Shown here in pieces: positions 1 through 64,000 of a DNA stretch of 64,000 nucleotides. Position 1 is the stretch's first letter. Each line of letters begins with the position of its first letter. A program made the position numbers and the translations under genes. The stretch is from assembly GCA_000310025.1 (NCBI GenBank), contig FN649733.1:1401351-1465350 (forward strand), in the 5' to 3' direction. The notes beneath the pieces are model-generated. The model worked only from the letters and a program-made list of their open reading frames with translations. It did no database searches and had not been told where the DNA came from. The DNA is from Ectocarpus siliculosus (lineage: Eukaryota > Sar > Phaeophyceae > Ectocarpales > Ectocarpaceae).

Positions 1-1077
1 CCCCCCTCCCCCCCCCCCCCGGCCTCCCCCCAACCCCTCATCTCTACGATGGCTGGTGGAGAGGGATACCCTCTTGCCCCATCCAATCCCTTTCCGCCGT
101 TCAATCCGGCTGCGGCCCCTAAAAGGCAGAATGACGCCGCTGCGGATGAACCACCAAAATAAGGTAAAAGGACATCTAGACAGGAGCCACGCGTAACGGT
201 ATACACACAAACACAAAAACAACAATGGTGTCGTCGGAGGAACAACCCTTAACAGCAGAACGGGCACACATCCCGGATTACGAAACATCCCCAAGCACAA
301 GAGCGCGAACTCGCACGCTGAAAAAGCGTCCTCGCCCGCTGAGATGCGGTGAGATTCACAATCGCAGAGCTAACCGCTCCGCATTCACTCCACTTCCCCT
401 CCTATAACCCCCCCCCTCGCCCCCCCCCCCCCCCGTCACCCATCATCCCATGTCCAAACAAGAAAACCATTCATTGAAAGCGTGCCGAGGTCGATTGCCT
501 CGTACATAGGAACATTCGAAGGTTGATCTCGCTGTTCACTCAATCATGCCAGCATCGACCCCTTCCTTGCACTCAACCAACGGCGGTGGCTCCATCGTGC
601 ACAGCGTGAAAGCGCAGCAGCAGGAACACTCTGGTGGAAGTCACTCCCTCCTATTGTACCCAAGTGCGACACAGCGACAGACCCTGCTCGATTCTCCTCC
701 TCCTCCTCCCTCCTCCCCACCTCATTTACAGGCCCACAAAATAAAAATATCGGGACGTTAACAAGGTAAACACGATCCTCAAGGAACACAAGGGCGCCCT
801 TGCAAGCGCGACAAGCAAGTGCGACAACCGTCTCCTAAGCTACGAACACTCCCGGACCCCCACTCCCACTCCCCCCAAAAGACGGCGCGAACACCCACCG
901 TCTACGCAGCCGCCGACCCCCCCCCCCTCCCCCTCCCCGCCCGCGGCCCCGAAACCACCGCAACAAGCAAGTGGCATGACGTCATAGGGAGACGGAGGTG
1001 ACAATGACGGCGGTATGCGACGAACGCTGCGTCCATGAACAGAGGAACAACATGAACCCCCCCCCCTCCCTCCCCGT
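1..1077. other. Left edge, no supportable gene
   Basis: I see no exon with a recognisable protein motif here. The stretch holds several C-runs (near 1-30, 415-435, 918-930 and 1059-1066) and C/T-rich low-complexity sequence. It lies downstream of the DCP2 C-terminal exon, so part of it may be the DCP2 3' UTR. Confidence 0.5.
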
Positions 1078-4000
1078 TTATCCTTGGGTGTCACGGCGCT
1101 CAAGATGTCTAGCACGTCGAACTTGAAGTCGCCAAACACGCCCGCACGGCCGTTCGACGGGGCTCCCGCCGCCGCCGCCGGTGCATCCCAAAGCGACAAC
1201 GCTGGAGCCCCCCCCGCCCCCCTCTGTACAAAGGCTGCTCGGAACAACCTTCTCGGAGCAGCAGCCGCTTCCCGCCGCAGTCGCCGCGGAGCGGACGCTC
1301 GCGGACGTCGCAGCACTGGCGCCGCCGCCGCCGCCGCCGCCGTCGCCGCTCGTTGTGGCATCCGTGCCGGCTCCGGCGGCAGCGGCGGCGTTCGATTTCG
1401 GCTTCGCGGTAGCTCTTCCCTTGTCCTTGCCACGACTCCGGCTCCTGCCTTTCCCAGGTCCGCCCTGAGCATCGCCCGCGGCCGCTGCCTTGCGGCCACC
1501 GCCCGCCGCCCCCTTCGCAGGCTTGCGGTTGTTGTTGTTCCCCGCGGCGGCGGCGGCGCCACGCTGCTTGAGGTGCCCGACCTGGTCTTCGTCTCGCGCC
1601 GGTGGCGCGGCGGCCGCGGAGGCCTGCGCCGACTGCGCGGGGTCTCCGAACTCGTGCGGGTTGCCGTCGTACACGAAGGTGCGCCCCGTGAGCCGCTCGT
1701 TGGCGGCCAGCATCGCCTAAAGAAGACGACGTTCAACACAATACGCGTGGAAGGACGGAAGCGACTGTTCGGTGAACCCGGCGCTACGAGTGGGAACCAA
1801 ACAAAAACTGCGAGGTACACACACACCCGGACCAGCTTCTCCGAAAGAAAAAAAAAAGGCGGGAGAGAACCAACCAACATGGGACATGGGAACCAAAAGG
1901 CCATATGGGATCGTAATCGGCCACTAAATAGCTGGCAAGACAAATCAATCGCGTTGTAGAAGCAAAATTGGACTGAATCGTGCTGTCTCATCCCGTGCAA
2001 AAAATCGTAGGCAGCGTACTCGTGTGCTCCGCCACTAAATGTTCACCTCGAAATCCCAGCCGTCACCACCGCCGTTGCCGTTGGGATCTTCGTCTGCGCC
2101 ACCGAACGTGTCCTGGTTTTTCCGGTCGTACCCCTTGGCCTTCGCGTGATGCCCGCCGCCGCCGCCGCCGCCCCCACCGCGCCGGTTGGGCGCGGAGCAA
2201 GCCCGGACGCCGTCGCCGGCGGCTACGGTCGACGGCGCGTGGTCCTTGATCCGCGCCGCCGTTTCCGCCACCGCCGGCGGCGCCCTTGCTGCCCTTCCTG
2301 CCCTGCTTCTTTGGCGCAGGCGGTGCCATTCGAAGATGCCCCCCCCCCAGTGGGAGACGACGGTTGCGACTGCCCGAGACAGTCGAAATAAATGGGGGGA
2401 ACACAGTGATGAAAACAAGACGGGGGGGGGGGGGGGGGCGCGCGACAACCAACTTCGTCCACTTAAAGCCTGCTGTCTGCGGCCAGCGCGTGTTCGGTAT
2501 CAAAAAAACAAAAAAAGAGGGCCCTCTGACCATGTCATCATATTCCAGCCACAGGCCCTTCGTCACAGCTGGATACTATTGGCCGTAGCGGCATCAGTCA
2601 CGTACATACCCAACGACGGACGAGAGACACACATTTTGATCTATTCCGAAAATAACGTTGGCTGCGCGGGCGGGATGACCTGCGGAAGCTGATCCTGCTT
2701 CTGAGTGAGCTGCCTGGTTTTATGCACTTGCTGCTCACCTGGCTCGTCAACACCGCGGCAGCCGCGGCGTGAGACACGTCGGGCGAAGTTGCCCTCGCCT
2801 TTCTCACCCTGATCAGGCTCTGCGTTCGTGCCTCTGCACGGCACATCGGACAGGCACCGTTCGGTTGTCGCCCGAAAATGGGGAAAAAGAGAAGCGACCG
2901 TTACACTTCCAACGCCAGAACGTGGCAGCAAGATGAAGAATAAAGCGCGATGCTGCTAATAGAGTAGCAGTGTCGTCTGCATCACAACCAATCAATGAAG
3001 GGAAAACACAGCAGTTCCCTGCAGCCAATTGAGTTTCCAAACAGCGCATACATGAACAAATCGCTCTCAACACAAGGATCGCAACATCACACCCACCATC
3101 CACAAGTGCAAACGAAGCATGCACGAAATATCGCTCTCATCGGAACATCACACCCATCATCTACAACTACCACAAGAGCCGCAGGGCAGAGACCGCTCAC
3201 CCGCCGTCGCGCTCTTGGGAGCCCGCACGCCCTTCGTCTTGGCCATCCACCGCCGCAGCCGGGGCACGAAGGGCTCCACTCCGAAGCTGCGCGAGGGCAG
3301 GGCGTCGAGGGGGAACCACTCCACCGCCGATATCTCCTTGCGCACCTGCGGCTCGAACGGGAACGTCTCGTCCACGCCCACGACAATGAACATGGTCGTC
3401 TGCTGCCCGTTCAGGTAGAGGGTGAGGAAATCCTTCTCGTTCGCGCCTCCTCGAGCGTCATAGCCCGTCTCTTCCTGCACCTGTTTTTTTTTTTTTTTCC
3501 CACACGCGTCAAGTGTTAGACTAGTACGGACAGAAGGTACTGGGCAGAGAGAACGGAAAGGTTTTTAGTGTGAAGACAACAAAAACACAAGCAACAGCGG
3601 TTAACAAAACAAAACAACACGCATTAGGGACTGAAATAAATCACGAAAGAAAACCCGACCGAATAACCCATACAACGACAACATATGAGGCGGAAATATC
3701 CGGGAAAAAGCTCCTCTGCTACTACTGCTACGACGTTTTCACCTCTCGAATGGCGGCGTCAATGGCCGGCTCCCCCTGGTTGATCTTCCCCTTCGGCAGC
3801 CCCCGGCTGTTGCCTTTCCAGCACTTGACGAGAACGACGTCGGTCATCGCGGCATTCAAAAGAATGCATCCTGTAGGTTCGGTTCGGGAGCAAACGTGTA
3901 CGTAGCATTAAGTGTGCGACGGTAGGCTAAAAAAAAACATCGCACGCAAGGCGTTCAGCACGCACAACAACGCAGAAGCAGCAGCAGCAGCAGCAGCAGC

Positions 4001-7000
4001 AGCCCAAGTTGCCCTAATCACATGCTTCGGAGTTACACAACATCGCCAAATGACACCTACCCTCTCTTACGCTATTGCTACTCCTTCCGGTGGTGGCAAC
4101 GACGATGACGCAAACATCAAGCTGGGGATTTCGCACCAAACAACGGTTCACAGAGCCGGTAATCTGTGTGACCTGGCCTAACCCGGGCTTTGGATATCCG
4201 CCCACGACATGCATCTCCGCTCAGACACGAAACCAACACGACGCCGGTCTTTTCCGACACACCACAAGCAGTCAGCAGTTACCTCTCAATACCTATGCAT
4301 AGCACATGGCGCCTGCCTGCCTGCCTTTGCTTCACACACAATCGGCAAAAAAAGTAGACAATCCGTTCTCGCGTTAAAATCGGAAGGCAAGCGCCGCAGG
4401 AGGTGCCTCAGGGAGAGGAACCCTTGAGTGTGACCACGGATTGGAGATCCTACACCCCGCAGCAATGCTGTTAGCGCTGATCTAACGCAACGAGAAACAA
4501 AAAAAAGAATCACACAGGCAAGAGAAACCGCAAGCAGCAGTGGTGGATGGATATCCAACAACGGCAACACATGCCGCCCGTACCTGCGGTGGGGATCGTG
4601 CCCTTCCACGATCGGAAATACTCGAACAGCTCGTTGTACTTGCCGCTCAGAGGCCGCAACGCCTCGCAGTGTTCAAACATAAGCTTGGCGAACTCCTGCG
4701 GTGATATTTCACATCGAAACACGATAGAAGGACGGTCAAGCATCAACGACAGATCAGGCAGGCACTCAGGGCTCTGAGGCAAGAAAAAAGACGTCCGCGT
4801 GGATAGCAACCAACAGCAGTTGACTTGGGGGCGAGCTGCACAAAGAGAGCAACGCCTTGTGTCATTAGGAGGTTGTCGGGTATCGATGCCGAAGGGGGGA
4901 AAAAGGGCAGTGTCAGAAATGGCACATGAAGATTAATATTCACACTCGACACAGACAGAACCGGCGAGATTGCGTCCCAGCGCATCACCCGGCGGGTATG
5001 GCAATCAGCAGCAACAACAACCATTGTACAGATACAACAAGAAGACCCACCCCTGCCTCGCGATTACGCATGCACACGAGCACGAACAGGGGGGAGGTTG
5101 AATCTTCGAACACCGCCTTGGACATCAGCAGAAATAGGACCATTTCGGTCTAAAGAGCAGCGTTTGTCCGAGCACCAAAAGTTGCCCCAGTAATCGCCTC
5201 AAGGAAGGCCTGCTTATCATCATCTTCACCTTGAGCTTAAAATGCGGAAGGTGCTTGTGTGCGTCCGCGATAAAATCCTCGTAAAACCACCATGCTTGCT
5301 CCAGCTGGTGCGCGAAACAGGGCACGGGAAACGGAGACGGCAACGAAATATGGTACTGGTAAAAGACTTCCACGCGCCAAGTTTCGGGTACAAGACTGCA
5401 ATATTTCGTACATGCAGTCCGGATGCTTACAAACTACCTAAAATCACTGAAAGACTACCCGTTGAAGACAGTAACCCTAGTTCAAGGCTTGCACGTTTCT
5501 CGTGCCCACTTCAAGAAGTTCACCCGTAACCTGCCTCCTCGCTGTATTTTTCGTCGTCGTGTTCACATACATATTCCACAGCAGCAGCCGTCGTGCATGT
5601 TGTTTATAGGGAGAGTCATCTCGGTTTATTTATTTGCTGCTTGGATGAGCGGTCGGTACTTTCGATTGTATGCATGTGTTCGCACGCTCATCTCTCCGGC
5701 TGAGTGAAAATATTCTCGCAACAAAACTTGCCAGTGGGAAAGCGCCAAGGCAAAGAGTACACACAACGACGAGGCGAATGGGCTGTCGTGTGGAAATCGT
5801 CTTCAAGATAAGGAGAGATAGCATTTCATCTCAAGGACCACAGGAGGAACATGAAAAAAAAAAACTTCACGCGTTGTGTTTAAGTTACTCTTTCAGGGTG
5901 ACCTTGGGGCTGGTGCGTCCAAACGTCCAAACACACATGAAAGGCGGATATAGATTTGACACCCAGAGTAGATGGGACGAAGAAGACAAAATGAAAGTAG
6001 GATCACTTTTTAGTGTCACCTGCCCCTGGTTTAGTTTTAATGCTTACGCTACAATAAAGATGCAGTAACAGCTGTTGGCAACGGACATTAGAATACTCAG
6101 AAGTAGAGGTAAATGCACCGAGCGGAGACCGGAACGGTTTCTAACGTCAAGATAAAAAACAACATCCGTTGCCGTACCTGGAAAAAAAGGCGATCCGCCG
6201 AGCTAAGCTCAGCCTCTGGGAGGTTGAGCACGAATCGGACCTGTGGCGAATAAAACCGGGTGCATGCATGGCAGGGAAGGAGGCGCGCGAGCGCGTGGGG
6301 TTCGGTAAACAAGTTCTAGTGTTTATCCATGATGGTCAGTCGTCATCAAACACAGGCGACCTCCGTTCGCGATTTGGGTGATCTAAGAGCGACCGCCTGT
6401 GTAGATTTTTCACACCCTGGGACAATATTTTTCACTCTTTTTGTGTGTAGGGGGCGCGCGTCAAGTCTTTGGTCTGTGATACCGACCGACCGCTGAAGAC
6501 GTACTGCTTGCTCTGTTCAGATAACGAGAGTTGTCTTGCCGCCCTCTCTCTCTCTCTCCCGTCGACAGCTCAACAGCAGTTTGCAAGGAGAGGTACAGAC
6601 AGAATCCCTATCCGCCCGTCTCATCACAGCAACCCCCCGACAGAAGTCAGAGCGCGAGGAAAGCAGTGCCGATACGTAACACCGCCGCGGGAAGCACCAA
6701 AAGGCTATTTACAGTAGCGTCAGGCGATCCTGGGGTCAAAAACCAAAAGGCGCCGGCCACTACTATGCGGTCGGTTATTCAAGGCATCATTTATGGATCA
6801 GCGTGGTTGAAGTAACGGCTGTTTCTGTTCGGACCCCTTCGCAAAGAGAATAGAGATTAACACACATTTACATACCCCATTAATCAGGGCAGCCGTCTTC
6901 CAACGAAGCCGGCAGCTGGTGGAACATTAACATTCAGCGAGAAGAACGTAGCGTAAAACCACAGAACCCTGCCACTCGTATTCCCTGCCAGGCGGTACGC

Positions 7001-7544
7001 ATACTAGTCTTACATGATATGCATACGGTCGGTGCCGAGGGTGCATCATAGAACGCGACAAATATTCTCCCTCATGAACAACCAGAGCGGGTCCGGTACG
7101 CATGTCTAATCCATTGACTCAACAGACGACGGTCACGTTGTCAACGAACCTAATGACGGAGAAACTAAATACATTTCGGGTGACTGACGGGTGACGCGCG
7201 TTTTTTTTTTTCCGCCTGCTGGTTTTGCCGCTGCTGCTGTGTTTATCGAGGCATGAGGTCTCGTTGAAGCACTTGTTTCTTTCACCTGCACGTCATCCAG
7301 GGCGTCCTCCAGCGTGGGCACGCACACCTTCGCCGCCACCTTCACCGGGCTGCGCGGGGGAAGCTGCTCCTTCGGCGGCGGCGGCGGCGGCGGCTGCTGC
7401 TGCTGTTCGGCTTGAAGCAGCTCGCAGGAGCGCGCCGGCACCGCTATCGAAGCCGAAGCTGATCGCGCTTGCCGCTGCTGCTGCTGTAGCAAGGGGGTCC
7501 CCAATTTTTCATCGCGCACGTCGGCAAGACAATGTTGTAGAATT

Positions 7545-7575
<31 letters not shown>

Positions 7576-7594
7576 CGGGGCGTGATTGAGGCAT
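1078..7594 (-). CDS. DCP2: mRNA-decapping enzyme Dcp2 (Nudix hydrolase), nine exons seen
   Basis: Dcp2 removes the m7GDP cap from mRNA in the cytoplasm, with Dcp1 as activator. Exons on the minus strand are: about 7286-7594 (Q/P-rich, ending PTLEDALDDVQ), 6178-6240 (VRFVLNLPEAELSSADRLFF), 5230-5304 (LEQAWWFYEDFIAD), 4584-4695 (EFAKLMFEHC...KGTIPTAG), 3743-3870, 3201-3480, 2739-2819, 2047-2369 and 1078-1716. The 6178-4695 exons form the Dcp2 regulatory (box A) domain, including the WFYEDF core. The Nudix box is complete (GKINQGE, seven residues, then REVQEETGY) and is split by an intron between RE and VQEE. All exon phases agree from 7286 down to 1716. The C-terminal half is G/A-rich and probably disordered. 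The final exon changes frame near 1209-1226 (see findings). The true start is unresolved: the ATG at 7594 would give an odd hydrophobic leader encoded by a CAAG repeat, so another 5' exon is likely. Confidence 0.85.
3512..3590 (+). repeat. Dispersed repeat, copy 1
   Basis: This stretch in a DCP2 intron resembles 57412-57500: both run through AGTACGGACA, GTACTGGG, AGAGAGA and GTGAAGACAACAA in the same order. A third, weaker copy lies at 6103-6165. No coding capacity is seen. It may be a remnant of a short mobile element. Confidence 0.55.
3977..4003 (+). repeat. (CAG)n microsatellite
   Basis: About nine CAG/GCA units lie within a DCP2 intron. Confidence 0.9.
4376..4450 (+). repeat. Dispersed repeat, second family, copy 1
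   Basis: The order GGAAGGCAAG, CCGCAGGAGG, GCCTCAGGGAG, GGAACCCTT, ACACGG-like and TTGGAG is repeated at 27897-27985 in the same orientation. It lies in a DCP2 intron. No terminal repeats or open frame are seen. Confidence 0.5.
6103..6165 (+). repeat. Dispersed repeat, weak copy of the 3512 family
   Basis: It shares CGGAACGGTTT and the following A-rich CAAC end with 3512-3590 and 57412-57500. It sits next to DCP2 exon 2. The match is shorter and more diverged than the other two. Confidence 0.35.
7546..7575 (+). repeat. (CAAG)n microsatellite
   Basis: About seven CAAG units. On the minus strand they would encode repeating LACL just before the DCP2 Q-rich exon, which argues against translation from the nearby ATG at 7594. 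Confidence 0.9.
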
Positions 7595-8187
7595 GACGGA
7601 GACACATGTGTTCCTCGGGGGACCGGGGCATGTTTTTGGGGGCATCTTGTGTTGCGTATGTGGGAACAAAAAAAAGCCAGCAGCTGAGGGGATGCACCAT
7701 GCGCCAAGCAATGCTGCAACCAAACACAGCGGCAAGCCTCCCGTGTGATGCGACCTGCGCGGTCGGGTTGGACGGTGGGCGGTGGGGGAAGTGCGCCGCA
7801 ACAGCGCGGAGCGGGAACTGCGGGCTCGCTGACTTTATAATCGGACAATCATCAGCAGCGGCACCCAGAATGGGCGGGGTGTCTCAATTTATTGTTTCGC
7901 AATCAATCAACCGGAGTGGGCGGAGCCCCGGCGCACCTGGTGGCTCTGACCCACCGCTGAAGCGCCCTTCTTTCTTCGAACGGTGGCCTTGCTATGCCCG
8001 CCTCCTCCTCCTCCTCCTCCTACTGCCCCCGCCACCGGTGACGGCTGCTTGTAGGCTTCATCCATATAAACGGGGTGCTGATGAGGAGCCAGCTTGACAC
8101 ACTTGCTCTTGTTCGTCTCCTGTCTCCTCCCTCTCCTCCCTCTCCTCCCCCCCACACAAACTCGATCTTCTCTCTCTCCTTCCCGTC

Positions 8188-8199
<12 letters not shown>

Positions 8200-8253
<54 letters not shown>
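8200..8253 (+). repeat. (CT)n microsatellite
   Basis: Roughly 27 uninterrupted CT dinucleotides, preceded by about 100 bases of C/T-rich sequence. Confidence 0.95.
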
Positions 8254-8257
<4 letters not shown>

Positions 8258-9224
8258 TTTCTTCCTTGTTCTCTTGGCCTCTCTTTCTCCTACCCTCGAA
8301 GGCTCACACGTAATATCTATGAGCTTGTTGGGGAGGGTGCAGCGCCCGGGAGCAGATCGATGGAGGCATAATCACAGGGGGGGATGAGTTGCAATCCTCC
8401 CCGGGAACCGTTCCAGGACGGTTCCATGGATTGTTCCGCACGGCAGCCGGGGTAGTGTTGTAGGTATAAGAGAGATTTGAGCACCACTCGGCCTCGCACA
8501 TCAACTGGATATGATTATGTCTATTCATATCTATGCATCATCATTGCAGCGGCAGTCTGAGCAACACTGATGATCCCCACCGATATAAATAGAGAGGTGC
8601 TTGTGGAAAGTCTGACGGTTATAGATTTCGGCGTCTGTAGGGAACAATCGCTTCAAACCATGCCACCACCCACGAGCAACACTCTTGCAAGTCCAGGCAA
8701 GAAAGACTCTTCGACGTTTGTCTACCGACAGCGGAGCACCCTGGGGACGCCTTTCCCAGCCGATCAAAAAGACAAAGAAGGAACTCATTACATTTAACCC
8801 CACCCCTTCACCCCCCCCCAGTGTTGGCCATCGGGGTTGGGTTTTCGTCGCTGCTTGGCAGTGATGTTGTAAAACAAGCCGATTCACTTCGTGAGCTCGG
8901 CAACCAGGTTACCGCCTTTTTTTTTTTGCCTTTTTTTTTTTTTGCGGTAACGATGAATGGTGGTCTAGTAGATTATATTGTGTGGGGTCGAGAACCCTCA
9001 CTCCGCGCAAAGGGGATAATCGCACGTTGTGTTAAATTGGTCAAACACCCTCGAGGCAGTTACACAGAGCTTACAACTGTCTCTGGAAGTTAAAGCACCA
9101 GAAAATAAATTAAGTCGTACGCAGCTGTCGTCCGTACGCAAGGAAGTAACCACAAGATGCCGACCACCCTTAGCAGGATGCAGCGCACCCTTCATGCGAC
9201 TCGCCGAATACCTCACGGCGCTTT

Positions 9225-9350
9225 GCGCTTGGTGATGTGAGAGCCTGGTTCGGTGAGAACCCGGCGTGCTCCGTCCCGGCTTTGTAGGGATGCGAGGTCA
9301 ATGGTCTCACGACTACGGCATGGACGACTATGAGTACACCCCCCCCCCCC
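9225..9350 (+). mobile_element. SINE copy A, poly-C tail
   Basis: The body runs GCGCTTGGTGATGTGAGAGC ... CCGTCCCGGCTTTGTAGGGA, then the 3' tail GGTCAATGGTCTCACGACTA ... GAGTACA and a C-run. Copies B (14606-14750), C (26512-26612) and a gap-truncated copy D (33047) share this order. The last 50 bases also match the 3' end of the LINE at 19360-20710. I see no convincing tRNA-type box A and B pair, so the origin of the head is open. Confidence 0.75.
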
Positions 9351-10361
9351 TTCACAAGAGAGGCAAGACCACCCTACGGACAACAGGCGTGCATATATTA
9401 TATTTTGTGACGGGAAAGGATCCATGCGGACATATGTAAAGCGCAGGAAAAACCGATCCGTAGAAACGCTCCGAGAACCATGGGGCACTCGGGAGACCAC
9501 TGATGGGTACACGGATCGCAAACGAATCCATTGCTGGCTTGAGTGGGCAGACCACTCTCCTCCTGGCACCCACACTCTTTCTGCTTGCCACAAAATACCA
9601 ACAATGGAGAAAACCGGCCTGCCCTTCTGCAGTGGGATAAACCCCCCGACAGAATTCTGCCAGATCAAGAGTTTCTGCGTCAAATCGGAACCCGAAACAT
9701 CGCTGGTGGTGTCGCTGCCGATGGTGGCAACGGTGGTCCACCACAAAAGGATCCGTCAACGGTTACCCACTCTTTGTGGTAGTGTGTGAGCGAACCTCCC
9801 CCCGTGCGCGCCCCTGCCCCCGCCCCACAAGCAGCCTGAGTCTAGGCAGGTCAGGCAGACCTGAAGACACAGCAGAGACATTGTAAAATAGTGGTGACAG
9901 GTGCCTTCGCTTTCGAACATTCGAGACTCGTTCTTGACGAGAGCGGGTATACTATTGCAGATAATAATACTTCTATTGAACACCTGTGGTAGATAGCCCG
10001 CCGAAGCCGTCACCAGCCCAGCATCTTCGCACGAAGGTCCGAACAAGAAGAAAACAGGCATCAGAACAATGAGCAACAGAAGAGAAGGGAACGCCGTCCG
10101 TGTGGGACATTGCTACAACGCGAAACAAGTCGGAAATAAGATTATTATACGCTCATTCAACGCAAAGCCTCCCTTTCCAACAAGGACTACGACCCTCACA
10201 CACGACTCGCCAACCCCGTGCCGTCCACAGCAACAACACCAAGCCGCTGATGTGGCCAGCAAAAGACAAACCGCCGCGCGCCCATCCCAGGTCGAGACAA
10301 GGTCGCGTTGCACCACCGATGATCAACCTCAACCAAGTCCTACAACCCTTAACCTGGGGTC

Positions 10362-13300
10362 TCATCCCGCCGACACGACGCGCATTTCGTGTTCGGTGGT
10401 GACGAAAAACATGATGACCCCGTCGAAGCAGCACTCGTACAGCTCGTCGCTCGCAAGGCCGCGGCCCTGGTGCACGCTGCGTACGTCCTGCACTAGCACC
10501 TGACGTTTTACATCCACATTCATTCGAGGAAAAAAAACGGCACGGAGGGAGGGAGGACAAGTGGGTGGTTGTTCTCGGTTTCGCGTGAGAAAAATCGCGC
10601 AAGAAACAACTACGTAAGAAAATATTATCATCGTGGCATTCATCAAGGAATGAGTCATCCTTGACTTTTTGCAGTTCTTGGGGATTTCATAACTGTGTGT
10701 ATGTGCATCGTTTGGTAAATACTTGGTCGTTTGACTACTCTGTCTTTGGTCCCCCTCTCTCCCTCCAGGGGCGAGCTTTACAGTCGTAAAGTCTTCGCCT
10801 TTTCTCACATCTCTTTCAGGGACAAATCTGAGGTTACACATCGCAATTTTTTTTTTTGTGGAAAGCCTGCGCCTTTTCTCACACCCTTTCAGGCATACAT
10901 CCTAGAACACACAATCGCAAAAAAGAAAAAAAAATGCGCACCTCGCTGACGGCGGCCTTGAAAGATTCGATATCTCCGTAGAACTTGCTCTTGCTCTTTC
11001 GCGCCTCCTCCCCGACGCACTTGGACAGCCCCTCGCACGCCTCCTCCGTGAAGACGACCCTCCGGAGACACGGGTCGTCCTCCACCCACTCGGGAACGCG
11101 CATGTTTCGCGGGACGTCGTGCGGGACTACCGGCTTGATGTCTATGATCTGCGGGCCCCCCCCGAGACACACGATTCATGCGAAGAGGTTGGGTGGCTGG
11201 TACGCGAGAGGTGAACTAACCATCGTTGTGTGCTTTGTGATGACCTGTTGTGTCGGAAGCAAGCGAAAGCTTGTGTGCAACAAAAACAAGGGGTGTGTTC
11301 GGGGAATGCAAGGATACGACTAAAAAAAATAGGTGTTTGTGTGCGGGGAGGCGAAAAATGTTATTCGAGCGAAGCGAGATTTCTAAGCTTGCCTGAGAAG
11401 ACAGCGCAATATAGGCCCCATGCAGAAAAAAGAGTTTGTACAGTTTGTTCGCTTAATCTAGGTTTTAGAGCACATGACTTGATTTTAGACTACAGGGGGT
11501 CAGCAGATGCCCTCTTTTTTTTTCGGAGCACACTTTCAGCGGATTGCAGCAGAGAACACACGCACTGCGGGCGACACCACACAGCAGACAACACACGCAC
11601 AGCAGACAGCGTACGCATAACAGGCGACACAAACGCACAGCGGGCGACAGCATCTGGGCTCGATGCCGCTGGACTCTCTGTGGTGTGATGAGGCTATGTT
11701 TTGCTCTGTCGCGCATGTTTTTTTTTTACCGCCGCGTGCAACTGCCAGCAATGTGAGCACAGCACCACATTAGTTCTCGAAACCTAGGACGCCGATCGCC
11801 ATCGTACCACTTCGAGCGTGTGCTCCATTGCGGTGTCTCTGGGCGTGATAGTTGTGTTGGGCATGGGTGCTGCATGTGGCGAGAGCATCGTGGCGATGTG
11901 AAATCCGGTTTGGCTTTTTCGCCTGGCGATGCGGCCCGATTGCCCGGGCCAAGAAAAACGATTTGGATTCCACGCCGCCACGAAGGTCTTCCCACACACA
12001 GCACCCATGCCTAACACAACTGTCACGCCCCGAGATATCGCAATGGAGCACACGCTTGAAGTGGTGTCATGACGATTGGTGCGCTAGGTGACAAGAACTG
12101 ACTTGTGTCCTGCTGTTTCGCTGGCAGTTGGAGAAACACCGAACAAAAAGAGAGGGAACAGGGAGTTCAGCCCTAGTTTGCGGGGGGTATGATGACCACG
12201 AAAGCAGGATGTGAACGGGGGGGGGGTAACCGGTAGGTGAAAGTTATCGTTACCACAGCTCTCACAACCAGCACAGCAGGTAGTTGATATGTGCGTGGTG
12301 TTTGCACTCTGTTTCCGCCCGTGGACGCACACGTCTGCTGACAATTTCATCTATATCAGCTGTCGCTCGTTGTAGCGACAGCTAGGATATCTTTGGCCCA
12401 GGGGCGACGGGCGTGTTGGGGGGGGGGGGGGACTCCGGGTTTCCACATGATCGGGAAGGGATCGCAAACGAAGGCTGGTTGATAGGGTGGGAACGGTTGA
12501 CAACGTCGTCAGGAATGCCAAGCATGCTGCAAGGGAAACGACTCTCACGCCCAGCTTGCAAAATGTACCACATCGTCCCCGGCATGATGGCATCGTCACA
12601 AAAAAAAACTTCGAGGATCGAAAATAATAGGGGATACAATACAACAGGGGTGGAAGGACGAATGACCACTCCAAAACACGGGAGGTCGTTCGGGTCGGCC
12701 TTCGAGAGTAGACGGAGCAAGCAAAGCTAAGGAGGGAGGGACGTACCGGTGTGCCATCGACCAGGTCGACGCCGCTGACGGTGATGCTGTTGGTCTTCAA
12801 GTCAACCCCGTCTAGCTAAAGACAAGGCCCGTTGACAAGACCGATAGACCCCCGATCGAGCAGTTCCGAGAGAACGCGAAGTCGGTGGAGGGAGACCGGA
12901 GGAAAGCAACGGGACCCATGGGATGATCAGATCAAATGGGGTTGACGGTAAACCGTCAAACGACACGGGTTGTAAGACGGCAATAGTCGCACATGGAACG
13001 CAGAACGTGGGGTGTGGGAGGCGAAGCAAGATCCCCTCCCAAAGTGGTCGGACGACATGATGATGCACGATACCCGAGCAATCCGTAGTAAAAAAAGTGG
13101 CGGCACACAGCGAAGTGTTGAGGGGTCGAAGCGACAAAAGCAGCGGCCACATCGATAGGCACACACACGCGCTCGGGGAGGCGTGTGCACGCCAGCTGCA
13201 GCAATTGAAACATTTGGCGTGATAGTTTCGGGCAAGTAAATGGTCGTACTCATTCATGGGCGCGACGGCATCAGAACAAGTCTAGGGGGGGCTGTCTACT

Positions 13301-16300
13301 TTCGTCGATCCTGCCGACATGCTGTCGCTGGCTGGGGACCATACCCCTGTTTCGTCTGGCTAACGGTTTTTGTACGCTCCGTTGGCATCCGGTTTGTCCA
13401 CGTTGTTGTCGGCATGTCACAGGTAACTGTCGTAAATACCACAACGCCGCACACCAGGGAACTGTTCTTCTAATCTCAGGGCGTACATAAAAAATAATAT
13501 TTGAATGGGAAAAGTTGAGAAACAATAGTTCAGACTACTGGGTCAAGAGTGGAGGACTTGCACTTATCGTACTCGAATCCTGCTGTTTTCTACCTCTCTA
13601 TACAAGATAACGTCAAAAGCTTCAGCGCATGATCAGGAGTGAAGGGCGCGCAATCTCGTGTTCGTTTCCCTCCCCACCCTACCCCCCTCGCACGAAAAAA
13701 CACTAAATGGCGCCATCGGGCGAGCGGCTGCCATGCCAAGGCATGCCGCTTTTCGCTGCTGCCAGACACCCACCTTGACCATCGTCAGGCCCAAGGGGTT
13801 CGGCCGATGTGGGCTCCGCGTCCCCAGGACACCGATCCTCTTGCCCAGGCGAGGAGGGCTGCGCACGAAGGAGGCGGAGAGGAAGTGGCGCAAGGAGGGG
13901 AAAGGGGGCGAAATGGGGAAGACCGAGGGAACGCGCTTAGCGTTCATCACGCTCGGTTATCACACCAGCGGCGTGGGAGGCGCACAAGGTATAGGTCATG
14001 CCCTCGCGTTTAAGAGCCGAACCACTGGGCCATTGAGCGAGTATGTATTTCAGGGCTGTCAAGGTATATGTAAGGGAGATACTCGACGATCAGGCACGGC
14101 AATAGCCTGACATTTCGAGGAGTGAGACTAGCACCCGGGGGGAACGTCGATCAAGGCTGACGGTAGCAGCCCTGACCCACTCTCACTACCGCAGACCCCC
14201 CATGGCAAGAGCCGCCACGTTTTCTCTCAATTTTCCACCCTGCGGAAAACACTCACCAAACTTTGGTCAGGAACGTTTGCCTGAGCTTGTGCCTCGGCCG
14301 CCGGTACTCCCTGGCTCCGCCGCCCCACCTTTCCAACTGTCCCTTCACCCTCACGCCCTCCGTCGAACCCGTCGCCTTCGCCGGTGCCACTTTCCCTTCC
14401 CCCTGCGCCCCTTCCTCCCCCGCTGCGGACGCCGCCACCGCCGCCGCCGGTCTTTCCTCCGCAACCCCGTTGACCGTGGCGTTGGTGTTGTCGTGGAAGA
14501 CGAACACGAGCCAGATGTGGGAAAAGTCCGTCATTCCTATCAGCGCGGGGTAGCCCACGATCCCCCGGTCCAGCGTTACCTGTGCCGAGAGGCGCGCCAG
14601 CGGCAGGGGGTGGGGGTGGGGGTGGGGGAAGGAGGGTGTACTCATAGTCGTGCATAACGTAGTCGTTAGACCATTGACCTCGCATCCCTACAAAGCCGGG
14701 ACGGAGCACGCCGGGTTCTCACCGGGCCAGGCTCTCACATCACCAAGCGCGAAGGGGGGGGGGGGGGGAGTTGGCGCGCTCTTCGTAGGAGACGTGTTGC
14801 TTGTAGAGGTACGGTCGGTTGAGGACGCCAATTTGGGGACAAAATAGACCGGGGAGCACAAATACATAAACGCATGGTGGGGGGTCAAGCGACGCATGGC
14901 GGTGGGGAGGGGGGGGGTGGGGCTCTTCGTTCAACGTGGCAGCAGACATTGTACCATCAAGCAGCAGTTGTTTCCTTCCGCAGCCACAAAATGCCGACGT
15001 TTGCGCTCCTCCCGCGGACGGTTAGCGGTAGAAAGTAAAAACAAGCAATCGAGCGCAGCGACCAAGACCCCACCAAGATACAAACACAGCGGTCGTGAAA
15101 CTACCGAGTCCACCCACGCGGGCGAGACCCACAAACCGGCGAGTGACCCATGTGGCCGCGCGTTCCCAGATAGCCTAGCCCCTAGCAAACGTCGATCCGC
15201 GGTGGTAATAGGGTCTCGGCGGGAAAATTCAGCAGCATGAACTGCTCTGCAGCCCCCCCCCTCCCCCCCCCCCGGGGATTGGAATGTTGCACGTGGGACG
15301 CTGTTCAGCCGACTTGCCTTTCCCCTCGAAAGGGGCGTTATGCTCCCCTGCCTAGGCGTTCCTCTTCGATCTCTGAACGGGGTGCTGCCGACGGCGTGAC
15401 CGTTTGACGGCGAGAAACGACAAGCAAAGAAAGAGAGAGTAAGAGAGAGTAAGAGAGAGAAAGAGAGAGAGTTGGGGGGGGGGGGGGGCAAAAAAAAAAA
15501 AAAAAAAAACCCCAACCAAAGTTTTTTCCAAAATCAAGGCGGGACANNNNNNNNNNNNNNNNNNNNNNNNNNNNNNNNNNNNNNNNNNNNNNNNNNNNNN
15601 NNNNNNNNNNNNNNNNNNNNNNNNNNNNNNNNNNNNNNNNNNNNNNAGGGAAGAGAGAAAAATAAGGAAAGTGGGGGGTGGGGGGGGCAGAGAGAGAGAG
15701 AGAGAGAAGCGCAAGCAAATGTTTCGTCAGAGCTCAAGCAGGACGAGGAGGGGGCCGGTGAACCGCCAAAACAAGATGGGACGGAAGAAAAAAAAGCAGA
15801 ACTCAGTCAAGACGATAAGTATACCTCATCCTAGCTAAATCATTTGAACAGCTCGAGTACAATCGGCGTGGTTTTGTTCTCAGTTCTAGGCCAGGGCGCC
15901 GTCACAAGCCGCCCACCTGATAGTCCCGATCGCCGTGAAATTGTAGCCGTCCTCCTCTTCCATTTCCTGACAAAGGGGTCGCACGCAATCATGGGTAGAC
16001 GCGACATGTGCAGTGGTGGTTGGATGATAGGGAGAAGGGTACGACACAAACGGGTCGGCACGACGGATGGCCTTTCCTCTCGGTCCCGAGAAAAAAGGGC
16101 GCGCACCCACCGGTCAACAACGCAGAACCCGAGAAACTACCAAGCGCGCGGCAGGCGGAATGGAACGCATGGAGACACTCACTTGCTTTTCCGCGCGGAG
16201 GCGTCTCTCTGCCTCGGTGCGCCCTCTTCGCTCCTCGGCCCGCTGCCGCCCCTCCTCGGCAACCTGCCTGTCCAGCTGGCGGATTTTGGCCGCTCTCGCC

Positions 16301-16536
16301 TCGAGCTCACCCTCCTTCAGCCAGCGTGCGTGGGCGGGGCAGGCGGGGCGGGGTGCGTGCCGGGCGGTGACAATATAAGGGCTAGCTGCAGGCCGGTGAA
16401 AAAAACCCTGATGGTTCTCGGAACGTGGTACGGAGTGGGACGCTTGTACGCCCCTTGGCTTGCGCACGACTGCGACACTCCCTGCGATCGTCACCGTGAC
16501 AATGCGCTGCCTCGCCGGCTGGGGGAAACAGTCCAT
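10362..16536 (-). CDS. TrmO/TsaA-type tRNA N6-methyladenosine-37 methyltransferase, eight exons
   Basis: Family members methylate t6A37 of ANN-decoding tRNAs using SAM. Exons (minus): 16183-16536, 15917-15966, about 15290-15384, 14257-14579, 13774-13858, 12747-12815, 10942-11148 and 10362-10499 (stop TGA). Family motifs appear in order: YNFTAIGTIRS, RRGTPRQGSI, GMTDFSHIWLVFVFHDNTN, PPRLGKRIGV, GTRSPHRPNPLGL, SGVDLVDGTP and IIDIKPVVPHD with VPEWV. The last exon carries the family C-terminal strand region (QDVRSVHQ, DELYECCFDG). Exon 1 adds a charged predicted coiled coil (about residues 73-118, KEGELEARAAKIRQLDRQV) not typical of bacterial TrmO. The ATG at 16536 sits in a GCCATGG context. Phases agree at every junction except the donor of the 15384 exon, which I could not place. 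The 14257 exon has an A/G/E-rich insertion between the SHIWL and PPRLG motifs. Confidence 0.8.
11757..12118. repeat. Foldback element, about 175-bp inverted arms
   Basis: The left arm (from 11757) and the reverse complement of the right arm (to 12118) align along their length, for example TGTGCTCCATTGCG, GTTGTGTT-GGCATGGGTGCT and GTGGCG. The centre is near 11937 with almost no loop. It lies wholly inside the TrmO intron 11149-12746. It is either a foldback transposon or a palindromic MITE; no terminal duplication is certain. Confidence 0.75.
14606..14750 (-). mobile_element. SINE copy B in a TrmO intron, sense to the gene
   Basis: Read on the minus strand it gives GCGCTTGGTGATGTGAGAGC ... 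CCGTCCCGGCTTTGTAGGGA ... GGTCAATGGTCTAACGACTA ... GAGTACACC and then a C-rich tail. A further C-run (plus-strand G-run 14754-14769) precedes its 5' end. The C-rich tail ends about 25 bases before the splice acceptor of the 14257-14579 exon. Confidence 0.8.
15473..15546 (+). repeat. Low-quality duplicate of post-gap sequence (assembly artefact)
   Basis: A G-run, a single C, a 20-base A-run, then CCAAAGTTTTTTCCAAAATC and AAGGCGGGACA. This follows, base for base with homopolymer errors, the sequence after the gap at 15672-15746 (G-run, CAGAGAGAG, GCAAATGTTTCGTCAGAGCT, CAAGCAGGACGA). It is best read as the degraded end of a sequencing read left in the scaffold. Confidence 0.7.
15547..15646. other. 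Assembly gap, 100 N
   Basis: Exactly 100 N, a size commonly used for gaps of unknown length. It falls in the TrmO intron 15385-15916. The false duplication on its left side suggests the two contigs really overlap. Confidence 0.99.
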
Positions 16537-16659
16537 GGCGTTGCTTGACGAAGCCGGCCACACGCCCCTCCATGAGAAACGACCAACAACGACTCGGGGC
16601 ACTCTCTGCAGGGTTGTAACGGTGCCACTGCTGTGCCCAGCCTCATCTTCAAGCGAGAA

Positions 16660-16681
16660 CACACACACACACACACACACC
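16660..16681 (+). repeat. (CA)n microsatellite
   Basis: Eleven CA dinucleotides just upstream (in gene sense) of the proposed TrmO start. Confidence 0.9.
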
Positions 16682-16764
16682 ATTAGTCGACACCAGCAAG
16701 GAAGCCGCTTGGTCGGGAACCCACGACACGTACTACTGCTGTGTCCTCGCCATCCAACGTGACC

Positions 16765-17375
16765 GTCCCAGCACCCGTCAATGAACGACACGGCCGGGCC
16801 GGCAAGCGCTAGATACTCGGCGCAGCTTGTTGTGCCTCACGAACGACTTTCTTCAACGGTATGGTCGCGTCCGGCTCGCTGGGGACCAACGCTGGAGGCG
16901 TACACTGGGGCAGCGCTAGCACTCACCAGAAACACACCGTGACTAGAGATCCCCCCCCATCAGCTACGTGCACATCATCGTGCATTCGTATGCATATTGC
17001 CCCCAAACGGCATGCCGTTGGACCAGTCCCTGAGCCGTCTCGTTTTCGCTGCGACTTATACGCAAGCTCGCCAAACTCAGACAACAGCAGTAGCGACCCG
17101 CGAGGTTGCGTATCGGCCGTAGCCGAAAACGAAGTCTCAGAGACTGGTCCCATGGCATGCCGTTCTGTGATGATGCACGTTGCGGGTGAACTGGGGGATC
17201 TCCTGTTGCGGTGAATTGTTCGTGCTGCTGCGGTGCAACCCTCCAGCAGCGTTCGTCCCCAGCGAGCCAGATGCCACCATGCCATCGAGTCAAGTCGTTC
17301 GCGACGCACAACAAGCGGCGTGGAGTAACTAGCCTTTGCCGGCCTGGTCGCGTCGCCTTCGACGGGTGTTGGTGT
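16765..17375. repeat. Long imperfect inverted repeat, about 300-bp arms
   Basis: The left arm (about 16765-17070) pairs with the reverse complement of the right arm (about 17097-17375). Shared blocks in order are CACCCGTC, GGCCGGCAA, GCTTGTTGTG, CGAACGACT, GGCTCGCTGGGGAC, AACGCTG, GATCCCCC, ACGGCATGCC, GGACCAGTC, TCGTTTTCG and ATACGCAA. The loop is about 25 bases, centred near 17083. Transcription would give a long hairpin RNA. It lies 230 bases upstream of the TrmO start and could be a foldback transposon. Confidence 0.75.
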
Positions 17376-18105
17376 TGAAATATTTGGCACTAACGTAGTT
17401 TCAGCATTTGGTAGTCAGCTTGAATACTCCAAATATTAATATTGGCAATGTCGCTATGTCATGTCGTAGACAAATTTGCGTGTGGTCTGTCATACTCGGA
17501 ACACCTACAAGCCTACAGCAGCAACATTCCCAAGAGTTAGGACGGTCACGTTTCGGATGGCGAGGGATCGTACGATGGGCGTGACATGCCATGGGCTCCC
17601 AACCAAGTGACTTCCTTGCAGGGGACGACCAATGTTGTGGGCCTACATGAAGAAATAAACTGGGAAAAGCAATGGCGTCGTTGCACCCTGCCACTCGTTC
17701 TGCTATTCTGGAAGATTTCGAGCTTTGAGAGTCGGGGTGTGTGATATCCAGTGTCACATATGCACACGTAGCGGATATACTACTATCGGTGCATGTCTTA
17801 TCATCAGCTTGTTTTATGTATATTACGAGGCACATCGGTATATGACAATGCAAGATAATCCAGACGAAAGACTAGCTGGGCATTCTTTGCGTGCTACGGC
17901 AGGTGTACTCAAATTACCTTGACATGCACCATGTGAACTACTGCTGTGTAGTAGTACCGACTACATTCTCGGGTTTGCCTGATCGCGCTCTCGCGCCAGG
18001 CCCTATGCATACAACTAGTAGATGCAAAGTTTGCAGGTCCAGTCGGGAGAAAGAAACAGGAATGAAATACGTCGGAAAAAACAATCACTGTAGCGTGTGG
18101 CTTAC

Positions 18106-18286
18106 GCCTCGGTATCTTGGGCGCAACGTCTGCACCGCATACCTTTTGCTGGAGGTGCGAAGCCAAGGCGACCCGTCCGCGCAAGGCGAGCGCCGCTGCT
18201 GCGACACCAGCAGCACCAACCAACAATCCAGCGGCAAACGCCGTAGACACTTTTTCACCAGCAGTATTCAGCGGGAGGTTCTTCAT
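18106..18286 (-). CDS. Hypothetical membrane protein, one exon
   Basis: From an ATG at 18286 the minus strand reads MKNLPLNTAGEKV, then a hydrophobic Ala/Gly segment (STAFAAGLLVGAAGVAAAAL), then a basic LRGRVALASHLQQK stretch and CGADVAPKIPR. A good donor (C then GTAAGC) closes the exon at 18106; the next exon was not found. The segment suggests a single-pass membrane protein. It is divergent from the SDR gene that starts 295 bases away. No family was recognised, and an upstream exon joined at an AAG acceptor before the ATG is possible. Confidence 0.4.
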
Positions 18287-18502
18287 AACCTTGGATGATA
18301 GGTCTGGCACGTATCGCTGTCGTCGAACGTGCACTGCACGTTCACCTGTCGACTCCTTAGACCAGCTGCGGCTGGGGCGCTGTGCCGGCGTGCCGCTGGC
18401 TCGCTCTTTCTGACAGTCCTGTGATACGCCCCCCCCAAATAAATACTGTCTGTCGTGCTTCCCAAACGACACCCTGGAGCCAGCTCACACAGCTCAGCTG
18501 CC

Positions 18503-18544
18503 ACGTTACACGTTACACGTTACACGTTACACGTTACACGTTAC
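18503..18544 (+). repeat. Six tandem ACGTTAC units in the SDR upstream region
   Basis: Six exact heptamers end 36 bases before the SDR ATG, between two divergently arranged genes. Each unit has an ACGT core like those bound by bZIP-type factors in plants. A regulatory role is inference; it may be a simple minisatellite or 5' UTR sequence. Confidence 0.85.
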
Positions 18545-18580
18545 CTGCCTCCCTCTTCCGCCGTTACTGCCGTGTCGACG

Positions 18581-21500
18581 ATGCCTTTGGCCGATGCCGT
18601 GTTTGCGACCATGCTACCTGTTGCGGTCCTATGGTCGGCTGTTTCCAGGCCTGCTGCCTGGCTTCGTGGGAAGGACGCGACATCGCCGCTACCGCCGGAT
18701 GTTGACCTCTCAGGTAAAATGTCGTCTAGGCATCTACAGTATGCATAGGGAGGCAGCAACTGGCACACCTTTCATCTCTACCTGTCAGGACATCGAGTCC
18801 TGCATGCACACAGGTATACTTTGAAGTGTACGAAATAGGCATGCGTTCAGCAAGGCCATATATCCCTGAGAACTGCTACTGGGGTCAATTGCGTAGTAGA
18901 TACTTTGCTGGAAGAATATGGACGCGCAAAATGTACTGACGCCTGAAATCACCCTCCCCCCCGTCTTTACGGCCGACCGACGGGGGTGAGCGCCGCTGTG
19001 TATGCGTGCGCGCGGCAAACTCTGGCCGGCACGCCAGGTCTCTGTTGTTCTTAGCGGTTGCTGTAAGGGGGTGGACGGCGCTTGTAGTGCAAATCACGTA
19101 CTGTAGTTTCGACTGAAGCTACAAGTATCAGGGAGCAAGGGTCGAGCACCCCCACCCGACCCTTGCTCCCTGATACTTATATTATAACAATCGTTCCGAA
19201 ACAACGCCCTTAGATTGTCTCGGCTCAGGCTGGCGGCGTCATTCTAATGGTCAGCCGGAGAGTGCAGTCGAGGCTATTTTTCAACCCGTACACCCCACGA
19301 GCATCGCACGCATGCAAGTAGTACCGGCGAAACAATGCCCCCCCCCCCCAGTGGTCAACGGATGACTTTGTTGGTATGTCGGACACCCCTGAGGGACTGC
19401 AACTGCAAATTGACGCGGCGAAAAAGTTTACTGATAAGTGGAGATTGTCTGCCAACGTTACGAAAAGTGCCGTCATGGTATGCAACGAGGGCAGGGAGGA
19501 ACCAGTAGAACATAAATGGAAGTGGGGGATCGAGGAGATTGCAGTAGTGGACCAGTACACATACCTCGGAGTAGAGATCGCAAAAAATTGCTCGTGGAAT
19601 GCACACATGTCCAAGGTAGCGGAAAAGGGCAAAGCACGAGCAGGGAAGCTGCACCCAATACTCGCAAACCGGCACCTTGATACACGCATCAAACTGACGG
19701 TTTTGAAGAGCGTAATCGTACCGCCGCTGGAGTACGCCGGAGAAGTATGGGAAGGAAATAAGAAGGTAGTGAAAGAACTCGAGGCGGCGCAGATGAAAGC
19801 AGCGAAAATCATCCTAGGATGCTCCAAGCGCACAAGTAATGCAGCAGTCAGGGCAGAATTGGGGATCCAATCCCTACGGTCGGGAAGAGACGTAAGGAAG
19901 CTGACATGGCAGTACCGCATGTGCGGGATGGGAGAGGAGAGGTTGCCGAGAATAGTATGGGAGGCGAAGTGGGCAAACAAAAAGAGGGGTAGACAACCCA
20001 CGGAATGGGTCAAGGTTGTAGAGGACGTATGGAAGGGATTGGACATCGACGAATATGAAACGCTGGAAACGGAGGGTCTACAGGGGTTCAAGAAGAAGAT
20101 ATCTGTTGCTTGTGCCGAGAGAGAAGAACAGAATCTAAGGAAAGAAACCAAGGATAAGGAGGGTCTAGAAGTGTACGGAATGTTGAAAGAAGGAATAGGG
20201 TTCAAGGATTACCTACATGGACCAATGGATGCAGGGACAAAGCTTAAGGTCAAATTCAGGACCGGGGACATAGGCCTTCGCGAACGTCGACGAAGACATA
20301 GGACGGTAGACGACGAAGACGACAAGTTCAAATGCGATTGCGGCTTCGAATGCGAAGACAGTGTTCATGTAGTCGCGGAATGTCCGTGGTACGAAAAGGA
20401 GAGGGAAGTGTACATGACTGAGCTGGGAAGAATACAAGGGACGTACAGGGAGATGTTTGAGGCATGGAATAGAGAGGAGAGGACGGTAGCGGTACTGGGG
20501 AGTAGAAAGTGGTTTGAAAAAGCGGGAAGTGACATCGGTAGGATAGACAGACTAGGAAAGACATTTTTGAGCCACCTTTGGCAAAGTAGGAAGGAACGAT
20601 TGACCATCGGTGATCGGTCCTGTGGGAACAATGCTCCGTCCTCTCGAGGACGCGTGGTCAATGGTCTAACCGCTAAGGCATGCAAAGCATAAGAGTACGC
20701 CCCCCCCCCCAGTGGTCAACCCCAAGTAATGCTGACGGACATCAGTCTTCCGAGCAACATCAGCCTAGTGCAGTCTTGGTACGTTACCCGTTGCACCCGA
20801 GCTGGCGCACACGGGGATACAACAAATAAGAGACACCAGCGTGCCGAGCTCGCCCACAAACTAAAGAAACTCACCGCTGTGTCGCCATCCCCCTGCCCTA
20901 TCTGTGTGTCATGCTGTGCTCCAGGGCGGGTGGTGATCGTGACAGGGGCGAACACAGGTGAGTTATTGTCGGTGTGGAATGCGTTTTATCCCCTTAAGAA
21001 AAAAGACAAAATATCGGTACGTATGCACATAGAGGGTGTCCCCTAGCGCGAGATATGTATCTCGTGTTGGTGTTTTTAGCCGTCCAGCTTGGGGGGGACC
21101 GCTCGCGATACAATTTCCCGCCGTAGACGATGTCGCCGAAGGACCTCTCCTGCAGCTCTGACAGAGACCACGTATCACTTCTGTAGGAGGTGTTAGGACA
21201 AGCAGCCACAGATGCCCAGTGCTGCTTTGCAATGCCAGCAGGCAGCGCACATCGAGATGCTAGCCACATGTCCGTCTGGCTCGGCAGAGCCCAACGGTAA
21301 TAAAAGCGGGCCATCATTTGTGCCTTTTTTTAACATGCATGACTCTGAGCGTGATGTGCAAGAATCTTTCAGCTTGATTGGCTTGGGCCGCATTGTTTAA
21401 AACTAGAAAATTCGAGAGAAGCCCTGCACTGTCTCTGTTGGTTCGAGCTTCCAGGGTGCTTGGTTGTCAAGCGCTTGCATGATTGTGGGTTGAGGCGTTG

Positions 21501-24500
21501 TTAAATTCCGTGGTTGAATCGCTTCTGCCGTCCGGACAGTTGGCGTGCCATGAAACGACAGAGTGCAGTGGAATTGACCCTTTTCAAGGGGTCACATCTC
21601 CCCCAACGTCTGTCAAGGATGATTCCCTCTTTTCACATTAGTGTCGTGACGATGAGATGTCTAAATATGGTGGCGAAAGATCCGGGTTGGATTCGGCCTC
21701 CAACGTACAAACAATGGTCGGGGACTAAGAACAGATTTTCAAACTTGTGGTTTAGTGTGGTAGACAGCAAGTATGCACGTGGTGCCCCCTTTTCTCAACA
21801 CTATCGGGAAACATTCCGTGCATATTGCTGTCTGGACACCCTGCATCATGGTTTCCGTGTTTGCATCTCACCCACCACGAACGACTGCCGTATGGCGAAT
21901 TTTCCCAGGGATTGGCAGCAGGACTGCGTTTAACCTCGCCAAAGCCGGGGCCAAGGTGATCATGGCTTGCCGGTCGCTTGAGCGTGGCGAAAGCGCTCGC
22001 CAACAGCTGGAGGAGGAGATGAGGTCCGTGCTCTTTTTGCTGTGCTCACGTCTTTTTAGTTTGATTGTAACCGTGCTCTTTTGCTATGCTCACGCGTTTC
22101 GGTTGGATTGTCATCATCCGCGCGCATGGGTGAAGTAAAACGTGACAGTTGGGTGCCCTCTATCGTGCGGGTATGTGCCAAGCGCTTTCTATTCGTTACA
22201 CTAACCATCTTGATTATTATTATTCCATATGTGCCAGCCAAGTTCGCCATCATACGGGGCACCTACGCTTTTTGACCCGCGCTATGGAGGGCACCCGACT
22301 TTTCCCGTTACCTGCGAGCCGGATTGTTCCTGATCGCATCGTGCGTCGAGGCGATTGAAACATTCACGTTTACACCGACATCGTGAAGGGTATAGTGTGC
22401 CCCGCTCCCATTCCGACACGCCTGAGACGCTGAATTTCACAGCAGGCACCGTGTTGTATTCGCACAGTGTGTGTCCCCTCACCGGTTTTGGCCATTTCTG
22501 AGAAGAATTTTGCCTTGCGCAGCGTCGGTGAGCTAGCTCGTTCAAAACAAAGACGTTCTTGGTAACATGGCGGCCGTTTTTTGATGGGTGGACTGCCTGG
22601 GCCGAACGCCGAAACTTACTGCCCTCCCTAATTCCCACGAGAAGAGTCACGGCACCCTGCTTAGCATTCGCCCGTCTCGTGGGCCGTGTCGCGTTCCGTG
22701 GCCATGTCCAGCTCTTTTTGTTCGTGTTCGACGGCGTGCTCATTGTCTGGAGCTCCTATCGAGTCGATGGAAAACACGGCCATCCAGGACAGGGTCCTGG
22801 CAACGTGGACGTTGTGCCTCCCGCTCGCACTCGTGGATGGCCATGTGTTTCGTTGACTCGATGAAGCCAGACCTTGGAGCATGCCGTCGAACGAACGCAA
22901 ACAAGACAGCTCTGCGAGACGATGTGCGAGATAATCCGTCCGTATGTTTCTCCTCTTGTGTCGTGATCAGGGAAACGTTGTCGAAGGTGGAAGGCGGAGG
23001 CGGCGCGTCCGCGGCGCGGCAAGGCACGCTCGAGGTGATTGATTGACATGTGTATCACCGGTTGAGAATACCTGGCCAAATTACCACAGACCAAGACGGA
23101 ACAGTTTCGTAGGCTACTTCCGTGGCATGTTTGGAGGAATTTTTTGTGTTTGTACTCATGCATTGAAGGGTATTTTGCCCTTGTGATACGTGTATCCCGC
23201 TGCTTGGGCAAGAACATTTCAAACCATTACATGCTCGCTCGTTGAAAAGAGGTGGCCACAATGATCGCACTTCCTTACTACCATAGGACGGGTTCTGTGG
23301 AGATATTTACGGTACAACACTGTATCCAACGTCTGTCGAGGTCGACCCCCCCCTGTCACACTTTGTAGGGGGGGTTTGTTGTCGGGGATAGGCGTTTGTC
23401 GTCTCGCAGGTACTGTGTGATCTGACAGGCAACCAGGGGGAATGCCTCCAAAGTTCTATGGTTGTTCTCGAGAGATTTTATTTCGACGCGATACCCCAAT
23501 CCCGCTGGTGCTTGTGTTCGTGCGCGTGTCTACTGGGGCGTCACTACCAATAGGTCATGAAGTGCGATCTGAGCGAGCTGGAATCTGTGCGCACATTCGC
23601 TCGGGAGTTCAAGGTCAAACACGGCGATCGACTCGACGTACTCGTCAACAACGGTAAGTGTTGTTCTTGCTTAAACGCTTCGGTGGGGGGGGTTGTGCAA
23701 CGGTTTTCTATTCTCAAACCACGGGCAGGTTCTGGCCCGGCCTACATGTTCTCTGTCCTTCCGTGGGTTGTGGCTCGGTTTTCGGTTGTCAAATCCACGG
23801 GCAGGTATGACTGGCCCAGGCTATCCTCTGTCTGTTCGTCGATCTCTGCCTGTTTTTGTGAAAATCATAGTGTCATAGGAGGCGGGAAGACGTGGTATTT
23901 TTATTTTGCGATGTCGTGCTTGCATCAGGCCGGAAGGTTTCGTCTGTGCTCGGCGGAGAAGGCTCGTCGTTTACGGCGACGAAAGTGCGATGGACGCGAT
24001 GCTGCTAAGCACAAACGCGCCCTTCTCGTGAAAGGTCGCCCATATCGGCCAAGGACTTTTTACCAACACTCAGGGGTTTCAACGTTTGAGGACATCAGCG
24101 AAAATGAATAATGATCATTAGTTTTTTTTCCCATCATCCCGTTCATGTAACCATCGCGTCTACGTACGTACCTTACGATCGCCTCCCAACCGCAGAGCTC
24201 CGATCTGGGGTGTTCACACAGACCGATCCATGAAGGTTGCAGCATCCCCTTGTCTCAAGTACACCGAAAGCAGAGTCAACTGCTAAACCACACCCACTGC
24301 TTCGTGCCGCCCACTTCCTCCCTCTCCGCCCCCCGCCCTCCCTCACTTTGCAAAAACAGCTGGGGTTGGAATCACCGACGGTCCCCGGGTGACCGCCGAT
24401 GGCCTGGACCTCGTCTTCGGGGTGAACTTTGTGGGGCACTTTTGCCTCACGAATGAGCTCTTGCCGCTCATCCAATCCACCCCGGCTGCACGGTGCGGAA

Positions 24501-27140
24501 ACGCGGAGTGTTGTGGGTGGGGCGCACCAGGGGAGGGGCACACGAGCACATCATTGGTTGTTTTTTGAGTGTTTGGTTATCGATTAGCGAGGGCGAGATC
24601 GCGATCCACATGCCCTGCCTGGAGAATCTTCGTTCATTGTGTGGGCTTCGAATAGACTTAAAATACGCCCCATCATCCAGCCGGTTTTATTCCCACTCAC
24701 GGCAAAGACTGCAACACATGCCCTTCGGCTGTGGTATTATCTTGAATTGGTAGTCCTTCTTCCATTGTTTGCATGTTTTCTAAAATCTTGTGTTTCCAAA
24801 TCGACCTGTGAAGTTTTTTCCGCGGGCAGTTTCGTACGTACTCTGGGGGGTGCTGTCGCCCCTTCAAGCGTGATTCCGTGCACTGATCGGTGTTCTTGAC
24901 GTTCGTCTTTCGCCTCTTGGGTACTTCGCTACGACACCCTGTAGCCGCTGATATATTTTCACGGCACCCACTCTGGACTGAGTTTTCCTTCTCGTGTAAC
25001 TCTATTTTCAAGTGATGTGCCTCCAAGCGGGCCATCCCAACATGCTTGGCCCTTGACCTGGGTGGAGGCTTGTCAAGTGGTCAACTCTCCTCTTGTCACG
25101 CGCATTTACTTGCCACTTTGCCAGTGCGGTATACACGTTGTGATGCACATCAGCTGGAACTATTGCCGCAAACCTGTAAACCATCAACCACAGATTTGAC
25201 AAGAAGTCCCGGGCTGGCTGACCCCAACCTCTTTTGTGTTTGTTCACTCATCTCCGTTTCTTCTTCGCACAGCGTGGTGTGTCTCAGCTCTGTGATGCAC
25301 CACAGTGGGGGCACGGATTGGGAATCTGCCGTGATGGGGCACCCGAAGCGCAGAGGTTCGACATACGCCGACAGCAAGCTGGCAATGGTTATCTTCGCCA
25401 AGGTACGGAATTTCGAGAGTATGGCTGGATTGTTCATGGCCAGCTTGTGGACCCACCACCTCTCCATCTACAGAGCAAAATCGATCTGATGAGGCCTCGA
25501 GTCCAACAGCAGGCCTGAAGATAGATAGATAGATAGATAGATAGATACCCACAGGGCACAGCTGCTTCGGTCACGGGGTCAAGTAGTGTGTGACGCAGTC
25601 TTTATCTCATCAAGACAGGTAAATGATCGTTTTTTGTGTGGAGATCCCGGTCATGAAGGTACAATCTCATCTCCCAACGTCGGTCGATGACGATTATTCC
25701 CTCTTTTCACTGTCGGCGTACTGTTTCTTTTACGGAGATCCCTTTCATGAATGTACAATCTCCCAACCGTCTGTCTATCGAGGTCTATTCCCTCTTTTCA
25801 GCTCTGTCGGCGTTGTTGTACTTGTCGCTGGTTGTCGGCCCTCTTGTGAAGACTCACCGCCTGCCTCCGTCGAATTCGCGACTACAGTTAACGCCCGCGG
25901 TCAAGAACCAAACCATACATTAACTAGAAATATCGACCACGAAACACACCCCCAGCCGTGGATCCTACACTAAACCCTAAATAATGACCGACGCTCGACG
26001 GTGGTGATGAAATGGAAATTGAGCCTCGACCCCAAATTGACGTTTCTTAAGCACGGGCGCTAACTGTTGTATTCCAGGAGCTCAAGAAGAGATTCGCCGC
26101 CGCCGGCTCGAGCGCCACCGCGGTCGCGGTTAACCCCGGGGCCGTCCGGAGCGACATCTGGCGGAACGTGCCCAAACTGGTGATGCCGGTGTTCGACCTC
26201 TTCATGAGGTTCTTGTTCCTCACCTCGGAGCAGGGCTCCTACACATCCGTCCGCGCGGCGGCGCTGCCGCTCGAGACCGTCTCCGGTGAGCAGTACCCTT
26301 CGCAGGGTCTGTGTACTCTTGAGTAATCTTGTTGGACAAAGCATGCAATCAATCGGGCAAGTTCGGTTAGGGTTAGGGTTAGGGATACGGTCTGCGTACC
26401 CCCTCCCTGTTCTGTTCCCTCATATAAAACTTAATTTCTGGCGACGACGGTCCCCGGTGACAGAGGCTTGAGAGATGGTTTTTATCTGGAGGCATTCGGG
26501 ATGTTTGTTTTGGGGGGGGTGTACTCATGGTCGTACATGCCGTAGTCGTTAGACCGTTGACCTCGCATCCCTACAAAATCGGGACGTAGCAAGCTGGGTT
26601 TTCACCGGACCATGTTTTAGGGGGGGTCTGTTTTGTTTTGTTTTTTCGGTTTGCGACGCCCATTTGTGGGATCTGTACCTGCTAGGAGGTCACGAAGGAC
26701 CATTACCGTGATCATGTTTTGGTTGCCGGCGATGCACGAGCGGCGCGGTCACGTACTTCTCCTCCTCCTCGCATCTACCCTAACACACACACAAACTCTG
26801 AGTACGCTTTCCGACCCCCGCCCCCCACGTACAGCAGATTTTCTGCTGACATTTCACGTATTGTCGGGTACATACATAATAATCCTCCCGTCTACATCCT
26901 CCCGCTCTTTGTTTTATGTCAAACGGCGCAGGGAGCGGCTATTACCAGCCCTACTGGATGCCTTTCAAACGCCCCTTGCCATTCGAGGTGTTCGGTCCCT
27001 TCGTCGGCTGCGCCCCCGGACTGCCGAAGCTTGTGAAGGACGAGCCGGCGGCGACCTCGGCCTTGTGGACCACGTGCGAGCGGGTGATCGAGGCCGCCGG
27101 AGCTGCCCGCGGTGATGCCCCTGGTGCTTCGAGGGGATAA
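18581..27140 (+). CDS. Short-chain dehydrogenase/reductase, nine exons, 374 aa
   Basis: An NAD(P)-dependent oxidoreductase of the retinol-dehydrogenase-like SDR class; the substrate is unknown. Exons: 18581-18713, 20925-20957, 21909-22023, 22971-23034, 23554-23653, 24360-24492, 25273-25402, 26078-26285 and 26932-27140. All phases agree and the total is 1,125 nt. The N-terminus has a hydrophobic segment (residues 1-25) suggesting a membrane anchor or signal. The cofactor motif TGANTGIG is at residues 51-58, spread over exons 2 and 3. NNAG lies at 147-150. Catalytic Ser199, Tyr224 and Lys228 (YADSK) are present. NPGAVRSDIW follows in exon 8. Exon 2 is only 33 nt. Intron 1 (2.2 kb) contains a LINE insertion, and introns 3, 7 and 8 carry other repeats. 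Function beyond the family is not assigned. Confidence 0.9.
19338..19359 (+). repeat. Left target-site duplication of the LINE
   Basis: Twelve C followed by AGTGGTCAAC, immediately before the 5' end of the truncated LINE. The same C-run plus AGTGGTCAAC follows the LINE at 20700-20720. Confidence 0.8.
19360..20710 (+). mobile_element. 5'-truncated non-LTR retrotransposon (LINE) in SDR intron 1
   Basis: The insert starts inside the reverse transcriptase catalytic region (DDFVGMSDTPEGLQ, from the Asp-Asp of motif C). It keeps an open frame of about 440 codons to a TAA at 20692: the RT thumb (YTYLGVEIAKNCSWN), a long connection region, and a Cys/His cluster (CDCGFECEDSVHVVAECPWY) that looks zinc-binding. 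The 5' RT and endonuclease parts are missing, so the copy cannot move by itself. The frame stays open, suggesting recent insertion. The 3' end (GGTCAATGGTCTAACCGCTA, AGGCATGC, AAGAGTACG, C-run) is the tail shared with the SINEs. Flanking duplications are at 19338-19359 and 20700-20720. It is sense to the host gene. Confidence 0.9.
20700..20720 (+). repeat. Right target-site duplication and poly-C tail of the LINE
   Basis: Eleven C then AGTGGTCAAC. The C-run is both the element's tail and part of the duplicated target, so the exact element end cannot be fixed within it. Confidence 0.8.
22140..22311. mobile_element. MITE-like element in SDR intron 3
   Basis: Imperfect terminal inverted repeats of about 35 bp: CAGTTGGGTGCCCTCTATCG then TGCGGGT on the left, and the inverse of AAGTCGGGTGCCCTCCATAG then CGCGGGT on the right. 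The interior is about 90 bp and AT-richer. There is no coding capacity, and no target duplication could be fixed by eye. Confidence 0.6.
22715..22910. repeat. Imperfect inverted repeat in SDR intron 3
   Basis: Left-arm blocks TTCGACGGC, GTCTGG, ATCGAGTC and CGGCCATCCA recur inverted on the right (TGGATGGCC, GACTCGAT, CCAGAC, GCCGTCGAA). The arms are about 85-95 bp with many mismatches. This is possibly an old foldback element. It ends about 60 bases before SDR exon 4. Confidence 0.5.
23697..23845 (+). repeat. Two-copy tandem repeat, about 78 bp, SDR intron 5
   Basis: Both copies contain CGGTTTTC, TCAAA, CCACGGGCAGGT, GGCC and CTCTGTC in order, starting near 23700 and 23778. It lies shortly after the exon 5 donor. 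Confidence 0.6.
25519..25547 (+). repeat. (GATA)n microsatellite
   Basis: About seven GATA units in SDR intron 7. Confidence 0.95.
25638..25820 (+). repeat. Tandem pair of an SDR-intron dispersed repeat
   Basis: Two adjacent copies carry GGAGATCCC, TCATGAA, GTACAATCTC, CCAAC, GTC and TATTCCCTCTTTTCA, then CTGTCGGCGT. A related copy sits in intron 2 near 21590-21650 (CCCAACGTCTGTCAAGGATG then ATTCCCTCTTTTCA) and a shorter one in intron 4 near 23308-23350. The family seems concentrated in this gene's introns. Confidence 0.6.
26365..26384 (+). repeat. Short interstitial telomere-like repeat
   Basis: Three consecutive GGTTAG units plus GG in SDR intron 8. It is too short to mark a chromosome end. 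Confidence 0.85.
26512..26612 (-). mobile_element. SINE copy C in SDR intron 8, antisense
   Basis: Read on the minus strand it gives ATGGTCCGGTGAAAACCC ... CGTCCCGATTTTGTAGGGAT ... GGTCAACGGTCTAACGACTA ... GAGTACA and a C-run. Likely target duplications are GTTTTGGGGGGGG (26507-26519) and GTTTTAGGGGGGG (26614-26626). They differ by one base and again contain the homopolymer. It is shorter at its 5' end than copies A and B. Confidence 0.8.
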
Positions 27141-27335
27141 ATAATGCTTTCCCTTGGTTTAGCCTACTTGCACGCTACGGCACGCAACTTGTTGCATGGG
27201 GTGAGGACCTTGTTTTACCTACATCCCTGGTGCTTCGCGGGGCTCTACAGTATTAACTAGGCTTTCCCTGATTTAGCCTAGTGCGCAGCTTAGCTTGTTC
27301 ATCAGTGAGCATGGGGGTAGGACCCTGTTTTGCCT
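27118..27335 (+). repeat. Tandem duplication, about 108 bp, across the SDR stop codon
   Basis: CCCTGGTGCTTCG, GGGG, CTTTCCCT, TTTAGCCTA, CTTGTT, CAT, GTGAG and TGTTTT appear in the same order in two adjacent units (about 27118-27226 and 27227-27335). The first unit carries the last six SDR codons and the stop; the second is 3' UTR or flank. Confidence 0.6.
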
Positions 27336-27672
27336 TCGCACCTTGTTGACGGAGCACGGGCTAGGTTATGGGCTGAACGTGTCCTGTCGCCCATCATCGG
27401 CGGTGATGCAAGTTTTGGGAGCCGGTCAAACGTTTTTTGTTGCCCTAATCGTTTGTTGGCCCGGGCGACGAAGTCCTTGGGAGACGGCCCACCGTTGGTT
27501 GTCTATCTTGCCGCGCAGGTATATATGCACATGTATGGGCACGTAGTTGGGCGTTACGGAGGCAGGTGGCTTTTTATTTTGTGTGAGGTTTAGGGTTCAA
27601 GTCGTCAGTGTATTTTTGTTTAACTGTCCGTTCCAAGGGCTTCTGTAGTCTACAGCAGTGTCGCGCGTCTGT

Positions 27673-27678
27673 AATAAA
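27673..27678 (+). terminator. Candidate polyadenylation signal for the SDR gene
   Basis: AATAAA about 530 bases after the SDR stop. The distance is long and I do not know how strictly this lineage uses the hexamer. Confidence 0.25.
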
Positions 27679-27896
27679 ACAATAGCGACTTGTATTTGCT
27701 GGTAAGCATATAATTTTTCAATTTTTCAATGTTTTACGTTCTTCCAACCCGGTCCGAAGCCCAGCGAAGCGAGCTATAAACAATCTTGCAAAGTAAGTTT
27801 TTCTCTCGCTTCCGTGCCTGGCCTGGGTGGAACGCGCTAGTTCGTGTGTACACAGAGGGAAGAGAGTGCTGCACTCTTCTTCAGCATTAAGAATGG

Positions 27897-27985
27897 AAGG
27901 CCAAGCACCGCAGGAGGGGTGGGTAGGGGGCCTCAGGGAGGGGAACCCTTCTGAATCTCCTGTGTGTGATGACACGGGTTGGAGC
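27897..27985 (+). repeat. Dispersed repeat, second family, copy 2
   Basis: Same orientation and block order as 4376-4450 (GGAAGGCCAAG, CCGCAGGAGG, GCCTCAGGGAGG, GGAACCCTT, ACACGGGTTGGAG), with a few extra bases between blocks. Confidence 0.5.
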
Positions 27986-28717
27986 AAACGACACATATTT
28001 TTTTTTTTGATGAAAAACAGGTGTGTGTTGTGAGCACTGACGTGAAGTGAAGACAATAAGAAGAAAAACTGTTCAGCCGCGCCCTCAATGGGACGGCGGG
28101 TACCGGCACTCGAAAACCCAATACTTCTATATAATTGTACTGATGATGCAGTTTGTTCCAGAGTATGGACGTCTGCTAATTGTAAAGGCCGTTGCACTGC
28201 TGTTGCTCTATGTCAGAAAAACATTTGGCCGTCGAAGAATTACAAAAGTCAGTCATCGTCGCTTTCGCACTAACCAACCCTATCTGCTAACGAGTATCCT
28301 GCGCAGCATCACAGCATGACAGATCTAGCAGATCTATATCTAGACTGATCACACCCACTGGTCTACACATGCATGCGCTTGTGGGTACGTGGGTATATCA
28401 CAGAGTAGGGGTCGCCCACAGGAAGTTCACTCTGGCGGAGCCCCCTCTTAGCCACATTCGGCCGCATCACCAGCAGATCAGGCCGCATCCAGCTGGAGCA
28501 GTTGCGCGTATCGCGTGTCACTGCTGTGGTTGCCCTTCACTTTGCTTGCCTCTCTCACTCTCAGCTAGCAGCAGGGCCCAAAAGAACAAGAGGCATTCAT
28601 CGTAGGACAACAAGATTCGCAAAGGTACAGTAGACGACGGTGCCCCAGTCGGGCGTACACGTCAGGGAGCCTCTCTGCGTGTGTATCTCTACAGTATACC
28701 GGCGTGCATCGGAGCCG

Positions 28718-31700
28718 ATGATGACGATGTCAAGGCCAACGCGGCTGATGGGCAGCAAGCTTAGAATGCCGTCCGCGCTCGTGGTGCTAGCGGCTGCTTC
28801 GTGCTATGGGATGGCCACTATCAGCCCTGTACGGCAACAGGTGAAGAACACAACACATCATCCGCGAGACCAAGACGAACGGGTCTCGGTGCTGTCATGT
28901 TTTCTCCGTCTTTTTTTTTTTTTTTTTGTCATGTAAACCAGTGTAATAACCAGGACAGATTGACGAACCCTCTGCTTTCCGCGATCCTTGTGAGCTGGTA
29001 CTTCCCGTATCCAACATCGACGGGTGTAATTCTTGGGTTGTGATGGTATAATTGAATACGTGACTAAAACGCAAGACTTTCTACGGTGTCTTGCAAAAAC
29101 GCAAGACTTCCTACGGTGTCCTGCAGTTTCCAGGCTCAAGGGAGAGGGCACTATCAGAAGAGGCCGCTGGGCTGTTGAAAAAACGACACGACGGAAAATC
29201 TGTATAACATCTAAAGGAGTTCAGCATTACAGTAGGGGTGCACCATACATCGTCGGCCCAGTTTTCGCCCAGTGCACGCATACTCTAACCCTCTCCTCCG
29301 TAGAGTGCTGGGCTCCGATCGGGTCCACAGAGGGTATCTAGACCAGTGCCATAGTCGTGTGCATATTTCCGTAGATTGGTGCCCAACCAGTGCGGAGCCA
29401 CGGCTGTTGCGAGAGGGTTGACCCACAATAATCGGCCGAAACGTTCGAGCTACCTGTCGACGTTCGCTGACCGGTTGGCCTAGTTTCCGCTGAGCGGGCG
29501 GAGAGACGTTGACTGAAAGAATGTGGGGAAATTCTCAAAGTGCCGCTTCTGTCGGTGCAGATACCCTCGAAAGGGCAACGAGCCTCTAGAGGTTTCTTCT
29601 CAACGGAGAGACAATCTGAGCGTCATTTATCATTCATCTCGGGACTCGCTTCACTCCGCGTGGCGGCATATGCCGCCAAAATTCCTTGCACTATTATTTG
29701 TTGTTTCCTTCACGATAGCACAATAAAAAGCACACTTGATTCATTTCGCCCAGAACGACGTACACAGGGCGCGGCAATCGACGAGGCTCGCCGCGCACCT
29801 TTTGCTCGGGTAGGAGCCTTGCCCCTAACTTGGTGCATCCTCTGCCCTGCTCGATTTCGCCCTCCCCTTGGGAACACTTTCCATCTGCTGCTGCAGCTGC
29901 GACCGAGTCCTAGCCGATTGTCGTCACATCATGGGACAACCTACGCGATGCCGATGGTCATGGGGGTCGCGAAAAGCAAAGCCGACCACAGCGTCGGGCT
30001 AGGCGGCATCAGCGGTCTTGCCAGGGAAGGGCTGCAGCAACGCCGGGGTGCGCCGCATGGCGTGTGCGGGTCGTCGACGAGCTCGAGATCGCCCCGGGAT
30101 TCTCTCATGCGCAGGTGCGACAGTGACGGCTGGAGAGGGTCTCGCAGCGTTGGGCTCTGTTTTTTTTGCTGGAGCGGTTGTCCGTCCATCTATATAGGGG
30201 CTCGCGGAGTAGACGAAGTTACTTCGAGTACCCCGAGACGGGAAGAGGCACTTAATGCTTGCAAAGAAAGCCTGCCGGCTCTCTTGTTGCACCCCTAGTC
30301 CTCCGGTTCGCTCGCTGCCGTAACTTCTTGCTTGCTGTATTTTCTGCGCCGGAATCCCAACGCATGTCTCGAACGGCAATCATAGGGAGGTGTTTTGGAA
30401 CGGCCTGCTGGAAGCCGGGGAGAGCGGTCGCAAGAGCAAACGGAAGAGCAAGCCCAAGCGGCCGAACCCCCCGGGGTTTCCACGAGGTAACGATGAGGCA
30501 CATTTTAGGTGGGGGTTGGGGGGTGGGGGGGCTCGGTCGGGTGGGATGAGCGGAGGGAAGGTCGGATAGCGCGCTTGTAGCTCACGACAGCTAATATAGC
30601 GTGCACGGGATAATGGGTTTTACCTTGTCGGAACGTACCGTGAACAGCTGCTGTGGAACCACTATGAAAAGGACGGCATACCTCCCAATTTGAAACTAAA
30701 GGCACCTAGGGGGTAGGGATGTTTCCGATATCTCGATCGTACTGCTGCTCGGAAGCATGAAAGGGCCGGTTGGATGTCTCACAAGTCTCGGGCATGTGGG
30801 TCGGAAAGAAAGGGAGGCTCGCCAGTGTTTTTTGGGCTCGTTGGTTGACTCTATGGACGAGAATATTGTCAAACCATTACTACGGGGCTACATTCTTGTT
30901 GTCGTCTTCGAGTTTTGGGGGCCTACAACATTCCTCGGGGTTTCTGCCAAAGTTCCTTTTTCTACGACTTGAGATATGCGACGCCACGGCATTTGGTGTA
31001 TCCCCGGGTAGGATGTATTCGCTTGGAACGGCACGACGCAGGGTAAAGAGAACCGTGCCAACCGGGGATCGAATTGGCGAACGGGATGGTTTCTTCTAAG
31101 CAACCTTGGCGTAGCTTAATTCCTCACCACTCCCGTCACTCTCGCGCCTTGTTTGCTCGGGTGAACGTATCGCTGTACCCGCCTTCGCCCGTTGCCCCTC
31201 CCCCTTTTTTCGGCGCGGACCAGCGAGCACCCTGCTGAGACCCACTCTTGAAGGAAGGGAACACTTCCTGGACGTTTCTGTCGAAAAGTTCAAACCAAAC
31301 GTAAGTCCCCTCGCCGCCGTTGTTCCCTTGGCTCTCCCATCACATGGTCGTACACATACATGGGTCTCGTCGAGTTGCATGGCATGTAGTGCATTCCCAA
31401 CCACGCCTGTTTTTTCATGCAGGTACTGGCAGCGGTGGCACCAGTGTGGGGTTGTAATAAGCGGGAGAAGTTAGCTCTTTCCTCAACACAACACCTGTGC
31501 CTTATCCTTCCAACGGTGCCACGTGTTTTCGTGAGACTCACCCTTTCCGAACGGTCTCAGCGTAGCCTCTTCTCGCCTCGGTACGCCAGGCCAAAAAGAC
31601 GTGCTGCTGCGGTCGTGAAACCGCCCCCCTTTTCCACGACGCCTGCTGTACATTGAAATTCCCAGTTTGCACGACCGTCCTCCCACCTATCTATGCACCG

Positions 31701-34700
31701 ACGGTACCCAGCAAGATACACTCCCTGTCGGGGGTTTTGTCGTGTCCAATCCGTCGGAGTCCTAGCCGTGCGAATCCCTCATTCGTCTCCCCGCCCCCCT
31801 TTCCGCCCTACCCATGTGTGAGCCTCGCATTGGTTCACATCGGCGTGTCCTTGCCATGCCCTCATCCCGGCCAACGTACACGGAGACTTACTGCAAGGCC
31901 AACTCCCACGTGCCGCTGCCCCTTTATCCCGTTGGCCGTGGCTTTTCTACGATCCGCCCAGAAACCGTCTTGGGGCCAAGCGTTCAGGTTTAAGCTCAAG
32001 CCGTTCGGTCGGCTTTCGTCCCGTACGAAGATCGTCCAGATCGAGCTCAAGGGCGAGGTGGGAGGATGCGGGGTCGACGGGATGCCTCCTCGTAATATTT
32101 TGTTGTTTTGTGTCACCTATCTCGCTTTCAAACGGGCCAACCCTAGATTCCGCCTTTGGACCGGAACTACGGTCCAACACCATTGTACCATGGTGTTTCC
32201 GTTTTTGTTTCGCAACCTCCCGTCTTGCGTGTTTTCTCCTATGCCTAGCTGTTGTGCGCCCAGCCGCGCAGGAATCGAATGAGCACCTGGGTTTGATCGT
32301 ACAAGCGCGAAATCTTGTATGAAAGACGATATTGTTGCGGCATCCGGTAGTACTGCTGTCTGCGTGATGAGCAGCGTCCGGAACCCACTTCGAGTTCTCT
32401 CGTACGCGCTTTTTAGCGCCCGAGAGGTCTCCGCCTCTTGTGAAGCCTACTGGTACTGGCCTTAGCGCTTTGCCGACCTACAGGGTTGAATTCGTAGCCT
32501 CCAATCAGGGAGCGGGACATTTGTGGGTGTTTCGGTACAGTACGGGGATGCAGACCTTGTTTTTATGTTTTTCAGCGTCGTGCCACCCCAACCAACAGAT
32601 CCCCCCCCCCCCCCCCCCCCCGAGGGCAAAGGGCCAAAAACAACGGGAAGGCCCAAAGGGAAGACCCCCCCCCCCCGCCCGCCACTCCCTTGAAAAATCG
32701 GGACCCAACCCACCCCTCCCGTTTTGGGGGCCAAAAATGGGGCCCCCCCCCCAGCCCCCGCTGTTTAAAAAAGCGGAGGTGACCTTTTTTGGGTTGGGGA
32801 AAAACCCCAAAAAGGGCGGGCCCAAACCCCCCCTCAAGGGGGGGGTTATTTAATTTTAGGGGGGGGGGCGGAGGAAGGGCCCCACTATGGAGGGGAAAAA
32901 AGGGGAAAGAGGGCCCCCCTTGTGTTTGTGGGCTGGGGGGGCGGGGNNNNNNNNNNNNNNNNNNNNNNNNNNNNNNNNNNNNNNNNNNNNNNNNNNNNNN
33001 NNNNNNNNNNNNNNNNNNNNNNNNNNNNNNNNNNNNNNNNNNNNNNAACGACTACGGCATGCACGACTGTGAGTACCCCCCCCTCGCGCCGTTCATTCCT
33101 TTGAAACTTCGTGACCATACGTACCCTTCGCGTTTTGGTGCCCATAGCTGGGTCTCACCTCGCAGCCCCAGCTGTTCAAAGAGCCGGAGCTGACCTTGTT
33201 CGGCTTGGTGAAGACCCTCAAGACGGCCGCGCACGATCCCCGCATCAAGGCAGTCGTCATCGACTTCGACGGGCCGGCGCTGAGCATGGCCGCTACTATG
33301 GAGGTGAAGAAGGGCGAAGGAGTGCACCGCTTGTGTCTGTGGTCTGTGGTGCCGTGGAGTTTTCGACCTCAAGGCCACCGTTCCCAGCGCACGCGGTTGC
33401 CTCCGAACCGTACCCCCGATGAACGTGTCGGCTTTTGGTGTTGCTGCCTTTGACAGTGAAAACCGTTCCGATCTCTCTGCCTTGCACCTTCCTCTGCCCG
33501 TGCTGATCTTCGACTTGACGTTGTTTGTAGCAACTGGTCGCAAATGTTTTGTGTTAATAGAACACCCTTCTTCTTCGACCCCATTCCCTTCCGAGGCTTG
33601 TCCCTGTCCTTGACGAACCCCGCTGCCCTCAGCGCTCTTTCTGTAAATCCTGCCAGTTGGAGCAGGTTCGGCGAGAAGGTTGTGTGATTATTGGTTGCCC
33701 AGTGGTTATTTGTTTTTTGGCATGTCGAAAAGAACGAATGCATGTATCAGAATGTTTGGCATTTTGCTTCTCCCGTCTCATGCCTGAAATGGGCCAATCG
33801 ACCGAGCGGGGTTTGACGGAAGATATGATTTTTTTTTACTCTTCTGCTCTCCGTCGTGATTGGTGTTGGGTTCGCACGCGGACCAATTGACGACATCGGT
33901 TGTTTCTCTCTCATACCGTTGGCGCCTTCGAGCCTTGCACCCTCTCCACGTTCGCCTCTAATCACACGGCAGCCCGCAAGCATGTACCGACTAATGTTGC
34001 TCGGACGGCCGGCAAACCGATATTCAACGCCACAAAAGTGATTTTTTTGCTGTCGGAATTGGCAAACGTTGAGGTTTGCGACACTCAAAAACTTGTGTGG
34101 TCGTACAGTAGTCTTCCTTGGTTTCGTGTTTGAAAGGAAGATCCTTGTTGGCTGTGCGTGCACTCGGTAGGTCATCGTGTTTGGCAGCATCCAGGAATAC
34201 TCACGTCAACCGTCTAAGTCACTGGACATGTTTCACTTGTGATTTCTCGTGTCGTTTTCGCTTTATCTTTCATTTTTACTTTTGTTATTTTTGTCTTGCT
34301 GTTGCTGCGGACCAGGTCCGGCGAGCGATGGACTACTTCACCCAGAGCGGGAAGCCGCTGTGGGGTTTCACCGAGAGCTCTGTGGACTTAACCCTGCTCT
34401 GCCTCATGGGAGGCTGCACCCGGGTGTGTGATGCGTATCGTGCATCGTTTCCCGGTTCCTGTGATTTCTCTGTTGTTTGACCGTTCAACCCTTGGAATGG
34501 TACAGCGCACCTTCAGAGCTGCGGCGACTGCAGCTCGATGTGCGGGTGGCCATCTGCGTCTGTTTGTGGCTCTTCGCGCGACTTCGTTCTTGGTTTTCCT
34601 TGCTCCGTCGTTGGAGACTGACATCCGAACGACCCAGGGCCATCCCGACTTGTTGTTTAGAAACAAAACAGCCCGCCCACCCACCCCGCGTTTCGTCGCG

Positions 34701-37700
34701 GCGATCTGGAAGTCATACGTACCCGTTTTCAACTCTCGGGATACGGTGATACCGAAGGCGCCACCCGAAAGGCGGTGTGTACCGACGCCGCAAAAATTGA
34801 AGGCAAGCAGGCCTTGACGTTGTGCGGGTTGCAGGTGCTCCTGTTTTGTCACCGACCGGGACTGGAGTCGTGTTCAATAGTCCCATGCCTTGAGGACGGA
34901 AGCAACAACTTGAAAAATGCCCGGCTGGCTAATGTGCTGCACTCTGAACGTCCCTCCGCCCTGGCTCTCTGCCTCCCTCCCTCGAACCTGTTTAACCTGT
35001 TTACGGATTCAGCGCATCGCGACGGAGGAGGCGTATTGCAACGTCATCGGCTTTTCGTCGGAGGCTCAGTTCTTCCGAAAAGCGCTGGAAAACGTAAGTG
35101 TCGTCGTCGAGTGTAGATCACGTGATTGCGATGACCCAGCGTGCTGCTGTTTCGATAGATGAGGTGTTTGTGTGTGTTTGTGTGTGTTCTCTTTTGAGTT
35201 TTGTGCAGAAGGGAGCGCGTTTGGTGAGTGCGTGGGTGTTTGTTGGCCTTCCAATCCGTGTGCCCCCTTGTGTCCTCCTTGTAAAGTAGACGCAATCCTG
35301 CCTGCTTGCTTACCGCACAATAACACGTCAAGCTACAAAGGACGCTGCCGTAGAACAGAATGACACGTGAAAACAATCTCCCTCTTGCACGCTTTTTTGT
35401 GCACCCTTGTCGCGGCGCACGCACACACGCCATGCCGAAAACAGTTCGGTGTAGAGCCCGCCGTCAAGCGGATCGGCGAGTTCAAGACCTTCGGGGACGC
35501 CTACTCGAGGGACTCGATGAGCGCCGCCCAGCGCGAGGTGTCGACGAACCTGCTAGAGACGGTGAGCGGCTTCAAGACCGGCCTTCTCGCGAGGTCGTCG
35601 GGGAAGAGCGTGGCCGAGGTCGAGGCGCTCTACGACAACGACGTGAGTGGCAGTGTTGGTACGGTGGGGGGGGGGCGTGTTGTTTCCGATACCTGCAAGA
35701 TTCATTGTCATCAACGCTGGAGAGAATCGGGAGAGCACGTTGACTGTTGGGTGGCTGAGAAGATTGTGGGTCCGGGCAACCAGCTTTGCCTTTGGCACAG
35801 GTTTTAGCGGTGGCGATGATATTTTTGACGGGCGTCGTGGAGATCCCCTCGTCGTTGCCTTTTTTTGGTGTTTCTGCTGATGCTGTTGGTGCTGTTGTTG
35901 TTGGCATCCTGGTGCTGGTCTGTCGTGCTTGTCGCCATGGGTGCCCGGTGTTGATTTTTTTGTGTCGTGTCGTCGGTGCGGCTAAATAACAGTCTTTCAG
36001 GTGCCGTTGTGATTTGCTGGTCATCATTTGTTTGTCGACCGTATTTGTCGGAGAGATGGCACCCCCGTGTTGACGTTTTTTTGTAGCGTGATTCACCCCG
36101 ACCAGGGAAGTACCAGTACCACTGCCGAACGGGGTAGTCTTGGAAAGATCTCGTCGACGGTTTTCCTGAGAGGTATCGGTTGCCTCGTAGTTGTGGAGAA
36201 ATACGCTATAAGAAAACGTAACACGGGGGGAACTATCTCTCCGACTCTCGCGGTAGGCGGGTAGAGATTTGACGGCGACGTTGATGGTGCTCGCGTGCGC
36301 CGGCTGTATCCTGAATCCGTGCTTGCGGTCGATCTCCTGTGCACCGCCGTCATTTCTCTCCTCACCGTGTTTGTATTTCCAAAACACACGGCAGACTCCG
36401 TTGGACGTGAAGATGTTGAAAGAGTTCGGGCTTCTCGACGACGTCTACTACCAGGACCAAATGCTCAAGCTGCTCACTCGTGAGATGGCCAGGTGAGTAA
36501 AAGGTGTACGCATATGAAACCATATAACCTCTTTCTTGGAGTGGTTATGCAAGCAATCAGTTTTCTGCGTTGTCGGTTTTTTTTTTTTTGTTCTTCCCCC
36601 TGAACCAATCATCCTCGCCTTAGCCCAGCACCTCCACACCGTCCGCGCTGATCCCCAGGACAAGCAAACGATTGTCATGGTCCCAGGCCACCCTTCGTTG
36701 TTCTTGCAACCACGACCGAATTTAACAGCCAGCGGAAACGAGGGTCGGCACCGTGTTTTACTAGTTTCGTTCCGGATGATCGATTTGCGGACAAAATTGC
36801 CGGTGTGGTGGCCCCTGTTGAGTTTTCCTGTTGTTGCCGTGAGTTCGGTTTGCTTCATGTTAGGTTGCTCCCGGAGGGCCTGTGTCCCCGCAGGCTAGAG
36901 GAATGGCGAGGGGGGGGAGCTGAACAAGGCTCCCGCGTAAGCCCCGACCGGATAGAGATTTTTTTTTTGCAAACCGTAATTAATCGTAAGGCTTATGTCC
37001 ACGCTTTCGCACCTTTCCTGCGATGGTGCTAGACTGGCGAACATGTATGGACGAGCACTTACGAACACCATTCATTGCCTGTGTGTGGTGCTTTTCGTGC
37101 AACGTTTTTAACACGCAACGTTTGTTGTCACTGATTCCATCAGCAACAAGCGCAAGTTGATGTCGAGGGCCAGGAGAGACGTGAAGAACGGGGGCAAGCT
37201 GAAGCTGGGAGTGCAGTCCCCCAAGATGATAGTTGATGCACCGCTCTACCTCAAGAAAGTCCGGGTGAGGGACGACAGAGGGGGTAGAGAGAGGTGGAGA
37301 GGGAGAAAACGGGGTGGAGGTAGACAGACAGACACACAGCAGAAGAGACCTTGCGCTGGGTGGTACCGATGTGTCCGGTCATTGGCTGAGACAGGGGGTA
37401 TTAGCCTCTGTGCGATTCGCTCCGTAGTTGGACGTGTGCCAGACGACACTTTTAAGCCTGCACACACGTGAGGGATAGCGGGGAGATGCCTGTGAGTCGA
37501 TGGACGGTTTGCCCCCAAGCCGGCAGCAAAGCGAGCACTGGGTCCAAGCTTCAATACACGGCACGCCCATGGCCGAGGTGTCTGCTAGGCCCTAGGCGTC
37601 TTTCGCTCTCAAGCACGCGTATTCGTCTTCTCAGAGATGAATCCTCCTTTCTTGGTTTTGATCCGTGGGTAATTGTTTCCGCGTTTTCCTTTTTTTTTCA

Positions 37701-38321
37701 AACAGAAAAATAAAGTGGAAGGTGTGCCTGGAGTGAAGGGAGACAGGACCATCGCCGTTCTCAACGCCCAAGGAGGTATCGTCTCTTACGTGTTGTTGTT
37801 GTTGCTGCTGTTGATGTGCTGCTCCTCCTCCGCTGCTCACGGCGAGTTGTTGGGTGTTGTTGTCGTCAGTCGCGACGCTAGGGTTGTTGTGCTTCTCCCC
37901 CCTACTGCTGCTGCGTTGTTCGCATTGTGGTCGTCTGTTTCTCCGGCATGTTTGACTCTGTCTTGTCCTCCATGTTATCTCGGCTGTTCGTGAAAATACC
38001 CGTCGTTTTCTTTTGTCCGGTTTGCAGCGATCGTCAATTCGGCTGCCCCAAGCCCCGGAGGCGCGATCAACCTGGTAATCTCAAACTTCAGGGACATGGC
38101 GTCGACGATTATCGCCGACAAAAGCGTGAGTACGCAGAGTGTCGTTCGAATGGCGCCCGTTCATACGCGGGAGCCTTTCGAAACCCGCGGTGCCCCTGGA
38201 GGGTGACTCCAGCGATAGTTCACGACAAACTTCCTGGATGACGCGCGCCGCACATGTCGCGATCATTTTGGTAGTTGTTTCGCGTTGCATTGTTGCTGCC
38301 CAGCCCATCCAGCCGCATCAC

Positions 38322-38382
<61 letters not shown>

Positions 38383-41300
38383 GGGGTCGTTTCATACCCG
38401 CAGATCGATGGCGTGGTGGTTAGAGTCAGCTCCCCGGGGGGCGACGCCTCGGCGTCAGACCTGATGTGGAGAGAGGTGAGAAATGGCCACCCCCGCGTGT
38501 ATGAGGTAGTAGCTTGTGTCTGCTTGAGCAAGGTGCGAGGGTCGCTTGTCCGACGTACAGCCGCACCGGCCTCTCTTGCTCCTCTCCTTTAGACGCGAAG
38601 TCTGGTTTGTGGTAAGTCCCCCTCTCGCCGCCCCTCCCATGGTTGATGTTTCGGTTTTCACCCAGCGGTTCCTCGGAATGAAATCCCGCCTGGGCTTGTG
38701 GTCGAAAAACTCTACAAATCGCAAGACATGGAAGCGCAGAAATGCCCACCACGAATCACCTTAGCTTATGCTGATGATGGCGCATAACCTCGCGTGCACG
38801 GAACAGACAATACAAGACCCCGATATCGGTTTCGTTGTCGATGAAAAAGGTGCGGCGGCTGCGTGAGTCCGGCAAGGTGGTTGTGGCCTCCGTTGCCGAC
38901 GTTGCGGCGAGCGGTGGCTACTACATCGCCATGGGCTGCGAGCGGATCGTTTGCGACGAACTGAGCATCACGGGCAGCATAGGGGTTGTGTCGGCCCTGC
39001 TCAAGATTGGGGAGCTTCTTGAGAAGGTGAGTTTTCGAGGGGGTTGTATGCTTCTAGCTGCAGTAGTCAAGAACAAAATTTCTCTTTGATGCCGCGCGAT
39101 GAACGAGCTTCGTGCTATTGTTCAATTGTGACGGGTTCATCTTCGAGAACTCTAGACCTGGAGGAGTAAGCACGGTGGGTGGGGAGTATGGCACCATGTT
39201 GATGTGTAAGGGGTGCAGCACCCTATAGGCATGTATGTGCATGTCCGCCTTTTCGGTTCGGTCGACTGTGTGACACAGGCTCCCGCTGGCTGCAGCAGTT
39301 GTCGCAACCAGCATGGGGACGATGACGATTTCGGTTGCCCTACGTAGTGCGGCCGTATTCTATCGATAGGCGATTCAGTTTTTCCTGCTGAACGAAACCA
39401 CCAAACCAGAGGAAGACAGACTCGACTATGACTGACTACGGCGGATGTGCCCTTGCCGGAATCTCCCCCGCCCACCGCTGCGTCCAGATCGGCATCACGT
39501 CCGAGCTGATCAGCAAGGGCAAGTACGCGGAGCTTTTCTCGGCTAGGAGCTTCACCGCCGAAGAGGACGCGTACTTCGGGAGGGGCGCCATGGCGGTGAG
39601 ATTACCCGACTGTCATCACCGTCGCTTTTGTTGCTTGCCCCCGCCATAGAAGTATTTCGTTTCCACCCGAGGCGCACTGCTGTGGTCCGAAAAACGGAAT
39701 ATTTTGTCGCAGCCTGCGAGATCAAGTCCTCTTGTATCAAGGCTGGTTGGATGCGATGGGCTTCCGACTGTTTCCTTGCGCTGGATTAATGTCGAAGGGG
39801 GCAAGCTTCGCCGCACGGTTGAGGAACTTGCCTGTGTAGGTTCAGAATTGACCCGTAAGGGGGTCTTCGTTCTGTGTGGGTCCCTCCCGCTTGTGCTCAC
39901 TAGTCGTCGGTTGAGCACCTTGGCGGTTTAGTCCGTTGTATATACGAGCTCTCACGGGCGTTGCGCCTCCCATCGGAAGGAGAGTACGGCGCATCTTCGC
40001 ACACATACATCGATTTCCACGTCTTCGTGGTAATGGGTCCATGATCTGCAATCTTCCGACACCCAATACTGGAGATAATGCGTGTCCTCTCCCTCGGGAC
40101 GTCTTGTTGTGATGGGCCCATGATCTGCAGTCTACCGACACCCACGACAGTTCCATTAATGCGTGATTCCCCGCCTCCCGCCACCCTTCCCTTCAGAGTT
40201 ACAACGACTTTGTGGGCAAGGCCGCCAAGTCTCGCAGGATGCCGCTGGAAGACATGCAGCGCCGTGCGCAGGGGAGAGTTTGGACGGGGGCTGAGGCGAA
40301 AGAGTTGGTGAGTCTTCCCTCCGTCGGTGTTGGTATCGGTGCAAGCGCTCCGTGCGTATGACGCCCCCAGTGTTGTGTGTGGGCTCGCTGGGAGTGAACT
40401 GGGTGTGAGGTGCTCCGTGCCAACACCGAGTGACATTGGGTTTCGTCGAGGCCCTAGCCTGATTTTCTCCGCCCTCCAAGCTCTGGAGGTGAAAGCACCA
40501 AAAATTAAATTTATGTCATACACAGCTGTCATCCGCACGCAAGGAAGCGTCGAGATTGCTAGCGCTGCTGACCTCGCGGTCTTATAGTGTCTGCCGTTTC
40601 AAACACGAGCAGAGAGCATGCTGCGGCCAGAGAGGGGGGTGAACTTGAACTGTCGTCGCGAGGTTTCGCCTTTGTTCTGTCATGAGTATTCCTAGAGATT
40701 GTACCAGTGAACGACTTTCGCCAACACGGGATCGATCCTTGAAAATGAAGGTGATGTGCGCTTGGGGTGCGCTATTAGGAATTCACTTCAGAGTGATTGT
40801 TGGCAAAAGTGAATGTTGATTCAAGTGAATCTAGAGTGAACCCGATTCACTAAGGATACCCGAATCACTCTCTCGATTTCACTCACAATTCACCCACCTT
40901 TGTCGTCGTCAACCTCTTGTGAAGTCTACCCCGTGGTTTATCTCTTTTGTGCGCGCCTGCGGGTCGCTCGCTTCTTTCGTACATAACAACAGTCAACCAC
41001 GTTTGAACTCAGCCGTCATGAGGCTTTGGAATTGAATATCTGTGCACGTAGAGCGCACGCACGATCTACTGTCAAGACTTAAACCTAGATTCACTCAAGA
41101 GCACGAATGGTGGGCACAAACATCAAACATTCGCTCGAGAGGCGTCACATGTTTTTACTCTTGAGGTGTTTATTGGTTTTGTATGTACCCAAGACAGAGT
41201 CCCGTTTGTCTCAATGCATACGCCTGCGGGGGTCGGCTCGATTGCTTTTTGTGAATGATATTTTACCATTTCACTCGAGCGTCATTCAAGATTCACTAAA

Positions 41301-44300
41301 GAGTGCGCGGATGATTCTCTCACATTCACACGTCACTCGCCCTGCGATTGGCTCGTTGTTCGCCCCTGCGGATCGTTCCATGTCTTCATTGTACAAGAAC
41401 CACGTTTGCCGACTCAGCCGTGATTGACACGTTGGTATTGAAGTTGATGTACGCGTAGCCTTAGGGTGCGCTATCAATTCACTCAAAAGCGAATGTTAAT
41501 TCAGTCGAAGTCTGTTTCATCGAAGGATTTTGTGTCGTGTGAATTCGTCTGGAAAATGTTATTCACTCAAGAAAAAGTAAAAACTCAAGAGTGAATCATG
41601 ATTAATAGTTTAAATCACTTATTATGACTTCGAGCATGGATTCGATTCACTCGAGATGCTCGGATGGAATGATTTGCTCGAGTTTTGCTGGAGAGTCAGT
41701 CACCAAATGTTATACTCTTCGTGAACTGATGAACGTCGCCCTTCGCAGTACCGAAGAAGGGCACCTGATTTTCTCAATGTGCGCGCGTCCGCTGTCGCAC
41801 ACCATGCTACGCCTATTGTCCTTACTCGTCATTCCACGGTCTTCTTTCCTGACCAAAGGGGCTCGTGGACGACCTCGGAGGGCTAGACAAGGCTATCGAG
41901 GTATGGGTCGAGCGGTTTGACTTGACTGTCTGCGAAAAATACTCTGCCTGCCTTCCGGATTTTGGTTGGCCAGAATTATGTAGGCTGTGTTCGCTGAGCT
42001 CGCTGTGTTTGCGAGATGATCTTTGCCGAGCGCTCCGCACCGACATTCGCTATTCTCGGTTCTGCAAAGGCGGTAGGCGAAGCTTGGACAGCTTGATGGT
42101 TGCACTCGGTATCGGGGCCGAAGGTTAAGCAAACTCGAGCATTGTGGGAACGGTTTCCTGGACCTCCTCCTCGTCTTCGTCCTCCTTCATCGAGCTCGCC
42201 GTTGGCATGTCAGACCTGTTGGCAAGACCTAACAGAATTGGGAATGGAAGTTGGTTTGGCCGGGTTTTTTTACCAAGGGATTTGGCCGGCAAAATACCAA
42301 GCACCTGGCTTGTAGCAAATATGTCATCTTACGTTCCGTAATCTGCGTCATCCTGTCTTTCACCGGCCACATGCATTGCGACCGGTCTTTGCTAATGTGG
42401 CCTCATACCGATGCCGGCACACTGTATGTCGATGTTTCAGGCCCTGCTGCGCGATATATTTGTAACTGAATTGATCGATGCCCCATGTTCACATGTGCAT
42501 CCCACTCTTACACCGCATTCCTTCCGCCTTCGGACGAAGCGCCCCCCATCCTCCTGTTGATTCGTGCCTGAAACCGTGTCGGCACGAAGTCACCTGGCGG
42601 TTACAGAGCGCGAGGCCAGCAGCTAGAATCATCCAGTATGCCGTTGCAGTGTGGCCACAGCCTTCGAAAGCCGGGCTAGCAAGAAAATGTCGGGGTTGAG
42701 AACCCCTTGGCCACTGATCATGAGGTGTTGCGGTCGTAGTGCATACTTCCGCCAGGCAGTTGCGAAAGTCTTCCTCGTGCCGTCCGGGAGGTTCCAGTTT
42801 GCAAGGCATGCCTGCCAATCAGTACAAGAGAATGAGCACAAAGAGTGCGCCGTGTTCGGCTCGCCAATAGAGTGTTTTCCAAGTATGGCCCACCGTTTAT
42901 GCGATCCATCATGTGTGCAGCGTGGAGGTTCGGGCTTGCGAAGCGTCGACCCTCCCTGCCCTCTCTTCGTTTACGTCCTCCCTTTTCCTGCGCAGATATG
43001 CCGAGACATGGTCGACTTGAAAGCAATGGCAACGAAAAAAATGAAGGAGGCCATCAAAGAAGAGAAGAAGCAGAAGAAAAAGGAGGCAAAGGAAAGCAAG
43101 GTATTTGGTTGCCGACGGTGTTGTCGTAGCCCCTGCCGGTTGGTGGTGGTGGCGGTACTGTTGCCGTTTTGTTTGTACTGTAGTTGTACCTGTCGTTGTC
43201 ATCAACCACCGATCGTCACCCTCAGTGGCATTGCTGTTGGTGGTGGTGTTGCCGATGCCGTTGTCGTTGGGGGTGCCGCTGTCGAAGCGTTGTTCAATCC
43301 TCCGCGCCCAGCCTTTAGCAACCTCGTCACCCTCATTTTCCGCAAGACTTTGGCCACAACACACTTCTTTGCTGAGGTAGACCTATGAAGCCACTGCCCC
43401 GCCTCCCCCTCCTACCCTGGGCTTTGGTCGACGCGACTGTGGTGCTAGAACACCGAACTGCCGAAAGACGATAAGGAGGCGTCTTCGAGCGCAATCGTTA
43501 AGGCCGACAAAGCTAAGGACGACGGCGAAGGAACGGGTGTGGCCGACTCGGATATTCTCTACTTGGACGAGGAGGTGCCCTTCGGTCCGCTAGGAACCTT
43601 CCCGGAAAATTACTCGGACCTGCAGGCGAAGGTACGACGTCAAACACATCTGTATCCATGGGCGCACAAAACCCAATACCACACGTTTGAAGGAATGTTA
43701 TGGTGCTTTGGACCTGTCTCCGGTGGTCTGGAACGGGCTCCTCCATCGTTGTGGTTCGTCTTTTGGCGGACCCTCCCTGCTATGGTAGAAAAGTTGAACT
43801 TCAGTCCATGGAGGTTCTCGCTCTCTTTCTGTTGTCAGCTTCCGGCGTTTTCGTTCATTTTTGTTGTTCCGGGCACTCTCTCTCTCTCTCTCTCTCTCTC
43901 TCCCCCTCTCTCTTTCTCCCTCTCTCCCTATCTCGCTCCCTCGTTTCTCCCTTGGCTGCTGAAGGAGTGCTCATCGGCAAACACGGGATCCATCTCCCTT
44001 TCACCTCCTCGCTCCCACCCCTCCTCCCTACTTGCGCCCCTCCCATGTCGTCAATTTCGAATGTACTGATTTTTATCCCTGCCGACGGCATCCGCGCTGG
44101 CTGCTTAGGTGGTGAAGGAGGCCGAGCGGGAGGTGCGGGCGGAAGCCGAGAAGAGAGAGAAGGACGGCAAGGAGAGGCTCACTCGGGTCATCAACGTGCA
44201 GCCGTCGCCGGGAGGTGCGGGAGAGAATAAGAAGAGACACACAGTTATTGGGGAAATAACGAACTCAGTAGTACAATTTCTCCCCAACCTAGATCTTGGA

Positions 44301-46007
44301 CCAGAGGTTGATATTTTTGTTGAATGAGCCAGAATATGTCTTGTGCAAAGGTGACCAACAGATAGGCAAGAACGAACAACGACACGGTGTTAGGAATCGA
44401 AGGGCGAGAGACAAAGCTTACAGGTGATGCTGACACACTAGTGGGTTGGCATAAGACCGTTTGAATGCGGCAGGTCGCCCTTATGTAAGGCCGGCGAAAT
44501 GGCGTGACGTAGAAGGAACATTAAACCGGTTGCATGCTCTGAACAGTCCTGGGGGCCCGGTGGTAAAAGGCTGGCCAAATTCCTTGGCAAAATGAAGCCG
44601 TGTACAAGGACCACTACTCTAGGTGATTGCGCACGTTTCAGCACCACCTGACGAGATATCCTTGATGTCAGTCGCCAGAGGCATGAAGAGCTGCCTACGG
44701 TCAGAGTTCCCTCCACTTCATGCACGAGCGATGCCCCCCCTTCTTCTCCAACGCTGTTTTTTTGTCGTCCGCCGATCCTTGATTGAGCAACACACGTTTT
44801 TGTTCGGCATTGAAAATTACAACCACCTCCCGCTGCCATGGACCCATGCCTGAACACTCCGACGTCGTTCGAACGCGGTCGCCCCGGCGCGTGGCGCGAT
44901 GTCTATCGATCCATCTCGCTCTCGTACGGACATACGTTTTGATTTCCCCGTCGTTTCGTGATTGCTGCTGTTGCCATTTGTTGCCAGGGTTTTTGGGGCA
45001 GCTTGGCTCTCTCTCCAGGGTCTCTGGAGGGTCGGGATTGTTTGGTCTGGTCAAGACCGCGCCCGCTGACCCGGCGGGCGATGCGCTGCTCAAGGTGTGT
45101 GCCTTTGTAAACCGGTGCCGGGGTTCTCGGGCCATGGGGGGTGGGTTCTCTCCGCCGTCTTCGAAGTGCCGTGTGTTGAATTTTGATGGTCGTGGTGCCG
45201 CTCGTCTCTGCGCTGTCCCAGTCTCAGTCTTCGCCGATGTGTGCCAAATTGCACCGTGTTGTAGTTGTTTCGTGTGTTTCTCCTGTGCCCGACGTCTGGT
45301 TTTGCCCCCATTTCCGTGGCTGCACGCGGACCGTGTGAAGGTTCCCTCTCCCAGAGAGACGACGCACTTCTCGACGACGAAAAACTTGCCGTTTGGCAAC
45401 GAATGTTGCCCTGGAGAAAGCCTGCTCAGCGTCTACGTTGCGCCCGCCCTTTGAGAAACGTCCCGCCGGCGATTGTCGTATTCTCTTTCTTGCGCCGCAG
45501 GGACTGGGATCGTTACTGTCGCCAGAAGCCTCCAGGCCCATGGCCGTCCTTGACGACAACATCGGTGAGTGCTGTTTCGAAAGTGCCGGCCCGCCAATAA
45601 AAACGTGTTCTCACTTCGAGGCTCATTTTTTTCTTTTTTTAAGTGTGGCGTGTAAGAAATTGGGCTCAATTGGGCTCAGCCGCCTGCACCATGTTCTGCC
45701 CTGAAAGCCTACAACCTTTTGGACCGCAACATATTTTGGTGGTGAATGGAGAAGGGTGTTAAATGTCTTGTCACTCCCCAGAACAAGCTGGAACACATTG
45801 ACACTATCCCTTGAAGCAAATCATCCCATGTCGTATTTTCTGCGCACAGCGAGGATAGTCCCAGGCGTCAGCGGAGTCCCGGAAGAGCTGCGGAACCTTG
45901 GGGTGGGGCCTACGTTGTATTCGGTGCTGCAAAGATCTCCCGGGCTGTCCGAGGCACTTCTGGAGATGGCCGGAAAAGTTGGGCTGTCGTCCCTGCTCGG
46001 AAAGTAA
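28718..46007 (+). CDS. sppA: Signal peptide peptidase SppA (protease IV, peptidase family S49), 24 exons, 919 aa
   Basis: A serine protease of the two-domain (67K) S49 type that degrades cleaved signal peptides; plants keep a plastid form. Exons: 28718-28840, 29897-30114, 30386-30486, 31224-31300, 31962-32057, 33166-33303, 34316-34423, 35013-35093, 35445-35642, 36395-36492, 37144-37264, 37706-37775, 38028-38125, 38404-38475, 38850-39026, 39488-39595, 40197-40307, 41859-41900, 42996-43100, 43449-43631, 44109-44214, 44988-45094, 45501-45564 and 45850-46007. Every phase agrees; total 2,760 nt. Residues 1-38 form a hydrophobic targeting leader. The N-domain has KIVQIELKGE, DPRIKAVVIDFDG and the catalytic Lys328 (EFKTFGDAYSRDSMS). 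The C-domain has RVSSPGGDASASDLMWRE, DVAASGGYY and the nucleophile Ser576 (SITGSIGVV). Residues 680-919 are a charged extension (KEAIKEEKKQKKKEAKESK) not part of the core family. The acceptors of the first exons are less certain than the rest. Confidence 0.92.
29066..29126 (+). repeat. Two-copy tandem repeat, about 30 bp
   Basis: AAAACGCAAGACTT, then CTACGGTGTC and TTGCA or CTGCA, occurs twice back to back in SppA intron 1. Confidence 0.8.
32593..32946 (+). repeat. Low-quality duplicate of SppA exon 6 region (assembly artefact)
   Basis: The sequence is made of long G, C and A runs and follows 33070-33355 with homopolymer errors. It even preserves a garbled exon 6: PLFKKAEVTFFGLGKNPKK against the true QLFKEPELTLFGLVKTLKT, and CCACTATGGAGG against CTACTATGGAGG. 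It ends at the N gap. It should not be annotated as an exon duplication. Confidence 0.85.
32947..33046. other. Assembly gap, 100 N
   Basis: Exactly 100 N inside SppA intron 5. The garbled copy on its left corresponds to sequence on its right, so the true gap size may be negative (overlap). Confidence 0.99.
33047..33082 (+). mobile_element. SINE copy D, truncated by the gap
   Basis: Only the 3' end remains: AACGACTACGGCATGCACGA, CTGTGAGTAC and a C-run. It lies 83 bases before SppA exon 6, sense to the gene. Confidence 0.75.
38324..38381 (+). repeat. (CT)n microsatellite
   Basis: About 29 uninterrupted CT dinucleotides, ending 20 bases before SppA exon 14. It may serve as part of that exon's polypyrimidine tract. 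Confidence 0.95.
40690..41650 (+). repeat. Diverged repeat array in SppA intron 17
   Basis: The intron is 1.55 kb, longer than its neighbours. Blocks such as CCTGCGGRTCG, CCACGTTTG, CTCAGCCGT and GGGTGCGCTAT followed by AATTCACT recur at about 40.70-40.83, 40.96-41.06 and 41.37-41.51 kb. A dozen or more TTCACT, AGTGAAT and ACTCAAGAGTGAA words are scattered between them in both orientations. Confidence 0.55.
43875..43902 (+). repeat. (CT)n microsatellite
   Basis: About 14 CT dinucleotides followed by further C/T-rich sequence in SppA intron 20. Confidence 0.95.
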
Positions 46008-46989
46008 ACACATGCTCCAGCACTTACTGTCAAAGAACGAAATATTGTCTTTGGCCGGAGGCGGGGTATCCTGTCCGCTCGGCTAGACGTGCGTTGCGGC
46101 GTTTTTTTTTTGTTTCCTATCTCCATCTCTCCGCTTCACCTAGTCGAGCGCTTTGAGCAAATGCGTGACGTCTCTGTGTCGACTGCTGGAGCGGAATTGA
46201 GGGGTGGCGAAAATAGTTGGGCTCTCTTTCCACAGGCAGATGGACGACAGCGCTTTCCCCCCTCGAGCGAGGAATGATGATCGACCTGTGGTACCTTTTC
46301 TGATTTTTGCACGGCGTCCTCGCAACTGTGTGGCTTGGTGTCTTCTGTAGCATTAGCGAAAGGGATTTTCTAAACGTCCGTGCGGGGTATAGAGGTTTTG
46401 AAGAGCCTTGGTATGGCCAAGAGAGGAAGACTGCCCCTCGTCAGTGAACAGCTTTTGGGGGGCAACGCTAATAGAGAGACCGGGAAAAGGGATATACCCC
46501 AAAATTGTTGTAAGCGGCACTCCCGTTGTTCAGGCACTCCCGTTGTTCAGGCTTTTTCGCCGCCCGCTGTTGTTGATACGGTTCTGATAGGTGGGCCGAC
46601 AACCCGAACGCTCACATTTGGCTGGTGTCGTGAATGGTGCTGTCGGCAGGATTTTCGCCCTAGAACGATTAATTAGAAGTAGATTTCTCGCAGTTGGATT
46701 CCGCGGCTTACTGACAACGTCGGCCTGTGAACTGAGGGCAAGAGAGGCGGGACTCCGAATTTGGGCTTGGAAAGGGGAGGCAGGGGGAAGAAATAAGGTT
46801 ATCCGTTTAGGGTCAACCGCAACTGATCATATGCAAAGGGGTCCGTCCGGGTAGTTTGGCTTGGTACGGTTGTGGATGGGGAGGACTGGCGGCGGTTGTA
46901 TGTTGCTTGCCTCAGTGAGTCACTACCACAGGTCACACATTTCACCTGGACAAGAGATTTTTGGATTTTCTTGTTTTTTACACATGCGA

Positions 46990-47400
46990 AGGAGGCCCAT
47001 GAGCTTTCACCGGCTGCCCATCGGACGCGCCGTAGGATGCCCAATGGACAGTCCACGGGTCACTCTTGGCACGGCCATCGGGTGCCCATGGGACGCCCAT
47101 GAGACGCCCGTTGATCGGTGACAGGCTGTCACGGCCCATTGGCCGTTGTCGGCCGGCCATGGGCCAGTATTGACCGCTCCGTGGGCTGGCCAACGTCAAT
47201 CATCACGGTGCGTCCACAGTAGACGCATAATAGCTAAGACATCAGAGCACACGGAACCCGAAGTCACGTGTCATGAACGAACGCCCTATGGGCGATAAGT
47301 GACGCACAATGAGGCCCATGGGTGGTCCACGACGACCTACGAGCAGTCCATGCGCGACCCATGGCAACCCATGCGCAGTCCATGGACGGGCCTGGGACAT
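46990..47400. repeat. Degenerate CCCATGG-rich repeat stretch
   Basis: Words related to GCCCATGG and its complement (CCCATGGGAC, CCCATGAG, CCCATTGG, GGCCATGGGC, CCCATGGCAA, CCCATGCGCAG) recur every 10-20 bases over about 400 bp. They continue weakly at 47665-47850 on the other side of the MITE. The array is too irregular to define a unit length. Confidence 0.5.
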
Positions 47401-47427
47401 CCGACGGGTTCTCGTGCACGATGACAA

Positions 47428-47648
47428 TACCGTATATGACACAAGATAACACACCCCCTGGACCGATTTCCAAAGCTCGATTACTCCACGACGAAGAGGA
47501 TGCACAAACGAAACGATACATTTTCGAAAATTTCTCAACGAGACGATTCCAACGCTGCCGTTTTCGGCGCCGTGACTCTTCCTGCTGTTGAGAAATCGAG
47601 CTTTGAAAATCGGCCAAGGGGGTGTGTTATCTTGTGTCATATACGGTA
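47428..47648. mobile_element. MITE, 221 bp, 55-bp terminal inverted repeats
   Basis: The left end is TACCGTATATGACACAAGAT, AACACACCCC, CCGATTT and CAAAGCTCGATT. The right end is its near-perfect inverse (AATCGAGCTTTG ... GGGGTGTGTTATCTTGTGTC, ATATACGGTA). Ends can be read as TA target duplications bounding CCGTA termini, as in Tc1/mariner-type elements. There is no coding capacity. It is inserted in the CCCATGG-rich stretch. Confidence 0.85.
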
Positions 47649-48144
47649 TTCGAAGCTTATCGTCAGCCCACGGGGACCCATGATGGCACATGAGCGGATA
47701 ACAACAACCAATTGATGGCCCATCGGGGAGGGTAACGACTCATAACGGGCATTGACTCTGACGAATTGCGTGGGCCGAACGTGAGTGGGTCGTAGTAGGG
47801 CCAACGGGTCGCGTTTAGAATTGGACCTGGGGGACGACCCACGTGTTGAATTCATGAAACGTCTCTTGGGACGAAGGTTCTAGTCTATGGGCGGAACCAA
47901 CATCCAAACTACATCCACGCGGCTTTTTGGCACGCAAGCTGACGCGTTGACTTCAACTGACAATGAGGCCAAAATCAGATGGGATGTCACCCGGCCGCCG
48001 AGTAGAAATAAATCTACCTACCCAGCAGGTGATCTTGGATCGGCAAGTTCTCTGATCTTCGCTGGGTATTGGCGGTTGTCCTGAAGTCAGAACTCAAGAA
48101 CTTTGCCATCGTCAAAAATAACCCTACAGCTCTTTCACGCAACG

Positions 48145-51100
48145 TCACGAGTCAAAGTCATCGCCGTACTCTTCCTCTTCCACCTCCTCCTCCCCCTCCT
48201 TTTTCTCCTCCTCCCATTCCTCCTCGTCTTGGTCCCAAACGGCATCCTGCACCGCAAAGGGAAGGGCAGACCATTGTGAAGGTGGTAATCAGAAAAGGCC
48301 GGCGCGTGACCCTTCAAGTCCTCAACTGTCTGTTAACTGGATTCACGGCGTCTACCGCCATTGAACGACCACTTCACCTGTCTGTCTCGTGCTCCGCTAC
48401 GGATCGCACTGGCCAGATGTGCTCTCTACACAGTGTTTCCATAACAATACAAGGAGAGCGAGGGGAACCCACTCACAGATTCTTTCCATGCAACATTTCA
48501 CGACGAATCCAATCGTACCAGTTGCCAACTGTGACAAAAAAATATTGTGCGATCCGATCGTGCTGATCCCGGTAGAAGGTGCACCTGCCGGTTTAATTCC
48601 AACTGGCATTTTTTCCGGGCGGCATTGTGTCGCTTGCCAATGTTTTCCGGGCCCGTAGGGACCAGGGAACCCGACCTACCTCAAACTCCTCCTCATCGTG
48701 TTCGTGGATGCTGTCGATCGCTTTCGGCGCCACGAAAGGTGGCGGCCCTGGGGCAGCATCGTCAGCATCCTCGTCCACTTCCTCGACCAACGAGTCTTCC
48801 GCCTGAACAGGACCGAGTGGTTCACACCAGGGTCCAACAAAAAGTAGGTAATATCTTTGAAACCAATCGCATGGGAGCAAAACTCGAAAGCATTGGACTG
48901 ATGGTACAGTACGAGGGGGGGGGGGCGTACTCTTATGTTTTCCATACCACGTACAGTGCGAGGGGAAGTTGCTTTTGGAAAGTGCACTATTTTGTAACCG
49001 GGGTGAACGCGGCGAGGCACACCAAGTTTACTTCGCTCTTCTTCTCGCCGTGGGCCGTGCAACACAGCAACGCTAAACAACCGTTGCACATACCGTAGAC
49101 GACACAAGATAGCACACCCCGGTGATAACATTTTGGGCTTGAAAAGTAAGTTCACCGGGTGTGGTATCCTGTGGGGTGTGTGGTATCTTATGTAGCCCAG
49201 GACATAAAGTGCAGCTCGCTTGGGCCCTTAAGAGGATGTGATAAACCAGGGTGGTGATAGCACGTCCGAACACCCACAGGGTGTGTTTGGTGTGATAAAT
49301 GAGGGGGGTAATGGGGTGTACTAGCACGTCCGAATACCCACAGGGTGTGTTTGGGGTGTGATAGTGAGGGTGTGTGATAAAAGGTGTTATAACACTTCTT
49401 GTAGAATTGAACCGCTGCTGCCGCACGCTTGGTTGGTATTGCGGGCGTGTGATAGCAGTGCCTGTACCAGCATTTCATGGCTTTGTGGTTCTGCGGAATG
49501 TGGTAAAACAATGGAGCTCAACGGAGGTGACGAAACTCCTGAGCACATGACTCGTTGGCCACAGAGTGCGCCGTCCGTCCTGCCCCCTCACACAAAAAGT
49601 AGGCTCCTGCATACCTTGCTATTGGGTACGACCAAAAGAGAGTTTACGCAGATTTTGTGTGTGTGAGATACCCACATGCCCACGCGGCAGATGTTGTATC
49701 ACCCCGGTGATAGAAGGAGAAGCCTGCGGTGTAACCTCAGGGTGTGTTATCTTATGTAGCCCCGGTGATAAATCGATGGTTTGTCGGAAACGCCGAAAAT
49801 CATCACCGGGGTGTCGTATTCTGTGAGGTGTGTGGATTCTTATGTGGGTGTGTTATCTTGTGTCGTCTACGGTAATCGGTGTTATTGTGGCTCACATCTC
49901 CTACTGTAGCCTTGTCTTTTGGGCCAGTTGACAGCGAGAAGGTTGATGATTGCAAAAAACTTTCAGAGTGAAATCAATTCACTTGAGAATCATCGCGAAA
50001 CGTAGCAAAGGGGATCCGTCCGAGACGTGTTCCAACACACATCAGGTTGGCCCTCGAAGGATATGTAATGATGAACTCTCCAACCATCGCGTACATGGTT
50101 GCGATGTGTCAATGAAGGGCACCATTGGCTTTCTGGAATCGCCGTCGAACACTCGTCCCCTCATCGGTTTGCGAAAACAGTGCGGTGTGCGCATTTTATC
50201 CTGCATGCAATCATACCGTTCACATAGAGGTTTTCTTAATCAGTTTGCTCAACTACTGTTGGTAACAAGTCTACCACGTGGTGGTGAATAAGTACTCATG
50301 TGTTCACCTGCGAAGCGAAATCAGCATCGTATTCATCCTCCTCGGCGGAGATGTCGTTCCCCCCTTCCTCAGCTCGCACTGGGCCACCGACCGCGTCTCT
50401 TCCTACTCCTGCCTCTGCCCGTCCACGATGTCCGTTGCTGCTGTTGCTGTTGCTGTTGCTGTTAGAGCTGCTGCTTTGCACAATACTGTCGCCGTGGCTA
50501 ACGGGTCCAGTAGTGCCCCCGCGCGATGTCCTATAATCTTGCGGCTCTATGGCCGATCTGAAAAGTGATTCCGCGCCGTCAGTCCTGCTGCGAGAAGGGT
50601 CATTATGTGTGGTGCTGTCGTCACCGCTGCTTCTGTCGCAGGAAGAGTGACTGCCCCTCTCCCAATGAAAGTCGAGATCGTCGGTGGCGTTAACGGTATT
50701 TGCAACAAAGAGATTTTGTTCCTCTCTCGTGCCGCCCCCGCGGGTCGTTGCCTCTTCCACAGTTGGCTGAGACCCTGGGTTGCTTCTACCTGTGTCCGAA
50801 ATATCGTCCATCACGGCTGCTTCCGCTGCTTTGTTCGGGCGCTCAGATATCCGCACAATACCGCTAGTGAAATCTTGCCCTGTCCGAGGTACTGGCTCCA
50901 ACTGGTGTCTTGTTTCTCCCGTAATGCTTGATGCCGGCGTCTGCTTGCCGCTGATGCTGTTTGTTTTGTCGTCTCTGTTGTTGCAAGAGCCGCTGTCAGC
51001 CGCGATGCGACTAGCAGAGCCTCTGCTGTCACTAGATCGCCGATCGTCTTTCTGTCCATTTGAATGAAAAGATGATCCTCCCGCACTGCCATCTTCTAGA

Positions 51101-53640
51101 AGTTCCTCGAGCACAGCCGCCTCGAAACTGTCATCCCTGAAGTGTATCTCGGCCTCTGGAATGACTGTTTGGCTGTGTTGGACACCTTCATGCACAATAG
51201 CCTTTTCATTTGTCCCGTTTCCCTCTTCTCTTCTCCCCAAGCTTGAGGGCATTTCCGGCCTAGCGATAGTTGTGGTGGTAATCGCCGGGTTTGTTCTGGG
51301 CGACGATTTGCCATCTGCACCCTCACCAGGAGCAGTAGCAACACCATCGACCACAGCGTCAGAGTCTTCACCCACCTCTGCGGCTTTCGAGGAATTCTCC
51401 TGCGCGAGCACCCCGGCTGCCACCGTGCCCTCTGTCTCTCGACCTTTTGAAGGAGAGCACCCGTCATCCCGACGTATACCCCTGTCCGAAAGGGTGGTCG
51501 TGGACATCCCTGGGCGTTCGGGGCTCCTGCCGGATCGTCGCCTATCACCGTAGTTTCCGGTCTCGCTGCCGTGCTCGCCGGAGGCGGTGGGTTTGTTGCT
51601 GCCTCTGCCGTGAGAGTCGTGATTGTTCGTCGCGACCTCTTTGCCGGTAGCTACGGTGGTTCTCGCTCCACCTCTGCTCTTGCTGTTGTCATTGTAGCCA
51701 TCGGTGTGGGCGTTCTTCTCGGGAATTCTAGCGCCCTGATGAGGAGAGGTTGTGACTTCGTCCCCTCGACGCATCCTATCTCGGTGATCAAACTCCCACG
51801 GAATCCGGACTCGTGGTCGCGGTGGATGTTGCGCCGACGGAGTATCAGCTCCCGCACCATCTGCTAAACGAGGCGATGGTCATGGGATTGAACATTGTGC
51901 CCACTTCTTTTCTTCAACGGTCGCATTGTCCATGTTGAAACACCCACCAAACAGAGACCGTAGTAGTTCCTGCAGGGAAACGTGCTTGGCAATACGAAAA
52001 ATTCAACGATATACCACATCATTTTTCTCGTTTGGGTCTGGATTGGATTCGTCTTCGTCGCGACCCCTGCGTCACCTGTGCTGTTTTCGTGTTTTCTTCT
52101 GCCGTCGATCTCTCGCATGTCCGTCTCGAACCCCCAAGACTCCAGCGCCCTTCTCAACCTGTTGGGCAGGCACACACTCGTCCCCAGCCGAGGCCACCTT
52201 CCAGAAGCGAGCTTAGAGTGAATGACCTGGGCGTGAAGCAGGTGACCCCGGTTCGGATGCCGCGCCGCCACCTGCGAAGCAGCGGAACGGCGTACGCTGA
52301 GGACGTTTTTCTCTTGTGCGCCCTCGCAATATTGATTCAACCGATGTAATGCGATAGGTCCTAACGTCCAAACCTCAAGACTGCCGTTGCCTTCGGTTGC
52401 CCTTACGGTTCTCTGAAGCGTGACCCCAACGGAGAAACACAGCATATCCAACCGCTCTTTGAACGTAGGCTTCTAAACCGTACGAGCACGTCAACGTGTT
52501 TAGGTTGAGGACATTGGCCCCCCTCGGGGTTGCGTCGCAACCTTCTCCCTGCATGTGTTTTTCAACACGCTCGCTGTGGTGTGATTTCGGTCTCGTCTGC
52601 CACGCCGTAAGCCATGCAGAAAGAACGGATCTCAAACAAGACAACGAGATGTGTTTATGCGTATGTTTCTTACATACGTCCCGTGGAGCATCGCGTGCGA
52701 ATGTTCCTAAACACGGCGACGTGCAAACGTTTTATGTCACAAGGGTTTCGACTGTGCGCTGGTACCTCCTGACAACAACCAACAGCTGAACCCCACTCGT
52801 TGCGATGCAAACAGCCGCCCGAGAACGAACTGGGTGCATGACACGGATACCCTGAAAGTTTGGCAATGCAACGGAGGGAGGGCCGTGGAAGATGATATGC
52901 AACATCACCTGGACCTCGAGCGCCCCTACGCGCCGCCGCCGCAACGTGGTCGCGCTTGCACTGCCGCTACCGCTACCGCCGCCATCACCCCCCGGGGACA
53001 ATGTCCTGGAACGGAGCGGGGATTTCTTGAGGACGACTGCTAGCCGTACCGGCAACTCTCGCAGGCTCTCTATCAAGAGTTCCTTGACCGCGTTCGCATG
53101 GCTAAGGTAGACCTTGGGATCGAACGGCACGTAAAGAAGACGGCATGCGGCAGGAGGAGCATCATCATACAAGCCTTGTCCTATACAGCGTATCGCATCG
53201 CCGATGCCAAAGAGGGGTAAAGGGTTCGAGGGTTGAATAGGCTGCCCGCGTAGGTATTGTACATTTGTTTGGTCATCAAAGACGGAGGAAAAGAACCCAG
53301 GAGGCAGGGTAAGGTCTACCGGTGGACGTTCTGGTGTCTCAGAGGGAGCCAGAAACAGCAGTGTCAATGCTTATGCTCCCGAGTGTTCCCCACAGAAGCG
53401 AAGGATTGACTCGTTCAGCAGCCCAGCAAGTGCGACAATGGTTTTCTTCCCCTCGTGACACTTTGGGTCTCGAGATGTGTAGACAATGCACTGTCGGCGC
53501 TGTCGTACGCGAAACGTCTCTTCTTCCTTCACCTCAGGGTCGTGGCGCGTCGTCATCCGGTGCCGGTGGCAGCCATGGCAGTGCTCCACCGTTACGACTA
53601 CATCCCCCTTCTCCATTTCCGCGTGCTCCGGCCAAGACAC
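48145..53640 (-). CDS. Unidentified multi-exon protein with disordered middle and acidic C-terminus
   Basis: Function not recognised. Phase-consistent exons (minus) are 52909-53367 (start uncertain), 52076-52472, 50308-51863, 48680-48802 and 48145-48246 (stop TGA). The 52909 exon reads GFFSSVFDDQTNVQYLRGQP and CRLLYVPFDPKVYLSHANAV. The 52076 exon reads KPTFKERLDMLCFSVGVTLQ and GSLEVWTLGPIALHRLNQYC. The 518-codon exon at 50308 is S/G/D/R-rich low complexity, with an SNSNSNSN stretch. The C-terminus is strongly acidic (DQDEEEWEEEKKEGEEEVEE), with EYDADF and EYGDDF echoing each other. Upstream in the same frame, 53374-53640 reads VEHCHGCHRHRMTTRHDPE, a CxxC/His/RHD motif. An in-frame TAA at 53371-53373 separates it, so that junction is unresolved. 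The LINE at 53959 lies just upstream of the likely 5' end. Confidence 0.6.
48915..48957 (-). mobile_element. Extremely 5'-truncated LINE tail insertion
   Basis: On the minus strand it reads GGTATGGAAAACATAAGAGT then ACG and a C-run, matching the end of the 19360 LINE (GGCATGCAAAGCATAAGAGT, ACG, C-run) at 19 of 23 bases. Plus-strand flanks GTACAGTACGAGGGG and GTACAGTGCGAGGGG look like a 15-bp target duplication. Only about 25-30 bases of element were inserted. It lies in an intron of the unidentified gene. Confidence 0.6.
49091..49874. mobile_element. 784-bp non-autonomous DNA transposon, same family as the 47428 MITE
   Basis: The ends are TACCGTAGACGACACAAGAT, AGCACACCCC and the inverse GGGTGTGTTATCTTGTGTCG, TCTACGGTA. 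The first 30 bases match the 47428 element except at a few sites. The interior has many GTGTGTTATCTTATGTAGCC-like words and two tandem copies of a roughly 80-bp unit (AGCACGTCCGAA then ACCCACAGGGTGTGTTTGG). No transposase frame is present. It sits in the intron 48803-50307. Confidence 0.8.
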
Positions 53641-53958
53641 CGTTGGGACCGCGCTCGCCAGTCCATCCCCCTGGAAGGAAAAGTGCCGCGTGTTGGGGTG
53701 TTGCAGGATTTAAAGGTTGAAGGGGGGGGGGGCATTGCACGCCTATTAAACATCCAACCATCTCCCCGGCCTGCCCCCCCCGTCCCTGGGATAGGCCGAG
53801 GTTCCGCAAGTGAATCTAGACCTCGAAAGACCACCCAGCAAAGACAGATATACGGTCCCTAGCACCGTTGAGAGGGGGATCCTGAGTTTGACGGTTGGGA
53901 GTTACTGCTGTCGTGAGATCGGGGTAGCTCGTGAACCGCCAGCTTTTGTAGCTGCAAA

Positions 53959-55323
53959 ATGAGACTGGATCCTAACGCCCCGGCTTGGACACCGGGGTTA
54001 TGCAGCAGCAGAGAGCACGGTGAGGGTGGCGGAGTGACCGCACGCCGTGGGGGTATGCCCCAGAGAGAGGAAAGGAGAGAGTCCAGAGATGGAGGGCCAC
54101 ACTGCTCCGGGACAAGAAGACAAATCTATGGGAAGCAAGGCAAGAACCGGGGTAACTATCATCTTAGCCCGAGTGTTCGCAAACAAATAGCAAAAAAACA
54201 AAAAAAGAGGGGGAGATGGAGGAGAAGGAGGGGTCGGGCGGCGCGTAGGCTAACTAAGAGAGCAGCGCGCGCCGCGCGAAAGAGACAGCAGGGTCAACTT
54301 CTTAGGGTAGCAACCTGGAATGTGCGGACTTTGGCTGTAAACGGGGCCAATGGATACGGGCGAGTCTATAGCATTCTACACGAGGCAGCGAGACAAGACG
54401 TATCGGTGGTAGGAATGCCGGAGACACGGAGGGCAGGTCGAACGGAATTTGCAGCAGCGGGTTTCCGGGTGTTCTGCTGTGGCACGGAGACTGGTGGAGT
54501 CCATGGTGTGGGGATAGCCGTCAAGGAGTCACTGTGCAAGACATCCACGTTCACTACCGAGCTTATCGACGAACGCCTTATGGCCATGAGGTTTCTGTTG
54601 GCAGGCCACCGTGGAGCGGTCAACTTCGTAACCGCGTATGCTCCAACCGAACCTTCAACCGCCGACAGCAAGCGCGTGTTCTGGGGAAAACTTGACAGTC
54701 TCGTGCGGAGGATCCCTTCCAAAGAATGCGTGTATGTCCTATTGGATGCCAACGCGCGGACGGGAGATAGGTTGGACGGAGGGGACGGAAGGGTAATAGG
54801 AATGTACGGGCGTGATGAGCTCAACGACAATGGCATGCTACTGTTGAATTTCGTAACGGAAAACAGGCTTGCTCTCACGAACACGTTCTTCGAGACACGC
54901 AAGGGCGGAATATGCACACATACAACGGTGTGTCGGGAAACGATTGCAAGCGCCTTGTCTACATCCTGACAAGGCAGGCACATCACGGCCGAGTATCTAA
55001 CGTGGTTGTCATCCCCCAGCCGGTTCGCCCAGTCAAAGCAGACTCAGACCACAACATGGTAGTAGCCACCGTCAACCTCGGTGGCAGGCTTGCCCACAAC
55101 CGTGCAGTCCGGACTAAACCGAAACAGCAACAATTCAACCGACGGGAATTGCTGTTCGAAGCAGCACGGTGTGCGGTGACTAATCGGTTTCTCCTCAACC
55201 TCGACACACGACTGGACGAGCGAACAACCACCGCCGCGGAATTGGCGACCGACTTTACCAATGCTCTCCTCGAAGCAGCGCGGACGACCCTAGGGGAGGA
55301 ACCGCGGAGACGCCGCACGCAGG
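53959..55323 (+). pseudogene. LINE endonuclease region, frameshifted
   Basis: The first frame (53959-54969) starts with a basic R/K-rich segment and then the APE domain: VATWNVRTL, MPETRR, GVHGVGIAVKE, AYAPTE, LLDANARTGD. It runs out of frame at TGCACACATACAACGG. The next frame (from about 54912) carries on with HTYNGVSGNDCKRLVYIL and the catalytic SDHNMVVATV, then the linker to RRRRTQEW. A one-base indel explains the switch. The domain is therefore not translated intact. Confidence 0.8.
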
Positions 55324-55324
55324 A

Positions 55325-56830
55325 GTGGTGTTCGTCGTGCGCCGCCTCCAGGAGCTGGGGCGGAGAAAGAAAATACCGCTCTACATGTGCTTCGTCGACT
55401 TGAAGAAGGCGTATGATTCGTTGGACCGAGAGATGCTATGGAAGGTGCTGGCCAGGGCCGGGATTCCCGCGAAGCTAATCAAAGTCATCCGCCAATTCCA
55501 TGATGGAATGCGGGCCCGGGTGCGCATGGACGACGGAGAACTATCGGACTGGTTCTTCGTCACACAGGGCGTGCGACAAGGATGTGTGCTATCCCCACTG
55601 CTGTTCAACATCTTCTTCGCCGAGGTCCTCGAGGTCGTCGTTATCCGATTCAGCGAGGATGATGTTGTTCTGCGGAATCTGGTGTGCTTGGAGGAGGGGA
55701 AGACGGAAGCGGGGGGGGGGGAGGAGACACCCCTTGACCGAATACGGAGGGCAGTATGGGGGATGCTGTATGCCGATGATGCCGGCGTCCTATCGAGGTC
55801 TGCAAAAGGACTGGCGAGAATGATGACCATCATCGTTGAGGTGTTCGGCTTCTTCGGGCTAACGGTGTCGGAAAAAAAAATGGAGACGCTCCTGATGCGC
55901 GCGAAGGACAAGTCGACTACAACATCGCAGCCCCCCCCGCCTCCACCACTGACCATCGAAACCGCGGGACAGAAATACCCCCAGACGACCGAGTTCCGGT
56001 ACCTCGGTGGCCTCGTCAACGAACATGGCGACCTCACCCGGGAGATCAGCTACAGGAGCAGAGGAGCGTGGGCGTGCCTCAGGCGATATGGCCAGGAGCT
56101 CTTCGACAGACCGAAAACGCCATTCCGACTCAAGATCTGCCTCCTCCAGGAGGCGATGGAGGCACTGCTGTACGGCTGCATGACATGGTCACCACTCAGC
56201 GGCCACTATCAGGCGCTGCGGTCGACACACCACCGACTGCTCCTTCGAGTTATCGGGTACAAGCGCAAGAAAGACACCTACCGGCAGCTCTCGTACGCCC
56301 AGAAGCTGAAGAGGGTCGAATGCCAGAGCGTTGAAGCCACGATCCGACAACGACGCCTACTGTTCGCGGGAGCACTGGCAAAGCAGCCGGACGGGCGACT
56401 CCCGAAACGACTGATGCTTGGCGAGCTGGCGGGGGGGGAGAAGCCACGTAGGGGGGGACAGGAACATAACTGGCCGAAGTGTGTGCTCGACGACCTGAAG
56501 GCATTCGGGGCCGACCACGGATCTACGACAACCGATCCATGTTGTCTCGGAATTCCCGTACCGAAAGACACGGCACCGAAGTTAAGGTGGACGGAAGCCG
56601 CGAGGGTGGAGGGGGGAGTACCCTGGCATGCGGCGGTGCTGCAGGGAGCTGAGAGGTTCATGACCTCCTGGCACGAGAAGGAAGAAGAGGCCAGCCGACA
56701 ACGAGCGCTCAAACGAAACCACAAGCCAACAACCAATGGGGCGGGAGGGGGGCAGGAGACGGACGAGACGGCGAGGGAAGAAAGCAAACGAGAAGAGACG
56801 GACCGAGTGGCACGATACGTGCCGAATTGA
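55325..56830 (+). pseudogene. LINE reverse transcriptase region, N-terminal part deleted
   Basis: Open for about 500 codons. RT motif A (FVDLKKAYDSLDR), motif B (GVRQGCVLSPLLFNIFF), motif C (MLYADDAGVL) and YLGGLV are present and look intact. The N-terminal RT motifs expected between the endonuclease linker and motif A are missing: RTQEW abuts FVVRRLQEL in a different frame. The C-terminus is long and basic, with GGQEHNWPKC. It ends at TGA near 56830. Confidence 0.8.
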
Positions 56831-56857
56831 ATTTCTTTTAGCCAATTCCCCCCCCCC

Positions 56858-59800
56858 AACGCTGCACCATTGCACCAACCCCCCAGTAGTGATGACGTAC
56901 CATCACAATGTATCGCTGGTTGATGGCCATGTTTGCGTGTTTGCTTGTTCGTTAGGGGTCTCTCCACCGTGTGCCTTGTTCTGCCTCATACTTCTTGTTA
57001 TTTTCGGCCTGGTCCCTCTTTGTCCTCGCCCTTTTTCATTTTTTTTTCATTTTATTTTCTCTTCTCCTTACTGTTTCCATTTTTATGTTTTCTCTTGTTT
57101 CTCTTTTCTCTCTTTTTCTCTCTTTTTCTCTCTTTTTTTCTCTCTTTTTCTGTGCCAGATGGCCTTGTCTCTGCTTGCGATGTGAAGTACCAAGATTGAA
57201 CCAAGGGGGTGTACCTCTTTCTCTCCGGCCCATGATAGATAGTGACTCCTAGTCTCAGTTGATACCTCGCATAGCGCGCAGAGGGAGTGGAGGATTCCAG
57301 AATAATATATGTCGTCGATCTCTATTGACTTGCGGACCCCTCGGGGCCAGTTTATTTGAGTGTACCTTTTTAGCGTAAGTTAACCTGTGACCACGGGAAT
57401 CGACCGCGTCGAGTGTTGGATCAGTACGGACATACGGAAGTACTGGGTAGAGAGAGATCGGAACGGTTTTGAATGTGAAGACAACAACAACAACAACAAA
57501 CATACTCTGTTCTGCTATTGAACAACCGAACCAAAAAATCCCGAGGTTGCGGGTCCGGAGGCCGGAAGGAGATACATGGCCAGGCCGTTTTCCCCACAAG
57601 GGACGACCGTGGAGAAAGTCTGACGGAAGCACTTGTCGTTGCTGGCACGATGGCCCTAGTCACTGACTATCAGTTTTCTTCTCGCTCAAGCGAAACGCTG
57701 CGAGACTAAAAAGCGGAATTATATTCCGGTCTCCGCTCAAGAGTGATCCGCAAAAAGCCAGCAAAGTCAACATCATCGGAATTTTTTTTCGCAATAATCG
57801 GCGAGAGGTCCATGCTAGGAACTCTTGGGCCTGAAATGACGCAGAAACAGCAGGATTGCAACCTATAACTCAAATAATTGCCGCCATCCAACCAGCGGCA
57901 CCCATGTGATTTCGTCGAAGCTTTGGCCTTGGCTGCTCGACGTTTTACCCGTAGATCCGACGATGGATTTTGTTGTTGAATCGTGACGGCGTAAGGAAAG
58001 AATCACCTTCTCTTCACGAACGGTCTCGATGTAGCGCAACACGCTAGCCTCCACCGAGGGGGTGGGCCAGCACGGCCTTGTCGGCCTCTTGGGAGGGCGT
58101 GGCGGCTCCAATCGGGGTCCTCCCCCCCTCCGGGCGAAGCGGGGCCCTCCTCCTCGTCCCCAGCTGTCCTAATGCATGTCATGGGGAGTGTTTATGGGGA
58201 GGTCACCCGGGGGAGGCGGTGGACGGGGGGTTACAAACAGAGAGAAATTGCCTGACATGAGAAAGAGTTCTTCCAGATGTTCTCTTCGTAGCCTGTGTCT
58301 CTTTGTGCACTACTCCTTCCCGTCGCTCCCAAACCTCGACTACCAACTCCCACCGTTACCCCGGCGTCTTTGTTTGGCATACGTATGTGCTCGTGTACAT
58401 TTTTTCTCACACAATAACAAACGGGGCTAGATCACCGAGCACCTAAAACCAATTGCGTGAACAAGATGTCCACGGCTTGTGTTTCATCTGGGTCTTGCTT
58501 GGTGCTTAAGCCAGGGTGCTTCACGGTAGCTCGCTCGCCTCTCATCCTTTCTCCCTGAAGTTCGTGGTCCAGTCTCGAGTGGGATGTGTGTTCAACTACT
58601 GAAGCACTTCGAAGCAAGAGGCATATTAAACCTAAGTCAATTATCAACTCTTTGGGCTTGTGTCCACGGATTTCTTTAGGCTCAACACACCTCTCGCGGG
58701 CCTGGCGTTCACGTCAGCCACGAAACCCTGCACGCGGCCTGCAAGGTTCCTGGTGGACCGAGACCTTTGGTGCTCTGTATAGCGCGATAACGCAATTTGT
58801 ATGGGGGTTCCTCGCCCTATGTGCCGCTGCACCACAGCCGTCCCCCCCCCCCCCCCCCTTTCCCTTCGCGCAAGTTCCCCAACTCACATCTAGAATACCT
58901 CCATAGTCGTCGCTGGCATCGCGCTCGGTAGTTTTCCCGCTCAATGGCCGTCGGCGAAGCGGACCTTGATGCTGCTGCTGCTGCCCGGGGGACACTCTAC
59001 GCCCAGTGTATGCGTGATAAACGAGACCGATGTTGTCCTTGTGGTGTTGGCGATTGAATAACGCAGCAGGTGACGGAAAGTGGAGGTAGTGAGGACGTGG
59101 TATTTGGCAAGCGGCGCACGCAGAACGCATGCTGCGCGGGGCAAGGACGGAACCGTTGCGAGGTTCAAGACATATGTCACCAATAGCTTTTTCATTGTTG
59201 GTTGATAATTTGTACCTTGTCGTCTCACATAGTATTGTTTCCTGTTGATGAAAATAAAAATGAACTCCTTGCGTTGGCGATCATCTAGATCCAAAGAAGA
59301 GAGAAGGCAACGACCACGATGATGGTTGACCTGTTCCCAACCATTCAGTGGACGATTTTCCCGCCAAAGTCAAAGCCAGTCGATCGCACGACCAGCCGCA
59401 CCAGGCCTTACCTTCCGCCTTGCCGAGGGAGCGCTCCGTTGCCTGAGCTTCCGAGGCTGGCCATCTGCCGTTTGCGCCGTTTTGCATGTAGGGTGAGTCG
59501 GCTGCGCGTAGTAGGTTTGGTGGGCGGTCACATTGCGGTTGTAATGGATGGGAGTCTTTCGTGGGTGTGGTATAGACGTCGTTTGCATATATTTGGCATT
59601 GAACCACAAAACCGTGAGCATGTCCAAGAGCTCGACTCTTGATACGTAGGCGGACTGCAAGCTGCACGTATCCTTAGATCACCAACCGACTGCTCCGCAA
59701 ACGAAAGTATGTCGCAGCGGAGGCATGCGTGTGGGGATAGGGGGAGGCAATCCGTCGATCCATGTCCTGTCATTGTGTTTGAACAAGAAATACTTAGGAC

Positions 59801-60863
59801 TCGAAATGTTACGGACGGACTCGAATGCTCTCTGTGAGACGTTCAGGTTTTGGTTCATCTGGCCACCCTGGTCATGAGCCTACTTTGTAAGACTTAGGAA
59901 AGGCTACCCCTTGTGGAATCACTGTACTCAATCATATTCCATCCAGCGATGACCCAGCACAAAAAAAACAAGTGCGCGTGTGTTCACAAAACAGATAAAA
60001 GGTATGCTGAAATAAGGCACTCTTCCACAGCCAATGTAGTGCACATGATGCTGGCGTTGGGTACATTTACTCTTGTACGATATACAAACTATGATACGGT
60101 TAAATGGGAGAAACCCGATTCGTTCTACACGCTGATGTCGCAGTTACCAACCGGGACTGTGCTGTACAACAGCATGCAGTAGTCTCAAGAACATACAGTA
60201 GGCAACGGAACAGCAGCAGTTCGAGAGCATACTGTTATACATACAACACATACGGGATAAATCTTGAAGATTGTGTGTTCTGATTTGATAAGAGAGCGAA
60301 GATCTTTAAAACGAAGCGCATATATCATACGCGAACGCACACACACACCGCATTGCACCGAGGGGGTGTTTACCATGAGCGGCAAGGGCAGCAGTACTGC
60401 TGTCGACGGGGATGCCCCACTCCTCTTCTATCCACCTCTTTGGCAAAGTGCGCGCACTTTCCCTTGCGCTTCTGGGTATCATCGTCCGTACTGCTACGTC
60501 AGGCGTGCTGACATAGGTTGTGGACAAGATATGCAAGCATTGTGACAACGGACGGATTGTAAGATCGCCAGCGTGGTCATTACATTTGTCGACGGGTCTT
60601 CTTTCGAAAAAAAAAAGCAGGCGTTACAAAATGGGAGTTCGAGTCATCGGAAGGCCCTGGGGAGGGGGGCCGTTTTATTTGACTTGATTATAGAGAGTTC
60701 GCATTCCGCTCTACAGAATTCGCCAAAACTGAGGAGAGTTCACCGAACACAGCACATCCCTCACCCGACGTCAAACACGCACACCAGGCTCAACGCTTGC
60801 ATAGATCAAAGCGACGCTAGAGGACAGGGAGTGCAGCACAAGAGTACTACAGAAGAAAGAATC
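56858..60863. other. Gene-poor region, LINE to CDC48
   Basis: No confident exon. A pyrimidine-rich tract runs from about 57030 to 57160. A weak minus-strand candidate exon lies near 58886-59042 (VYHAYTGRR ... ERDASDDYGGILD before a GTGAGT donor), but nothing joins it and no family was recognised. C-run at 58842-58858. The right end should contain the CDC48 promoter. Confidence 0.4.
57412..57500 (+). repeat. Dispersed repeat, copy of the 3512 family
   Basis: AGTACGGACATACGG, AGTACTGGGTAGAGAGAG, CGGAACGGTTTT and GTGAAGACAACAACAAC match 3512-3590 in order and orientation. Here it ends in a short (AAC)n. Confidence 0.55.

Positions 60864-64000
<3,137 letters not shown>

Follow-up and report, generated by a model that had tools for sequence, protein, structure and literature searches.

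A LINE and an abundant short element of Ectocarpus siliculosus share a 3' tail and probably form a retrotransposition system directed to C-homopolymers

In a stretch of 64,000 nucleotides of the Ectocarpus siliculosus genome (contig FN649733.1, positions 1,401,351 to 1,465,350, analysed whole and called the window here), a truncated LINE and several short dispersed elements end in similar sequence followed by a run of C, which raises the question of what joins the two kinds of element and where the C's come from. The LINE of the window, assigned to a family termed LINE-A, ends in GGTCAATGGTCTAACCGCTAAGGCATGCAAAGCATAAGAGTACG followed by C11, with the C-run starting at position 20700, and the SINE-like copies A-D end in close relatives of GGTCAATGGTCTAACGACTACGGCATGCACGACTATGAGTACA, again followed by C's (Table 1; genomic copies are numbered with an L). 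The answer proposed here, with good confidence, is that an autonomous LINE of the APE-RT type, accompanied by one or more diverged sister families, and an abundant putative non-coding element of about 600 bp constitute a shared-tail retrotransposition system directed to C-homopolymers.

Table 1. Features of the window discussed in the text (positions count from the first letter of the window)
Feature	Position	Strand	Remark
Nearly full-length SINE-like copy A; C9 at the start (8811-8819), then body, tail and C12 (9339-9350)	8811-9350	+	copy L031
SINE-like copy B, 5'-truncated; C15 run (14754-14768) adjoins the 5' end	14625-14753	-	
5' copy of the LINE target-site duplication, C12 + AGTGGTCAAC	19338-19359	+	sequence; copy L001
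5'-truncated LINE-A copy, start within the RT domain (..DDFVGMSD..)	19360-20699	+	RVT_1 detected in copy L028
Shared 3' tail: last codons, stop (TAA 20690-20692) and 7-nt 3' UTR	20656-20699	+	
3' copy of the LINE target-site duplication, C11 + AGTGGTCAAC	20700-20720	+	sequence
SINE-like copy C, 5'-truncated; 3'-end C8 (26512-26519)	26512-26612	-	
Copy D, tail remnant next to an N gap; C8 at 33076-33083	33047-33084	+	
67-bp fragment resembling the SINE-like body (85%), without tail	40481-40547	+	
Fragment with C11, resembling the final ~23 bases of the LINE-A tail	48915-48948	-	
Second APE-RT LINE, unrelated-looking, used as control	53900-57499	+	copies end (CAA)n

The 3' end of the window LINE (20648-20710) aligns with the SINE-like copy at 9288-9349 over 63 bp at 79% identity (E 8e-9), and the copies at 14687-14623 and 26570-26512, both on the minus strand, likewise match the LINE. 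In a comparison of four sequences, the SINE-like element matched the 3.9 kb LINE-A copy L006 over 68 bp at 82% identity (E 9e-14), and the remaining listed SINE-like matches were 13-19 bases long (E 0.08-1), all to loci of the LINE 5' region. This comparison bears on the possibility that the SINE-like element arose from a LINE of the same family by internal deletion. Both elements do end in the same tail, and similar non-autonomous derivatives of LINEs exist elsewhere, but beyond the 68-bp tail the SINE-like element showed no notable match to LINE-A in the 3.9 kb copy and three LINE-A 5'-region loci, and this origin is unlikely. The derivation from LINE-A by deletion was rejected on this tail-only match, in a comparison covering LINE-A and at most part of LINE-B, the second family described below.

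The tail is found throughout the genome (189.5 Mb in 492 contigs were searched). The pattern GGTCAATGGTC-N15-40-AGTACNCCCC gave 2,468 exact matches (1,278 + 1,190), and the SINE-type core pattern gave 1,986; the control was 0 in both cases, the reversed pattern serving as the control for the former. Each search counted all matches and listed the first 100 of them. The shared LINE/SINE 3' tail claimed in the initial annotation is thus real and genome-wide, and the results support a LINE and a putative non-coding element that are linked by a common 3' tail. As for the structure of the tail, four of five tails fold nearly alike, and none of them forms a hairpin more stable than those of shuffled sequences; covariation was uninformative, with the 5' side fixed in one pattern and barely varying in the other.

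The family to which the window LINE belongs was examined with a 221-base query, for which 40 of 2,627 candidates were scored; the best 40 of 43 LINE matches start no later than base 3 of the query and reach at least base 208. All 30 LINE-A loci taken with flanks carry the tail and C's, with neighbouring sequences that differ wherever they are readable. The LINE-A copies are mutually about 98-100% identical with varied 5' breakpoints, and the family is young. Copy L028 is open for 1,247 codons between an N gap and its stop, and PF03372 (APE, 1.9e-12) and PF00078 (RT, 2.6e-25) were detected in two adjoining stretches of it. With both domains, 5' truncation and target-site duplications, LINE-A is a LINE of the APE type, predicted to be autonomous. 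In copy L027 an inverted 5' LINE stretch is joined to the forward part, an arrangement that resembles L1 twin priming.

The second family, LINE-B, encodes a protein 41% identical to that of LINE-A over the best 152-residue stretch. Its tail is GGTCAATGGTCAAATGACTACGGCAAGCAACAAATGAGTACG, and C's were present at 16 of the 16 LINE-B ends examined (16 of 40 listed). An additional tail type (..GCATGCGTTTAC..GAGTACG) occurs among the tail-pattern matches and is present in L012, which matches the SINE-like element over 71 bp at 82%. In LINE-A as in LINE-B the tail contains the stop codon, and the 3' end that the SINE-like element mimics is the end of the coding sequence too. These observations decide against the reading in which the tail is common to both elements by accident, through an insertion of one into the end of the other that was then copied along. 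Nesting is common among these elements, but the presence of the tail in 30 of 30 LINE-A loci with differing flanks, and its position at an ORF end with an internal stop in LINE-A and LINE-B, have already refuted it for both families, and we regard it as almost certainly wrong. Full-length LINEs with unrelated ends, the other finding that could have undone the proposed link, were not seen, and the longest copies read, L006 and L028, keep the tail.

The SINE-like unit is about 520-670 bp long and consists of one to three monomers of about 66 bp (GGTGTTTGCCATCGGGG..), a body with two long T-runs, and the tail; C's usually precede the monomers. Against this length, copy A of the window is near full length, and copies B-D are truncated or cut. 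T-runs terminate Pol III transcripts, and runs of at least 8 T occur in 22 of 24 SINE-like entries (23 distinct copies), so Pol III is unlikely to transcribe the unit in full and the element is called SINE-like here. Weak A-like and B-like boxes (one and two mismatches, respectively, 24 nt apart) lie downstream of the T-runs. No Rfam match was found in SINE-like copy L036 up to E 5, no tRNA was found in the window, and a viral_contigs search returned no match. As a short, apparently non-autonomous element with a LINE-shared 3' tail, it may be counted among SINEs in that sense; the SINE partner of the initial annotation is supported as a non-autonomous element with a common tail, and is at most a candidate for a SINE in the strict Pol III sense. 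At some 5' ends the tandem monomers are separated by C-runs, for example in L036 (970-1100), and LINE-A copy L020 sits at the C-run following one SINE-like monomer. Three copies, L034, L050 and L051, lie in one flanking repeat at 75-86% identity and are probably duplicates of one insertion; as possible duplicates they were set aside both as independent insertions and as empty-site evidence. In the window, positions 22000-27140 of the plus strand contain an intron-rich gene that by eye resembles a short-chain dehydrogenase, and copy C appears to be intronic in this putative gene.

The origin of the C's can be approached from the 5' side of the insertions. Of 27 LINE-A copies with a readable 5' flank, 24 have a C-run of at least 5 in the 25 nt before the 5' breakpoint, against a background of 6.3-6.6% of window positions that have such a run in the 45 nt ahead of them on the 5' side. 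The three exceptions are L030, without a C-run, L027, which is 5'-inverted, and L013, whose C-run lies across the breakpoint. LINE-A is target-specific in that a C-run flanks both sides of independent copies (24 of 27). Moreover, the bases next to the C-run are duplicated: past the C-run, 7 of 19 copies carry a duplication of at least 3 nt (3-11 nt; mean 0.78 over 2,000 shuffles, none above 4), and a second scoring gave 6 of 13 (null mean 0.71; none of 3,000 null trials reached this number). Examples are C12-AGTGGTCAAC in the window, C7-ATCGAAACAC in L004, C7-ATGGTGGCTGT in L005, C7-GACACCT in L007 and C9-ACATGGTCAA in L014; in the other 12 of the 19 the duplication past the C-run is shorter than 3 nt.

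These results bear on whether the C's form a genuine tail derived from the RNA, added without a template or by slippage and comparable to the L1 poly-A, at sites that were not C-tracts. It is true that 15 of 19 copies have more C's in the 3' run than in the 5' run, with a mean of +4.9 over all 19, but a C-run stands ahead of the 5' breakpoint in nearly every LINE-A copy and the bases after the 5' C-run recur after the 3' C-run far above shuffles, which makes a purely RNA-derived tail quite unlikely. The difference between the 3' and 5' C-runs ranges from -7 to +27 across the 19 copies, so some C's may be RNA-derived or due to slippage or assembly error; in the seven copies with duplications of at least 3 nt it is -1 to +7. 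The poly-C end noted at first is present at LINE and SINE-like ends alike, and it is mostly the target's own C-tract, which stands on both sides of the LINE copies and lies within the target-site duplication.

For the SINE-like element, an upstream C-run of at least 5 was found in 19 of 28 copies, its own leading C's excluded. Its duplications were not significant, at 2 of 25 (null mean 0.72; 748 of 5,000 null trials reached this number) or, by the second scoring, 2 of 14 (p 0.47, null mean 1.5). The duplication tests left out N-flanked copies and L057, which is a second entry of copy L045; the start of L035 extends into an adjacent LINE. Duplications nevertheless look clear in the individual copies L043 (10 nt) and L031 (5 nt), the latter being copy A of the window, where TTCA on both sides is compatible with a short duplication. 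By eye, the window copies at 14.7 kb and 26.6 kb fit as well; in the latter, copy C, C7 and then TAAAACA stand ahead of the 5' end and AAAACA lies past the 3' C-run. Among six copies truncated deep in the body (L041, L052, L053, L056, L058 and L060), a C-run is visible by eye in the 5' flank of two, L052 and L058.

Elements of this system also abut one another at C-runs, and in 15 of 15 such pairs, read from the list by hand, the two elements lie on the same strand. The 15 pairs leave out monomer joins and the L027 inversion; the raw totals are 28 on the same strand and 1 on opposite strands, the latter being L027. The LINE-B reference used for this list opened with about 157 nt of SINE-like sequence, and its entries 'LINEB 1-160' are to be read as SINE-like ends.

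A different explanation of the association would be that C-runs are merely safe, open or mis-assembled sites at which insertions survive, without any role in priming. C-runs of at least 8 are indeed common in the window (44 by hand count), and in 6 of 30 LINE-A loci (L006, L017, L019, L020, L024 and L027) the 3' C-run enters an N gap; C-runs seem to break this assembly. On the other hand, the listed LINE-A 5' flanks show C-runs by eye without comparable G-runs, so strand matters, and a different LINE lacks the C-run at its 3' ends. At least 40 places in the genome match the 3' part of this control LINE with an identity of 98% or above, and all 10 of its readable 3' ends are (CAA)n and have no C-run (the check covered 3' ends, and L080 and L087 were left out). 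We consider survival without priming very unlikely. The control LINE had itself been a candidate for a further family with C ends and was rejected, its C-run at 56848 being internal and its end being (CAA)n. Of the 44 C-runs in the window, 36 lie away from the ends of these elements, and target occupancy is therefore low.

The best reading of the tail, the C-runs, the duplications, the strand bias and the nesting jointly is target-primed reverse transcription, with a G-tract as primer and a C-ended RNA, combined with recognition of the tail. The LINE endonuclease would nick the G-strand at the upstream edge of a C-tract, and the exposed ..GGGG-3'OH would pair with the C's at the 3' end of the RNA, where the reverse transcriptase would start. 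The RNA may end in the shared tail plus C's by read-through from the C-tract of its own source copy. A second cut up to about 11 nt past the C-tract would then yield a duplication made of the C-tract and those bases. The SINE-like element would be copied by the LINE reverse transcriptase, its last 45-68 bases or so mimicking the LINE 3' end. We also lean slightly towards a wider proposition, in which the C-tract used as a target supplies the next RNA with both its 3' end and its primer site, insertions become landing pads for the same element or its partner and so build same-strand arrays, and the tail recognised by the reverse transcriptase has been carved from the coding end of the LINE.

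The partner pair was suggested to be undescribed, and this is not supported. In its available part, PMC12477816 reports RTEX-N1_Ec32 from Ectocarpus sp. 7, a non-autonomous element of about 600 bp with more than 6,000 copies, the most abundant single family, whose 3' end is conserved with the autonomous RTEX-1 and RTEX-2_Ec32; there it is described as possibly a SINE, with a 5' part of unknown origin. The present element is alike in its length of about 600 bp, its non-autonomy, its abundance and a 3' end common with two LINEs. From length, abundance and structure, not from sequences, the present pair is very probably RTEX-N1_Ec32 with RTEX-1/RTEX-2, and the partnership has very probably been published already; an RTE-X label for the LINEs would be borrowed from PMC12477816 through this inferred identity. 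In that available part no mention was found of C-tract targeting or of C-runs in the duplication, nor of a tail at the coding end, 5' monomers or internal T-runs. As far as the accessible literature goes, the C-run as insertion target is the part for which no earlier mention was found. If the proposed targeting is true, it gives the partnership a clear, testable mechanism, offers an explanation for the spread of so abundant a family, and may explain assembly gaps at C-runs beside such elements.

Shared SINE/LINE tails usually lie in the 3' UTR. The present tail overlaps the ORF end, and in this it differs from the usual 3' UTR tails of stringent-type pairs. The shared 3' tail itself is a likeness to such pairs, among them UnaL2 with the eel SINE and Chlamydomonas SINEX with RandI or L1-1_CR, in which, according to the accessible part of PMC3747384, the SINE is thought to recruit the LINE reverse transcriptase via the tail. 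The 3' repeats given there for plants and algae are A, T, ATT, CTTT, CA and CAA, and no (C)n was found among them. Literature searches, limited to what open-licence papers make available, recognised no LINEs targeted to poly-C or other homopolymers. Zorro3 and Dong are examples of LINEs targeted to repeats or microsatellites. Repeat-targeted LINEs as a class, which the available part of PMC4640811 lists in general terms, insert into repeated or simple sequence, as is found here; the present target differs from theirs in being a mononucleotide C-run with low occupancy. If the reading proposed above is true, the repeat-targeted LINEs would be extended to mononucleotide C-tracts, and a non-autonomous partner may inherit the choice of target together with the tail.
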